A stretch of DNA of 43,856 nucleotides from a virus. The notes beneath the pieces are model-generated. The model did no database searches. It worked only from the letters and a program-made list of their open reading frames with translations, and was not told the DNA's origin. The stretch is from positions 1 through 43,856 of the IMG/VR virus record IMGVR_UViG_3300017971_000426. One strand, given 5' to 3'. The position numbers and the translations under genes are program-made. Positions 1 to 43,856 of the stretch are shown here, one piece after another (within the stretch, counting starts at the first letter, position 1; every line of letters starts with the position of its first letter).

Positions 1-912
1 AGGTCCGTCCAGGAATCTCAGAGAGAATAACTCACTGTCAAACTCTCTGAAGTTATCTGGAGCACCTCCTATAAGACCTGTGAAGTTACCCTTGTACGCT
101 ACAATGTACTGATCATCAGGATATAAGGTGAACCCTCCAACTGCCTGTGGAGCTTCCGTAGGAATCGTCCAGGTGGTTCTGTACTGACCTAGACCCACCC
201 GAGTCATCTCTAACTCAGCAATCGCTGTCATACGTCCATTTGGAGATATGTGAGGAGGAGTAAAGACGTCAGCCACGACCCGGTTATCTTTTGGGTCTTG
301 CCGGCGTCCTCCAATTATCACTGTAACCTCAAAAGACAGACTTCCTCCTATGATTCCAGCAAGTTGGTCTTTAGGAGTGAGTCTTTTTTCATCAACAGCA
401 AGATTGACTACCTGGCCAGGTCTGAAGGGGTCTGTGAGAGGGTCGGCACTAACCGTTCCACCAGAATCTACTGTTTTTATTTGATAAAAATCATAAATAG
501 TACCTGTAGAGTCGGTATATTGGTGGACAACGTTATCTGTGAAAGGAACGTCTGGAGTTACAGTGCCAACAGTCTCAAAAGTACTGAACTCTGCGAGATC
601 ATTGAGCACGACAAACGTTGTCGGAAACGTAGTGATGGTGGATAGGTCGGTAGTAGGAGAAAAAGTGATAGTTGTGGAAGTATTGGCTATAATGTTGTAT
701 AGTAATCCGCCAATCTCCATCTGGTCTCCCAACAGGGCGTTATCGGCTGGAGGAGTACCATCAAAAGTAACTGTGACAACTTTAGTTACGTTATTTACGT
801 CTCCAGCGGCGGCTATAGTGCCGCTAGCAGCCCTAACACTTCTCTCTATTTGAAAACTGGTAATATTATTGGGAGGATTACCAGGAGATGTAAAATCTAT
901 AACGACTGACAT
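1..912 (-). CDS. Putative virion structural protein, C-terminus beyond the window
   Basis: An open frame of 304 codons runs without a stop from an ATG at 912 to the left edge, so the 3' end is missing. The protein starts MSVVIDFTSPGNPPNN and is rich in Thr, Val, Gly and Asp with alternating hydrophobic residues, as in beta-sandwich (Ig or fibronectin-like) phage structural proteins. Late parts read GRMTAIAELEMTRVGLGQYR and YPDDQYIVAYKG. Its ATG overlaps the stop of the upstream gene (TAATG), so the two are probably translationally coupled. The position after the adhesin-like genes fits a tail or baseplate-associated role. I do not recognise a specific family. Confidence 0.7.
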   Translation of the reverse strand, partial: MSVVIDFTSPGNPPNNITSFQIERSVRAASGTIAAAGDVNNVTKVVTVTFDGTPPADNALLGDQMEIGGLLYNIIANTSTTITFSPTTDLSTITTFPTTFVVLNDLAEFSTFETVGTVTPDVPFTDNVVHQYTDSTGTIYDFYQIKTVDSGGTVSADPLTDPFRPGQVVNLAVDEKRLTPKDQLAGIIGGSLSFEVTVIIGGRRQDPKDNRVVADVFTPPHISPNGRMTAIAELEMTRVGLGQYRTTWTIPTEAPQAVGGFTLYPDDQYIVAYKGNFTGLIGGAPDNFREFDSELFSLRFLDGP

Positions 913-1262
913 TACTTAAACAACCTTTCAAAAACTTTAGGTTTTTGTTCCTTAGCTTTTTCAATAGTCTCTAAAAGAGTATCTAATCTCTCTTTATATT
1001 TAGCATTTTCTGCCATCAAAGTACTGTAGCTAGATTTTAGAGACCTGATCTCATTTTTTAATGCTTTAAATTCTCCCTCAAAGTACTCTGCGTCGGCTAC
1101 TTCTTTCTGAACCAACATTTCTTCTACTTCTGCCATCACTTCTTCTTTTACTTTAGAAGAATCAGCCTGTGTTTGTATAGTACCCTGGGGGGTGTTACCC
1201 AACTGTTTGGGTTGTACATCTCTGGAGCTTTTCATCTTTTTTATCAATTTCTCAGTCTTCAT
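912..1262 (-). CDS. Small coiled-coil protein
   Basis: A 116-aa charged protein. I chose the ATG at 1262, which has an AGGTG sequence just upstream; a TTG nine codons earlier is also possible. Residues from about 35 to the end have Lys/Glu-rich heptad-like character (EVEEMLVQKEVADAEYFEGEF, then LKSSYSTLMAENAKYKERLD), which predicts a long coiled coil. It sits between a small membrane protein and a structural protein, with a 1-nt stop/start overlap downstream. It may be a chaperone-like or structural accessory protein. No family is recognised. Confidence 0.65.
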   Translation of the reverse strand: MKTEKLIKKMKSSRDVQPKQLGNTPQGTIQTQADSSKVKEEVMAEVEEMLVQKEVADAEYFEGEFKALKNEIRSLKSSYSTLMAENAKYKERLDTLLETIEKAKEQKPKVFERLFK

Positions 1263-1269
1263 AAGGCAC

Positions 1270-1443
1270 CTAAAAACTAAAATAGCCAAAAAGTTTTCCA
1301 GCTATTGCTATGAGTAAAGCAACCTGTATTAGTTGTAGAAAGACTGAAAATTTAATCCATGTGTGATGAGTGTTTTTAAGAATACGGATTCTCCCCTTAG
1401 CTTCCAGAGACTTAGGTTTCTTTCTAGTCTCTATCCTCCTCAT
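1270..1443 (-). CDS. 57-aa single-span membrane protein
   Basis: A short gene with a strong Shine-Dalgarno sequence (GGGAGAAAG) before its ATG at 1443. The basic N-terminus (MRRIETRKKPKSLEAKGRIR) is followed by one hydrophobic segment at about residues 34-54 (FSVFLQLIQVALLIAIAGKL), so an N-in single-span protein is predicted. It lies between two other small genes in the same direction, one of which also has an N-terminal hydrophobic stretch. A holin-like or lysis-accessory role is possible but not shown. Confidence 0.6.
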   Translation of the reverse strand: MRRIETRKKPKSLEAKGRIRILKNTHHTWIKFSVFLQLIQVALLIAIAGKLFGYFSF

Positions 1444-1458
1444 GTCTTTCTCCCTAAG

Positions 1459-1839
1459 TTATTTATGCCATTTCCACACTTCGTATTGGCCTTCTTCGTA
1501 CTCGTCCTCTTCAATTGCGTTTATACAGTGGTTGGGGCCATCTCCAAAGAACTGAGCAGCCTTATCCACAAAAGGATGTAACAGGTATTTGATATACCAC
1601 TTAGGCCTACCTGACCTGATTGCTCTCCCTGTCCTAGAACTAATAGTTTCGTCAGGGTTGCCTAACCACACTACATTCATAAACTGGTCTACCGCTATGG
1701 CTAAATCCTTACCGTGAGTCTCTAACTTTTTACTGCGAAATAATTTGCCAGCTACGTAAATTAATGCTCCTAGAATCAATTGAGCAACCATCATAGGAAG
1801 CATAATGGGTGTATTAATAAGTGCCCAAAGTTGTAACAT
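1459..1839 (-). CDS. Membrane-anchored phage protein
   Basis: A 126-aa protein with an N-terminal hydrophobic stretch at about residues 7-31 (TPIMLPMMVAQLILGALIYV). The soluble part contains GNPDETISSRTGRA and later FFGDGPNHCINA. Related NPDET/GHC-containing proteins of unknown function are common in tailed phages, often near structural or lysis genes; this is recalled from knowledge and was not searched. The gene abuts the next one (1839 is shared). The acidic C-terminus (IEEDEYEEGQYEVWKWHK) is unusual. Function unknown. Confidence 0.65.
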   Translation of the reverse strand: MLQLWALINTPIMLPMMVAQLILGALIYVAGKLFRSKKLETHGKDLAIAVDQFMNVVWLGNPDETISSRTGRAIRSGRPKWYIKYLLHPFVDKAAQFFGDGPNHCINAIEEDEYEEGQYEVWKWHK

Positions 1840-2480
1840 TATACAGATTCTCCTGGTAGTAGATGAGTACGATTTCTATAGAGTTCTAATTCCCCACATC
1901 CTACACAGTCTGTATTATTTGAATCTACCGTTATTTCCACCCACAACTCATAGCTTGGGGGGATGGGATTCTCGTTCGCAGCCTCCGTATTCATTTCATC
2001 GCCCATGGGACAATCACCCATAATCATGTGATGATTTACATAATGAACAAGAGGAGTATCAGCCGTTGCCTGGGTGTACATATCAGTTCCGTCTAACCCA
2101 AGCATAGAAGCTGGAATTGTACCGTTAGGGTCTTTATAATATCCATTGGTTGGACATATAACCCAAAAATCAACAAAGGTACCGAAGGGCGCATTAAGCC
2201 AGTATAAACAACCCTCTTTTACTCGCACATCATCTACGAAACTTAACTTAAGCCTCTTTCTCTTAAACCCACTAGGAATCGAGGTCGTTATAGAATCGGT
2301 AACTACGTCATCGGAAGTGGAAAAATCCCACTGAATAATGGTCCCGTCCCCTATAGCTGTAGAACTATCCCCCCGCGTGGTAAAATAAGTCGTAGAGTCA
2401 ATAGGACGGCTATCTGAACGTACAAGCTGACGTCCATCGGCTGCTCTGTCATTCTTTCTAGGTCTAGCTTTAGTTGGCAT
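1839..2480 (-). CDS. Putative virion structural protein
   Basis: A 213-aa protein with a basic N-terminus (MPTKARPRKNDRAADGR), then a beta-rich body with an aromatic/Gly stretch (GTFVDFWVICPTNGYYKDPNG) and a C-terminal CVGCGELELYRNRTH. The single CxxC (VGC pair) might bind a metal. It is packed 3 bp after the next gene in the virion operon. The composition fits a head or tail decoration protein, but no family is recognised. Confidence 0.65.
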   Translation of the reverse strand: MPTKARPRKNDRAADGRQLVRSDSRPIDSTTYFTTRGDSSTAIGDGTIIQWDFSTSDDVVTDSITTSIPSGFKRKRLKLSFVDDVRVKEGCLYWLNAPFGTFVDFWVICPTNGYYKDPNGTIPASMLGLDGTDMYTQATADTPLVHYVNHHMIMGDCPMGDEMNTEAANENPIPPSYELWVEITVDSNNTDCVGCGELELYRNRTHLLPGESV

Positions 2481-2482
2481 GA

Positions 2483-2803
2483 TTATAGTACCTTATAATC
2501 AAATTCTGCCCCTAAACGTTCTGCGTTTGGGGAATCATTAACCAAAACAATGGCCATTTTTTTCGTACCATCACCGGTAAATGTTCTCAATATATCTCGT
2601 TTTTCTGAATTATAGGTAATGGCTATGAGTTCCTGTGTTCCATCATAGTCCCATATAACACAAACGTGCGTTTCTCGATAAGCGTTAGCAGAACCATTCC
2701 ACCGAGTAATTTCCCACGTTTCTCCGTCTGGAATCACAAACTCTTGAGAGTCTTCAGTATTAGAGGATACTTCCTTGTAGTAGTACTTGTGTAAAACTTC
2801 CAT
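2483..2803 (-). CDS. Single-domain beta protein, paralogous to its two neighbours
   Basis: A 106-aa protein that is essentially one domain: EFVIPDGETWEITRWNGSA near the start, then charged beta strands (HVCVIWDYDGTQELIAITY) and a GDGTKKMAIVLVNDS segment. The same order of motifs, (I/V)P(N/D)GET, then a D-rich strand, then G(N/D)GT(K/R/T) plus a hydrophobic strand, forms the C-terminal thirds of the next two genes upstream (2803-3528 and 3528-4784). It therefore looks like a free-standing copy of their C-terminal domain. Likely an adhesin or tail/capsid surface domain. Confidence 0.7.
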   Translation of the reverse strand: MEVLHKYYYKEVSSNTEDSQEFVIPDGETWEITRWNGSANAYRETHVCVIWDYDGTQELIAITYNSEKRDILRTFTGDGTKKMAIVLVNDSPNAERLGAEFDYKVL

Positions 2804-3528
2804 TAATAGTATCCCTCCCAGCGACCAAAGATTTCTGCGGAACCACCTCCCAATCGCCTCCGTCTCAAAGCAATTCTCCTGGTCCCATTTCCTTCAACGG
2901 TAAAACTCAAATCATGTTGATCACTAGAAGCATTAACATGTATAACATCTATAATGGTCATACCATTCCCGTTACCGTTGGAATCATACCACAATTCAAT
3001 GGCGCAACCACCGTTGGCTTCCTCTGAACTTCCAGATAAGCGTTGGATAACTACAGTTTCCCCATTAGGTATGGTATAGTAATCTGTATCTGTGCCAGAC
3101 ATATTATTATATTCTGTCACACTTATTTCTGTAGTTCCAGGAGGAGCTTCCGGAGGTTCCTGAGATACTAACAATCTACCAGCGGCGCTCACAGAAGCCT
3201 TATAGTTAGAATTATCCTTATCCCGAATAACTATTTCTGTATGAGACCCACTAGCCTGTTCCGTAATTACTTTAAGAGTTATTTTGCCATTAGCCGAGGC
3301 TTTATAATTATTTTCAAAATCTGTTCTGTCGGCAGTATTTTGTGAAATATTGATGCCTGCGGGCTCGTACCCGGCTTTATGTATATCTACAAAATATACT
3401 AGAGAATTTTCAAAGGCAAATATAAAATACTTCTCAGTAGTTTCGTGGTATTGGAATTCAATCTCTTTAGCGGAAACTAAAGCCTTTAGGTCTGCCCATG
3501 ATTTTTCTAGTTTACCTAAGAATGACAT
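2803..3528 (-). CDS. Modular virion surface protein
   Basis: A 241-aa protein. The N-terminal half contains short repeats of the type NYKASVSAAGRLLVSQ and NNYKASANGKITLKV, found in phage tail or decoration proteins. After a Pro-rich linker (EPPEAPPGTTEI) the C-terminal domain has YYTIPNGETVVIQRLSGSSE and VEGNGTRRIALRRRR, and ends GRWEGYY. The linker and C-terminal domain match the neighbour at 3528-4784 (SPPEAPAATTP, IPNGET, ending VVRGYY). The Gly-Tyr-Tyr end is shared only by these two. Probable trimeric fibre-like or decoration protein. Confidence 0.7.
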   Translation of the reverse strand: MSFLGKLEKSWADLKALVSAKEIEFQYHETTEKYFIFAFENSLVYFVDIHKAGYEPAGINISQNTADRTDFENNYKASANGKITLKVITEQASGSHTEIVIRDKDNSNYKASVSAAGRLLVSQEPPEAPPGTTEISVTEYNNMSGTDTDYYTIPNGETVVIQRLSGSSEEANGGCAIELWYDSNGNGNGMTIIDVIHVNASSDQHDLSFTVEGNGTRRIALRRRRLGGGSAEIFGRWEGYY

Positions 3529-4784
3529 TAGTAGTATCCTCTCACTACAGCATCGAGTTCTCTAGTACCACCACCGAAGTGCTCACGATAAATCCTAATT
3601 AATGTGGTTGTACCATTCCCTGTCATCACTGTTCCATCTCTTGCTTGGGATGTATTTGGATAAATTTCTGTAGTAAAACCAGTTAAATAGACTCGACTAA
3701 TTAGATGCTCTACAGAGGCTGCGTCTACATATAGTACCTCGACTTTAGAACCCTTCTCCGTTGGATCTCCTTCTGAGCCCGCTGTCAATTGTGACATGGT
3801 AAAAGTTTCTCCATTGGGGATAATCCAATCTTCCGTATCTGTACCAGATAAAGATAGAGGACTACTTCCATCTATTGTTACTGGTGTAGTTGCAGCGGGT
3901 GCTTCTGGGGGACTAGTAGATACTTTGCCAACAATTTCTACACGGTGTTTGCCGTCTTCTGCATCAACCGTAATACTGGGAACCCTGACAATATCTGATT
4001 CGTCTAAACCAGAAAATATAAATGCTCTAGTATTAGCCGGTCTTGCAGTATCTAGTGCTACATCTAAGTCAACTCCATTTGTATCTATTGGATGTACATC
4101 TTGAGAAGCCCCACCAGCTTCTATTTTAGCTGCTACTTGAAGTCTGTATGTTCCAGCATCATTCAGTACGTCTACCAGATTGGTCCCATCTCCAATTCTG
4201 ATACTATCTTGGGTATGGCTCAGATCTCTTATGTCTAGATCTGTAGCAGAAACTGTCCAAGGAGGAGTACCCTGCTGAACCGTCCATGTACCACTCTGCA
4301 CAGCAGCTACTGAATCTTGGGCGGAATCTAAATCCCTAATATCCACGTCTGCGGGTAAGGTAAGCACGTCAATTTGTAACTGTCCTGAACTGTCTACCGA
4401 CACATGTCTATAATTAGATCCGTCTGAGCCAGCAAAAATACGACCTACATCTCCTGGGGCAACAGCTTGGGCGTCAGTAACTAGCTGTCCCGAAGTTCCA
4501 CCGCCCCCAATTACGTCTACCTGAAGCCTACCAAGATTATTAGTCAAGAGGTAATAAAAGTTACTTCCATCACTACCTAAAGCTATATTACCCTTTTCGG
4601 CTCCAGTATCAGCCGTGCCATCGACATACTGCTCTCCCCCACCAGCGCCAAACACTTTCAACGCCCCGGTGGAATCTACTACAGCCTTATAGGTAGGAGT
4701 CGTTCCGTCAATAATGACTGAATAATTCTCTTCAGAATTAATTACATTTTTTACTTCTTGTTCAGTAGGACCGAAATCTGCCAT
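3528..4784 (-). CDS. Modular virion surface or tail-fibre-like protein
   Basis: A 418-aa protein built of short beta repeats: TYKAVVDSTGALKVFG, FYYLLTNNLGRLQVDVIGG, YRHVSVDSSGQLQIDV, then VQSGTWTVQQGTPPWTV and DLDIRDLSHTQDSIRIGDG. Such D-x-x-G-x-L-x-V repeats are typical of phage structural proteins that form extended beta rods (family knowledge). After a Pro-rich linker near residue 290 there is the IPNGET-type C-terminal domain ending GYY. The tandem of genes with the same end domain suggests duplication and exchange of receptor-binding or surface modules. Confidence 0.75.
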   Translation of the reverse strand: MADFGPTEQEVKNVINSEENYSVIIDGTTPTYKAVVDSTGALKVFGAGGGEQYVDGTADTGAEKGNIALGSDGSNFYYLLTNNLGRLQVDVIGGGGTSGQLVTDAQAVAPGDVGRIFAGSDGSNYRHVSVDSSGQLQIDVLTLPADVDIRDLDSAQDSVAAVQSGTWTVQQGTPPWTVSATDLDIRDLSHTQDSIRIGDGTNLVDVLNDAGTYRLQVAAKIEAGGASQDVHPIDTNGVDLDVALDTARPANTRAFIFSGLDESDIVRVPSITVDAEDGKHRVEIVGKVSTSPPEAPAATTPVTIDGSSPLSLSGTDTEDWIIPNGETFTMSQLTAGSEGDPTEKGSKVEVLYVDAASVEHLISRVYLTGFTTEIYPNTSQARDGTVMTGNGTTTLIRIYREHFGGGTRELDAVVRGYY

Positions 4785-4797
4785 AAATTACACTATA

Positions 4798-5865
4798 TTA
4801 AGTAGTAAATCCATTGATAGCTGCATGTGCGAGACCTGAAGCGTCCCCACCTGCATTTCTTACTCTAACCTCTAAGGTTCGGTTAGCAGCTCCAGCTACT
4901 TCTATTTCTGTGGGGAAAGTATATTCTCCACTAGGAGTAGCACCAGAGTTTAAACTCCTTCTAATAGTCTCTGTTAGAGCCCCACTATCTCTGACCTCTA
5001 ATCTAAAGTCAGCTTGTTCACTAGCTGCCCACTGAAAAGCAGAGATGTGGTAGGTAGTACCAGCTCCGACAGCAAGGCTAATCAGAGTATCTACGCCTCC
5101 CGTCATAGCTATGAGACCATCATCTCCTCCATCAGAAACTGTATCTGTCTCTGTGCCAGAGGTTCCATCAACTGTGGAGACAACGTTAACATCTAGTGCT
5201 TGGTCAGCACCAACTAAGGTACTAGTTAAGCCAGTACCACCACTGTCATACAAGCGAACTAGAATTGACCCATCAGCTTCGATGCCTAGAGTATCTGTAC
5301 CATCTCCAATAGACACACTATCGGAAGCGTCAGTTAAGCTCCTAATATCTAAGTCTGTGGCGGTAACATTAACGTCGCCGTCTGGAACTATCCACAAAGC
5401 ACCACGGTCGTTAGTACGAAGACGGGTATAGTCTCCATCAACTTCTGTCAGGGTACCTAGAGCATCATCTCTAACGGCTAAAGCCTGTATACCCGCATCC
5501 GTGGCACCAGCCACGTCACTAACAGAAAATACAGCATCATCTAAGAGCTGTAAAGAGGTTAAAATATCAGCACTATTGGTTTCCACGACTTGGAGGTTAC
5601 CAGAACCGTCCACCACCGCCGTATTAGTACCGTCGCTAAGACGAACTGTTATAGAACCATCAGCAAAGATGGCAAGTACATCTGTACCGTCACCTACCTG
5701 AACGGAGTCCCCAGCCGTATGGTCTAGATTAACATCAAAATTACCAGCTACAATTAGCCGGCCAGATGAGTCTAGTTGTACAGACCGTTTTTCTCCGTTA
5801 GATAGGGTTGGCAAGGAGGTGAGATGTTCACCTACTAGATTTCCAAATTGATTGAAATCAGCCAT
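4798..5865 (-). CDS. Repeat-rich virion surface protein
   Basis: A 355-aa protein with the same rod repeats as its neighbour: RSVQLDSSGRLIVAGNFDV, VQVGDGTDVLAIFADGSITV, AVVDGSGNLQVVE and DLDIRSLTDASDSVSIGDG. The C-terminal ~85 residues form a different domain (TYHISAFQWAASEQADFRLE, then TFPTEIEVAGAANRTLEVRV) resembling a lectin-like or jelly-roll fold in strand pattern. The ATG at 5865 follows an AGGAG sequence. Probable tail-fibre or capsid-decoration component. Exact role unknown. Confidence 0.72.
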   Translation of the reverse strand: MADFNQFGNLVGEHLTSLPTLSNGEKRSVQLDSSGRLIVAGNFDVNLDHTAGDSVQVGDGTDVLAIFADGSITVRLSDGTNTAVVDGSGNLQVVETNSADILTSLQLLDDAVFSVSDVAGATDAGIQALAVRDDALGTLTEVDGDYTRLRTNDRGALWIVPDGDVNVTATDLDIRSLTDASDSVSIGDGTDTLGIEADGSILVRLYDSGGTGLTSTLVGADQALDVNVVSTVDGTSGTETDTVSDGGDDGLIAMTGGVDTLISLAVGAGTTYHISAFQWAASEQADFRLEVRDSGALTETIRRSLNSGATPSGEYTFPTEIEVAGAANRTLEVRVRNAGGDASGLAHAAINGFTT

Positions 5866-5924
5866 TTATTTCTCCTGAATCAGTATGAATAGTCATTGAG
5901 CTTGATTCCAATCCTCCCAGATGC

Positions 5925-6662
5925 CTAATCCCTAAACCCCTGAATAGATGCAAAAAATTCCACTCCAGACAGAAATGCCGGAGGAGTCTTATCAGGTTTT
6001 ACGTCTATGGTTAAGGTTTGCCCAGAAGCTAACCGTCTAGGCTCCAAGAAAGGAAATTCCACATTTGGAGACCCAGCCGTAAGATGCTTCTTTCTAATAG
6101 TTACTCCATTTAGTCTCATACGAACCACAGAGTCTACTGGACCAGTAATCTCTGCAAAGGCTATGTATGTATCATTAAATGGAACTACATACGTTAGAAC
6201 GTTGGTATAACTCCCTCCTGCATTGATAGTTACTTCGTTCTCAGCGTATATTTGTGTTTGGTGACCTGAAACAGCTACAGTATCTCCACTAGAGGCTTCT
6301 AATTTTACCTCTAAGCCCCCAGCGGGGATAACTATTTCAGTATGAAGGGGGTTGAGAGCAGAAAAAGCAGCACCAGCTTCATCTAGTAAACGAATGCTGA
6401 CAGTGCCATCAGAATGCACAAAAAGTTTATCGGAATTAGATAGATTGCCTATAGCGACGTTATCGCCGTCTTCAGAGTCTAAATCTACATTTATTGTAGC
6501 ATTCTCAACAGTTACATTAGCATCAACCAGGAGACGTACTTTACCATCTCCGTCTATAAGCACATCTACGGGTCGCCCATTAGGTCCAACTATAGAGACA
6601 CCTTGGGTAGGTCCTTTAGACGTGTGTTGAATTCCTGCTCCTGTACTGCCTTTAGCGCCCAT
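5925..6662 (-). CDS. Virion surface protein with C-terminal beta-sandwich
   Basis: A 245-aa protein. Residues ~1-130 contain rod repeats shared with the downstream genes (RPVDVLIDGDGKVRLLVDA, NVAIGNLSNSDKLFVHSDGT). Residues ~135-245 form a beta-sandwich-like domain (TYVVPFNDTYIAFAEITG, VVRMRLNGVTIRKKH, FPFLEPRRLASGQTLTIDVK). The domain layout, repeats then a terminal globular domain, is the same as for 4798-5865 but the end domain differs. It follows the coiled-coil gene by 8 bp. Confidence 0.7.
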   Translation of the reverse strand: MGAKGSTGAGIQHTSKGPTQGVSIVGPNGRPVDVLIDGDGKVRLLVDANVTVENATINVDLDSEDGDNVAIGNLSNSDKLFVHSDGTVSIRLLDEAGAAFSALNPLHTEIVIPAGGLEVKLEASSGDTVAVSGHQTQIYAENEVTINAGGSYTNVLTYVVPFNDTYIAFAEITGPVDSVVRMRLNGVTIRKKHLTAGSPNVEFPFLEPRRLASGQTLTIDVKPDKTPPAFLSGVEFFASIQGFRD

Positions 6663-6670
6663 GGAGTCCC

Positions 6671-7006
6671 TTATTTCTTAGCTTTTTTGGTAGCTTTCTT
6701 TTTGGATTTAGGCTTATCTTTTTTGATTTTAAGGGGTTCTACAACATCACCTTGTTGTAATTGAGCTAATTCCGGATAAGCTGTATTATTAATTTCGTTA
6801 ACTTCTTCTTCAATAGAGTTCAGCTCTGGAGATATTTCGTCTTGAGTTACCTTACGGAAAACTTCCATAGCATCTGAATACTTCTTACGAAGACCTTCTA
6901 AACGTTTTTGGAGACGTTTCACCTGAGCTGTGGGTTTATACTCTTCTAGTACACCCAAAATCATATTAATTTCTAGACGTTGTCTGTCTAATCTTAAAAG
7001 ACCCAT
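6671..7006 (-). CDS. Helical coiled-coil protein with Lys-rich tail
   Basis: A 111-aa protein. Residues ~5-85 look fully helical (VKRLQKRLEGLRKKYSDAME), and the last ~15 residues are a Lys-rich tail (KSKKKATKKAKK) that could contact DNA or capsid. It sits in the head gene block, 9 bp after the zinc-binding protein gene. A head-completion or internal protein role is possible, but nothing in the sequence decides it. Confidence 0.65.
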   Translation of the reverse strand: MGLLRLDRQRLEINMILGVLEEYKPTAQVKRLQKRLEGLRKKYSDAMEVFRKVTQDEISPELNSIEEEVNEINNTAYPELAQLQQGDVVEPLKIKKDKPKSKKKATKKAKK

Positions 7007-7015
7007 AATTCCTCC

Positions 7016-7651
7016 CTATTTCTTCCTCTTTTCAGGATCAAACCTAACATGGGCGAAACAGTAACCTGCTGGGCTACTTTTTAACGCCTTGTTGTCACAC
7101 ACTTTTCCGTCTTTTTTACGGATATATGAACAAAGCCCCAGAGTTTTATGAGCTTCAGCTCTTTGTTCTGGTGTAAGTTCTTCTAGATTAAGAGGTTCCT
7201 CTTCCTCTTCTTTTTCCTCAAGTATATATTGAGGAGCGTCGTCATCACCCAAACCTGACAGTTCAGATACAGGTTCCTCTACGAGAGCCTCTGTAACTGG
7301 CTGTTCTTCTTGTGTAATTACTTCGTCTTGTGGTGTGACCTCCGTTTTCTCAGTGGGTAATTCGTTTGCATGGAGACCTATGGCTTTTAAATAATGCCAG
7401 TAAACATCCTTACCATAGATCATCTCGATTTCTTTAAGTCTGAAGATGTTTTTTAGGTAGGTTAAATCGAATACTTTATGATTTCTTAGAAACGGAGCAG
7501 TTTTGATAAACTGATGACTTTTGGAATTTTTTACTATGACCGCAAAGCCTCTAGTAAATTTGATTCCATGATAATAGGTATTTGAAGAATCCCGCAAAGG
7601 ATGCTTCACGACAATATATTCATTGTCTGTAACCTTGCGATTCCAGTACAT
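7016..7651 (-). CDS. Structural-block protein with C-terminal zinc-finger-like motif
   Basis: A 211-aa protein. The N-terminal ~95 residues are beta-rich and basic (YIVVKHPLRDSSNTYYHGIK). A long acidic linker (EEKEEEEEPLNLEELTPEQ) leads to a C-terminal C-x(10)-C-x(11)-C-x2-H arrangement (CSYIRKKDGKVC, then GYCFAHVRFD), which resembles a small zinc-binding knuckle. It is the first gene after the capsid gene terminator. Its role is unknown; a capsid-associated or head-tail adaptor protein is possible. Confidence 0.65.
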   Translation of the reverse strand: MYWNRKVTDNEYIVVKHPLRDSSNTYYHGIKFTRGFAVIVKNSKSHQFIKTAPFLRNHKVFDLTYLKNIFRLKEIEMIYGKDVYWHYLKAIGLHANELPTEKTEVTPQDEVITQEEQPVTEALVEEPVSELSGLGDDDAPQYILEEKEEEEEPLNLEELTPEQRAEAHKTLGLCSYIRKKDGKVCDNKALKSSPAGYCFAHVRFDPEKRKK

Positions 7652-7670
7652 TTTCCCTCCTCAAGGAAAA

Positions 7671-7701
7671 GTAGGGACGGGGCTTAATGCCCCGCCCGTA
7701 C
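7671..7701 (-). terminator. Intrinsic terminator behind the major capsid gene
   Basis: Read on the minus strand, a GC-rich hairpin (core GGGGC, 5-nt loop ATTAA, GCCCC, extended by further pairs with two mismatches) is followed directly by TTTTCC. It lies 19 bp after the capsid stop codon. It would end or attenuate transcription after the capsid gene, separating its expression from the downstream adhesin-like genes. Confidence 0.8.
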
Positions 7702-7719
7702 TATAATTTCTACGCTAGA

Positions 7720-9087
7720 TTAAGCACCCAGCGGCAGAACGTCTTTAGCCCTAGCAAGAGCGAGACGGTTGTAAAGGTCGAAACCACAGTACCATTTAAG
7801 GCGATACTGATAGGCGTTCTCATCTTCACGAGGACCGACATACTCAAGCTTAAGACCAGCGTTTTGAGCGGATGTAAAGCCCACGACGCCTTCGTACTCA
7901 CCCCATTTACCAGCGTAAACGGTAGAGCCGTCAGCTCTCTCAAAAATCTCATAGGTTTCAGCCACGAGACTCAAGGCTGCGTCGTCAGGAGCCAACACGC
8001 TTTCCACGCGGTTGTTCTCGACATCTAGGAACTGCCCAGTCGCCGTCACGGTTAGCACTGAAGGGTTAGCTCCAGTGGCATTCGTAACTTTCCAGCGACG
8101 AAGGATAGCGTCGTCGTCACGAACACGGACTTCAGCCGTACCAGCAGCGATACCATCCAGGAGAGCCTGGGGAACGGCAACACTGTAGTCTTCAGCCGTA
8201 GTAATGCTCGTAGCACCAACTGCCGCAACAGCACCAGTATCAACCAGGTTGACACCGTCTTCTTTCGAAATGAAGTCATTCCGGAAAATAGGAATATCTT
8301 GATAATAAAGCATAGGCTTCATGTTACCAAGACCCTGCTGTTGGATTTGATACGCATCCGTACCACCACCGGTGTTCCTTAAGAGGACACGCAGCGTCCG
8401 AATCTCACGAGCGTTCATCATCAAGAAGTCAGGACGACCAACCGTAACACGGTCAATCAGATTGTCCAAATCTTCAAGTGAGAACACACGACCTGGACGA
8501 CCAACACGCGAAGACGAAGCATCATCTTCAACGAGAGCCAAGGTCTGAGTAGACGCACCGGCGTTATAGAAAGGATGGTTGACGTCATCGACGTTGCCAG
8601 CTTCGGCTTCAAGAATTCTCTTCATGCCGTCGAATTTGGCTTCGATGCCGATAGGACCACTATTGGCCTGAGTCAGAGCGCCACCAGGAATTCTACGACC
8701 GTTGATGATCGCGTTCATATAGATACGTGCAATCTGCTTCGCTTTGGAAGAAATTTGCACCTGAAGCTGATCATTATGGTCGCTGAGTTGATCCTCGATT
8801 TGACCATCGAGAATGATGTCGCCAATGATGGCCGCTAGGTTCACGTTCACATTTTGGAACGTTGCACCACCTTGAAACTTAGTAGCAGCAAGGGAAGTGC
8901 CAGGAGCCGCAAAATCGGCTTTAGCGAGGGTCGCTTCACGGGTGAAAGTGTAGGCTAAGCCTTCAAACACCACGAACGGAAGGTACTGATACCAGTCATC
9001 AACCGTTACGATATCCTCGATAATGCCCTCGACCAGAAGGTTGTTCGAAAGTTTTGCAGCTTCGGAAAGAGTAACAACTTGTGCCAT
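7720..9087 (-). CDS. Major capsid protein (HK97-fold type, inferred)
   Basis: A 455-aa protein with features of HK97-fold capsid proteins: an N-terminal helical part, then EATLAKADFAAPGTSLAATKFQ (E-loop-like region), a long helix (QLQVQISSKAKQIARIYMNA, spine-helix-like), a central domain with LLRNTGGGTDAYQIQQQGLG, and a C-terminal strand region ending RLALARAKDVLPLGA. It lies directly after a scaffold-like gene, as is usual. Base use is more GC-rich and even than in neighbouring genes, as expected for a highly expressed gene. The start has AGAGG nine bases upstream. A strong terminator follows. No protease domain is seen. Confidence 0.85.
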   Translation of the reverse strand: MAQVVTLSEAAKLSNNLLVEGIIEDIVTVDDWYQYLPFVVFEGLAYTFTREATLAKADFAAPGTSLAATKFQGGATFQNVNVNLAAIIGDIILDGQIEDQLSDHNDQLQVQISSKAKQIARIYMNAIINGRRIPGGALTQANSGPIGIEAKFDGMKRILEAEAGNVDDVNHPFYNAGASTQTLALVEDDASSSRVGRPGRVFSLEDLDNLIDRVTVGRPDFLMMNAREIRTLRVLLRNTGGGTDAYQIQQQGLGNMKPMLYYQDIPIFRNDFISKEDGVNLVDTGAVAAVGATSITTAEDYSVAVPQALLDGIAAGTAEVRVRDDDAILRRWKVTNATGANPSVLTVTATGQFLDVENNRVESVLAPDDAALSLVAETYEIFERADGSTVYAGKWGEYEGVVGFTSAQNAGLKLEYVGPREDENAYQYRLKWYCGFDLYNRLALARAKDVLPLGA

Positions 9088-9109
9088 TGATTAATTACCT
9101 CTGTCTAGG

Positions 9110-9994
9110 TTAGATACCGAACTTACCTCTTGTTGTCTTTACTTCGGAAACTAGACCTTTCAGACCGGCTTTAATCTTATCTTTGGACTTCATGTCTTTC
9201 TTCTGGTCTTCAGATGGAGTGGAACTCATTCTAGCGCCTTCGCTAGCTTTTTTAGGAGCCCCGTGGTAGACATCTACCTTTTTATCTCCGAAGAAATTCT
9301 TATTTTTAGCATCACGAATCAGAGCTAGAGCTTCTCTTGTATCACTTGTGCCTTTCACCATAGCGTCTGCAACTTCTTTCCACTGAGCTGGAATTGCGTC
9401 CAACTCCTTGCCAAGCTGCTCTCTGTAGTAGGCCAAATGACCTTCCAGATCGCCCTTGGTCTTTGTAAGCTCTTCTTGTAATGCTACCTTCTCCTTGTGA
9501 GAAAGGTTTTTGGCTTCTTCCAGTTTTTCTTCTAATTCACGAATTAAAGATTCCCTGTGAGCCAGCTTTTGTGACATGTCCCTCTTTTTATCTTCTTGCT
9601 CAGCCTTAAGTTTATCCAACTCATCGGCTTTCTTTTTGAGAGGAGCATATTTATCATCGATTTCTCTAAGCTTGGATTCTAATTTGGAATCCATTTGATC
9701 CTCAAGGTCTTTAGCCTTGGTGCGGTACTTTCCCGCATCCTTACGAGCATCTTTAAGAGCTTTTTCAAAATCTTTTGGGGTCCAATCCTTATAGGGATCG
9801 TCCTCTGCTGGTTCATCGGTTTTCTTTGTGCTTTTACCCTCGTCTGTGGGCGGAGTAGGATCAACCGTAGTTGTATCGACCTTTTTAGGGTCTCCGTCCA
9901 ACATATCATTATCAGCCTTTGCTGCAGCAGCATCATCAGATGCTTGAGCCTTAGCTTCAGCGTCTTTTCCGAGAGTGTCAAGAAGATCTGGCAT
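9110..9994 (-). CDS. Capsid scaffold protein
   Basis: A 294-aa protein of extreme charge and helix content. It has an acidic, Asp/Thr-rich N-terminus (residues ~1-65), a long coiled coil (~80-185; DMSQKLAHRESLIRELEEKL), then a shorter C-terminal region with a basic end (GLVSEVKTTRGKFGI). This layout, together with its place immediately before the capsid gene, is typical of phage scaffold proteins, whose basic C-terminal end contacts the capsid protein. The start at 9994 follows an AGGAGG sequence. Confidence 0.8.
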   Translation of the reverse strand: MPDLLDTLGKDAEAKAQASDDAAAAKADNDMLDGDPKKVDTTTVDPTPPTDEGKSTKKTDEPAEDDPYKDWTPKDFEKALKDARKDAGKYRTKAKDLEDQMDSKLESKLREIDDKYAPLKKKADELDKLKAEQEDKKRDMSQKLAHRESLIRELEEKLEEAKNLSHKEKVALQEELTKTKGDLEGHLAYYREQLGKELDAIPAQWKEVADAMVKGTSDTREALALIRDAKNKNFFGDKKVDVYHGAPKKASEGARMSSTPSEDQKKDMKSKDKIKAGLKGLVSEVKTTRGKFGI

Positions 9995-10018
9995 ATCGCC
10001 TCCTTTGGGGTCTACCCT

Positions 10019-10032
10019 GGTTAAAATTAACC
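10019..10032. repeat. Perfect 14-nt palindrome upstream of the scaffold gene
   Basis: GGTTAAAATTAACC in the short gap between the 108-aa gene and the scaffold gene. In the minus-strand mRNA it could form a small hairpin or act as a protein-binding site. A second short inverted repeat (CCGAG/CTCGG) lies a few bases further upstream. No T-run follows, so a terminator is unlikely. Confidence 0.4.
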
Positions 10033-10053
10033 CTTACCGAGGTCTACTCGGGT

Positions 10054-10380
10054 TTATTTTCTACCCTGATCCAGTAAGTCAATGCCCTCCTCAAACTCAT
10101 TAGTTTTGTCTAAGAACATTCTGGATCTAGGGTCTTGCATTGCCCGTCGTCTTAATTGTTCATCCTCCGGAATTCTGACCACCCTAATACCAATAATGGA
10201 TTCAGGACGGACATCAACAGGCAAATCTTCCGGATTAGGGATACTTATGGTCTTGCTCTTACCATAGAAGACTTTCTGTTTCCACTTTTTGTGGAGCTTG
10301 ATCATCTGATCTTCAGTGCCTTCGTCTACGGCAAAAGTAGCCGGTAAGGTATCCAATACTAGCTGGTGTGTAACAGCCAT
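10054..10380 (-). CDS. Conserved-position head protein, function unknown
   Basis: A 108-aa protein between portal and scaffold. It contains basic and beta-prone segments (WKQKVFYGKSKTISIPNPED, ESIIGIRVVRIPEDEQLRRR). Its position suggests a role in head assembly, for example a portal or scaffold accessory, but no motif was recognised. Confidence 0.65.
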   Translation of the reverse strand: MAVTHQLVLDTLPATFAVDEGTEDQMIKLHKKWKQKVFYGKSKTISIPNPEDLPVDVRPESIIGIRVVRIPEDEQLRRRAMQDPRSRMFLDKTNEFEEGIDLLDQGRK

Positions 10381-10398
10381 GTGATCCTCCCTTAGCGA

Positions 10399-12288
10399 TT
10401 ACTTCTTTTTCGCTCTCTCCTCTTTCTTCTGTTTACGAGTATCCATATTCTTACCTTTCTGCTTAGAACTATCTACAGCATGTTTGGTTCGATTATCTTG
10501 ACTCGATACAGAAGGATCTGCTCCTTTAGCTTTAACGGAAGCATTATATTGAGTAGCAGTCTCTGAAGCGTTATATTGTAAGCCCATAGCTTCCATAGCC
10601 GAGGCTTGTTTTTTCATTAACTGCATCTCTCTATCCATCTGTTCCATTCTATCCTTATGATAGTCATTAATCATTTGAGTAATTTCATCTTCAGATAGGT
10701 GTTTGAACAGGGTATGAATAGCTCTACGGTCTCCCGACTCAATGATCTTTCTCTCCCCCTCAAGGAGATTTATCTTGGTCAGAGGATCGGTAGGAAAGTG
10801 TGGTTCTACATAATTGATTTCTAAGTAGGCGTCTTCTGCAAATCTGTTCTTACCAGAAGAATAGTGAGTATTCCACAACTTCTTGATAGTGTCAAAAAGC
10901 TGTTGTTCTCTCTCCATAAAAAGCTTCTGGCGACGAACATTCTCTTCTATAACGCCAATCTTCTCCAACATCTTACTAAAACCAGATTCTTTTTGGGGTT
11001 GGTCAAAAGACCCACCTTTGGGATTTAGTCCATGACTAACCCTTACCCAGTCTTGTAATTGTTGAATAGTTTTAGCGAGCCCCGTAATATCTGCATCGGG
11101 GTTAGCGAACTTGAAGTCACCCTTCTCACCAACCGCTATTGCAGTATCAGGACCTATACTAGCTCCTACAGCGTTAGCGTCAGCATTACCATCAGCGAAG
11201 AATCCGAAGCTGTTATCAAAAGTCCGAAATTGAGCCCCTTGGCCAAAACGGGCGACAGCTCCAACGTGGCTACGAGTGGCAGAACCTGCCCTAAAAAAGT
11301 TGAAATCATCGACAGGTCTTCCTCTACGTATAGAAGTTCCTCTTTCTACACCCGACAGAACCGGTACACCAAAAGATTGAAACTTCGCTATGTGGTTAAG
11401 GTCTGTTATACGCATATTAATGGCGTGATTAGCATAAACCAGAGGCTCATTAATAGGTAAGAAATAGTAGTGAGCTGGGTCAGCATTAAAGAAAGGAACT
11501 GCGGGAATACATCCATACGGGTTTTGCCCATCATGCATATCTTCACCATCTTCTCCAGTGACTTTATGAGAAGTGGGTGACCAGTAAATAGTACTAATCT
11601 GCCCATGTTGGGAGTTCCCCATCTTACCTACTGCACCGGCTCCAATTCCGGTCAACTGCCCCAAAGGTCCTCTACGAGTTTGTCCCATACCACCAGCACC
11701 ACGATTAAATCCCAAGAATCCTTGACCAAAGCCAATAAGAAGCTCAGAAATATAATAAGGGCTGTCTATGTACTTAACATCGTAAACTCCACCATGGAGT
11801 ACGTCGAGTTGAACTTTTCCTCCCTCGTTCTTCTCGACCACTTTCCCTGTGGATTCATCAATGAATGAAACCTTCAGGAGAACTGTGCCCAGTAGCCTGC
11901 ACCATCTGTCCACTCTATCCATGGTTTGAAGATACCGGCAATCCTGCATAATTTGTTCCCAGAGTCTCTGGTCATTCTTTAGAGGTTTACCAGTTTTTCT
12001 ACTCTTGACCACGTAAATAGGTGGCTCTCGGTACAAAATGGCAGTTTCATCAATAATCTCTTTAGTGAGATTTAAAGGTAGGATTTGTTGCTTTTCAGGA
12101 TTCCTAAACTGCTTTAGTAAATCAAGCCAAACAAACTCGTCTTGTCGGCCTTCATAAAAAGCTAAAGCAATTTCGGTGATCCATTGGCGATAGTAAATAT
12201 CCTCATATAGATAGATACCTACTGTACCAAATCCAAACCCTCCTAGATAACCACCAGGATAGTTTTGAACACCGAGATTAAAGGACAT
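10399..12288 (-). CDS. Portal protein
   Basis: A 629-aa protein of the size and layout of phage portal proteins, which form the dodecameric ring at the DNA-entry vertex. Supporting segments: an early region DEFVWLDLLKQFRNPEKQQ, then LTKEIIDETAILYREPPIYV (typical clip/wing start of portals), YWSPTSHKVTGEDGED, a helix-rich part around NEPLVYANHAINMRITDLNH, and a late DWVRVSHGLNPK. It ends in a Lys-rich tail (DTRKQKKEERAKKK) after a coiled-coil-like region with MDREMQLMKKQASAMEAMGL. Neighbours are TerL upstream and scaffold and capsid downstream, the canonical order. Confidence 0.85.
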   Translation of the reverse strand: MSFNLGVQNYPGGYLGGFGFGTVGIYLYEDIYYRQWITEIALAFYEGRQDEFVWLDLLKQFRNPEKQQILPLNLTKEIIDETAILYREPPIYVVKSRKTGKPLKNDQRLWEQIMQDCRYLQTMDRVDRWCRLLGTVLLKVSFIDESTGKVVEKNEGGKVQLDVLHGGVYDVKYIDSPYYISELLIGFGQGFLGFNRGAGGMGQTRRGPLGQLTGIGAGAVGKMGNSQHGQISTIYWSPTSHKVTGEDGEDMHDGQNPYGCIPAVPFFNADPAHYYFLPINEPLVYANHAINMRITDLNHIAKFQSFGVPVLSGVERGTSIRRGRPVDDFNFFRAGSATRSHVGAVARFGQGAQFRTFDNSFGFFADGNADANAVGASIGPDTAIAVGEKGDFKFANPDADITGLAKTIQQLQDWVRVSHGLNPKGGSFDQPQKESGFSKMLEKIGVIEENVRRQKLFMEREQQLFDTIKKLWNTHYSSGKNRFAEDAYLEINYVEPHFPTDPLTKINLLEGERKIIESGDRRAIHTLFKHLSEDEITQMINDYHKDRMEQMDREMQLMKKQASAMEAMGLQYNASETATQYNASVKAKGADPSVSSQDNRTKHAVDSSKQKGKNMDTRKQKKEERAKKK

Positions 12289-12314
12289 ACTTCCTCTCTC
12301 CTAAATTAAAGGAA

Positions 12315-12376
12315 GGGGAGCTGCATTACTCTGTTCTACCCGGTACCAGGACACTCGAACTGTAATCTTGCTCCCC
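12315..12376 (-). ncRNA. Structured RNA element in the leader of the portal gene
   Basis: Three nested complementary stems are visible: GGGGAGC (12315-12321) with GCTCCCC (12370-12376), ATTAC (12325-12329) with GTAAT (12362-12366) and GTTC (12333-12336) with GAAC (12357-12360). A symmetric 3x3 internal loop separates the first two. On the minus-strand transcript it lies 27 nt before the portal start and is followed by a pyrimidine-rich run. It could be a terminator or attenuator, a processing site or a translation-control element. A tRNA is excluded by the absence of a T-arm in the right place. Confidence 0.5.
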
Positions 12377-12387
12377 ATTTCCAAATG

Positions 12388-12534
12388 TTACTTTTTTTTC
12401 TTTTTTAGGCTTTTAGCAACTTCTTCTTTTGCCAAAGGTTTAGGCATGCCAACCTGGTCACCCTGGTTGAGCTTTTTGCCACGATGCTTTAACGCAAAAG
12501 CCTTATCCGAAACTTTACGTTTCTCTTTAGCCAT
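12388..12534 (-). CDS. 48-aa basic protein
   Basis: A short gene with a strong ribosome-binding site (AAAAGGAG) before the ATG at 12534. The product starts MAKEKRKVSDKAFALKHRGK and ends SLKKKKK; it is highly basic with no hydrophobic segment. It fills most of the apparent gap between the 306-aa structural gene and the portal. Two other small basic proteins (13484-14046) lie nearby; all three could bind DNA or act during packaging. Function unknown. Confidence 0.6.
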   Translation of the reverse strand: MAKEKRKVSDKAFALKHRGKKLNQGDQVGMPKPLAKEEVAKSLKKKKK

Positions 12535-12563
12535 TATACAATCTCCTTTTGAAAATGATCATT

Positions 12564-13484
12564 TTACAGGCGGGCACCAGCAGCTAGTTTTGCTCGCACT
12601 CTTACGCCTAATTCATCCGCCCAACTAAGAGAGGCATCTGCACCTCCCGACATTCCTGCTACCGTTAATCCAGTATCAGCAACTGTCTCCGTTATAGCAA
12701 CGTTACCAGCGACTCCGGGGGTATCATTTACCAATGCAACACTAGGATTTGATCCAGGTCCAGGCGAGGCTGTAATTGCTAATCCCGCCCCTACGCCATT
12801 GATAGCTGTAACGAGTGCATCTCTGATGTCTGAGGCAGTATCTCCTGGCACGAATCCAACGGCTACGTTTCCAGGGGTCACACCACCACCAAGACCATCA
12901 TCAAACTCAAAAGTTACTGCAGGGTTGGTTCCATCGTCTAGAACGATAGTTTCTCCATCAATTAAGTCTCCACCCGTAAACGCAGCATCTAAGGTTATGA
13001 AGCCCCATGCTGCAACGGCTGCAGTCGGGGAGGCATCTGGGAGTCGAAGAACTGTATCAGAAACAACACGGACCCGACCGGCTGCAACGTCACCACTATT
13101 CGCTTCTTCAATTCCCTCATACCTGTACGATTCAAGGGCAGAACCTTCTTCTATGATTTGGAGTTCATCCCCCTCAATAAAACCCCTGTCTAAACTTTGG
13201 ATGGACTGTGCGAAGGTAACTCTGAGTCCGAAGTCTCCGCCACCGAAGTCAACTCTTTCGATGTCAGCATCAGACTCCCAGGCTTTCTCAATTTTGACCT
13301 CGAACACATCTTGACCAAAATCTTCTTCCTGTCTTCGACGCAGTCCTCTCATTGCTCCAAAAGCGCCGGGGGAGTCCTGCAGAACGTCATCTCGCTTATC
13401 CACCTTTTCACGCTTAGGAACGTCGTCTCTAACGTCGTCACGAAGTTTATGACGCCGTTGAATAAGTCTACGTCCAACACCCAT
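12564..13484 (-). CDS. Virion protein with basic N-terminus and beta-rich domains
   Basis: A 306-aa protein. Residues 1-52 are very basic and charged (RRLIQRRHKLRDDVRDDVPK). Residues ~58-145 are beta-rich (VEFK-like strands, EGDELQIIEEGSALESYRYE). Residues ~165-290 resemble a Gly-rich domain found in many phage and secreted proteins: GGDLIDGETIVLDDGTNPAV, then FVPGDTASDIRDALVTAING and NTPGVAGNVAIT. The basic N-terminus suggests attachment to DNA or to the capsid interior. It lies between TerL and portal. Specific role not known. Confidence 0.65.
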   Translation of the reverse strand: MGVGRRLIQRRHKLRDDVRDDVPKREKVDKRDDVLQDSPGAFGAMRGLRRRQEEDFGQDVFEVKIEKAWESDADIERVDFGGGDFGLRVTFAQSIQSLDRGFIEGDELQIIEEGSALESYRYEGIEEANSGDVAAGRVRVVSDTVLRLPDASPTAAVAAWGFITLDAAFTGGDLIDGETIVLDDGTNPAVTFEFDDGLGGGVTPGNVAVGFVPGDTASDIRDALVTAINGVGAGLAITASPGPGSNPSVALVNDTPGVAGNVAITETVADTGLTVAGMSGGADASLSWADELGVRVRAKLAAGARL

Positions 13485-13741
13485 TATTTTTTACTCCTTG
13501 ATTTCTTTAAATTTTTGGAATTCTCAATAATATTATGCCCCTTTTTCTCAAACAGCTTCTGATACACTTCAACATCTTTATGAGCATCAACGTAGAGACT
13601 CCCTGATAGGTGGTCTTTTTTCTTTAGGGCCTCTATAATCCTCTTTTTGTTAGAGGTTCTGGTAGGCCTCACCACCGGAGTCTGCTGTACAGAATTATTT
13701 GGAGCTGTACCTTGAGGAGAATTCTTCTTATCTTCAGGCAT
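13484..13741 (-). CDS. 85-aa basic protein
   Basis: A basic low-complexity N-terminus (PEDKKNSPQGTAPNNSVQQT) is followed by a predicted helical, basic region (TRTSNKKRIIEALKKKDHLS), ending KNLKKSRSKK. It overlaps both neighbours by 1 nt. A nucleic-acid-binding accessory of the packaging/head block is plausible. No family is recognised. Confidence 0.6.
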   Translation of the reverse strand: MPEDKKNSPQGTAPNNSVQQTPVVRPTRTSNKKRIIEALKKKDHLSGSLYVDAHKDVEVYQKLFEKKGHNIIENSKNLKKSRSKK

Positions 13742-14046
13742 TATTTCTTGCCTTTTTTAAGATGTTTAGTCAAAGATTTGTTCATTGCTTGAGGGCCAGC
13801 AGGAATAGTCTCTTTGTAGCCCAGATTTCCTGGCTTCTTTGACTCTTCTTTAAGACGAGCAGCTTCGCTCCTATAGAGAGCGTGTGCAAACGCCGAACCA
13901 GGTCCACGGTCCTTCATACGTTTAGGCTTGACTTTTTCAGTCTCGGCCTTGTACGCCTGAGTACCCGGTTTCCCTTGTTGTTTACGGCTATGCCCTCTAT
14001 GTTTCAGCGTGCTCTTTCCTGTAGCTTTATCTGCGCGTTTGGGCAT
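13741..14046 (-). CDS. 101-aa Lys/Arg-rich protein
   Basis: An extremely basic protein (MPKRADKATGKSTLKHRGHS at the start, MNKSLTKHLKKGKK at the end) with a central segment DRGPGSAFAHALYRSEAARL that could be helical. No hydrophobic core is evident. Stop/start overlap of 1 nt with the next gene. Likely binds DNA or RNA. Function unknown. Confidence 0.6.
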   Translation of the reverse strand: MPKRADKATGKSTLKHRGHSRKQQGKPGTQAYKAETEKVKPKRMKDRGPGSAFAHALYRSEAARLKEESKKPGNLGYKETIPAGPQAMNKSLTKHLKKGKK

Positions 14047-14049
14047 GGT

Positions 14050-14280
14050 TTATTCCTCGTATAAGTCTTTAACTAGATTGTACACATAAGTGTTGATTTC
14101 TTCAAACTTTTCTTCTGGAAGTTTATTTCCCCAGTCAAAAAAGCGATATTTGTGAGCCATAAGCAATAGCAACTTACGTTGCATTTCCGCATCGCCCTGC
14201 ACTGAACTCGGCAGGTTAGGCTTAATCAGCCGAAACCTTCCGTTCACATATATCACTAGCTTGGGGATGGGATCTGGCAT
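14050..14280 (-). CDS. 76-aa protein of unknown function
   Basis: A compact protein (MPDPIPKLVIYVNGRFRLIK) with a C-terminal helix rich in aromatic and acidic residues (EINTYVYNLVKDLYEE). It lies 2 bp from its upstream neighbour in the head block. A neck or head-completion role is possible from position only. Confidence 0.6.
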   Translation of the reverse strand: MPDPIPKLVIYVNGRFRLIKPNLPSSVQGDAEMQRKLLLLMAHKYRFFDWGNKLPEEKFEEINTYVYNLVKDLYEE

Positions 14281-14282
14281 AC

Positions 14283-14603
14283 TTAGGCTCCAACGATAAC
14301 CACATTACCTGATCCAGCAGTACGAGTTACACGCACATGTTTAACCAGATAATCTCCCACAGTATCGCCATAACTTAACATCGCAGTTAACCCAGTAACG
14401 ATCTGTGTCCATCTTACTCCGTCCAGAGAAACATCTACAGTTACCGTAACTCCAACGGCTGGTTGTATGGTAACTTTTTTTGCCACAATATCCAACTTAA
14501 TCTTAGATACTGAGGTTGTAGCATCCAATACACCAGTCTGATGAAACGCGGTAGCATCAAATCTCTGACGAATTGTTTTCCTGTAAGTAATACTGTCTGA
14601 CAT
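14283..14603 (-). CDS. Small beta-sandwich structural protein
   Basis: A 106-aa protein with alternating strand pattern (VSKIKLDIVAKKVTIQPAVG, VTVTVDVSLDGVRWTQIVTG) ending VKHVRVTRTAGSGNVVIVGA. The VSLDG-x-W segment resembles discoidin-like or carbohydrate-binding beta-sandwich domains often used as phage decoration or tail adaptor proteins. It lies just after the terminase gene. Confidence 0.65.
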   Translation of the reverse strand: MSDSITYRKTIRQRFDATAFHQTGVLDATTSVSKIKLDIVAKKVTIQPAVGVTVTVDVSLDGVRWTQIVTGLTAMLSYGDTVGDYLVKHVRVTRTAGSGNVVIVGA

Positions 14604-14623
14604 ATTAGTTCCTTTTACTTGGC

Positions 14624-16117
14624 TTAAATTACCGGAATGGCTCCAACATATCCTGAATCATGGAGCAAATACACCAATAAGTACCTGAGAGCGTCCAAAG
14701 GTCCGTCTGTCTTTCCGTCCTTTTTATACCCTTCCTTCAGAATTCCATTTTGTGTTTCTTGTGCTGTAGCAGTTTCTAAAGCGTAAATAAGGTTTTCACA
14801 CCTACTATGTACAAATAATTTTGGATAAGTTACTGGAGTTATTCCGTCTTCTTCAAATAGTATCTTTCCATTATCATCTACAACAGGATATCTACACCAA
14901 AGACGGATTAAATCACATCCTGTTTCTATCCGCTGCTTTCTACCCGTAGGATGAATGCCCCAAGAAGCTAAATCATCCCAAGCACTTCTTCCAGCCAAGT
15001 CTTTTTGTTTCCCAGCGATATCAGCTACTACTGTGTGGATTACTCCGCCTAACTGTTTATCTATTTCCAGAAGCTGTTTAGCCTGGGCATGAACAGTAGT
15101 CTGTGCTTCTTTGGGCACAAACTCATCAAAGATAAAAACATTTAGGCTCCCATCCATCTGAGCATACAGAGTGGTACAGGGGGTAGAGTAGTTGAAATCC
15201 ATACTGGCGAAGACTTCTGGATTATGCGGCTGAATAATATGCCCTCCAAAATCTTCATCGACAATTTGTACGTCAAAGTCGAATTCTGGAAAGGACCTAT
15301 TTGAAACAGCCGTAAAATCTGCCAGATATTCCTGCTTAAATTTCAGCGGCGGTAGGGTCAGCCTAGCCGCATCAATCTCAGCTCTATCTAAATATCCTCC
15401 TTCTTCAATGGTATTGGCATAAGAGGTAAACTTATATGAAGACCAGTCTGACAAGGCCACTTCCTCTTCAGTAAGTTCCGTATCAGAGCCTTCCAGGGCT
15501 TTACGTAGTAATTCCCCTTTCTTACCTAATCTATACCATTCATAGAAGTGATTACGACCTCTGGGGGTAGAAATGAAGATAGCCGACCCTTTACGGTCAG
15601 TTAGACAGGGCCGAAGCTCCTGGTTCCATATATCTTCTGCTTGCTCTTCTAGAGCAGCCTCATCCCAAATTATAAGGTCTACGGCATCACCAACCAAGGA
15701 GGTTCTGTTGGTGCAAGATTTGCCTCTAAACTCACTTCCATTCTTCAAGGTTACGAAACGGTGATACATGGACTTACTCTTAGCGAGTTTTAGTTCATTA
15801 ACCACCAAATGATAGAGTTCCTTGAACACCCTATCTGTGAGTCCATAGTCTTTAGCTACTACCCACACCTTTCGTCCCGGCTGTAACAACACAGCCAGAG
15901 CGATAAGTGTACACAGCATAGACTTGCCAAACCTACGTCCACAGGCCACTACCTTAAATCTTGCTTCGTCCTTACATATAAGAGATTGCTTAGGAGTTAG
16001 GGGTCCTATTTTAGAACTAACTAACTTAACACCCTTTTTTTCCAGTGTTTTTACAAGCTCTTCTATGTGAAGTTCGTGTAATTTTAAAGGTTCACCATAC
16101 TCTACGTAGGCTTCCAT
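14624..16117 (-). CDS. terL: Terminase large subunit
   Basis: The 497-aa packaging motor cuts concatemeric DNA and pumps it into the prohead through the portal. The ATPase part shows Walker A GRRFGKS (residues 60-66), Walker B DLIIWDEA (147-154, with Asp152 and Glu153) and coupling motif ISTPRG (182-187). The nuclease part has the expected acidic residues in ASMDFNY (Asp307), VADIAGKQ (Asp366) and the late GPLDALRYL motif. Length is typical (450-600 aa). It is preceded by a probable small terminase gene 9 bp away and followed by head genes. Confidence 0.95.
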   Translation of the reverse strand: MEAYVEYGEPLKLHELHIEELVKTLEKKGVKLVSSKIGPLTPKQSLICKDEARFKVVACGRRFGKSMLCTLIALAVLLQPGRKVWVVAKDYGLTDRVFKELYHLVVNELKLAKSKSMYHRFVTLKNGSEFRGKSCTNRTSLVGDAVDLIIWDEAALEEQAEDIWNQELRPCLTDRKGSAIFISTPRGRNHFYEWYRLGKKGELLRKALEGSDTELTEEEVALSDWSSYKFTSYANTIEEGGYLDRAEIDAARLTLPPLKFKQEYLADFTAVSNRSFPEFDFDVQIVDEDFGGHIIQPHNPEVFASMDFNYSTPCTTLYAQMDGSLNVFIFDEFVPKEAQTTVHAQAKQLLEIDKQLGGVIHTVVADIAGKQKDLAGRSAWDDLASWGIHPTGRKQRIETGCDLIRLWCRYPVVDDNGKILFEEDGITPVTYPKLFVHSRCENLIYALETATAQETQNGILKEGYKKDGKTDGPLDALRYLLVYLLHDSGYVGAIPVI

Positions 16118-16126
16118 TCCCTATCC

Positions 16127-16678
16127 TTACTTAGACTTCTTTTTCCCCAAGACCACATTAGTGAGCTCATCCTGCAAGCTCTCAGACCCCTTATCTTTAT
16201 TTTTACCAAATACATCGGCCTCAATTTTGAAATAAAGCTCCGCAGCTTTCATATCCTGGCGTCCATCAGCCGTAGCTTTTCTATACACGCCGTCAATAAC
16301 TTTAGCCTTATGGTAATTATCAAATAAATTGGCATACTTAATGCTACCATAGACAGCATCCTGCCAACCTTGAGCCTTGGTCCACCTACGAATAGTGTTA
16401 TAGGTGGGGAAATTAGCCATAATTAACTTTTTAACCTCTTCGTCGTCTTCAAATTCGAACTGAATACGTTCCTTTAGAGCCTCAATTTGGTTAGTAAGAG
16501 TAACTTTAGTTCCACCTACTACCTCTGAAACTAGGTCATTCGCCTGAATTTCTTGTAAAAATAGCTGAATAACACTCCAACCGTCTTTCGAAAGCCCTTT
16601 TAAGCGTCTTTTTGCTGCCTCTTCCTTAGCATCAGCAATATTTTCAAGAACTTTTACACTTTTTTTCTTGTTTGACAC
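16127..16678 (-). CDS. Probable terminase small subunit
   Basis: A 183-aa, mostly helical and charged protein directly upstream of terL. An internal segment, FPTYNTIRRWTKAQGWQDAV, looks like a DNA-recognition helix-turn-helix, as in small terminases that bind the packaging site. The C-terminal part (AAELYFKIEADVFG, then SLQDELTNVVLG) would oligomerise. The assignment rests on position and layout; no signature residue proves it. Confidence 0.65.
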   Translation of the reverse strand: MSNKKKSVKVLENIADAKEEAAKRRLKGLSKDGWSVIQLFLQEIQANDLVSEVVGGTKVTLTNQIEALKERIQFEFEDDEEVKKLIMANFPTYNTIRRWTKAQGWQDAVYGSIKYANLFDNYHKAKVIDGVYRKATADGRQDMKAAELYFKIEADVFGKNKDKGSESLQDELTNVVLGKKKSK

Positions 16679-17004
16679 TACTTTTTCTTCCGATATGGGT
16701 TAGATAGGGACGTATTCTTCATTGCTTCTACCATAGAGGGCTCTTTTCTTTCATCGGAGTCCTCTTTTTTCTTCGTAAAATCATTTTTGTGCTTAATATA
16801 ACGCCCTTTTTCGTCGTACTTTCGCTTATTTGGCGCTATAGCCTCGGGTGGAAAGCGGGTCTCACCCTCTTCGATGCCTAATTTCACGCGATTAGGCTTC
16901 TGCCGTATAACATCTATCTTATCTGTATCAATAAGCTTCTTAGGCTTATCAATTCCAGTAGCTTCGGAGTATCTGATGGGTCCTCTGCGACGAATTTTAG
17001 GCAT
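16678..17004 (-). CDS. 108-aa basic protein
   Basis: A Lys/Arg-rich protein (PKIRRRGPIRYSEATGIDKP to SNPYRKKK) lacking hydrophobic segments and probably largely disordered. It shares 1 nt with the TerS gene and overlaps the upstream membrane protein by 8 nt. Function unknown. Confidence 0.55.
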   Translation of the reverse strand: MPKIRRRGPIRYSEATGIDKPKKLIDTDKIDVIRQKPNRVKLGIEEGETRFPPEAIAPNKRKYDEKGRYIKHKNDFTKKKEDSDERKEPSMVEAMKNTSLSNPYRKKK

Positions 17005-17191
17005 CTTTTGCTTTCCTCTTGCTCACTGGCCGTTTACTGAGCCAATATTTGGTTAACCAAGCTGTAAATACCGAGCGAGCTAGATCCCATAGAATCATAA
17101 TGCCCAAAAATTCATACCATTCCACTAATTCACTTCCTCTGGGAGGGTCGGTTACGCCTTCTTCTATAATAGATAAACTAGCAGGGTCCAT
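16997..17191 (-). CDS. Small single-span membrane protein
   Basis: A 64-aa protein with one hydrophobic segment at about residues 28-46 (LGIMILWDLARSVFTAWL) and a basic C-terminus (SKRPVSKRKAKDA). An SD (GGAGGT) lies before the ATG. It overlaps the next gene by 8 nt. A holin or pinholin-like role is possible, but position alone does not support it well. Confidence 0.55.
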   Translation of the reverse strand: MDPASLSIIEEGVTDPPRGSELVEWYEFLGIMILWDLARSVFTAWLTKYWLSKRPVSKRKAKDA

Positions 17192-17208
17192 CTGGACTCT
17201 GTACCTCC

Positions 17209-17397
17209 TTACTTGATTTTAGTTTGCTTACCACCACCAACAATAGTACATCCATTTGGTACTTCAAGCTTGTTGTCAACAGTGTATGTGCCCGGTGCAA
17301 GCTCTAGAACTCCGCCTCCCAAGGCCTGTAATAGCTTGAGAGCCCCCCTTATTTCGCGTAAATCATCTTTCCTGGATGGTGTCAATGTAATTTTCAT
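17209..17397 (-). CDS. Short beta-helix-like fragment
   Basis: About 62 aa from the ATG at 17397; a GTG four codons earlier is also possible. The protein reads like the first coils of a right-handed parallel beta-helix (pectate-lyase or tailspike type): GGGVLELAPGTYTVDNKLEV then NGCTIVGGGKQTKIK, immediately followed by the stop. Complete proteins with this motif are usually several hundred residues, so this is either a remnant or a free-standing minimal unit. It heads the virion operon. Confidence 0.55.
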   Translation of the reverse strand: MKITLTPSRKDDLREIRGALKLLQALGGGVLELAPGTYTVDNKLEVPNGCTIVGGGKQTKIK

Positions 17398-17409
17398 AAT
17401 GATTTCCAC

Positions 17410-17528
17410 AAATTGTCGGGGGAGGGACCAGATAAACCAGCCCCTCCGCCCAACAGACGAGGAGGAAGTTACTTAGGCTTACTAAGTAATGGGAGGAATC
17501 ACATGAGAGTAACCAAAGTTACCCTCGT
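17410..17528. promoter_or_regulatory. Gene-free segment with inverted repeats upstream of the virion operon
   Basis: A 119-bp gap containing three inverted repeats: GGAGGG (17421-17426) with CCCTCC (17442-17447), TTACTTAG (17469-17476) with CTAAGTAA (17482-17489), and GTAAC (17506-17510) with GTTAC (17515-17519). On the minus-strand transcript these would lie between the 129-aa gene and the first virion gene. They could form a leader structure, an attenuator or operator sites. No clear -10/-35 pair was identified. Confidence 0.4.
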
Positions 17529-17918
17529 CTACCTCTCATACCCTGTATCAGAAAAAGCATCATAATCGGCTGGACATACAAATAACTTCTTATCATGAGT
17601 AAAAAATACTATGTAAGGTATCCAACCTTCTTGTGATACTCCGTGTGGGATAATTATGGCAGGAATAATCAATTCAGCGCCCACAGACTCTAATGCTATC
17701 TTTTCCTCTATTAAATCTTCAGGACCATAGACATCAGGACGTTTAAGTATACCAATCTTGCGATGAAGACCGCCTATACTAAGAATCATCCTGTCGTTGT
17801 ATTCTTTCTCTGTCTTGCAAATAGGGGAAATTTCTAGCGATTTTACGTCTTTAATGGGAATTTTGACTTGATCTTCCGGATTAGGAAGGAGTTTCCGTAG
17901 GAATTTTCTGAAACCCAT
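17529..17918 (-). CDS. 129-aa protein of unknown function
   Basis: Starts MGFRKFLRKLLPNPEDQVKI. The central part is hydrophobic-alternating (GAELIIPAIIIPHGVSQEGW, then YIVFFTHDKKLFVCPADYDA), consistent with a small globular alpha/beta protein. It is the second gene after the 18259-18276 promoter-like repeat. No family is recognised. Confidence 0.6.
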   Translation of the reverse strand: MGFRKFLRKLLPNPEDQVKIPIKDVKSLEISPICKTEKEYNDRMILSIGGLHRKIGILKRPDVYGPEDLIEEKIALESVGAELIIPAIIIPHGVSQEGWIPYIVFFTHDKKLFVCPADYDAFSDTGYER

Positions 17919-17927
17919 ATCTGCCCA

Positions 17928-18116
17928 TTATCCAAATAGCATTTTGCGGCTAAGACGGCGGAATTCTTCCATAAGTTCCGCTCTCATTTCCTTTATGAAT
18001 CTATGCTCTTTAAGGGAAATTATTTTGGCCTGGGTGTGGCTAGCGAGTATTTCATCACAAAGTTCTATGGCCTCAGCTAATTGGTTTAGGCCTGGGCAGT
18101 CAACTATCGGCTTCAT
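17928..18116 (-). CDS. 62-aa helical protein
   Basis: A small, probably all-helical protein: CPGLNQLAEAIELCDEILAS, then EHRFIKEMRAELMEEFRRLS. It is the first gene downstream of a promoter-like repeat and a structured leader. The upstream SD is weak (AAGACGGA). Function unknown. Confidence 0.55.
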   Translation of the reverse strand: MKPIVDCPGLNQLAEAIELCDEILASHTQAKIISLKEHRFIKEMRAELMEEFRRLSRKMLFG

Positions 18117-18164
18117 AATAATCCGTCTTCAGGTGGGGATAGATACGAATTTAATAAAGTGTTA

Positions 18165-18231
18165 CCTGTAGGTAGCAGAAAGCTACCGGAAACAGGCTAG
18201 GAGGACAAGCTAACCACCCAGGCACATGTCC
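18165..18231 (-). ncRNA. Structured leader RNA with two hairpins
   Basis: On the minus-strand transcript, hairpin one pairs GGACA with TGTCC (18203-18207 with 18227-18231). Hairpin two is a nested stem of CCTGT/ACAGG and GGTAGC/GCTACC (18165-18169 with 18192-18196, and 18171-18176 with 18182-18187). Both lie between the promoter-like repeat at 18259-18276 and the first gene at 18116, giving a leader of about 140 nt in contrast to about 30 nt at the two other copies of the repeat. It may be a regulatory leader or a small RNA. A tRNA fold was tried and does not fit. Confidence 0.5.
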
Positions 18232-18258
18232 TTAAAAATGCCTCTATAATAAGGCTAA

Positions 18259-18276
18259 TACTTATACATAGTTAAA
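18259..18276 (-). promoter_or_regulatory. Promoter-like 18-nt repeat, copy 1
   Basis: TACTTATACATAGTTAAA on the plus strand; read leftward it is TTTAACTATGTATAAGTA, which ends in a -10-like TATAAGTA. Exact copies occur at 20985-21002 and 22600-22617, each upstream of a leftward gene. No conserved -35 was seen. This copy would drive 17928-18116 and probably the virion operon beyond. Confidence 0.65.
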
Positions 18277-18308
18277 CAGAATGGTAACAATTGTTCCTGT
18301 AAAAAATG

Positions 18309-18638
18309 TTACCCCTTATTTTTCCCTTTAATTTCACGCATTTCCGAAGTCAAGGAATCGGACAGCATTTCGGTTAACCAGTCCCTAAGTTCCCGAATTT
18401 TATCAGTTCCGTAGACTATTGTCTTATCATCGATTCTTAGGTCCAAACGAAGAGACCCGTCCTTCCAATCTCTACCAGCGGCTAAATAGACATGAGGCTC
18501 ATTCTTAGACTCACTTCCTGAAAACTGTAGAGTATCCTTCCATTGATACTTCCGATACTCGATTCGTCCCTGGATTCTTTCAGCCCTATCTTCAAACTTC
18601 TTCTTTTTCTTTAATAATCTCTCTGCCTTAGTCATCAA
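18309..18638 (-). CDS. Coiled-coil protein with degenerate MK tail
   Basis: A 109-aa protein. The N-terminal Lys-rich coiled coil (RLLKKKKKFEDRAERIQGRI) is followed by a beta/alpha region (HVYLAAGRDWKDGSLRLDLR) and a helix DKIRELRDWLTEMLSDSL. The end reads SEMREIKGKNKG, a weak version of the MK tail. The layout (basic coiled coil, strands, helix with WL, tail) matches the right-arm protein at 30680-31027, so the two are likely paralogues. Two ATGs in a row allow a start at 18638 or 18635. Overlaps the upstream gene by 11 nt. Confidence 0.6.
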   Translation of the reverse strand: MMTKAERLLKKKKKFEDRAERIQGRIEYRKYQWKDTLQFSGSESKNEPHVYLAAGRDWKDGSLRLDLRIDDKTIVYGTDKIRELRDWLTEMLSDSLTSEMREIKGKNKG

Positions 18639-18927
18639 TAGATTCCTCCAACGTCTTATTTATCTGGTCTTTCCACTCTTCAGGTAGGTCCCTAAAGGGT
18701 ATCTTTCTGAATTTCTTACCGCAATCTCCACACCACAGGTCTACCATATGGTCTCTCAGGTCTACGCCCCACTCCAACTTATCGGGGTAATGGAGGCCAT
18801 TCCGACTGCTAGGACACGGCTTTTTACCTTTATTTACAACCCTATAGAATCTAGGTTTCTTTAAATAGGGGTGTCTGGAGTCCTCACACACATCCTTGAG
18901 ATCTTCTAAGATATCGTCTTTACTCAT
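18628..18927 (-). CDS. Small zinc-ribbon protein
   Basis: A 99-aa protein. One CxxC (LWCGDCGKKFRKIP) and two earlier cysteines (one in DVCEDSRHPYLKK, one in KKPCPSSRNGLHYPDK) could bind zinc. The rest is charged and aromatic. No MK tail. It overlaps the upstream gene by 4 nt (ATGA), which implies coupled translation. Function unknown. Confidence 0.6.
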   Translation of the reverse strand: MSKDDILEDLKDVCEDSRHPYLKKPRFYRVVNKGKKPCPSSRNGLHYPDKLEWGVDLRDHMVDLWCGDCGKKFRKIPFRDLPEEWKDQINKTLEESIDD

Positions 18928-19196
18928 TTCTTATTCTTCCTCATATGCTCTATAACGTCTCTTTTTAAATTCTCTGGACCTACGTGTAGTATGGGAGCTG
19001 CCATATTCACCGGGAAGGGAAACTTATCCTCAGCCTTGGGTTTTACATATACGATGTAGGAATCATTGAATAAATCATTGTGTTCTACGGCCAGTACTTC
19101 CCCCGACACCCATCTTTCACCCCGAGCTACTCCTGGTTCTTTCTGGGGCATCAGCACCCTAACCTTGACCCTATCCTTCTTTTGATATTTATTCAT
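18924..19196 (-). CDS. SH3/KOW-like small protein with MK tail
   Basis: A 90-aa protein. The N-terminal KDRVKVRVLMPQKE and following GEVLAVEHND-type strands suggest a small beta barrel. It ends NLKRDVIEHMRKNKK, a canonical MK tail. Its last codons contain a GAGGAAG sequence that can serve the next gene, whose ATG overlaps the stop by 4 nt. It overlaps its upstream zinc-binding neighbour by 8 nt. Confidence 0.65.
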   Translation of the reverse strand: MNKYQKKDRVKVRVLMPQKEPGVARGERWVSGEVLAVEHNDLFNDSYIVYVKPKAEDKFPFPVNMAAPILHVGPENLKRDVIEHMRKNKK

Positions 19197-19425
19197 AGCG
19201 GCAATATGGTCCTATAAGCTTCTTGAGACAGTGTTGACAGATTTCACACCTCACCTTAGTCTCGTCTCCAAACACAGAACCGTAGCCACCCGTGAAAACC
19301 ACGAAATATATCTCTTGCCACTCCCAAATATCGTCCGGAGTAATCTTTTTCTGACACACGTCACAGGTAATACTAACTGTCCGAATTTCTTCGACTTCTG
19401 TGATTTTAGTGATTTTCTTAATCAT
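19189..19425 (-). CDS. Small Cys-rich (zinc-binding) protein
   Basis: A 78-aa protein with two CxxC pairs, one at SITCDVCQKKITPDD and one at VRCEICQHCLKKL (a third Cys follows), plus a late Cys (GPYCRYE). This is a treble-clef or zinc-ribbon pattern. The N-terminal part is beta-rich. It carries no MK tail. It would be coupled to 18924-19196 by an 8-nt overlap. Confidence 0.6.
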   Translation of the reverse strand: MIKKITKITEVEEIRTVSITCDVCQKKITPDDIWEWQEIYFVVFTGGYGSVFGDETKVRCEICQHCLKKLIGPYCRYE

Positions 19426-19510
19426 TTGGGGTATCCTCCGGTATTACTCAGGTCTTTTTAAGCCAAAATAGGGTCGAAATATGGCTCTCTAGTGTTCTGA
19501 GCCGACTATT

Positions 19511-19741
19511 TTAATCAGTCTGAGATTTCTTAAGCCTTTTCATATAGGTCATCACATTCAAGGGCTGTATTTGTTCGGCGGTTAGGTATATCCTCTGGGT
19601 CCCTCTTTCGTCTGCCTTGAACTCTATTAGGTATAGATTATTCTTCTTGGTAGGCTCCTTGACCACCGTTCCAATATAAACCTGGGGGTTAAACTCGTAC
19701 CCCGTAGACAGCTTAATCTTGTCTCCTACCTTATATTTCAC
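19511..19741 (-). CDS. SH3/KOW-like small protein with MK tail
   Basis: A 76-aa protein. The canonical barrel start is MKYKVGDKIKLSTGYEF, then VYIGTVVKEPTKKNNLYLIE. The tail PLNVMTYMKRLKKSQTD contains the invariant Met-Lys. It overlaps its upstream neighbour by 4 nt. An 85-bp gap follows, in which no gene or clear signal was seen. Confidence 0.68.
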   Translation of the reverse strand: MKYKVGDKIKLSTGYEFNPQVYIGTVVKEPTKKNNLYLIEFKADERGTQRIYLTAEQIQPLNVMTYMKRLKKSQTD

Positions 19742-19986
19742 TGTTTCTTCCTTTTCATATACTCTATAGTATCTGCCAGCATAAGGTCACTTTCTTTGCA
19801 GTAGCACATATTCATGCGGGGGCCATCCGAGAATTCTACCGTATACTCTTGAAATAAGGGGAATCCAGAATAAGGAGATTTAGTGGGCCTTATACCTATA
19901 ATCTTCCCCGTTACCTTTCTACCTAGGTAACTAAAGTTTACCCTGTCTCCTAATTGAAATAGGTGTAACTTAGGTTTCCAGCCCAT
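19738..19986 (-). CDS. SH3/KOW-like small protein with MK tail
   Basis: An 82-aa protein. The barrel signature LFQLGDRVNFSYLGRKVTG is followed by KIIGIRPTKSPYSGFPLFQE and a CYCKESD stretch. It ends LADTIEYMKRKKQ. The upstream gene overlaps by 17 nt and the next by 4 nt. Unknown role, likely protein- or nucleic-acid-binding from the fold type. Confidence 0.68.
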   Translation of the reverse strand: MGWKPKLHLFQLGDRVNFSYLGRKVTGKIIGIRPTKSPYSGFPLFQEYTVEFSDGPRMNMCYCKESDLMLADTIEYMKRKKQ

Positions 19987-20197
19987 TCTTCTTCCTTACC
20001 ATGTATCCAATTACGCTGTATTCCATTTCTTTCTCGTGTAAGTCTATCCGGAGGCCGCGACCACCCGCTCGGGGCGGGCCTTGAACCACATAACAATCTG
20101 GAGCAAATTGAGAAATAGCCACCACTACCCCTACTCCTTTAAGCCCCTGACTATTAAATCTAACCCTATCACCTAACTTATACTTATTATTGCTCAC
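19970..20197 (-). CDS. SH3/KOW-like small protein with MK tail
   Basis: A 75-aa protein. Barrel start YKLGDRVRFNSQGLKGVGVV, then a Gly/Arg-rich loop (PPRAGGRGLRIDLHEKE). The tail YSVIGYMVRKKNGLET has the Met but Val in place of Lys just after it, the main deviation from the pattern. The Gly-Arg loop is unlike the other family members and could contact nucleic acid. Confidence 0.65.
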   Translation of the reverse strand: MSNNKYKLGDRVRFNSQGLKGVGVVVAISQFAPDCYVVQGPPRAGGRGLRIDLHEKEMEYSVIGYMVRKKNGLET

Positions 20198-20471
20198 GAG
20201 ATTCTTTTCTCCGTCTCATAGTGTTAACGACGTCCAATCTCAACTCTTGGACAGGAACCATATAAGCCTTTCCGTCTTTATTACAAACAAAGTAAAGGCC
20301 ATCCCGATAATAGTTACTTAAGTGTGGATTCTCCCCCGTAGCTTCTTTAATAATCTCTACTCTATCCGCTACCCACTCACAATGTATCTCTAGTGTATCT
20401 GGCAAGTCTCCTCTCTGCCTGATGCTTAGGTACTCATGTATAGCTATATCGCCTGGCTCGAATTTACTCAT
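20187..20471 (-). CDS. SH3-like small protein with MK tail
   Basis: A 94-aa protein. It starts MSKFEPGDIAIHEYLSIRQR, a divergent barrel signature (F-E-P-G-D). The middle contains HCEWVADRVEIIKEATGENP. The tail is LDVVNTMRRRKESREQ. It overlaps neighbours by 4 nt upstream and 11 nt downstream. Confidence 0.65.
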   Translation of the reverse strand: MSKFEPGDIAIHEYLSIRQRGDLPDTLEIHCEWVADRVEIIKEATGENPHLSNYYRDGLYFVCNKDGKAYMVPVQELRLDVVNTMRRRKESREQ

Positions 20472-20668
20472 CCTTCCCTCTTACGTCTCATATAAGTCAC
20501 TGGGTTGGCGTGGGAGAACATGTAGCCTCTCATCTCTATACACCTGTCAAAACACCCATCTGTAAATAACACCCACCAGTAGTCTTCACCTATATACTTA
20601 GATAGGGTACCAACCATATGGCCTTTACCCCACTTGAATTTGATCTTATCCCCGACCTCGAATCTCAT
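20468..20668 (-). CDS. SH3/KOW-like small protein with MK tail
   Basis: A 66-aa protein. It is nearly only a barrel: MRFEVGDKIKFKWGKGHMVG and DYWWVLFTDGCFDRCIEMRG. The tail is ANPVTYMRRKREG. It overlaps both neighbours by 4 nt (ATGA). Confidence 0.66.
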   Translation of the reverse strand: MRFEVGDKIKFKWGKGHMVGTLSKYIGEDYWWVLFTDGCFDRCIEMRGYMFSHANPVTYMRRKREG

Positions 20669-20952
20669 TTCTTATTCTTTCTCATATAGTCTAAAGTATC
20701 CAATGTGAGTACGTCCTCTCTTATCATCATAGTATTTCTAGGAGCCTCGTCCTTGTATATCTTATCCCAGGGGTTATCTAATTCTATTTCATAGACACCA
20801 GACCACAAATAATTTATCTCTACACGCCGCACTTTGCCCCTTACTATTCTAGCTCCAGCTTCATCTGATATTCTAAATTTAACCTTATCTCCCACGTTAA
20901 ATCTATGACTATTTCTCAATATATGGTCAGCTTTATCTATTAAGTCTCTCAT
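20665..20952 (-). CDS. SH3/KOW-like small protein with MK tail, first of the leftward block
   Basis: A 95-aa protein. A short N-terminal helix (MRDLIDKADHILRNSHR) precedes the barrel signature FNVGDKVKFRISDEAGARIV. The end is VLTLDTLDYMRKNKK, one of the cleanest MK tails. It lies about 33 bp downstream of the 20985-21002 promoter-like repeat and has a GAGGGGG SD, so it is the first gene of the leftward accessory operon. Confidence 0.7.
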   Translation of the reverse strand: MRDLIDKADHILRNSHRFNVGDKVKFRISDEAGARIVRGKVRRVEINYLWSGVYEIELDNPWDKIYKDEAPRNTMMIREDVLTLDTLDYMRKNKK

Positions 20953-20984
20953 GTTCTTATTTTCCCCCTCTACTTATAGTAGCG

Positions 20985-21002
20985 TACTTATACATAGTTA
21001 AA
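20985..21002 (-). promoter_or_regulatory. Promoter-like 18-nt repeat, copy 2
   Basis: An exact copy of the 18-mer at 18259-18276, positioned to drive the leftward block starting at 20952. A second partial match (TATAAGTA read leftward) lies at 20971-20978, between it and the gene. Confidence 0.7.
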
Positions 21003-21084
21003 TAATAATTATACGAAAAGCACTCTAGTTTTAACCTAGTCTTGAAATCATTGGGTTTTTCTTCATGATTATTTTTACTGGGTT

Positions 21085-21186
21085 TGAATATTTGTTCCCC
21101 TCGGTTTTTGGTACTTCTCTCAATGACCCAAATAGATTCCTTAATTGGGTTATTTTATGACCCATATAGAGTATGAATATTTGTTC
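21085..21186. repeat. Paired short direct repeats in the control region
   Basis: TGAATATTTGTTC occurs at 21085-21097 and again at 21174-21186. Between them ATGACCCAAATAG (21123-21135) and ATGACCCATATAG (21157-21169) form a second pair, giving an A-B-B-A order. They lie between the leftward operon and the first sigma-54-like promoter match. They could be binding sites for a regulator or part of a replication origin. This is seen in sequence only. Confidence 0.45.
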
Positions 21187-21230
21187 AGTTGGTTAAATTA
21201 GGTTTGTGTGTGATTTACCGGATGGAGCCA

Positions 21231-21246
21231 TGGCACGGTCTTTGCA
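21231..21246 (+). promoter_or_regulatory. Sigma-54-like promoter match 1
   Basis: TGGCACGGTCTTTGCA fits the sigma-54 (RpoN) -24/-12 consensus TGGCAC-N5-TTGCW exactly (TGGCACG, 4-nt spacer, TTGCA). The direction is rightward. It is the first of six such matches in 500 bp. Confidence 0.65.
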
Positions 21247-21319
21247 TATAGCACCGTACCCCTTTACATTACCATACCCCTATATACATGTATATCCATA
21301 TATGGTCATTTTAATTTAT

Positions 21320-21335
21320 TGCAATATATGTACCA
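21320..21335 (-). promoter_or_regulatory. Sigma-54-like promoter match on the opposite strand
   Basis: Read leftward the sequence is TGGTACATATATTGCA: TGGTACA, 4-nt spacer, TTGCA. It matches the -24/-12 spacing with one change in the -24 box, and would point to the leftward operon beginning at 20952. A single copy, hence lower confidence. Confidence 0.4.
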
Positions 21336-21351
21336 TTCTATATAACTACAT

Positions 21352-21367
21352 TGGTATATTAATTGCA
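21352..21367 (+). promoter_or_regulatory. Sigma-54-like promoter match 2
   Basis: TGGTATATTAATTGCA keeps the GG and GC core dinucleotides and the exact spacing; the -24 box is TGGTAT rather than TGGCAC. It is followed five bases later by the incomplete palindrome GTAACTATAGTT. Confidence 0.45.
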
Positions 21368-21405
21368 TTGGGTAACTATAGTTCTCTATCTAGGCCCGCG
21401 AGCTC

Positions 21406-21421
21406 TGGCACAAAGGTTGCA
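21406..21421 (+). promoter_or_regulatory. Sigma-54-like promoter match 3
   Basis: TGGCACAAAGGTTGCA fits the consensus fully (TGGCACA, AAGG spacer, TTGCA), rightward. Confidence 0.65.
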
Positions 21422-21449
21422 TAGCCATTCAATATCTATGCCATTATGT

Positions 21450-21465
21450 TGGTATATATCTTGCT
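21450..21465 (+). promoter_or_regulatory. Sigma-54-like promoter match 4
   Basis: TGGTATATATCTTGCT has the core GG/GC and spacing, with TGGTAT in the -24 box. It starts 44 bp after match 3. Confidence 0.45.
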
Positions 21466-21552
21466 TACTCTATCGGTGGAGTACCAGCATTTAATCACAT
21501 AATAATCAATAGTTATAAATACACTGATTTATTAATATATGGGTATATATTA

Positions 21553-21566
21553 GTAACTATAGTTAC
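21553..21566. promoter_or_regulatory. 14-nt perfect palindrome, possible operator
   Basis: GTAACTATAGTTAC lies nine bases before match 5 of the sigma-54-like set. A 12-nt version, GTAACTATAGTT, lies at 21372-21383 beside match 2. Repetition next to two promoter-like elements suggests a dimeric regulator site. Confidence 0.45.
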
Positions 21567-21574
21567 GTATATGG

Positions 21575-21590
21575 TGGTATAGGTCTTGCA
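21575..21590 (+). promoter_or_regulatory. Sigma-54-like promoter match 5
   Basis: TGGTATAGGTCTTGCA has the core and spacing with TGGTAT in the -24 box. The spacer end GGTC is identical to match 6. ATAGTGTCAT follows at 21619, and the same 10-mer follows match 9 at 25568. Confidence 0.5.
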
Positions 21591-21705
21591 GGGGCGGGCT
21601 AATAGCACTGATAGCCATATAGTGTCATATAGGGTAGTCAATATATACCTATATAGGGGTATATATAGGGTAAGGGGTATAATTATTCTGAGATATATAG
21701 AGAGT

Positions 21706-21721
21706 TGGCATGGGTCTTGCA
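21706..21721 (+). promoter_or_regulatory. Sigma-54-like promoter match 6
   Basis: TGGCATGGGTCTTGCA matches at all core positions with TGGCAT in the -24 box. It is the last of the left array. The next plus-strand gene is only at 22687, beyond the antisense HNH gene, so its target is unclear. Confidence 0.55.
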
Positions 21722-22084
21722 ACCCGTATTTCCACCCTACTACCCCAATAACTAACCACCTAACCTTATCTGTATGTAACCCAATAACTAACTAGGCCTG
21801 TATAGGGCTCTATATGTATACCTATAGGGCTCTTATTTGGCTTGTAAGGGGGGTTTGATCTACCTGCTAGGCCTTTGCTTGTCCCGCCTGGAATAAAGCC
21901 CCTTAATTGGCCGGCCGTTGCCGGCAAAAGTTAACGCATTTTATGCCATAGACGAGCTCTCGAAAGGGAAAACTAAATTTCCCTTTAATATTCACTAAGT
22001 AGGTAGATTACACGGGTATTTTGTATTGTAGGTATGTTGTGGATATTATTAGATTAATGGAAATAGGGCAAAATGTTCATTTGA
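21722..22084. other. Gene-free AT-rich segment
   Basis: No convincing coding frame on either strand. It contains GGCTC-based repeats (TATAGGGCTC at 21801 and CTATAGGGCTC near 21822), a GC-rich patch with GGCCGGCCGTTGCCGGC around 21910 and one perfect hairpin (listed separately). It marks the left edge of the compositionally different island. Confidence 0.4.
21963..21986. terminator. Perfect 9-bp inverted repeat, possible terminator of the HNH gene
   Basis: AAAGGGAAA (21963-21971) pairs with TTTCCCTTT (21978-21986) across a 6-nt loop. It lies about 100 bp past the HNH stop. There is no long U-run on the minus side; the plus side continues AATATT. Terminator or processing hairpin; direction unclear. 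Confidence 0.4.
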
Positions 22085-22573
22085 CTATTTTTTATCACGT
22101 AGGTATTTGACTTTCGATATGGATGGACCTATATGGTCTAACATCTCTCTATAACTAAATTTATCCCGCGCCTTAGTCATGTTACATAGACCACAACAGG
22201 GGGTTACGTTGTTTGTTTCATATATGCCTTTGCTATTTATTCGATCTAATTCCACTCCTTTACCTGCTAAGGGGTAACCGCAATAGGAACATAAAGCCTT
22301 TTCAACCAATTGATAATACTGTTTATCTGTTAAGGTCCATTTAATGCTTCTCTCCCTAGCTTGTTTTTTGGCATAGGTAAACCTAGCTTGAAAGGCCTTT
22401 CCAGTCCAAGGCTTTTGCGGCTTGCTGCTTTGTTTTTTCAGCCACTTATTGCGCTCTCTTTCTTCTCTTTTACATTCCCGCTTGAAATTGGCTAAGAAAT
22501 TATCAAGAAATTTATGCAAGCCCACTGTGTTTTCAATATGTTGCCTGATTTTCTCTAGTTTATTTTCACTCAT
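22085..22573 (-). CDS. HNH endonuclease (possible homing endonuclease)
   Basis: A 162-aa protein. The C-terminal half has a zinc-stabilised HNH fold: CSYCGYPL (Cys95, Cys98), then GVELDRINSKGIYETNNVTP with the Asp-Arg pair at 110-111 and Asn at 121-122, and CCGLCNMTKARDKFS (Cys127, Cys130). The N-terminal ~90 residues are basic and helical and could bind DNA. Stand-alone HNH genes in phages are often mobile homing endonucleases that cut related phage DNA (family knowledge). It lies at the left edge of an island, consistent with mobility, and is preceded by copy 3 of the 18-nt promoter-like repeat with an AGGGAG SD. Confidence 0.85.
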   Translation of the reverse strand: MSENKLEKIRQHIENTVGLHKFLDNFLANFKRECKREERERNKWLKKQSSKPQKPWTGKAFQARFTYAKKQARERSIKWTLTDKQYYQLVEKALCSYCGYPLAGKGVELDRINSKGIYETNNVTPCCGLCNMTKARDKFSYREMLDHIGPSISKVKYLRDKK

Positions 22574-22599
22574 GTTTTTTACTCCCTATTATAGGTGGC

Positions 22600-22617
22600 T
22601 ACTTATACATAGTTAAA
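22600..22617 (-). promoter_or_regulatory. Promoter-like 18-nt repeat, copy 3
   Basis: Identical to the copies at 18259-18276 and 20985-21002. It is 27 bp upstream of the HNH start. It sits back-to-back with the sigma-70-like promoter at 22627-22654, making a divergent promoter region. Confidence 0.7.
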
Positions 22618-22626
22618 TAGTTTTTA

Positions 22627-22654
22627 TTGACATTTTCCCTTTTTCTGGTATGAT
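22627..22654 (+). promoter_or_regulatory. Sigma-70-like promoter of the small plus-strand unit
   Basis: TTGACA (22627-22632), a 16-bp spacer and TATGAT (22649-22654) with an extended -10 TGG. It would start a transcript just before the 53-aa gene at 22687. Confidence 0.75.
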
Positions 22655-22686
22655 CGAAGTATACCGACAAACAAAGGGGTTAGACA

Positions 22687-22848
22687 ATGAGCAAACAAGG
22701 CCTAATAATCATAACCAGCGACAAAGCGAAGGTTATCAGGAAACAAGACAAAGACAAGGCAAGCGATAACCAGTCAAACAAGCCTAGCAAGCGCCTTGAT
22801 ATCGTGACTATCAATGGCAAGCGTAGGGTTATCGTAAGGCAGGACTAG
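22687..22848 (+). CDS. 53-aa small basic protein
   Basis: It begins MSKQGLIIITSDKAKVIRKQ and ends RLDIVTINGKRRVIVRQD. Two short strand-like segments (LIIITSDKAKVIRKQ and VTINGKRRVIVRQ) of similar pattern flank a Lys/Asp/Asn-rich linker, so it may be an internal duplication. An AAAGGGG SD lies upstream. It belongs to a two-gene plus-strand unit with promoter and terminator, opposite in direction to the surrounding island genes. Function unknown; a small inhibitor is a possibility only. Confidence 0.6.
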   Translation: MSKQGLIIITSDKAKVIRKQDKDKASDNQSNKPSKRLDIVTINGKRRVIVRQD

Positions 22849-22857
22849 GGGGAAACC

Positions 22858-22959
22858 ATGCAAAGGTTGATTGATAGGTTGAAACATTGGCTAGTGGTTA
22901 TCAGGCTACGCCGCAACAATTTGACTAGGGCAAAGCGTATAGTCAAGGCTGGTTATTAG
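22858..22959 (+). CDS. 33-aa basic peptide
   Basis: The peptide MQRLIDRLKHWLVVIRLRRN, followed by NLTRAKRIVKAGY, is strongly amphipathic and basic. The SD (GGGGGAAA) lies just upstream and the start is 9 bp after the previous stop. A terminator hairpin follows 23 bp downstream. It may interact with membranes or nucleic acid; small size limits confidence. Confidence 0.5.
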   Translation: MQRLIDRLKHWLVVIRLRRNNLTRAKRIVKAGY

Positions 22960-22982
22960 CCTTAGCCGCTTTGCTTTACACT

Positions 22983-23013
22983 AGGGGGTTAGGTGCAATG
23001 CTTAACCCCCTTT
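22983..23013 (+). terminator. Terminator of the small plus-strand unit
   Basis: AGGGGGTTA (22983-22991) pairs with TAACCCCCT (23003-23011), 11-nt loop, followed by TTCCTTT. It ends the 22687-22959 unit. Confidence 0.7.
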
Positions 23014-23159
23014 CCTTTGCCTTGCCGCTAGTCCTATGGCTCTCTATTTTGGCTTGTAAGCGATTTTTTCAAGGCCCCTGGTACCCTAGCATACCTAAGA
23101 CCATTTAAGGCCCTTAGAAAGCAATCTGAGCAACATTTAAGTGGTTGAAATCATAAAGA

Positions 23160-23192
23160 AAGGCCCCTAGCCAAGCAATAACTAGGGGCCTT
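23160..23192 (-). terminator. Terminator of the ArdC/GP88 operon
   Basis: AAGGCCCCTAG (23160-23170) pairs perfectly with CTAGGGGCCTT (23182-23192) across an 11-nt loop. Read leftward the stem is followed by a U-rich run (TTTCTTTATGATTT). It lies 31 bp after the zinc-ribbon gene stop. It faces the terminator of the plus-strand unit. Confidence 0.8.
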
Positions 23193-23222
23193 AGCTGCTA
23201 ACTAGGCTAAAGGGGTAAAGGC

Positions 23223-23504
23223 CTAGCAGCAACACCAAAGGCGCTTTGCACCGCATATACCGCATTTTTGGAAGTGGAAAGGGTGGCAAGTAGGGCAAGC
23301 GTACCTAAACAGGCCCTTGACTACTTTACCGCCGCATTGACTACATGGCATAGGCGGTTTTTGCATAGGTGAAGCGGTAGGTTGGTTATCACTAGCCTTG
23401 CAACGGTTTTGCTCTCTATAGTTTTTATTCCATTGCGCGTCACGGTAGAAAGCTTGCCGCTCTGCTTTGTTGTCAATATATGGTCCGCGTTTTTTGTTTT
23501 TCAT
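23223..23504 (-). CDS. Small multi-zinc-ribbon protein
   Basis: A 93-aa protein. The N-terminal ~50 residues are basic and disordered-looking. Three CxxC pairs follow: PCSQCGGKV, YACPTCHPFH and KCGICGAKRLWCCC, enough for at least one and possibly two zinc sites. It is the last gene of the minus-strand island operon. Possibly nucleic-acid-binding. No family assigned. Confidence 0.65.
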   Translation of the reverse strand: MKNKKRGPYIDNKAERQAFYRDAQWNKNYREQNRCKASDNQPTASPMQKPPMPCSQCGGKVVKGLFRYACPTCHPFHFQKCGICGAKRLWCCC

Positions 23505-23515
23505 GGGGTTAACTC

Positions 23516-24247
23516 CTATTTGAAATATTGCCTTTGTTGGTCTGTTAGTTTTTTGGTGCCGTGGTACACTAGGCCTATACGCTTTACCCCCTGAATTGCT
23601 GGTAGATCATTTTCATTGCCATAGGTGAAACCAGCTTTTTCTAGGGCCTCCCTGCTTTCAAATATACGCGCTATAGGCTTTAGGGGGTTTAACAAGTGGT
23701 CATGTTTTCCCCCTTGGGATTGTACCAGTTTGAAGTTATCAGGCAAAGCATTGAAATCGACAAATATTAGGCTTTTGGTATAGGCATAGAACGTCTTTTG
23801 CGGCAAGGCCTTTGCAACCTTAACCCATTGCTGGAAGTAGCGGAGCGAATAAAAATCGCCGCTATCATGTATCCGGACAATAGGCCTTTTAACCTTTGTC
23901 AATGCCTTAGTCATATGAAAAGCAAAGTTATCAAGAAAAGTGCAAGCGGTATTCCAGGCCCTAGCCGCTTTAACTACATTCCACCTATAGGACCCTTGCA
24001 AGGCATAGCATACAGAGCCGCAAGCGCCCGCACTAGGGCAAGTTAGGCAATGGGTTTGATTGTCAATGGTCTTTTGCTTTGTCTCAAGGTGGACGTTTTC
24101 AAAGGCCCCTAGCTTTGCCTCGGTATCAATAGGCAAGCGGTTGATAAACATTTTCAGGATATCAAAGGGGATAGCAAAGGCCTGAATACCAAAACTAACC
24201 GCGTCTAACTTACTAACCTTTTTGTTATTGTGGCTTAGTTTAATCAT
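23516..24247 (-). CDS. GP88-like phage protein
   Basis: A 243-aa protein. Cysteines at 67, 70, 76 and 80 lie in HCLTCPSAGACGSVCYALQG, followed by RIHDSGDFYSLRYFQQWVKV and a YAYTKS segment. This arrangement resembles the phage and plasmid 'gene product 88' family, whose biochemical function is not established (recalled, not searched). The cysteine cluster suggests a metal or Fe-S site. The SD (GAGGGGG) is inside the end of the preceding gene. Co-transcription with ArdC suggests a role in defence evasion or DNA transfer, as inference only. Confidence 0.7.
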   Translation of the reverse strand: MIKLSHNNKKVSKLDAVSFGIQAFAIPFDILKMFINRLPIDTEAKLGAFENVHLETKQKTIDNQTHCLTCPSAGACGSVCYALQGSYRWNVVKAARAWNTACTFLDNFAFHMTKALTKVKRPIVRIHDSGDFYSLRYFQQWVKVAKALPQKTFYAYTKSLIFVDFNALPDNFKLVQSQGGKHDHLLNPLKPIARIFESREALEKAGFTYGNENDLPAIQGVKRIGLVYHGTKKLTDQQRQYFK

Positions 24248-24249
24248 TG

Positions 24250-24441
24250 TTACCCCCTCAATAGTTCAAAAGTATAATCAACCATGGCGCTATACTCGTT
24301 AACTATATCGTTTTCGGTTAGGCTATCCTCTATAGCGTCAATTTCCCATTGTTCAAGACAACGGTTTAGCTTTGCCTCTAAAGAGTTAACCCTTTCCATT
24401 AGTAGATTTTCCCTTGCCTCGATCCAGCTATCTTTATTCAT
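24250..24441 (-). CDS. 63-aa helical protein between ArdC and GP88
   Basis: The best start is the ATG at 24441, with GAAAGGG upstream; the longer frame to 24510 would lie deep inside the ArdC gene. The product (MNKDSWIEARENLLMERVNS to YTFELLRG) looks fully helical and acidic. It overlaps the ArdC gene end by 8 nt. Function unknown. Confidence 0.6.
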   Translation of the reverse strand: MNKDSWIEARENLLMERVNSLEAKLNRCLEQWEIDAIEDSLTENDIVNEYSAMVDYTFELLRG

Positions 24442-25312
24442 TGCTAGGCCCTTTCTTATGTTTGGTGCCGTTGATAAGGTCAACCGCTTTTTGTGCCGCT
24501 TGTCCCGCATTGACTAGCAAGCGCCTATCATCTTTAAGAGCCCTTAACCAGTTTTGCACGTAAGCCGCTTGGTTTTGGTGTAGGTCCGCGCTATCAATTC
24601 CGCATTGCATACATAACAGAGCCGCGCCAATTTCTGCTATCAGCTCCTCTTTGCTATAGCTATCAGAGCCAAAACCATTAACCGCGTTTTGTTCAAACCT
24701 ACCTAAGCGGTTAGGGTGGCCAGTGCTATGCGTCAATTCGTGAAACAAGGTGGAATAATACCCCTCAACCGATTTAAAGCGGTTAGGGTCCGGTAGGTTA
24801 ATGAAATCTAGCGCGGGGGAATAACAGGCCATATTGCCGCTATGCCTGATTTCAGGCTTGCCTAACCATTCTGAAACAAGTTTTTCCGCCTGTTCAATCG
24901 GTTTGAAATCAAGGCCTTTGTCTTGTGGAATTTTGCTTTCTGGTATGTTTTCGCATTGATCCAGGTTAAAAGCGGTATAATATCGGACACAAGGAAAGGT
25001 TTTTTCCCTGCCTGTATCCTTATCAGTGCCGTTGATCCACTTCCAGAATACAATAGGAGTGCCCTTTTCGCCTTTCTTGACACTACCGCCTAACCGCTTG
25101 GCTTGTTTAAACGTCAACCAAAATGGTGAACTAAACCCCTCTTTAAAGGTAGTTAGAAAGCATACAAGGGCATTAATGCCCCTGTAAGGCTTGCCAGAAA
25201 GCAGGTTACACGGTGGGCGGGAATTTTTCCAAGGCTTGCGCCATGGTATAACCCCTTGTTCTAATTGGTCAATTATCCTATTGGTTACGATTTCAAAAAC
25301 TTTCTGGCTCAT
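24434..25312 (-). CDS. ardC: ArdC-type antirestriction protein
   Basis: A 292-aa protein with the family's two parts. The N-terminal ssDNA-binding domain (~1-130) has GVIPWRKPWK, SGKPYRGINAL, FWLTFKQAKRLGG and GEKGTPIVFWKW. The C-terminal metallopeptidase-like domain has HELTH at 191-195 and Glu227 in AEIGAALL, consistent with an HExxH...E zinc site. Family knowledge: ArdC-like proteins protect incoming DNA from restriction and are widespread on plasmids and phages. It is the first gene of the island operon with its own sigma-70-like promoter. Codon use differs from the phage's structural genes. Confidence 0.9.
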   Translation of the reverse strand: MSQKVFEIVTNRIIDQLEQGVIPWRKPWKNSRPPCNLLSGKPYRGINALVCFLTTFKEGFSSPFWLTFKQAKRLGGSVKKGEKGTPIVFWKWINGTDKDTGREKTFPCVRYYTAFNLDQCENIPESKIPQDKGLDFKPIEQAEKLVSEWLGKPEIRHSGNMACYSPALDFINLPDPNRFKSVEGYYSTLFHELTHSTGHPNRLGRFEQNAVNGFGSDSYSKEELIAEIGAALLCMQCGIDSADLHQNQAAYVQNWLRALKDDRRLLVNAGQAAQKAVDLINGTKHKKGPSNE

Positions 25313-25351
25313 AACTTACCCCTTTCATTAGTCTTTTGCTTGTGTCTTTTG

Positions 25352-25380
25352 ATCATAACACTATTTATTGACAATTGCAA
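25352..25380 (-). promoter_or_regulatory. Sigma-70-like promoter of the ArdC operon
   Basis: Read leftward: TTGCAA, 17-bp spacer, TATGAT, about 40 bp before the ArdC start codon, which has its own GAAAGGGG SD. Confidence 0.65.
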
Positions 25381-25490
25381 GGGGTAAAATTCCCCTATAT
25401 AATTATTTATAGGGAGTGGCAAGGGTACGTGTTACCGTGTTAGGGTAGGGTTAGGCCTAGCGGTTTAGTGTTAGGCCATTAGGTTGACCT

Positions 25491-25506
25491 TGGCACGGAC
25501 CTTGCA
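25491..25506 (+). promoter_or_regulatory. Sigma-54-like promoter match 7
   Basis: TGGCACGGACCTTGCA is a perfect match to TGGCAC-N5-TTGCW, rightward, about 214 bp before the first right-arm gene. Confidence 0.68.
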
Positions 25507-25519
25507 AGAGCTCTAGCTT

Positions 25520-25535
25520 TGGCACACTTTATGCA
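25520..25535 (+). promoter_or_regulatory. Sigma-54-like promoter match 8
   Basis: TGGCACACTTTATGCA has a perfect -24 box and spacing; the -12 box is ATGCA instead of TTGCA. It starts 29 bp after match 7. Confidence 0.55.
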
Positions 25536-25548
25536 AGCCGGCTTAGGT

Positions 25549-25564
25549 TGGCATGGCGCTTGCA
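25549..25564 (+). promoter_or_regulatory. Sigma-54-like promoter match 9
   Basis: TGGCATGGCGCTTGCA starts 29 bp after match 8, so the three are evenly spaced. It is the nearest of them to the right-arm operon and shares the downstream 10-mer ATAGTGTCAT with match 5. Confidence 0.6.
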
Positions 25565-25599
25565 GGTATAGTGTCATGTCATATATAGTGGCATACCTA

Positions 25600-25629
25600 C
25601 CATATATGGTCACGTATGGTCATATATGG
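25600..25629. repeat. CATATATGG repeats between promoter array and right arm
   Basis: CCATATATGGTCA at 25600-25612 is identical to 21296-21308 in the left control region. CATATATGG recurs at 25621-25629, with a GTATGGTC between. The palindromic CCATATATGG core suggests a dimeric binding site. Confidence 0.5.
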
Positions 25630-25719
25630 CCGGCGGAGAAAGCAATGAAAAACACAGGACTAAAAAGGGCCTAAATCGTGGAAAAAGGGTGGTACAAGAT
25701 ATGAAAGGCACAACTAACC

Positions 25720-25956
25720 ATGACTAAATCTGAATATAAACAAGGGGATTTTGTGATAGTGAAGTACGGTGACACCTTCAGTGGCTATATTACTGGGGTA
25801 GAACACGGTGAGTACACAGTATTTTACAGGGTCAGTGTGTTTTTGCCAGAGAAGCAACATTGGACAAGCCCTATTAAAATGCTTCCGGGAGAAATAACAG
25901 GATTAGATATTATTACCACTCTGAAACATAAAAAGGATACAATTCGTGAAAAATAA
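25720..25956 (+). CDS. SH3/KOW-like small protein, first gene of the right arm
   Basis: A 78-aa protein. Barrel start EYKQGDFVIVKYGDTFSGYI, then strands YTVFYRVSVFLPEKQH. The tail GLDIITTLKHKKDTIREK has Leu in place of the usual Met, the only member with this change. It follows the sigma-54-like trio, is preceded by a distant AAAGG, and overlaps the next gene by 11 nt. Confidence 0.65.
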   Translation: MTKSEYKQGDFVIVKYGDTFSGYITGVEHGEYTVFYRVSVFLPEKQHWTSPIKMLPGEITGLDIITTLKHKKDTIREK

Positions 25957-26161
25957 GTATAAATTTAAAATAGGTGATAAGGTTATTGCCAAAGAGAAAT
26001 ATAAGGGCATAGTTGTACGTGGGGTTGTGTTAGAGAGATCATCCAAAAGAGTTGGAAAACCTTTTAATATGTATTACTTAGAGGACTGTTCACTATTTTT
26101 CCTTGAGGATGAATTACGTTTAGAAACAATAAGTTATATGAAGGGGAGGAAAAATGGTTAA
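25946..26161 (+). CDS. SH3/KOW-like small protein with MK tail
   Basis: A 71-aa protein starting with GTG. Barrel signature YKFKIGDKVIAKEKYKGIVV, then MYYLEDCSLFFLEDELR and the tail LETISYMKGRKNG. The tail codons (AAGGGGAGG) form the SD of the next gene, which overlaps by 8 nt. Confidence 0.68.
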   Translation: MKNKYKFKIGDKVIAKEKYKGIVVRGVVLERSSKRVGKPFNMYYLEDCSLFFLEDELRLETISYMKGRKNG

Positions 26162-26375
26162 GTTACTGTTAATTAGTTGGTTGTTGGTAGGTTTCGGGGC
26201 TTGGTTGGGGCTGTCCATTCCTAAGTGGAATAGGATGTTAGATTGGTATTATACTCGCCAAATAATTGCTGGATTTTTTATGACGTTGATTTTATTCCCT
26301 ATCTCTCTATACAATAACAGAGATAAAACTTCTAGAAAAATTCCAAAAGGGTGGAGGAAAAACAATGGGAACTAG
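26154..26375 (+). CDS. Two-span membrane protein
   Basis: A 73-aa protein with hydrophobic segments at about residues 3-21 (KLLLISWLLVGFGAWLGLS) and 36-53 (QIIAGFFMTLILFPISLY), ending in a basic tail (KIPKGWRKNNGN). It lies between tail-bearing soluble proteins and has a strong GGGGAGG SD. Holin-like by topology, but far from the transglycosylase gene; a membrane takeover protein is another possibility. Confidence 0.6.
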   Translation: MVKLLLISWLLVGFGAWLGLSIPKWNRMLDWYYTRQIIAGFFMTLILFPISLYNNRDKTSRKIPKGWRKNNGN

Positions 26376-26928
26376 GAACATTACCGCTGTAGTTTGTGAT
26401 GGTAAGATCAAAGTTGCTCAGTACGGGCAATGGGATGGATACCCTACTGGACAGGGCGCAACTATTTGTGATTTTATACAAAATGAAATGGATCTAGAGG
26501 ATTTCCGGTGGTCAGTTAGGGAGTGCAGCTTTCTATCGGACGCGGATATACAGGCAATAGTTGACAAAGTAGGAGATGCTTGGCCCACCAAGTACCCAGA
26601 ATTTAGCAGAGATACTGCTGCTGATATCCTATCAATGATAAGTCGTGGTAATGTTAGAGATTTATGTAACTCTATTGATTTTGTTGCTGATTCTCTATTC
26701 TGTGAATACGCTTACGTGATCGACCTAGATAAGGAAGTGTTAGAGGTCTACAAAGGGTTCAACACTAAAAAGCTCCCAAAGCGTGAGAGATTCGCCAATA
26801 TGAAGGTTGGCAAGAAGTCTAGCAGTGGTGAGCAGTACCATCCAGTACGTTTGTGGGCTAAGTTTCCTTTTAAATACGCCACGGAAGAGAACATGGAGAA
26901 ATTAGAAAAGAGTCTAGAAGATGAATAA
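26365..26928 (+). CDS. Conserved phage protein with GTRN/QWDGYP motifs
   Basis: A 187-aa protein. Its start MGTRNITAVVCDGKIKVAQY followed by GQWDGYPTGQG is a signature I recall from many phage and bacterial hypothetical proteins. The remainder is helical with DADIQAIVDKVGDAWPTKYP, and later HPVRLWAKFPFKYATEEN. No catalytic assignment is safe. SD GGAGGAAAAA; overlaps neighbours by 11 and 8 nt. Confidence 0.7.
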   Translation: MGTRNITAVVCDGKIKVAQYGQWDGYPTGQGATICDFIQNEMDLEDFRWSVRECSFLSDADIQAIVDKVGDAWPTKYPEFSRDTAADILSMISRGNVRDLCNSIDFVADSLFCEYAYVIDLDKEVLEVYKGFNTKKLPKRERFANMKVGKKSSSGEQYHPVRLWAKFPFKYATEENMEKLEKSLEDE

Positions 26929-27208
26929 ACCTAACTATCAAGCGGGAGATTGGGTGTGGGTAAGGATACCTCCATACCTTACAGAGGTACGAACCAAAAT
27001 AGAATCAGTCTATGAGCAAATAACGGGTTATGAACATTACTCTTATACGGGGTCAGTGCCCCTTTATTCCAGAAAATATAAAGTTATGGGGTGGGGTCAA
27101 TACTTGACAGATAGACACATTCTTAGATATGATATAATAAACCAGATGAAAGTTAAAAGGAATAGAAATCGTGGGAAAAAAGAAGCGCAAGAAAAGACCA
27201 AAACCTAA
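26921..27208 (+). CDS. SH3-like small protein with extended MK tail
   Basis: A 95-aa protein. Barrel signature NYQAGDWVWVRIPPYLTEVR. The tail RYDIINQMKVKRNRNRGKK continues with EAQEKTKT because the frame stays open 38 nt into the next gene. A sigma-70-like promoter (27104-27133) is embedded in its 3' half. Confidence 0.62.
   Translation: MNKPNYQAGDWVWVRIPPYLTEVRTKIESVYEQITGYEHYSYTGSVPLYSRKYKVMGWGQYLTDRHILRYDIINQMKVKRNRNRGKKEAQEKTKT
27104..27133 (+). promoter_or_regulatory. Sigma-70-like promoter inside a coding end
   Basis: TTGACA (27104-27109), 18-bp spacer, TATGAT (27128-27133). It could start a transcript just before the 27171 gene. Confidence 0.5.
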
Positions 27209-27416
27209 ATATAAATACAAATGTGGGGATAGGGTAGATATAGAATGGTATGATCAGAGATGGGAGGCCACTATCATAAAGCGTGGTATTGATCGAAGAG
27301 ATTGGTCTCCAAAATACTGGATTACAGACTGGGCTGACGGAGAAATTGAAATGCACGAAAATGAAATCAGAGGATTTAATACCCTCTACTACATGAAAAA
27401 CAAAAGATATGCCTAA
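27171..27416 (+). CDS. SH3/KOW-like small protein with MK tail
   Basis: An 81-aa protein with a GTG start. A very basic N-terminus (GKKKRKKRPKPKYKYKCGD) precedes a barrel with RWEATIIKRGIDRRDW. The tail is GFNTLYYMKNKRYA. The start lies 38 nt inside the upstream gene; no later start codon precedes the barrel. Confidence 0.62.
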   Translation: MGKKKRKKRPKPKYKYKCGDRVDIEWYDQRWEATIIKRGIDRRDWSPKYWITDWADGEIEMHENEIRGFNTLYYMKNKRYA

Positions 27417-27678
27417 CAAGAAATACAAAAAGGGCGACAGAATCCTTGTCAGGCCGCACTCTCAGGTGGATTTTGGTACCTATTTCCATAATACTCACGG
27501 GACAGAGAAAGCAGAAATAGTTGATATAATAGAAGGTGTATCTCTTGAGGGTAATCTAATCTTTTCAATTATTTATGTGAGTTTTTTATGGAGTGATTTA
27601 ACGGGTAGAATCAATGCTACGGATATTCAGGGATTAGACACAGTGACTATGATGAAAGAGGGAAAGAGTGGTAATTAA
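27409..27678 (+). CDS. SH3/KOW-like small protein with MK tail
   Basis: An 89-aa protein. Barrel signature KYKKGDRILVRPHSQVDFGT and strands LIFSIIYVSFLWSDLTGR. The tail GLDTVTMMKEGKSGN has acidic Glu within the basic part. It overlaps the next gene by 11 nt. Confidence 0.65.
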   Translation: MPNKKYKKGDRILVRPHSQVDFGTYFHNTHGTEKAEIVDIIEGVSLEGNLIFSIIYVSFLWSDLTGRINATDIQGLDTVTMMKEGKSGN

Positions 27679-27883
27679 TCTAAAAAACAAAATTGTTAGT
27701 TACCAGGGATGCCTTTTCTCTTTCGAAGGCTGCCGTATAGAATATAGATATGATATCAACTATGTGTTTAGTAGAGTATTGCTGAGAGATTTGTTTATCC
27801 CCGGAAGGGTCGTAGAAACCGATAACATCAGGGAATTACAAGTGGTTTCTCCTATAGAATATATGAAGAGAGGTAAGGCGTGA
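27668..27883 (+). CDS. Small MK-tailed protein without barrel signature
   Basis: A 71-aa protein with a GTG start. It lacks K-x-G-D but has strand-like segments (NKIVSYQGCLFSFEGCRIEY). The tail is VVSPIEYMKRGKA. It is an example of the tail on a different N-terminal sequence. The tail codons include GAGAGG, the SD of the next gene, which overlaps by 4 nt. Confidence 0.6.
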   Translation: MVINLKNKIVSYQGCLFSFEGCRIEYRYDINYVFSRVLLRDLFIPGRVVETDNIRELQVVSPIEYMKRGKA

Positions 27884-28353
27884 ACATCTTTGTTACATAT
27901 TTAGACGCTCACAAGTCAGCTAGAGTACTGGACAACAAGCGAGTGATCAAAATGTGTCTAGAATCTGCTCAGTTGCTCTCTACCGCTATGCACGTTATGG
28001 GGGCTACTAATGCTCCCTATCGCCCCACTCATGTCAACCATCCTTGTGCAATCTGGACAAGGACTAACGCAGCTAACTACCTGTGGTTATTAAACCATTT
28101 CAGAGCCTTGTGCGATGAGTATAACTTTCGTTACGGTAAAACACATAAGTGTAAGCAATATTTGGAGATTTTCTATGCCGGCTATGCGTTCATGCCAGAG
28201 TCTAATGAAATCACTATGTTTCCTAACTGTACTAAATTCAAAAAAGAGCTCAATATATTCAAGGCTTACAGATTATGTCTAAAAGACAAGTGGGAAAATG
28301 ATAAGAGAAAGCCACAGTGGACTAATAGACAGAGACCGGGGTGGGCTAAGTGA
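27880..28353 (+). CDS. Probable DNA repair protein, often annotated pyrimidine dimer glycosylase
   Basis: A 157-aa protein with a GTG start. Its motifs MNIFVTYLDAHKSARVLDNK, VIKMCLESAQLLSTAMHVMG, RPTHVNHPCAIWTRTNAANY and HFRALCDEYNFRYGKTHK are recurrent in phage proteins annotated as pyrimidine dimer DNA glycosylase/endonuclease V-like. It does not resemble T4 endonuclease V closely by eye, so the enzyme activity is uncertain. The conserved His, Glu and Asn positions would suit a nucleic-acid enzyme. Confidence 0.65.
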   Translation: MNIFVTYLDAHKSARVLDNKRVIKMCLESAQLLSTAMHVMGATNAPYRPTHVNHPCAIWTRTNAANYLWLLNHFRALCDEYNFRYGKTHKCKQYLEIFYAGYAFMPESNEITMFPNCTKFKKELNIFKAYRLCLKDKWENDKRKPQWTNRQRPGWAK

Positions 28354-28667
28354 TTGTAAATGTTTACAGAATTTTGCCAGAGAAAAGATCGTGGGAAGTA
28401 CGATTTCTCTACTCTCTACCCGAGACAGAAAAAGAAAATAAAATGTATGTATTGACAGTGGGGGATGATATAAGTGAGCATTTAGCCAGAGTTTTTCTGA
28501 ACAATCCTCCTTTGTTATACCAAATAGAGGTTGAGTGCTTAACCGATTATCGACTAGATACGATCCGTACAATGCAGTTTAACCGTATGATAAATAAGGT
28601 AAAAAAAGAATTTGACAAGAGCGAATTAATTTGGTACGATCAATTAATAGGGAGGAAAAAACAATGA
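28350..28667 (+). CDS. 105-aa protein with internal MK-like motif
   Basis: It starts with GTG at 28350, overlapping the upstream stop by 4 nt. A beta-rich N-terminus (WEVRFLYSLPETEKENKMYV) is followed by DYRLDTIRTMQFNRMIN, which looks like an MK tail that continues for about 30 residues. Its end, VKKEFDKSELIWYDQLIGRK, is encoded by DNA holding a sigma-70-like promoter (28612-28640). Confidence 0.6.
   Translation: MIVNVYRILPEKRSWEVRFLYSLPETEKENKMYVLTVGDDISEHLARVFLNNPPLLYQIEVECLTDYRLDTIRTMQFNRMINKVKKEFDKSELIWYDQLIGRKKQ
28612..28640 (+). promoter_or_regulatory. Sigma-70-like promoter in the end of the 105-aa gene
   Basis: TTGACA (28612-28617), 17-bp spacer, TACGAT (28635-28640), ending 23 bp before the 28664 ATG. 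Confidence 0.6.
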
Positions 28668-28822
28668 CAGGAATAGAAGCATACTATCAGGCACTTACCT
28701 TTAAAAAGATGTGGATTAAGTTTCGTGACTATGGTATTCTCCATGATTGTGAGAAAGCCTTGCGCCATGCGAAGTTCTGTTACGAAATGTTTAAGAAATC
28801 CTACGAGTTGGCGGGTATTTAA
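28664..28822 (+). CDS. 52-aa helical protein
   Basis: The ATG at 28664 has an ideal SD (GGGAGGAAAAAACA). The product MTGIEAYYQALTFKKMWIKF, then HDCEKALRHAKFCYEMFKKS, looks like two helices with a regular spacing of aromatic and basic residues. Function unknown. Confidence 0.6.
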   Translation: MTGIEAYYQALTFKKMWIKFRDYGILHDCEKALRHAKFCYEMFKKSYELAGI

Positions 28823-29034
28823 TGAGCAAAACCTGTCAAATCAAAAATTGTTCTAAACACGCCAACCGGATTATAAGAGTTGGAGATGATTTGGTTTATT
28901 TGTGCCATGAGCATTATGATTTTATGGAAAAAGGTATTCGGGAGATCAACGAAAGAGTCAAAAACATGACTACCGAAGAAATGGAAGCTAGATTAAAAGA
29001 ACTGCAAGAGGAAGAGGATGAGCCAACCCATTGA
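28822..29034 (+). CDS. Small zinc-finger-like protein
   Basis: A 70-aa protein. Cysteines and histidines in KTCQIKNCSKHANR and LVYLCHEHYDFMEK suggest a zinc knuckle (C-x4-C...C-x-H). A charged helix follows (TTEEMEARLKELQEEEDE). It starts with a TAATG overlap and overlaps the next gene by 17 nt. Confidence 0.6.
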   Translation: MSKTCQIKNCSKHANRIIRVGDDLVYLCHEHYDFMEKGIREINERVKNMTTEEMEARLKELQEEEDEPTH

Positions 29035-29320
29035 ACAGAAATACTTTCCAGGGGATGAGGTGATGGTGTGGTGTTGGTACTGCGAATCATTTCACATTCC
29101 CGCCACTGTAACCAAATTAGTTAGTCAGGGAAATTGGGAACAGGAAGGGAATGATAATGTGTATCGCATAAAATTTTTAGACAACCAGCAACTTCCTCCT
29201 AGTTGCAAACGCTATTTAGATATCAATGGGGCCACTACCGAGGAACTTCTTAGACCCTCTACTATACAGCATATGAAAAATACTAGGAAAAATAAATTTG
29301 ACAAACCTGTTGACATTTGA
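29018..29320 (+). CDS. SH3/KOW-like small protein with MK tail
   Basis: A 100-aa protein. Barrel signature KYFPGDEVMVWCWYCESFHI, then strands NDNVYRIKFLDNQQLPP. The tail PSTIQHMKNTRKNKFDKPVDI is extended; its last codons overlap the -35 of a sigma-70-like promoter (29298-29326). Confidence 0.62.
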   Translation: MSQPIEQKYFPGDEVMVWCWYCESFHIPATVTKLVSQGNWEQEGNDNVYRIKFLDNQQLPPSCKRYLDINGATTEELLRPSTIQHMKNTRKNKFDKPVDI

Positions 29321-29326
29321 TAGAAT
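29298..29326 (+). promoter_or_regulatory. Sigma-70-like promoter at the end of the 100-aa gene
   Basis: TTGACA (29298-29303), 17-bp spacer, TAGAAT (29321-29326). A second TTGACA/TATGAT pair overlaps (29310-29336) with a 15-bp spacer. No good SD precedes the 29332 ATG, so the transcript may be nearly leaderless there. Confidence 0.6.
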
Positions 29327-29331
29327 GAAGT

Positions 29332-29502
29332 ATGATCAAGAAATCAGACATAAGCGAAGTTAAAGAGATCATTAGGAAAGCAATGGATGATGTGTATGGT
29401 TTTCCTGGTAATACTTCGCCAAAGAAGAAAAGATTTTTGGAATTAGCAGCAGACAAGCTGTACGAAAGGTTTAAGAAAGGTGGAGACAAACAACAAACAT
29501 AA
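29332..29502 (+). CDS. 56-aa basic helical protein
   Basis: The product is MIKKSDISEVKEIIRKAMDD, then VYGFPGNTSPKKKRFLELAA and DKLYERFKKGGDKQQT. It looks like two helices joined by a Gly-Pro turn. It lies immediately after a promoter-like sequence. No family recognised. Confidence 0.5.
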   Translation: MIKKSDISEVKEIIRKAMDDVYGFPGNTSPKKKRFLELAADKLYERFKKGGDKQQT

Positions 29503-29647
29503 ATGGCTAACCCATAGAAAGTTAGCTGAAAGGTTCAAGGCGCAGGGCTCAATCCATGTGGCTCGATATCATTATCAACAGGCTATTCTATACTTCCACG
29601 CCATGAATCTTGAAGAGGAAAGGAAGCGAATCAATGAAAATTATTAA
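29480..29647 (+). CDS. 55-aa helical protein with GTG start
   Basis: A GTG-initiated frame overlapping the previous gene by 23 nt and the next by 14 nt. It reads VETNNKHKWLTHRKLAERFK, then AQGSIHVARYHYQQAILYFH and AMNLEEERKRINENY. The regular amphipathic pattern and filled gap support a real gene, although the start is uncertain. Confidence 0.5.
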   Translation: METNNKHKWLTHRKLAERFKAQGSIHVARYHYQQAILYFHAMNLEEERKRINENY

Positions 29648-30077
29648 TCGCTGCATGGGTTGTGGGTCTACTCACTTTACTGTTGACGGTTCGGGCAACC
29701 ACCGCTGCCGCCACTGTGGTTATGTAATCATTGATAAAGAGCCCAAAACTTTCAAAAACAATTCTCAATGTCTGCTAGATATGATCAATGAAACTTTAGT
29801 AGATTTAGGGGAGACTGAGGACATAGACCATGAACCTCCTTTAATCATAGAAGAAAGTCCCTCCGTTCAGTCTCCCCCCTCCCCTTCCCCGGAGGAAGCA
29901 CAGGCTATTGAAAGGAACTATATCACTGGTAAGCAAATGACTTTTCGGTGCGCTAGCAATGACTGCTCGCACCATTTGAGTTTTGATCCAGTCAAAGTAA
30001 GATTGAGGGATGTACCTAAAACCTGCCGTCAATGTGGTGCGGCCATGATTCTAGGGAGGTCAAGAGATGGCGACTAG
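29634..30077 (+). CDS. Double zinc-ribbon protein
   Basis: A 147-aa protein from the ATG at 29634 (GGAAG SD); a TTG eight codons earlier is less likely. Zinc ribbon one: RCMGCGSTHFT with HRCRHCGYVI. Zinc ribbon two: RCASNDCSHH with KTCRQCGAAM. Between them lies a Pro/Ser-rich acidic linker (SPSVQSPPSPSPEEAQ). The layout suggests a transcription- or RNA-related adaptor, inferred from fold only. Confidence 0.68.
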   Translation: MKIINRCMGCGSTHFTVDGSGNHRCRHCGYVIIDKEPKTFKNNSQCLLDMINETLVDLGETEDIDHEPPLIIEESPSVQSPPSPSPEEAQAIERNYITGKQMTFRCASNDCSHHLSFDPVKVRLRDVPKTCRQCGAAMILGRSRDGD

Positions 30078-30252
30078 AAAACATCAAACCAAAGTTAAAC
30101 AGTTTGTTCATAACCAATGTGCTGAGTGTAATGCTGAGGCTGTGTCTACCTTAGTTGTGCCTCTCAAGGGAAAAAAGAAAATGATGTGGTGCTGCTCTAA
30201 CGGTCACCAAAATAACCATAGACGTTACACTGTCTCGGAGAAAAAGAATTGA
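30067..30252 (+). CDS. Small Cys-rich basic protein
   Basis: A 61-aa protein. CAEC and WCCSNGH in a Lys/His-rich chain (VHNQCAECNAEAV, MMWCCSNGHQNNHRR) suggest one zinc site. The SD is AGGGAGG. It overlaps neighbours by 11 and 4 nt. Confidence 0.6.
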   Translation: MATRKHQTKVKQFVHNQCAECNAEAVSTLVVPLKGKKKMMWCCSNGHQNNHRRYTVSEKKN

Positions 30253-30611
30253 TCAACCTCACCATAAGATCAGATAGTAAAGACCATTTCCACTTTGGTG
30301 GTATATGTCCCACTCAGTTATTCGCCAAGACCATAGATGGTTATTTATTGTATGGACGATTTAGGGGTAATCGGTTTTCTCTAGACATTACGAAACAGTG
30401 TGAGAAGTGTGCTTCCCGTACCTTGCGAAAAGGGGAGTGCGATTCCTGTGTCAAACGTAACAGCGAAACCTTGATCCGATTTAGGTACACTACCAAAGAA
30501 GGTGACGATGGTTATATAGAGTGGGATGAATTTTTAGAGGTCTGCCGCAACAACGGGATCAATATACGATTCTTCAATGCTGTTGACTACATGAAGGAGA
30601 ATAAGAAGTAA
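30249..30611 (+). CDS. Zinc-ribbon protein with MK tail, no barrel
   Basis: A 120-aa protein with a TTG start preceded by GGAG. The middle has CEKCASRTLRKGECDSC (two CxxC). It ends NAVDYMKENKK, a clean MK tail on a protein of clearly different type, which argues that the tail is a module. The stop overlaps the ATG of the 19-aa peptide gene. Confidence 0.65.
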   Translation: MINLTIRSDSKDHFHFGGICPTQLFAKTIDGYLLYGRFRGNRFSLDITKQCEKCASRTLRKGECDSCVKRNSETLIRFRYTTKEGDDGYIEWDEFLEVCRNNGINIRFFNAVDYMKENKK

Positions 30612-30670
30612 TGGGTTTTATTTTGCTGCTACTAATTCTTTTTATCACACTACGTTGCGTGGTACATTAG
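30611..30670 (+). CDS. 19-aa hydrophobic micro-peptide
   Basis: MGFILLLLILFITLRCVVH starts on the stop codon of the previous gene (TAATG), and the AAGGAG in the tail codons serves as SD. Almost every residue is hydrophobic, so a single-membrane-span micro-peptide is predicted. It may be a chance frame. The next gene's SD (GGAG) overlaps its stop codon. Confidence 0.4.
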   Translation: MGFILLLLILFITLRCVVH

Positions 30671-30679
30671 GAGATTGGT

Positions 30680-31027
30680 ATGAAACGCATAGAAAGTCTA
30701 GTGAAAGAGCTAAAAACCAAGAATCAAGACTTGGCGAAAGCTCAGAAAGAAAAAAATAAAGCTGAAAAACAGTTATCGTGGAAAGGGGGAAATGTTTATA
30801 TTAAAATCTCATCTCCCGATAGCGGGGAGCCGGTAACCAAAGTAAGCCTTGGGGAAGCATACAACGCTGACTATACTCTTATTAGTATATCAGATTTGGC
30901 TAGTCTACACAGATGGTTAAACTCTTTATTTGGTGATGCAACTACAGAATATATGAAAGGTAAAAAAGCAGATTCCAAACCGTCTATCTGGGCCAGGGCT
31001 ATATTTAAAGAGGACAGTGGAAAGTGA
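30680..31027 (+). CDS. Coiled-coil protein with MK-like tail
   Basis: A 115-aa protein. A Lys-rich coiled coil (KELKTKNQDLAKAQKEKNKA) is followed by strands (VYIKISSPDSGEPVTKVSLG), a helix with SLHRWLNSLFG and the tail DATTEYMKGKKADSK. It parallels the 18309-18638 protein in domain order. The end (PSIWARAIFKEDSGK) extends beyond the tail. Confidence 0.6.
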   Translation: MKRIESLVKELKTKNQDLAKAQKEKNKAEKQLSWKGGNVYIKISSPDSGEPVTKVSLGEAYNADYTLISISDLASLHRWLNSLFGDATTEYMKGKKADSKPSIWARAIFKEDSGK

Positions 31028-31034
31028 TTTAGAC

Positions 31035-31063
31035 TTGCAATCCACAGAGGATTGTGATACGAT
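31035..31063 (+). promoter_or_regulatory. Sigma-70-like promoter
   Basis: TTGCAA (31035-31040), 17-bp spacer, TACGAT (31058-31063), followed by an AAAGGAG SD and the 31083 start. Confidence 0.5.
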
Positions 31064-31082
31064 CAAAGAATCAAAGGAGTAA

Positions 31083-31271
31083 ATGATGGCTAGAGGCAAG
31101 AGAGTTACAAGTAGTGAAGTTGAAAAGGTTTTGGAGAAGATTAATGATCCTATGCTGATTATCCGAGTGGGCCGTAAGCTCTATTCCGATATGAAGAAAG
31201 CAAGAAATCAGGTGTTTAATCAATTACCTGACGAGGGGGAGGAAGAAAATGTCCAAAGACAAGAAAATTGA
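31083..31271 (+). CDS. 62-aa basic helical protein
   Basis: The start is ATGATG, so either codon may be used. It reads MMARGKRVTSSEVEKVLEKI then IRVGRKLYSDMKKARNQVFN, ending acidic (EGEEENVQRQEN). It is probably a small helical DNA- or protein-binding factor. It overlaps the next gene by 23 nt. Confidence 0.55.
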   Translation: MMARGKRVTSSEVEKVLEKINDPMLIIRVGRKLYSDMKKARNQVFNQLPDEGEEENVQRQEN

Positions 31272-31578
31272 TATCAACAAAGCCATGCAAGCTGTCAACA
31301 GTCCTTTGGCTCAATTAGAGCTGATTGCGTTTGCTATGCTATCTGTCCAAGCCCTTGAAGCGGTGGTTGGAGATATCCTAGAGGAAGCGCAATTATGCAG
31401 CAAACAAGAGTTAAGTAAGCGGGTGGCTAAGGCCATTCAAGATGTGCAAGAGGGATTGCTCAAAGGCTTGAAACCAGAGCAGGAACCCACCAAAGCAGAC
31501 AAAGACAAAAAAGAAGCTGAGGATTTACTTAAATTGTTGGGTGACTTGCCCGATGATGCTTTTGGAAAGGTGCAATAA
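31249..31578 (+). CDS. 109-aa helical protein
   Basis: Mostly helical (NKAMQAVNSPLAQLELIAFA, VVGDILEEAQLCSKQELSKR) with an acidic C-terminus. The SD is a long purine run (GAGGGGGAGGAAGAAA). The stop overlaps the next start by 1 nt. No family is known to me. Confidence 0.55.
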   Translation: MSKDKKIDINKAMQAVNSPLAQLELIAFAMLSVQALEAVVGDILEEAQLCSKQELSKRVAKAIQDVQEGLLKGLKPEQEPTKADKDKKEAEDLLKLLGDLPDDAFGKVQ

Positions 31579-32669
31579 TGGGTCGGCGTAAGAAATTTGA
31601 TAAGGGTGAGGCTCACCGCAGGATTCAGGAATTACAACAACTTCAGATCAACCTTCGTAAAATTCTAAATACTACCGACACTTATGAGCTTAGACGTAAG
31701 TTTGAGAAAATTCATGGTAGATATCCACGGTGGGAAACCCGTAGAGCCTTGAATGACAGATTCTACAAACTAATTTCGGACGCTGATAAAGAAATTAAGA
31801 AATTAAAGAAGGCTGCTTTGGATGACAAGGCAAAGCGTATGAAAAAGAAGTTGGGTAAAACAGTTGCTGATCTTATCTTGGCACGCTCACAAGACAGTCC
31901 GGGCGATTACCGCTACGCTTCTCCAGGTGGGAGAGAGGTTTATCCTCTCTTGCAAATGTTTAAAAAGACTGGGGATAAGGGGCGGGTTAGTTGGTACAAC
32001 CGTTACAAAGAAGAACATCCTGAAACCTTTGCTCAAATGGCTGTGTTAAAGCTCACTGGGCACAAGTTTAGTGGTCACCATATTAAAGATAGTGCTTTGA
32101 AAGAGCATAGGTTTAGGGGAGTGGTCAGTTATCAAAAGCGGTGGGCAGTACAAGATGGGCAAAGGCCTGATGCTGATACCGAGAAGAGAGACCACGCGCA
32201 AAAAATCATTGATCTTATGAAAGATACCGTGTGGTGTGTCTACATGGATACTGGCAGGTCCGTGGGATTGAAGCCCAAAGACCTATTCATCCTTGAGGAT
32301 ACTAAACCTCGCAGAAATAAGAAACATTACCGTCTGAAACAATTACAGGCACGGATCAATAAGCATAACTCCGTTGCTAGACGGTTGAAAATGTATGCTA
32401 ATTTCGATGAAACCCCTGAATTAATTGACAGAATGAAGCGCATGTCTCGGTGGCTAAAAGAGAACGAGGGAGAAAGAGCTCTGAGAAATTCAGGACTTAG
32501 CTACGCCGGCGTAAGAAAAGTTACCCTAAAGAAAGCCTTTTTACAAAGGGATTATAGTTGGCAGACAGGAAAAACCACTTATACTTGGACTAACAAGTTG
32601 AAAGAACTGTTAGAAAGAGGTGATATTAGCAGCTTAGGATTTACCACTCCAAACATTAGACCACACTAG
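31578..32669 (+). CDS. 363-aa basic protein of unknown function
   Basis: A large, Lys/Arg-rich protein. An N-terminal helical part (HRRIQELQQLQINLRKILNT) is followed by a region with RYPRWETRRALNDRFYKL and a central segment with KFSGHHIKDSALKEHRFRG. The C-terminal part is also charged (TTYTWTNKLKELLERG). The basic surface suggests nucleic-acid binding. No catalytic motif was recognised. It is the longest unassigned gene on the right arm. Confidence 0.6.
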   Translation: MGRRKKFDKGEAHRRIQELQQLQINLRKILNTTDTYELRRKFEKIHGRYPRWETRRALNDRFYKLISDADKEIKKLKKAALDDKAKRMKKKLGKTVADLILARSQDSPGDYRYASPGGREVYPLLQMFKKTGDKGRVSWYNRYKEEHPETFAQMAVLKLTGHKFSGHHIKDSALKEHRFRGVVSYQKRWAVQDGQRPDADTEKRDHAQKIIDLMKDTVWCVYMDTGRSVGLKPKDLFILEDTKPRRNKKHYRLKQLQARINKHNSVARRLKMYANFDETPELIDRMKRMSRWLKENEGERALRNSGLSYAGVRKVTLKKAFLQRDYSWQTGKTTYTWTNKLKELLERGDISSLGFTTPNIRPH

Positions 32670-32679
32670 GGAGGATAGA

Positions 32680-33195
32680 ATGATAACTACTCAGAACAAA
32701 AAGAGAATTAATATATTGACTTTTGCGGTTATCTGCCTCTTTGCTGCTCAATTTATGACTAAGTACAAGGCCAATAAACTCAAGAAAAGAGTCGATGCCT
32801 TAGAAAATAAGGTTGTCACAACTCACTACGCGGCTCTCAAGGACTTTTCTGCTATTGATTTCACTTTGACCCAGAGTATCATTCAAATTGAGTCTAGCGG
32901 CTATTCTGAGGCCTACAATACCCATTCTGGAGCGGTGGGACTGATGCAGTTAAGGCCTGTGATCTACAATAAACTTTGTGGACTGACTAAAAAACAGGCT
33001 TTTGAACCAGCTAATAATATTGCGTGCGGTACTCTTTTTGTGCGCCACTTACTAAGGAAGTACGGGGGGAACCTAGAGAAGGCCCTTTTATTCTATAATA
33101 ACGGGTACATAGTTACCAACGAACAGTATGCTGAAAAAGTTTTGGCTTACCTCGAAAAAGAGTTTGACAAAACCGAATTAACCATGGTAAGATAA
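32680..33195 (+). CDS. Lytic transglycosylase (SLT type)
   Basis: A 171-aa protein with an N-terminal membrane segment (residues ~11-25, NILTFAVICLFAAQF), a short coiled coil, and the SLT domain: SIIQIESSGYSEAYN (catalytic Glu71), GAVGLMQLRP, NNIACGTLFVRHLLRKYGG and ALLFYNNGY. Such enzymes cleave peptidoglycan glycan strands without hydrolysis; here it may act at lysis or during DNA entry. It is membrane-anchored, so it likely acts from the periplasmic side. Its final codons contain a sigma-70-like promoter for the AAA+ gene. Confidence 0.88.
   Translation: MITTQNKKRINILTFAVICLFAAQFMTKYKANKLKKRVDALENKVVTTHYAALKDFSAIDFTLTQSIIQIESSGYSEAYNTHSGAVGLMQLRPVIYNKLCGLTKKQAFEPANNIACGTLFVRHLLRKYGGNLEKALLFYNNGYIVTNEQYAEKVLAYLEKEFDKTELTMVR
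33164..33193 (+). promoter_or_regulatory. Sigma-70-like promoter in the end of the transglycosylase gene
   Basis: TTGACA (33164-33169), 18-bp spacer, TAAGAT (33188-33193). The AAAGAGTTTGACAAAACCGA context resembles the 28612 promoter context. Confidence 0.5.
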
Positions 33196-33231
33196 AAGGG
33201 ATGAACAGAGAAATTTAATGGAGGTTTGACA

Positions 33232-34353
33232 ATGGCTAGTATTAACAGAGTTAAGAAAATGATCAAAGCAGGTCGTGAGTCAGGCGTTTGCGTTTGGATA
33301 TGGGGCGACCACGGTAATGGTAAAAGTGAGTTGGTTCGACAGGTCACGGATGAGTTAGGGATTGATTTCATCGACATTCGCGTTGCCTTAACTGAGGCGG
33401 GTGATTGGATGGGTATTCCCTACGCCAACCCAGTTACTAAAGAAATGGATTTCTTGCCCTCCCCCTTTCTGCCCAAAGACCCCCAGAGTAAAGGTATCCT
33501 CTTCCTCGACGAACTCAACCGTGGTCGTCCCGATGTTCTGCAATCGGTTTTTCAGATTGCCTTGGATAAGAGGATTGGTACCCACTATGAGCTGCCGAAG
33601 GGCTGGTCTATTGTAGCTGCGGGTAACCCTGGCGACGCTGACTACCAAGTTACTGACATTGATCCTGCGCTGTTGGGCCGTTTCTGTCACGTTCACCTTA
33701 CTCCTACCAAAGATGAGTGGCTTGATTTTGCCTCTACAAGTGGGGTTAGGGATGATGTACGTGGGTTTATTCGAGATAACCCTAAGATGCTAGGCCAAGC
33801 TATCAAAAGTACTTCTATTGAGTCTTTGAAGGGTAACCCCAGAGGTTATGTGTTGTTAGCCAAGATGGTTGACGCTTTAGAAAACTTGGATAAGAATGAT
33901 CCACAAGGTAATTTTGTAGGAGATTGCATCTCTGATATTGCTCACGGCTTGGTAGGCTCTGCTGCCGCTGCGGAGTATGTCAACTATCGTAAAACCCAAT
34001 TCAAACGGATTGACGTTACTAAGATTCTTAACGAGTATCCAGTTATCCGTAAAGACGTTCTAAAGTCTGTTAAGACAGGGCGTGGTGATCTACAGAAAGA
34101 GGCTATTGAGGACCTCTTCAAAGATAAGAAACTGAATATTGATGAGGTGGTAGAGGATAAAACTAAGTTTAAGAATCTGTTGACGTTTCTTACTGATATT
34201 CCCGCTGACATGGGATATGTGGCTGCGGAAATTATTATGAACAACTATCGTAAACTCATGGATGCCATTCTCGCTTCCCAGAGCAAAGAAGCCAATAAGT
34301 TTTATGAGCTGGTTGTTGGTCTGGAAAGTATCGAGACTAGGGAGAAAAAGTAA
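33232..34353 (+). CDS. MoxR-like AAA+ ATPase
   Basis: A 373-aa protein from the ATG at 33232 (GGAGG SD; a TTG at 33226 is less likely). Walker A GDHGNGKS (25-32), Walker B ILFLDE (89-94), sensor-1 Asn in VAAGNPGD (132) and an Arg-finger-like LLGRF (150) are visible. The N-terminal part lacks the GAFTGA loop of sigma-54 activators. MoxR-type ATPases usually work with a VWA-domain partner; the next gene, overlapping by 1 nt, encodes one. Its substrate is unknown. Confidence 0.85.
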   Translation: MASINRVKKMIKAGRESGVCVWIWGDHGNGKSELVRQVTDELGIDFIDIRVALTEAGDWMGIPYANPVTKEMDFLPSPFLPKDPQSKGILFLDELNRGRPDVLQSVFQIALDKRIGTHYELPKGWSIVAAGNPGDADYQVTDIDPALLGRFCHVHLTPTKDEWLDFASTSGVRDDVRGFIRDNPKMLGQAIKSTSIESLKGNPRGYVLLAKMVDALENLDKNDPQGNFVGDCISDIAHGLVGSAAAAEYVNYRKTQFKRIDVTKILNEYPVIRKDVLKSVKTGRGDLQKEAIEDLFKDKKLNIDEVVEDKTKFKNLLTFLTDIPADMGYVAAEIIMNNYRKLMDAILASQSKEANKFYELVVGLESIETREKK

Positions 34354-35822
34354 TGGCAGACGAAAAGAAAAAAACTGCTAAGAAAGTAGCAGAGCAGCCA
34401 AAGCCGCCTACTCCCGAAGAGATTGCAGAGGCGAAGCGCAAGGTCGAAGAGGCTACGGAAACTGCCGAGTCGAATCTTGAAAGGGCTATCTTTCAGTTGC
34501 TAACAACGGAGCCATTCCTAGGGCACCTGATGCAACAATTAACGAGGCTCACAAGTTTGCAGATTCCTACCGCCTGTGTTTCAGTAGTAGATAACCGCTA
34601 CTCTCTTACTATCAATCCGTTCTTTTTTAATGAACTGGAAACGAAGGAGAGGGTAGCGGTGCTGAAACATGAACTTTGTCATTTGCTTAATGAGCACTTG
34701 CACAGAGGCCAAGACCGTGACCCTAAGATTTTCAATGTTGGCGCGGACATGGCTATTAACCAGTGGATTCAGAACCTACCTACTTTCGATCATGCTAAGG
34801 CAGTAGAAAAGTTAATGGAGTCGGGGCTAACCCAGGAAGAGGCTGAGGCTAAACTTCCCAAGCCCGACGCTAATGGTAGAGGCCAAACCTGCCTTTTGCC
34901 CAAAGACTATAACTTGCCTAATGACAAAACGGCTGAATGGTATTATGAAGCCATTATGAATGATCCAAACATGAAGGAGAAGTTTCAACAAAAGCAGGTC
35001 ATTCTTGACATGGAAAACGGGATGACTAACCTTACCCCCGAAGAGCAAAAACAGTTAGCCGAAGATATTAAAAACGGTAAAGTACAAGTAACTCCGGGGA
35101 GAGGAGATCATTCAGAGTGGGGTTCTACTGAAGGACAAACCAGAGAAGTGTTGGATGAGGAGTTGAAACGTATCATCCGAGAGAGCATGGAAAAAGCGGG
35201 TGATTCTTTTGGTAACCTCCCCGGTATGCTACAAGAGCAGATTAGGCAGTTTCTTACCACCAAAGTGAGTTGGAAAACTAAACTCAGAAGTTTTATCCAG
35301 CGGGCTACCCGCGTTATGCGAAAGAACTCAAGACAAAGGCCAAGCCGTAGGTATGGGGTATCTTTTCCAGGCCAAAAGTCGCAGTTCAAGTTAAATCTCT
35401 GTGTATTTATTGATGCCTCGGGTTCAATCGGAGAGGATGAGTCAAGAGTATTCGGGGGCGAGATAAATAGGCTCATGGATACTAAACTGGCCGACATTAC
35501 TTTGGTTTGGGGTGATACAACGATTCAGAAAGTAGAAAAATTAAATAAAAAGTTGGAGCCCGATAGGTTTGCGATGTATGGCCGAGGTGGTACAGATGCA
35601 GGTCCCTGGCTGAAATACATTGACGAAAATCACTATGACGCAGCGGTAATTTTGACAGATGGTTACTTTAGCTTCGACCTAAAGAAACCTAAAACTCTAT
35701 TGCTGTGGGCGTTGAGTGAAGGTGGTTATTCAGTGGATGATTTTAGGCGCAATGTACCTTTTGGTAAAGTAATTAAACTTGAATTAGATGAAAAAGCTAG
35801 GCGTCGGAGGTACCGTCGATGA
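34353..35822 (+). CDS. Putative metallopeptidase with VWA-like domain
   Basis: A 489-aa protein of the DUF2201 type (family recalled, not searched). The N-terminal region has VAVLKHELCHLLNEH, with HELCH at 106-110 and a following His115, a zincin motif. The C-terminal region has a VWA-like MIDAS: FIDASGSIG (Asp354-Ser358), Thr414 in RGGTDAG, and LTDG with Asp436. A Lys/Arg-rich C-terminus follows. The gene is coupled to the upstream AAA+ ATPase, so a substrate-remodelling pair is likely. Confidence 0.85.
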   Translation: MADEKKKTAKKVAEQPKPPTPEEIAEAKRKVEEATETAESNLERAIFQLLTTEPFLGHLMQQLTRLTSLQIPTACVSVVDNRYSLTINPFFFNELETKERVAVLKHELCHLLNEHLHRGQDRDPKIFNVGADMAINQWIQNLPTFDHAKAVEKLMESGLTQEEAEAKLPKPDANGRGQTCLLPKDYNLPNDKTAEWYYEAIMNDPNMKEKFQQKQVILDMENGMTNLTPEEQKQLAEDIKNGKVQVTPGRGDHSEWGSTEGQTREVLDEELKRIIRESMEKAGDSFGNLPGMLQEQIRQFLTTKVSWKTKLRSFIQRATRVMRKNSRQRPSRRYGVSFPGQKSQFKLNLCVFIDASGSIGEDESRVFGGEINRLMDTKLADITLVWGDTTIQKVEKLNKKLEPDRFAMYGRGGTDAGPWLKYIDENHYDAAVILTDGYFSFDLKKPKTLLLWALSEGGYSVDDFRRNVPFGKVIKLELDEKARRRRYRR

Positions 35823-36094
35823 GCGGTTTTAAGGTACCAGATAGCAAGGCTCCGAGAACTCTGGATTACCATGAGCTAGCCTTGAACTTCTTTCGATCCT
35901 ATATTATGCAAATGGGAGAGAGAAAGAAAAACGATGAAGAAATTAAGGCGTTCACTAGAAATCCAGGGCCAGAGACCTTTGGACTTAAACCTGATCCCAA
36001 CCGAGACAAGTTTTTTGAGATTATTCAACACCACTCTACTTTTGAAGAGAGAAAGAAGATTGTTGTCGAGTTGGCAAAGACAGGGAAAATATGA
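35819..36094 (+). CDS. 91-aa protein, third gene of the AAA/VWA cluster
   Basis: Its ATG overlaps the VWA stop by 4 nt (ATGA). The product has LNFFRSYIMQMGERKKNDEE and ends FEERKKIVVELAKTGKI, probably mostly helical. Position suggests a third component of the AAA-VWA module. Unknown family. Confidence 0.6.
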   Translation: MSGFKVPDSKAPRTLDYHELALNFFRSYIMQMGERKKNDEEIKAFTRNPGPETFGLKPDPNRDKFFEIIQHHSTFEERKKIVVELAKTGKI

Positions 36095-36249
36095 TTTATG
36101 AAATCTACTGTAAAGTTTGTGGAGAACGCCGAAAGATTGACCTTCCTAAAGAAGAGTTTAAGGGAGCACAGAAACTGTTTAAAGAGGCATCGGAAGTTTT
36201 AACCCACAAGTGTAGTGGCACTTATGAGTTGAGGGACCTCGGTTCCTAA
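36091..36249 (+). CDS. 52-aa zinc-binding protein, possibly 3'-truncated by frame change
   Basis: It starts MIYEIYCKVCGERRKIDLPK with CxxC and one further Cys (VLTHKCSGTYELRDLGS). A different frame immediately downstream encodes LTKEQKDRIKKEMDELIQQL then ENLNRSGN, which looks like the natural continuation. A sequencing error or frameshift could join the two (see findings). Confidence 0.5.
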   Translation: MIYEIYCKVCGERRKIDLPKEEFKGAQKLFKEASEVLTHKCSGTYELRDLGS

Positions 36250-36333
36250 CAAAGGAACAAAAGGACCGGATAAAAAAGGAAATGGATGAACTTATACAAC
36301 AATTAGAGAATTTAAATAGGTCTGGTAACTAAT

Positions 36334-36828
36334 ATGAAATATCGAATCATCGACCTGAGAGACAAGTCTATGGGGCAAGCGAAGCGGATAATGAAACGCT
36401 TGCTGCATAAGAAACGAAAAGGGAAGGATGATCCGTGGGTGAGGAGAAAACTTAAAACACCCCTTAAATTTTTGATTCCTTCGAAGGACAAAAAGAAGCG
36501 CACTATGTTTCAAGCCGAGAAGATCAAAAGCACCTGCCCCTATTGTGGAAGTAGGTTAGTAGAAACTGAGGTAGGTATAGTATGTAGTAGTGAAAATATG
36601 AGATATATTGCTCACGATATTATTTCTACCCTCCGCAGATATGGAGAAGAGCGAGCAGAAATGTTTATGAGCAAAAAGTCTCACCGATTCTATGATTATT
36701 ACAAGGCTGAAGGGGTTACCATGACTTGTGATTATGTACTGGGTAATGAGGAGAAAAGGTTTAGGATCAACAATAGACTTCTCAGGCCCGGTGTTGATAG
36801 AAAGAAAATATTTGGAGGAAAGAAATGA
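36334..36828 (+). CDS. Zinc-ribbon protein of unknown function
   Basis: A 164-aa protein. A basic N-terminal part (MGQAKRIMKRLLHKKRKGKD) is followed by CPYCGSRLVETEVGIVC, a zinc-ribbon start, then a helical and basic C-terminal half (SKKSHRFYDYYKAEGVTMTC). It overlaps the lipoprotein gene by 4 nt. Probably nucleic-acid-binding. Confidence 0.6.
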   Translation: MKYRIIDLRDKSMGQAKRIMKRLLHKKRKGKDDPWVRRKLKTPLKFLIPSKDKKKRTMFQAEKIKSTCPYCGSRLVETEVGIVCSSENMRYIAHDIISTLRRYGEERAEMFMSKKSHRFYDYYKAEGVTMTCDYVLGNEEKRFRINNRLLRPGVDRKKIFGGKK

Positions 36829-37148
36829 GATTGACTGCATTAGTCCTTTTGACCTCGCTGCTTATTGCTGGACTGTCCTTAATTGTGACAAGCTGCGGTG
36901 AACCGAAATACTACCAACCTTTTGATTGTGAAATAGGATTCAAATTAGTTGAATACCGGATACGTTTTAACAAAGGAGATTATGAAGTAACTGCTGAAGA
37001 TCAAGCGCACGGATTCTTTGATGTTGTCTATAGAGCAAACCATGAGAGTTTTGCTACGGAGTTAGTGCATCACATTTTGCCAGTCAATTGCCGTACTCAT
37101 GGAGGCAAGGCAATCTCTCTGGAACAAGTAGAAATGGAGACTGAATAA
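36825..37148 (+). CDS. Probable lipoprotein
   Basis: A 107-aa protein with a typical signal peptide (MRLTALVLLTSLLIAGLSLI) and lipobox VTSC, so Cys24 would be the lipidated residue after signal peptidase II cleavage. The mature part is small and charged. Roles for such phage lipoproteins include superinfection exclusion and outer spanins; the small size fits both. SD GGAGGAAAGA. Confidence 0.75.
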   Translation: MRLTALVLLTSLLIAGLSLIVTSCGEPKYYQPFDCEIGFKLVEYRIRFNKGDYEVTAEDQAHGFFDVVYRANHESFATELVHHILPVNCRTHGGKAISLEQVEMETE

Positions 37149-37336
37149 TGAATTGTGTAAATTGTAACAAGAAATTTACTCCCGCTGAAATCAAAAAGCG
37201 CAAAGCGGTCTGTTGTGACCTGTGTTTAGATCAAGCGGTGGAGTACGACCAGGTTTATAAAGATCATGGAGAAGAAATTGCTATTCAACACTGGTGTTTT
37301 ATGAGGGAGTCTACTGGACATGAAGTCAAAGGTTGA
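37148..37336 (+). CDS. Small Cys-rich protein
   Basis: A 62-aa protein. MNCVNCNKKFTPAEIKKRK and CCDLCLDQAVEYD give two CxxC pairs, a plausible zinc-binding treble clef. TAATG overlap upstream; overlaps the next gene by 17 nt. Confidence 0.6.
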   Translation: MNCVNCNKKFTPAEIKKRKAVCCDLCLDQAVEYDQVYKDHGEEIAIQHWCFMRESTGHEVKG

Positions 37337-37538
37337 AAAAGAAAAAGTCACTGATGAGTCTCAATTTCTCCCTGTACCGTGGAGCGATGAGCACAGCGTA
37401 GGCAGTATAGCTAATGTACTTATAGAGTTAGCGAGACAGATGGGATTTGATATTATCAGAGTTAGTGACAACGGCAGGTTTTGGTTTGAGGTCAAACCCA
37501 ATAATGCGGTAACCTATATGAAAGTCAAAAAGAAATGA
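37320..37538 (+). CDS. MK-tailed small protein without barrel signature
   Basis: A 72-aa protein. A Lys/Glu-rich start is followed by VGSIANVLIELARQMGFDII, helical, then RVSDNGRFWFEVKPNN. The tail is NAVTYMKVKKK. The next ATG overlaps by 4 nt. The GGAG SD is nine bases from the ATG, inside the upstream gene. Confidence 0.6.
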   Translation: MKSKVEKEKVTDESQFLPVPWSDEHSVGSIANVLIELARQMGFDIIRVSDNGRFWFEVKPNNAVTYMKVKKK

Positions 37539-37747
37539 AATACAAAGTGGGAGATAGGGTTAAGGTAAGGACTTACTGCGAAGGGTTCAAAGAAGTTCAC
37601 CGCGTATCGACGATAGTGGATATAGGAACTCTCAGTAATGGAGATGTTGTCGCCTATATGTTAGAAGATGACGACGTTACTTTTATTATGCCCGAGAATG
37701 TACTGGGGTTAGACGTTATAGAAAATATGAAGAGGAATAAGAAGTGA
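37535..37747 (+). CDS. SH3/KOW-like small protein with MK tail
   Basis: A 70-aa protein, close to the family average. Barrel signature MKYKVGDRVKVRTYCEGFKE, then VAYMLEDDDVTFIMPENV. The tail is GLDVIENMKRNKK. The tail DNA AAGAGGAATAAGAA precedes the GTG of the next gene. Confidence 0.68.
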   Translation: MKYKVGDRVKVRTYCEGFKEVHRVSTIVDIGTLSNGDVVAYMLEDDDVTFIMPENVLGLDVIENMKRNKK

Positions 37748-37968
37748 AATTTAGGTTGGGGGATAAAGTTAAAGTGAGTGCATGGCCCACCCCTATATCT
37801 GGTGTTGTGGTGAATTTAATCCCCTCTGTATGGACCTTTGGGCAAACAAATTACCTTATAAAATTCGTCAGTAGACAGGAAGAAGGAAAAATAGAATATG
37901 TCGAGTGTGAGGATAATGTCCTTTCTTTGGATATAACTGCGAACATGAAACGAGGCAAGAATGTTTAA
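37744..37968 (+). CDS. SH3/KOW-like small protein with MK tail
   Basis: A 74-aa protein with a GTG start. Barrel signature MKFRLGDKVKVSAWPTPISG, then strands YLIKFVSRQEEGKIEYVE. The tail is SLDITANMKRGKNV. It is the direct tandem neighbour of the 37535 gene and similar to it in layout, suggesting local duplication. It overlaps the ligase gene by 8 nt. Confidence 0.66.
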   Translation: MKFRLGDKVKVSAWPTPISGVVVNLIPSVWTFGQTNYLIKFVSRQEEGKIEYVECEDNVLSLDITANMKRGKNV

Positions 37969-39265
37969 GGCATTAGAAAAGATTGCCAAGACCAACAGTA
38001 ACAAAGAGAAAGCAGAGATTCTCAAGAACCACGATAGTGTGGAACTGAGAGAATATCTCGATATTGGACTAAACATATACAGGGTGTACTATGTCAACAA
38101 AATGCCAAAAGAAAGAATTGAGGGCGTCGAGTCCTTTCCTATCCCCGGTAAAGGATTCACCAAGTTTAAATTTCTTGTCAAGGCTTTGGAGCAGCGCCAG
38201 ATATCAGGCCATATTGCACTTAACACGATCCATGACGTATTCAGTACGTTTACGAAACAAGAACGGAAATGGTTTACTGCTGCGTTGGCGAAAAAAGCTA
38301 TCGGCGTTGGACCTGCGACTGTCAACGCTGCTTTTGGAAAAAATACTATCCCGTCCTTCAAGGTGATGTTGGCGGATAACAAACAACCTGACCTAGATAA
38401 GATTACCTATCCCAAATGGATACAACCTAAGATTGATGGGTTTAGGGCTGTGTGGATTCCCAACGTAGGTTTTATTGGACGTAACGGTAAACCTATACGT
38501 AACTCTAAACTGAACACTCACTTTAAGGGACTGGCCTACGAAGTCAAAGGCTACGTGTTAGACGGCGAGCTTGATTCAACCGAGTGGCATGGACAAGCAG
38601 ATTCATTCAACAAAATTACCTCAATCTTAAATTCGGAGGATAAAGATGTACCAGAACATATCCGATACACTGTCTACGACTGTATACCCCTCGCGGATTG
38701 GACAGCACAAGCTCACGCACAGGGATATGCGAAGAGAATGGAAGAGGTACCTGAAATTATACTTAACGTGTCCGAGCACTACCCCACCACGGAAGATTGG
38801 TTTAGCGATGATGCTTCCTTCCGAGAATCCTATTCTCCCGTAGTGGAGATTCCATCCATACCTATTAAAAATAGGAAAGAACTTGATAAGTGGTATAAAT
38901 ATTATTTGAACAGCGGGTATGAGGGTATTATGATTAAAGACCTTAAAGCCCCATACCATTGGAAGCGTGTATCTGTCAATTCACAGGTTATGCTCAAGCT
39001 AAAGCCATCTATAACCCACGATTTAAAAGTCACGGGGTTCGAGGAAGGTGAAGGTAAGTTTAAAGGCATGTTGGGCAAGCTATTGGTGGATTTCAACGGT
39101 GTAGAAGTAGGAGTAGGCACAGGCCTTACTGAGGCTAATCGGGTCAAAATATGGTCCAATAAGAAGGCCTATTTGGGTCAAATAGCTGAGGTTAAGGGTA
39201 TGGAAGTAACCGCAGATGGCTCTATCCGTCACCCTGTTTTTGTGCGGTGGAGGAAGGACAAATGA
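37961..39265 (+). CDS. ATP-dependent DNA ligase
   Basis: A 434-aa protein. The adenylation site KIDG is at 157-160 (Lys157 would be adenylated). Further nucleotidyltransferase motifs: DGEL (201-204), EGIMIK (321-326) and MLKLKP (344-349). An N-terminal helical domain precedes and an OB-fold-like domain follows (KLLVDFNGVEVGVGTGL). It seals DNA nicks during replication or repair. It is followed by the radical SAM and RtcB genes. Confidence 0.9.
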   Translation: MFKALEKIAKTNSNKEKAEILKNHDSVELREYLDIGLNIYRVYYVNKMPKERIEGVESFPIPGKGFTKFKFLVKALEQRQISGHIALNTIHDVFSTFTKQERKWFTAALAKKAIGVGPATVNAAFGKNTIPSFKVMLADNKQPDLDKITYPKWIQPKIDGFRAVWIPNVGFIGRNGKPIRNSKLNTHFKGLAYEVKGYVLDGELDSTEWHGQADSFNKITSILNSEDKDVPEHIRYTVYDCIPLADWTAQAHAQGYAKRMEEVPEIILNVSEHYPTTEDWFSDDASFRESYSPVVEIPSIPIKNRKELDKWYKYYLNSGYEGIMIKDLKAPYHWKRVSVNSQVMLKLKPSITHDLKVTGFEEGEGKFKGMLGKLLVDFNGVEVGVGTGLTEANRVKIWSNKKAYLGQIAEVKGMEVTADGSIRHPVFVRWRKDK

Positions 39266-40107
39266 AAGCACAAAACTTATCAATCTGCGTTCCATACAAC
39301 GGTTGTGACAAGAATTGTCCTTATTGTATAAGCAAGATGACAGGTTATACTGAGGGGCAGCACGGTCAGTTGATGGATAGAAATGTCAATAAGGTCAGAC
39401 AGTTAGCTAAGGCCTGTCAGGTCAGCAGCGTGTTGATTACTGGCAAGGGTGAACCAATGTTATCAAGGCCTTACGTGGAAAGCATGATACAGGCTTTCAG
39501 AGACTTCCCTGTGGAGTTGCAGACCAATGGAAAGTTGTTGCTGCAAGACGTAAAAGGGCATGGTATCGTACTAAATTCGCTCCAAGAAAGGGGTTTAGAC
39601 ACTTTGGCCCTATCTGTTGACTGTTTTGCTGATATAGCGGCTCACAAGCCTCTATTTAGCGCCGCACAGGATTTAGGTTTGACCAACAGAATCACGGTAA
39701 ATCTGCTAGATACTACTTTGCAACACTCGTTTGCAGACTACGTATCAGCCTGTAAACATAATAATATTCAACAATTGTCTTTTAGAAGTATAACCGTTCC
39801 CAACTACGTGCAATTTGAGGTGGGCAGCAAGGCAGCCCTTACTGTAGATTGGATCAACAAGAATGTGGATAAAAATTCAGAAGCTTTGTTTTTGAACCTA
39901 ATGAGGGATTCTCTGAGCAGTAAGGGAAAGGTTTTGCGGCAGTTACCTTACGGGGCCACATTATTCGATTATGAAGGTCTATCAGTCACTTATTTCGATT
40001 ACTGTATACAAGATAAATCAGGAGAGGATGATATTCGTAGTTTAATCTTTATGGATGATGGACACGTCTATACTAACTGGGCTTCTACCGCTTCGAGGTT
40101 GTTCTAA
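39262..40107 (+). CDS. Radical SAM protein
   Basis: A 281-aa protein from the ATG at 39262 (GGAGGAAGGAC upstream; a GTG five codons earlier is less likely). The [4Fe-4S] motif CDKNCPYC holds Cys15, Cys19 and Cys22 (C-x3-C-x2-C). The SAM-binding GEP motif appears in ITGKGEPML and a later strand in ELQTNGKLLLQD. Its reaction is unknown; some phage radical SAM enzymes act in base or tRNA modification. It lies between a DNA ligase and, two genes later, RtcB. Confidence 0.8.
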   Translation: MKAQNLSICVPYNGCDKNCPYCISKMTGYTEGQHGQLMDRNVNKVRQLAKACQVSSVLITGKGEPMLSRPYVESMIQAFRDFPVELQTNGKLLLQDVKGHGIVLNSLQERGLDTLALSVDCFADIAAHKPLFSAAQDLGLTNRITVNLLDTTLQHSFADYVSACKHNNIQQLSFRSITVPNYVQFEVGSKAALTVDWINKNVDKNSEALFLNLMRDSLSSKGKVLRQLPYGATLFDYEGLSVTYFDYCIQDKSGEDDIRSLIFMDDGHVYTNWASTASRLF

Positions 40108-40283
40108 TGAAGTGCGTAATGTGTCATAAAGAATTAGAACAGATAGAAATTGAGTTCTTTCACAGCGGGACGCATAAATCATATAAAGGCTTTATGGTTT
40201 TTGATACCAAAAAACAACACTATGAGTGGGTTTGTGGAAAACGATGTGTAAAGAAATTCGAGAAAAACAATGGCGATAATTAG
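40107..40283 (+). CDS. 58-aa Cys-rich protein
   Basis: It starts on the preceding stop (TAATG) and reads MKCVMCHKELEQIEIEFFHS, then QHYEWVCGKRCVKKFEKNNG. Two Cys pairs (C-x2-C and C-x3-C) suggest one zinc site. It overlaps the next gene by 14 nt. Confidence 0.6.
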   Translation: MKCVMCHKELEQIEIEFFHSGTHKSYKGFMVFDTKKQHYEWVCGKRCVKKFEKNNGDN

Positions 40284-40521
40284 ACCAAAATACGGTATCA
40301 ACGAGATAGTTAAAGTGCGCCGCACGTACTTCGACGACTGCATGCGGGAGACACACAAGTTAAAAACAGCCAGAATCGTAGATATGGGAACTGAGTGGTG
40401 TGGTCCCATTGTGGGCTTTAAATACTGGATTAGATTTGGAAATAACAGAGAGGTGGAGGTGTGGGAAGTGGATATCGTCGGCATAGACACCATCGCAACA
40501 ATGAAGGAGAGTAAGAAATGA
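40270..40521 (+). CDS. SH3-like small protein with MK tail
   Basis: An 83-aa protein. It starts MAIIRPKYGINEIVKVRRTY, a degenerate barrel signature (no G-D). The tail GIDTIATMKESKK has acidic Glu within it. The AAGGAGAG in the tail codons is the SD of the next gene, whose ATG overlaps by 4 nt. Confidence 0.62.
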   Translation: MAIIRPKYGINEIVKVRRTYFDDCMRETHKLKTARIVDMGTEWCGPIVGFKYWIRFGNNREVEVWEVDIVGIDTIATMKESKK

Positions 40522-40979
40522 AATTATCCGAATACAAAAATATTACCCAATTCTTGAAAGATAATCCTGACTTTCGTTTTAGTGTCGGAGAAGTGGGATT
40601 TGGAAGGCCCTGTCTGGGTATTTTATATGAAGGCAATTATGTAGATTACCACATATACTCAGATGATGGTAATTACGAAACTATAGCCGAACATACTGTT
40701 GCCTATAGTCAGGCCCCTGAAAATGCTTATCACAAACATTCGTGCTTGGCCGTTCTTATGCACCCTGCCGATTACGATATAGGTCCTTCGGATAAAGATA
40801 AGCATAAGGCTCTGGCTGAGTTGGATGAATGGTTAGGGCATATTATTGAAGCAGGATACAGAGTGCGGGACTATAGAGAAAGTAAAAATAGTTTGGGAGG
40901 CTTTTTTGGTAATCGACGGATATTAAAAGCCATAGTCGATTCGGACGCAGTAGATTATATGAAGAGGAATAAGAAGTGA
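40518..40979 (+). CDS. 153-aa MK-tailed protein without barrel
   Basis: Its body is mixed alpha/beta (NPDFRFSVGEVGFGRPCLGI, then DDGNYETIAEHTVAYSQAPE and HKALAELDEWLGHIIEAGYR). No family recognised. It ends DSDAVDYMKRNKK, nearly identical to the tail of the 30249 protein, whose body differs completely. Tail DNA and a GTG start of RtcB overlap. Confidence 0.66.
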   Translation: MKLSEYKNITQFLKDNPDFRFSVGEVGFGRPCLGILYEGNYVDYHIYSDDGNYETIAEHTVAYSQAPENAYHKHSCLAVLMHPADYDIGPSDKDKHKALAELDEWLGHIIEAGYRVRDYRESKNSLGGFFGNRRILKAIVDSDAVDYMKRNKK

Positions 40980-42169
40980 AAATCATAACTTCAGAAAAGA
41001 AACCTATTAAGAGTTGGTGTAACTACCCGGAATCAGGAGCTCTTGAACAAGCCAAGGATTTAGCTAACTTACCTTTCCTGTTCAAACACGTTGCTTTAAT
41101 GCCTGATACACACCAAGGCTATGGTATGCCTATAGGTGGAGTAATAGCCTGTAAGGATGTTATTATCCCCAACGCTGTTGGTGTGGATATCGGTTGTGGT
41201 ATGGCTGCGGTGAAAACTAGTCTTACGGATATACCCACAGAAGGTATAAAGAAAATTATGTCCTTGATAAGACAGGCTGTTCCGGTAGGTTTTAAACACC
41301 ACGCAGGAGAACAGGATGCACGTCTAATGCCCCGAGAAAGATATGACGGCTTTAATGGAGGTTTTGTATTCTGTGAATATCCTATAATCTACGAAGAATA
41401 TCGCTCAGCCCTCAAGCAATTGGGAACCTTGGGTGGAGGAAACCACTTCATTGAAATCCAGAAGGGCAGCGACGGCTATATCTGGTTTATGGTCCACTCC
41501 GGCTCACGTAACCTGGGGTATAAAGTAGCCAAACATTACAACGAGGAAGCACAAATGTTGTGTGCCAAGTGGCACTCCAATATACCTAAGCCTAAAGGAG
41601 CTGATGGTCTAGCCTTTCTGCCCCTAGATACCGCAGAGGGGAGGCTCTACCGGAGATCAATGGAGTATTGTCTACAATTTGCTAAAGCTAATCGAGATTT
41701 AATGATCCAACGAATCAAAGAATCTTTTTGTTCTGTCTTAGAGGTGGAATTTACTGAATATATTAATATTCATCACAACTATGCCACTATGGAGAATCAT
41801 TATGGAGCCAACGTTATGGTCCATCGTAAAGGAGCTACTTCGGCTAAGAAGGGCGAGCTTGGTATTATTCCAGGCTCACAGGGTACGAGTTCCTACATTG
41901 TTCGAGGGAAAGGTAATCTAGAAAGTTTTATGAGCTGTAGTCATGGGGCTGGCCGCCAGATGAGTAGGAAGGCTGCAAGGACAGGGCTTGACTTAGACGC
42001 AGAAATCGCTCTGCTAGATGGCAAGGGGGTCATCCACTCTATACGCAATGAGAAAGACCTGGAGGAAGCGCCTACCGCCTACAAAGACATAGACATCGTA
42101 ATGGAAGAACAGCAAGACTTAGTTGATATTGTTGTGAAATTAGAACCTCTGGCAGTTATTAAAGGCTAA
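40976..42169 (+). CDS. rtcB: RtcB RNA ligase
   Basis: A 397-aa protein with all RtcB hallmarks: GVDIGCGM (69-76, Asp71 and Cys74 as metal ligands), GGGNHFIEI (His157), HSGSRN (His174), IHHNYA (His266), and SHGAGR (His323, expected GMP-linked residue). RtcB joins 3'-phosphate or cyclic phosphate ends to 5'-OH ends using GTP and Mn2+. A phage copy could repair tRNAs cut by host anticodon nucleases; this is inference. GTG start overlaps the upstream stop by 4 nt. Confidence 0.95.
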   Translation: MKIITSEKKPIKSWCNYPESGALEQAKDLANLPFLFKHVALMPDTHQGYGMPIGGVIACKDVIIPNAVGVDIGCGMAAVKTSLTDIPTEGIKKIMSLIRQAVPVGFKHHAGEQDARLMPRERYDGFNGGFVFCEYPIIYEEYRSALKQLGTLGGGNHFIEIQKGSDGYIWFMVHSGSRNLGYKVAKHYNEEAQMLCAKWHSNIPKPKGADGLAFLPLDTAEGRLYRRSMEYCLQFAKANRDLMIQRIKESFCSVLEVEFTEYINIHHNYATMENHYGANVMVHRKGATSAKKGELGIIPGSQGTSSYIVRGKGNLESFMSCSHGAGRQMSRKAARTGLDLDAEIALLDGKGVIHSIRNEKDLEEAPTAYKDIDIVMEEQQDLVDIVVKLEPLAVIKG

Positions 42170-42237
42170 TGAACAATTTTTCTAATAAAAATTATTTACC
42201 AAATGGTAAGTACGAGCCTTACAATAGGAGACCATAA
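42169..42237 (+). CDS. 22-aa micro-peptide, translationally linked
   Basis: MNNFSNKNYLPNGKYEPYNR RP starts on the RtcB stop (TAATG) and ends on the next gene's ATG (TAATG). The frame is tightly fitted, but such short frames can occur by chance. Low confidence; it might serve only as a translational link. Confidence 0.35.
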   Translation: MNNFSNKNYLPNGKYEPYNRRP

Positions 42238-42671
42238 TGGCAAAATTCTGGGAAAAAGTGAGAGAGACCTATCAGGTAAGAGCCGAGGATAAGCCCAAGA
42301 AGGCTATCTCTCTAGCAACTATCCGAAATTATTATAAAGGTAGGATCGAGCGAGACTTTACGAAAGGATTGAAAGCAGAACAGCGAGATGATTATAGCTA
42401 TATGCTCTTTATCCCCTGTAAGAGTGGTGAAATCTACCTGCACTCAGAAACGGAAAATTTGCTTGGCGTCTTTGTTAAACCTACCGCGTCAGGTGGTAAG
42501 AGAAACGCCCACAGAGCACCATTGAAAAACATAGGGGCTCAGAAGGTCATGGACTGCCAATGGGAAGAAAAATGGATTCTAGCGGCTGAGAAGCTAGATT
42601 TAGCTTGTGAGATAATGGGAGCCTATAAAACAAAGAAATATACAAGAAAAAGAGGAGAAAATGTCAAATAG
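42237..42671 (+). CDS. 144-aa basic protein
   Basis: A Lys/Arg-rich protein with YSYMLFIPCKSGEIYLHSET, a strand-turn pattern, and a C-terminal helical part (EEKWILAAEKLDLACEIMGA). SD AGGAG. It overlaps the next gene by 11 nt. No family recognised. Confidence 0.6.
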   Translation: MAKFWEKVRETYQVRAEDKPKKAISLATIRNYYKGRIERDFTKGLKAEQRDDYSYMLFIPCKSGEIYLHSETENLLGVFVKPTASGGKRNAHRAPLKNIGAQKVMDCQWEEKWILAAEKLDLACEIMGAYKTKKYTRKRGENVK

Positions 42672-42951
42672 AACAATAACTTGTAGTGCCTGGGGGTGTA
42701 ATAAGTCTCTTTCTACTGAGAAACGAGAGGTATACTGCCTCCGTATTGAGAGAGATGGACACAGGTTTGTGTGTAAAAAGCACTTTGACCTAGCCAATTC
42801 AGGCAAAGTAAACGACCTATCGGAGCTTATTTATGGACCAAGGACAACCAAAAAGAGGCGACATGGTAAAACTGGTGGACGGCGTAGACGTTCTACACGA
42901 AATCCGAGCCGGAAATCAGGTACTGGTAGTTCCTCAAAAGACCGTGGATAA
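42661..42951 (+). CDS. Cys/His-containing basic protein, unusual overlap with the next gene
   Basis: A 96-aa protein. Residues 1-60 look normal (CSAWGCNKSLS and FVCKKHFDLANSGK). The last ~37 residues (GPRTTKKRRHGKTGGRRRRS) overlap the next gene out of frame for 119 nt. They are Arg/Ser/Gly-rich, as chance translation of such a region would be. The real end may be earlier in an ancestral form. Confidence 0.6.
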   Translation: MSNRTITCSAWGCNKSLSTEKREVYCLRIERDGHRFVCKKHFDLANSGKVNDLSELIYGPRTTKKRRHGKTGGRRRRSTRNPSRKSGTGSSSKDRG

Positions 42952-43081
42952 CTTGAAAGGTAAGAGTTTACGGGTAGGTGGAGTTCTATTTGTATTAGAT
43001 GCTCCCGATGGTGAGACATATCTAGCTACCGGGGGAGATATCACGCTCGATGTGATAAACACTATGAGGATTAAGAAATGA
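42833..43081 (+). CDS. SH3/KOW-like small protein with MK tail
   Basis: An 82-aa protein with an SD (GGAG) eight bases before the ATG. Barrel signature MDQGQPKRGDMVKLVDGVDV. The tail TLDVINTMRIKK is a shorter form. The start at 42833 is needed to keep the barrel signature, which makes the long overlap with 42661 real. Confidence 0.66.
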   Translation: MDQGQPKRGDMVKLVDGVDVLHEIRAGNQVLVVPQKTVDNLKGKSLRVGGVLFVLDAPDGETYLATGGDITLDVINTMRIKK

Positions 43082-43323
43082 AATACAAGACGTTCTATTT
43101 GTCTATAGACGGTAAAGTGTCGCGGCATAAGATGCGAGGAACGATGATGGCTGGTTTTGGTATGTTGTGGGAGGACCAAGTAATAGAGGCTAAAACCCAT
43201 GAAGGAAAGACCTTTATCTTTGTATTTGAAGATGTTAAGGTAGGGAGCCATGAAGCCAGTACTTTGGTGACCTTAGAAGCCGGCGATTTCATTGATAGAA
43301 TTGATGTGGTAACTAAAACATGA
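43078..43323 (+). CDS. 81-aa beta-rich protein
   Basis: Starts MKYKTFYLSIDGKVSRHKMR, then EAKTHEGKTFIFVFEDVKVG, ending DRIDVVTKT. The tail lacks the Met-Lys core, so I do not count it as MK-tailed. It overlaps neighbours by 4 nt on each side. Confidence 0.55.
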   Translation: MKYKTFYLSIDGKVSRHKMRGTMMAGFGMLWEDQVIEAKTHEGKTFIFVFEDVKVGSHEASTLVTLEAGDFIDRIDVVTKT

Positions 43324-43694
43324 AAGACCCTAAATTTAAGATTGGTGACGTAGTTAATACAAAGTCAGGTGGAAGTGGTATTGTCTGTGCTATCTTAGAT
43401 AGTTCAGATATTATAAATAATGTCATAGATAATACTAAGTTAGCGAAATCCGCCGCAGATTTGATGGATGAGATACTCGATGACTGTGACTGGTTCTGTC
43501 CAATGTATCACATAGTATGGAGAGATGAGGAAGATAATTGGATGGTCTCTACAGTGGATGAAAAAGAGCTGACTTTAAATACGACTAAAACTATGATGGT
43601 CAATAAGTCTCCCGAATTTTTAGAGAGGCTTACGGCGTTGGGGAAAGAAATTAAAAACCCCACGGAGGATGATAATGAAGATCAAAGTAAATGA
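43320..43694 (+). CDS. SH3/KOW-like protein with internal MK-like motif
   Basis: A 124-aa protein. Barrel signature FKIGDVVNTKSGGSGIVCAI, a helical insert (AKSAADLMDEILDDCDWFCP) and ELTLNTTKTMMVNKSPEFLE, a degenerate MK motif that continues into a Glu/Asp-rich end. It overlaps the last, partial gene by 20 nt. Confidence 0.58.
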   Translation: MKDPKFKIGDVVNTKSGGSGIVCAILDSSDIINNVIDNTKLAKSAADLMDEILDDCDWFCPMYHIVWRDEEDNWMVSTVDEKELTLNTTKTMMVNKSPEFLERLTALGKEIKNPTEDDNEDQSK

Positions 43695-43856
43695 TATTGT
43701 GATCCCAAAAATGGCTGTAGCTAGAGTGGTGGAAATTAAGAAAACCAAGGTTGTTTTTGAACGGTATGATAGCAAAGGAAAAAGAAAGGTTTTTGAGTGG
43801 ACCAAAGACCATGCTGAAACTAGAGGTGTAAGTTTAGATAAACTAGTGGATGAAAA
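43675..43856 (+). CDS. Partial SH3-like small protein at the right edge
   Basis: The frame MKIKVNDIVIPKMAVARVVE, then KTKVVFERYDSKGKRKVFEW, has a KOW-like start (K-V-N-D-I-V) and stays open to the window edge, so the C-terminus is not seen. It has a GGAGG upstream and overlaps the previous gene by 20 nt. Confidence 0.55.
   Translation, partial: MKIKVNDIVIPKMAVARVVEIKKTKVVFERYDSKGKRKVFEWTKDHAETRGVSLDKLVDE

Follow-up and report, generated by a model that had tools for sequence, protein, structure and literature searches.

Bacteria are known to defend themselves against phages by, among other means, destroying NAD and cleaving tRNA. The use of RtcB against tRNA cleavage agrees with the view of phage RNA repair given in parts of a published account (PMC7824862), and radical SAM genes are already known in phages, with 11 and 12 of them noted for the Campylobacter phages CP220 and CPt10, respectively, in parts of another (PMC2853527). 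The locus analysed here encodes both an RtcB and a radical SAM enzyme, the family of which recurs beside phage answers to NAD destruction and tRNA cleavage, as well as in archaeal NAD operons; no description of this family or of its link to NAD genes and RtcB was found in the literature. We propose, with a probability of roughly 0.45, that the locus belongs to a phage repair island, where the task of RtcB is to mend cut tRNA and that of the radical SAM enzyme to act on a pyridine-nucleotide (NAD-pathway) molecule, its putative substrate, rather than on nucleic acid.

The window (the whole stretch of 43,856 nucleotides that was analysed) holds open reading frames for a DNA ligase, a radical SAM enzyme and RtcB, with small proteins between them and two more upstream:

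37535-37747, plus strand: small basic protein, N-terminal KYKVGDRVKV, with the common C-terminal tail (ENMKRNKK)
37744-37968, plus strand: small paralogue, N-terminal KFRLGDKVKV, tail ANMKRGKNV; overlaps the start of the ligase
37961-39265, plus strand: ATP-dependent DNA ligase, adenylation domain with KIDG and an OB domain (Pfam, PHROG, solved ligases)
39262-40107, plus strand: radical SAM enzyme, 281 aa, single C-x3-C-x2-C cluster site
40107-40283, plus strand: 58-aa protein, cysteines paired as CxxC and CxxxC, resembling a zinc ribbon by eye
40270-40521, plus strand: 83-aa small protein with the common tail (ATMKESKK)
40518-40979, plus strand: 153-aa protein with the same tail (DYMKRNKK) but lacking the domain of the small proteins
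40976-42169, plus strand: RtcB 3'-phosphate/5'-OH RNA ligase (Pfam match; alignment with P. horikoshii RtcB)

From 37961 onward adjacent genes overlap by 1 to 14 bases (ligase and radical SAM gene, 4; radical SAM and 58-aa zinc gene, 1; zinc and 83-aa gene, 14; 83-aa and 153-aa gene, 4; 153-aa gene and RtcB, 4), and therefore 'coupled', the word used for the three enzyme genes in an earlier note on this DNA, is a fair one. The 58-aa protein has no Pfam match and a single weak PHROG match of unknown function (E 0.005), and the 153-aa protein has no match in either collection. Searches of the window for tRNA genes and Rfam families found none, and a DNA-level search of phage records with positions 34000-43856 gave no match.

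The ligase scores 50.2 bits on DNA_ligase_A_M (cut-off 26.2) and falls in the PHROG of ATP-dependent DNA ligases (E 7.1e-92); it has the adenylation and OB domains and the KxDG motif, and solved ligases match it. RtcB is a full-length family member, scoring 371.1 bits against a cut-off of 27 with profile positions 1-426 of 426 matched, and its Cys and His blocks, which we take to serve the metal/GMP site, are present and align with those of P. horikoshii RtcB (1uc2). RtcB matches occur in 659 of 50,697 phage records, every one at less than 60 percent identity. The earlier suggestion that this RtcB could counter host tRNA cleavage fits both its family and the parts of the RNA-repair account cited above.

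The radical SAM protein scores 38 bits on PF04055 (cut-off 29.5), and the clear C-x3-C-x2-C site ascribed to it earlier is present as CDKNCPYC. Its start is likely to be ATG 39262 rather than GTG 39247, because three of four aligned relatives begin there. When the viral contigs were scanned with this sequence alone, six pattern-matching stretches appeared and none was confirmed as a relative; a two-row alignment used as the query worked where the single sequence had failed. Members of the family turned up in archaea, in 50 virus records besides this one and, rarely, in bacteria. Loci with only partial matches (L016, L017, L099) were left out. Of the 28 loci from the genome scan, L041-L046 were kept and the other 22 (L047-L068), mostly short partial matches from Bacilli and Clostridia, were set aside; the tree omitted L075, L077 and L082. 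An alignment of 46 members shows two cluster cysteines without variation and the third conserved to at least 90 percent. As a candidate function, DNA modification of the queuosine/7-deazaguanine type was rejected: the protein gives only weak partial matches to QueE, and a PHROG scan of 30 window proteins, this one included, showed no gene of this type among the others.

The genes around the family were compared by distance tests on 45 of the 51 records, the near-duplicates G009, G019, G027, G031, G033 and G036 having been dropped, for seven families at three distances and against a whole-contig permutation. Matches below cut-off were removed for RNA_ligase, DNA ligase and NAD synthase, and the RNA_ligase matches in G006 and G016 were dropped because their positions are those of the DNA ligase. 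Of the 15 non-redundant contigs that carry RtcB, six have it within 5 kb of the radical SAM gene (expected 1.17, p 0.0003, with a null in which random positions could overlap the hit); with the window removed and overlap barred, the count is five of 14 (expected 0.84, p 0.0009). In each of the eight cases with a distance of up to 10 kb the two genes share a strand, and in G012, G031 and G033 the gap between the matched stretches is 71-127 bases. NAPRTase (nicotinate phosphoribosyltransferase), a family chosen after a census of the same loci, lies within 3 kb in five of 14 contigs (expected 0.67, p 0.0001, overlap barred), and RNA_ligase does so in four of 14 (p 0.0135, overlap allowed). DNA ligase and RlaP (an RNA repair polymerase family), both with overlap allowed, are no more frequent near the family than expected; NAD synthase shows no significant proximity in phages (p 0.34 at 3 kb, overlap barred), and the ribonucleotide reductase control is flat. 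That census covered 146 of 477 listed neighbour ORFs at 43 loci (plus strand, at least 205 aa, within 4 kb; L003, L031, L040, L075, L077, L082 and L096 left out), and among the best 25 of 113 Pfam families it was led by NAPRTase with five, followed by RNA_ligase, isochorismatase/nicotinamidase and metallophosphatase with four each and RtcB, PRPP synthetase, NAD synthase and GIY-YIG with three each; the families with two members include, besides those named, glycosyltransferases, a D12-type methylase, integrase, sigma factor regions and AAA.

In archaea, the relatives are often found inside NAD operons: at 12 of 20 loci (the near-duplicates L132 and L133 among them) a gene of the NAD pathway lies no more than 6 kb away, and Pfam confirmed such genes at three of the 12. 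At the loci of the nearest relatives in bacteria (L041-L043, L144), the 11-21 kb examined contain no match to NAD genes or RtcB. Since the archaeal and phage relatives often lie among NAD genes, an NAD-related small-molecule substrate is suggested rather than DNA or RNA, and the nucleic-acid modification that the earlier note had read from the neighbourhood is not the best-supported role, given the archaeal operons, the lead of NAPRTase in the census and a fold nearest to enzymes of small nucleotides. The idea that the three enzymes form one functional set is supported for the radical SAM enzyme and RtcB alone, which recur together in diverse phages; it does not extend to the DNA ligase, which is probably a bystander without a shared step.

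Direct modification of tRNA or other RNA in partnership with RtcB, for example by marking mended tRNA against renewed nuclease cutting, would account for the closeness of RtcB and RNA_ligase, and the single window sequence matched only RlmN, an RNA-modifying radical SAM enzyme, and did so weakly (E 0.64). We nevertheless consider this unlikely: the archaeal placement points elsewhere, RlmN ranks below viperin and MoaA by family profile and fold, and Pfam and NCBIfam recognize no RNA-binding domain in the window protein.

Phage host-takeover regions collect genes of both kinds, for RNA repair and for NAD, and closeness therefore does not have to reflect a common pathway. The genes could then have nothing in common beyond lying in the same crowded region of middle genes, each with an independent role, as would suit the frequent clustering of repair and metabolic genes in phages, the lack of enrichment of DNA ligase, RlaP and NAD synthase, and the finding that an NAD-pathway gene lies within 6 kb in only eight of 45 phage rows. 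In the 43.9 kb window, possibly a fragment, no NAD gene (NAPRTase, NAD synthase or others) was recognized, either beside the radical SAM gene or elsewhere. Such chance assembly seems doubtful, however, in view of the enrichment of RtcB and NAPRTase over the permutation and the flat control; moreover, of the eight non-redundant contigs that hold both, only two have them at most 10 kb apart. Islands with both the NAD and the RNA-repair sets do occur in phages (L023, L083, L145).

The predicted fold of the radical SAM protein (pLDDT 94) is closest to viperins, which take the first ten places in the structure comparison (Z 18.6-19.5, the best over 227 residues), whereas Foldseek ranked MoaA first. 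Against PDB sequences, the 46-member profile found viperins best (E 3.4e-12) and MoaA second (2.6e-10), with matches that stop near position 180 of 285; the resemblance to viperins is fainter for the window's own clade, of which a five-member profile found a NifB entry (E 0.00045) and then a viperin (0.0009). The MoaA model is matched by 26 of the 46 members and the prokaryotic viperin model by 13 (E <= 0.001), and a viral fold library returned general radical SAM rows, several of them nameless. A viperin-type nucleotide dehydratase, making chain-terminating ribonucleotides against host transcription or competing phages, would agree with these rankings. It is a distinctly improbable reading, as the window protein scores 29.6 bits against the cut-off of 180 of the curated NCBIfam viperin model, the sequence matches are truncated as described, and SuiB and tetraether synthase (Z 18.0) follow only about 1.5 units below the best viperin.

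The MK-type tail noted earlier in the small proteins is real and more widespread than was then seen, ending 16 of the 90 genes called in the window, on both strands, where 2000 shuffles gave 0.38 on average and four at most, for a pattern defined only after tails had been seen. It recurs in one of 1791 ORFs around 50 radical SAM loci from other records, and a degenerate DNA search of viral contigs gave four stretches with one match each that look like chance. Although this shared tail and the high rank of SuiB, a peptide maturase, could suggest RiPP-like maturation of the adjoining small proteins, we regard it as very unlikely, because the tail is not conserved near other family members (and in the window lies far from the enzyme too) and the auxiliary cysteines of SPASM/twitch proteins are lacking, the extra ones being too few: one nearly invariant in the 46 members, not kept in three archaeal rows, and a second invariant in eight clade 2 rows.

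In the preferred reading, of a repair island with an NAD-linked enzyme, RtcB would rejoin RNA, most likely tRNA that host nucleases had cut in the anticodon loop. The radical SAM enzyme would most likely use one [4Fe-4S] cluster and SAM to form a 5'-deoxyadenosyl radical, which may act on a nicotinate or nicotinamide nucleotide, on NAD or on a breakdown product, and the product could keep or remodel NAD during infection; the window copy would act like its relatives, and the purpose of the whole would presumably be counter-defence. More speculatively, and with little expectation that it will hold in full, archaeal NAD operons and phage repair islands may share an unrecognized radical SAM step, with a pyridine nucleotide as its substrate, that makes or restores a form of NAD, by which phage NAD would stay usable under NAD-destroying defences, while RtcB, travelling with it, would undo the tRNA-cutting arm. 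The context of the family points to an enzymatic step absent from the NAD pathway map, with few substrates to consider.

In comparison with known systems, the enzyme resembles MoaA (GTP 3',8-cyclase), which likewise acts on a nucleotide, in its Foldseek ranking and as the second-best solved structure of the profile, but scores no more than 37.8 of 284 bits with the model for MoaA. It shares with viperin/SAND enzymes the single cluster site, a similar length, the top structure rows and the closest PDB sequences, but falls far under the curated score, matches over about the first 60 percent only and belongs to a family with a context of NAD salvage and RNA repair. The radical SAM proteins of CP220 and CPt10 are also phage-encoded, but in the parts of PMC2853527 at hand they are described as metabolic or low-oxygen adaptations, without a link to NAD or RtcB. 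The window's full-length RtcB is like that of phage RNA repair, and its radical SAM neighbour is the difference here, the term being absent from the searched text of two surveys. Phage NAD reconstitution and salvage (NARP1, NAPRTase/NAMPT sets) include no radical SAM step in the portions of the accounts covered, whereas the islands of several relatives combine the radical SAM gene with NAPRTase or NAMPT, nicotinamidase, NUDIX or NAD synthase.

In the window, a 43,856-base virus record from IMG/VR, most long ORFs are minus-strand up to about 25.3 kb and plus-strand beyond; matches to a large terminase and to a major head protein assign it to a tailed phage. The earlier note had described a coupled cluster of a DNA ligase, a radical SAM enzyme (rSAM) and RtcB, and its positions were confirmed by ORF calls, Pfam and PHROG, with all three genes being intact and overlapping their neighbours. 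For the start of the rSAM, 39262 is the best choice.

24434–25312, minus strand: probable anti-restriction protein (strong match to PHROG 7245, E = 2.9e-81), adjoining the strand switch point
37961–39265: ATP-dependent DNA ligase
39262–40107, plus strand: rSAM, 281 residues
40976–42169: RtcB

The sole rSAM relative in the annotated phage collection is distant and belongs to a 735 kb uncultured phage (two accessions), and alignment-guided scans of viral contigs yielded many more. The working set comprised 51 virus records including the window, all of which match the rSAM family profile. Identity to the window rSAM is 35–46% in its own clade (clade 1), about 21–27% in clade 2 and 24–29% in a small third phage set (L033–L037 and L039; five compared, without L036) that groups with archaeal rSAMs. 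A genome scan confirmed 28 loci, six of which were studied: three from bacterial MAGs (L041–L043; 43–45% identity) and three from archaea (L044–L046; 25–28%), which from their names we take to be DPANN members. For two of these MAGs, few genomes of the same phylum have the clade 1 form (at E <= 1e-30, 2 of 395 and 1 of 195, counting the MAGs), and 17 of 279 genomes in the phylum of L046 match at E <= 1e-20.

The AlphaFold2 model of the rSAM, built with 46 aligned members, has a pLDDT of 94.4 and a pTM of 0.91. In a Foldseek search of the PDB, MoaA came first (E = 2.9e-8), with viperins and others below it, and VIA-align placed ten viperin-type entries on top (Z = 18.6–19.5, 225–227 residues aligned), followed by SuiB and tetraether synthase (18.0), MoaA (16.7–16.8) and one further viperin entry (16.6). 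Against PDB sequences, the 46-member profile gave viperins as best (E = 3.4e-12) and MoaA next (2.6e-10), the five-sequence clade 1 profile gave a NifB entry (0.00045) ahead of a viperin (0.0009), and the single window sequence matched RlmN alone (E = 0.64). At E <= 0.001, the MoaA model had matches in 26 of the 46 members, and the viperin model in 13. By curated score the window rSAM fails as a viperin, with 29.6 bits against a cut-off of 180. A nucleotide-type fold is thus likely for the modelled enzyme and the viperin label is not earned; function does not follow from a common fold.

Pfam searches of 146 neighbour proteins from 43 rSAM loci were led by nicotinate phosphoribosyltransferase (NAPRTase; five), followed by RNA_ligase, isochorismatase and metallophosphatase (four each), RtcB, PRPP synthetase, NAD synthase and GIY-YIG (three each), and T4-type RNA ligase, the RNA repair polymerase RlaP and several unrelated families (two each). 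RtcB, RNA ligase, RlaP, DNA ligase, NAPRTase and NAD synthase, with ribonucleotide reductase as the control, were placed on whole contigs, and their distances from the rSAM, once near-duplicate records had been removed, were set against those expected if the rSAM were positioned at random on each contig. RtcB, present in 18 of the 51 virus records, lies within 5 kb of the rSAM in 6 of 15 non-redundant contigs (expected 1.17, p = 0.0003), or in 5 of 14 with the window excluded (expected 0.84, p = 0.0009), and NAPRTase, present in 17 records, lies within 3 kb in 5 of 14 (expected 0.67, p = 0.0001). Both remain after correction by 21 (seven families, three distances), at about 0.02 for RtcB without the window and about 0.003 for NAPRTase. 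RNA_ligase reaches nominal significance, with 4 of 14 contigs having it within 3 kb (p = 0.0135) and p = 0.055 at 5 kb; against random whole-contig positions neither the control nor RlaP, DNA ligase or NAD synthase was significantly close. Of the 8 non-redundant contigs holding both RtcB and NAPRTase, 2 have these genes no more than 10 kb apart; proximity of the rSAM to each is therefore not mere clustering of the two. Near clade 2 rSAMs, an RlaP-family protein (L013, 5872–6756) and, by eye, a kinase-phosphatase protein like those of RNA end healing (L009, 11431–13647) were also observed.

In three phages the RNA-repair and NAD sets share one island. In L023, RtcB is followed 4.6 kb further by the rSAM and then directly by NAPRTase, NUDIX and nicotinamidase; L083 holds T4-type RNA ligase, rSAM, RNA_ligase, RtcB, a NUDIX protein with a NadM-like local match and a NAMPT-type NAPRTase; and in L145 (record G031) RtcB lies 9 bases downstream of the rSAM, with NAD synthase upstream. 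In the window itself no NAD gene was recognised over the 43,856 bases of the fragment, a NAD gene within 6 kb of the rSAM is absent in 37 of 45 phage rows (some loci stop at contig ends), and the bacterial relatives nearest to the window (L041–L043 and L144) gave no NAD or RtcB match to local profiles over 11–21 kb.

In the archaea, L044 and L046 encode downstream of the rSAM an aminotransferase, an isochorismatase-like protein (judged by eye; no Pfam match), followed by either NAD synthase or a quinolinate phosphoribosyltransferase-domain protein, and in L045 NAPRTase is divergent from the rSAM. Three further loci have the following gene orders.

L125: NAPRTase, nicotinamidase, rSAM, aminotransferase, NAD synthase, NadM
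L129: NAPRTase, nicotinamidase, NAD synthase, rSAM, NadM
L132: NAPRTase, rSAM, nicotinamidase, NAD synthase, NadM

The Pfam check covered ten proteins of these three loci; NadM is named from a local profile, with a cytidylyltransferase-like Pfam match also in L129. A NAD gene lies within 6 kb of the rSAM in 12 of 20 archaeal loci (including the near-duplicates L132 and L133), and seven of the eight others (L134–L140) are on long branches. On the rSAM tree, NAD neighbours are spread over the archaeal group and both clade 1 and clade 2, which takes at least ten changes of state. An aminotransferase-like gene directly 3' of the rSAM was observed in L044, L045, L123, L125, L126, L127 and L128; it could act in the same pathway as the archaeal rSAM, and tblastn (E <= 1e-4) found none in the phage loci.

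A common C-terminal peptide of the type D-x-I-x-Y-M-K-x-x-K-K, more broadly about D-x-[IV]-x-[YN]-M-[KR]-x-x-K-K, is carried by 16 of the 90 called genes of the window, in three regions.

18924–20952, minus strand: tailed genes
25946–30611, plus strand: tailed genes
37320–40979, plus strand: tailed genes

With the tail removed, 8 of 17 proteins (the 16 and that at 42833) fit one shared small-domain profile at E < 1e-4, five of which had served as its seeds; those at 30249 and 40518 have no match at this threshold and that at 37320 none whatever. The tail is borne partly by unrelated small proteins. Around other rSAMs, 1 ORF in 1791 shows the pattern. The tail often includes what may be the ribosome-binding site of the overlapping gene that follows, and is perhaps partly such an embedded site; this could account for some of its basic end, though not for the conserved residues before it, and the tail is perhaps a targeting or packaging signal. 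In the large uncultured phages of L003 and L011, an MNNLK-type N-terminal start and a DPYGEENW-type element recur as short motifs in different proteins and are reminiscent of phage capsid-targeting peptides.

Most economically, the rSAM is read as part of the NAD side of the phage counter-defence arsenal, with a chemistry that we infer solely from predicted fold and context. The survey PMC7824862 treats phage RtcB as RNA repair and assigns NAD synthesis by phages to counter-defence. That phages can encode radical SAM proteins is already known (PMC2853527); the term radical SAM is absent from the main text of PMC7824862 and PMC9503650, and among the open-access papers listed in the searches no description was found linking such an enzyme to RtcB or tRNA repair, or to NAD salvage, NAPRTase or DPANN archaea. 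A further pair of window genes can be compared with this literature.

33226–35822, plus strand: MoxR-type ATPase (PHROG 'ATPase'), then a HELCH-motif protein

The second protein carries HELCH, a metallopeptidase-like motif, and a region that by eye looks vWA-like; its PHROG label, 'HNH endonuclease', is apparently wrong. Together the two genes resemble the MoxR–vWA–peptidase pair proposed for virion assembly in PMC7824862.
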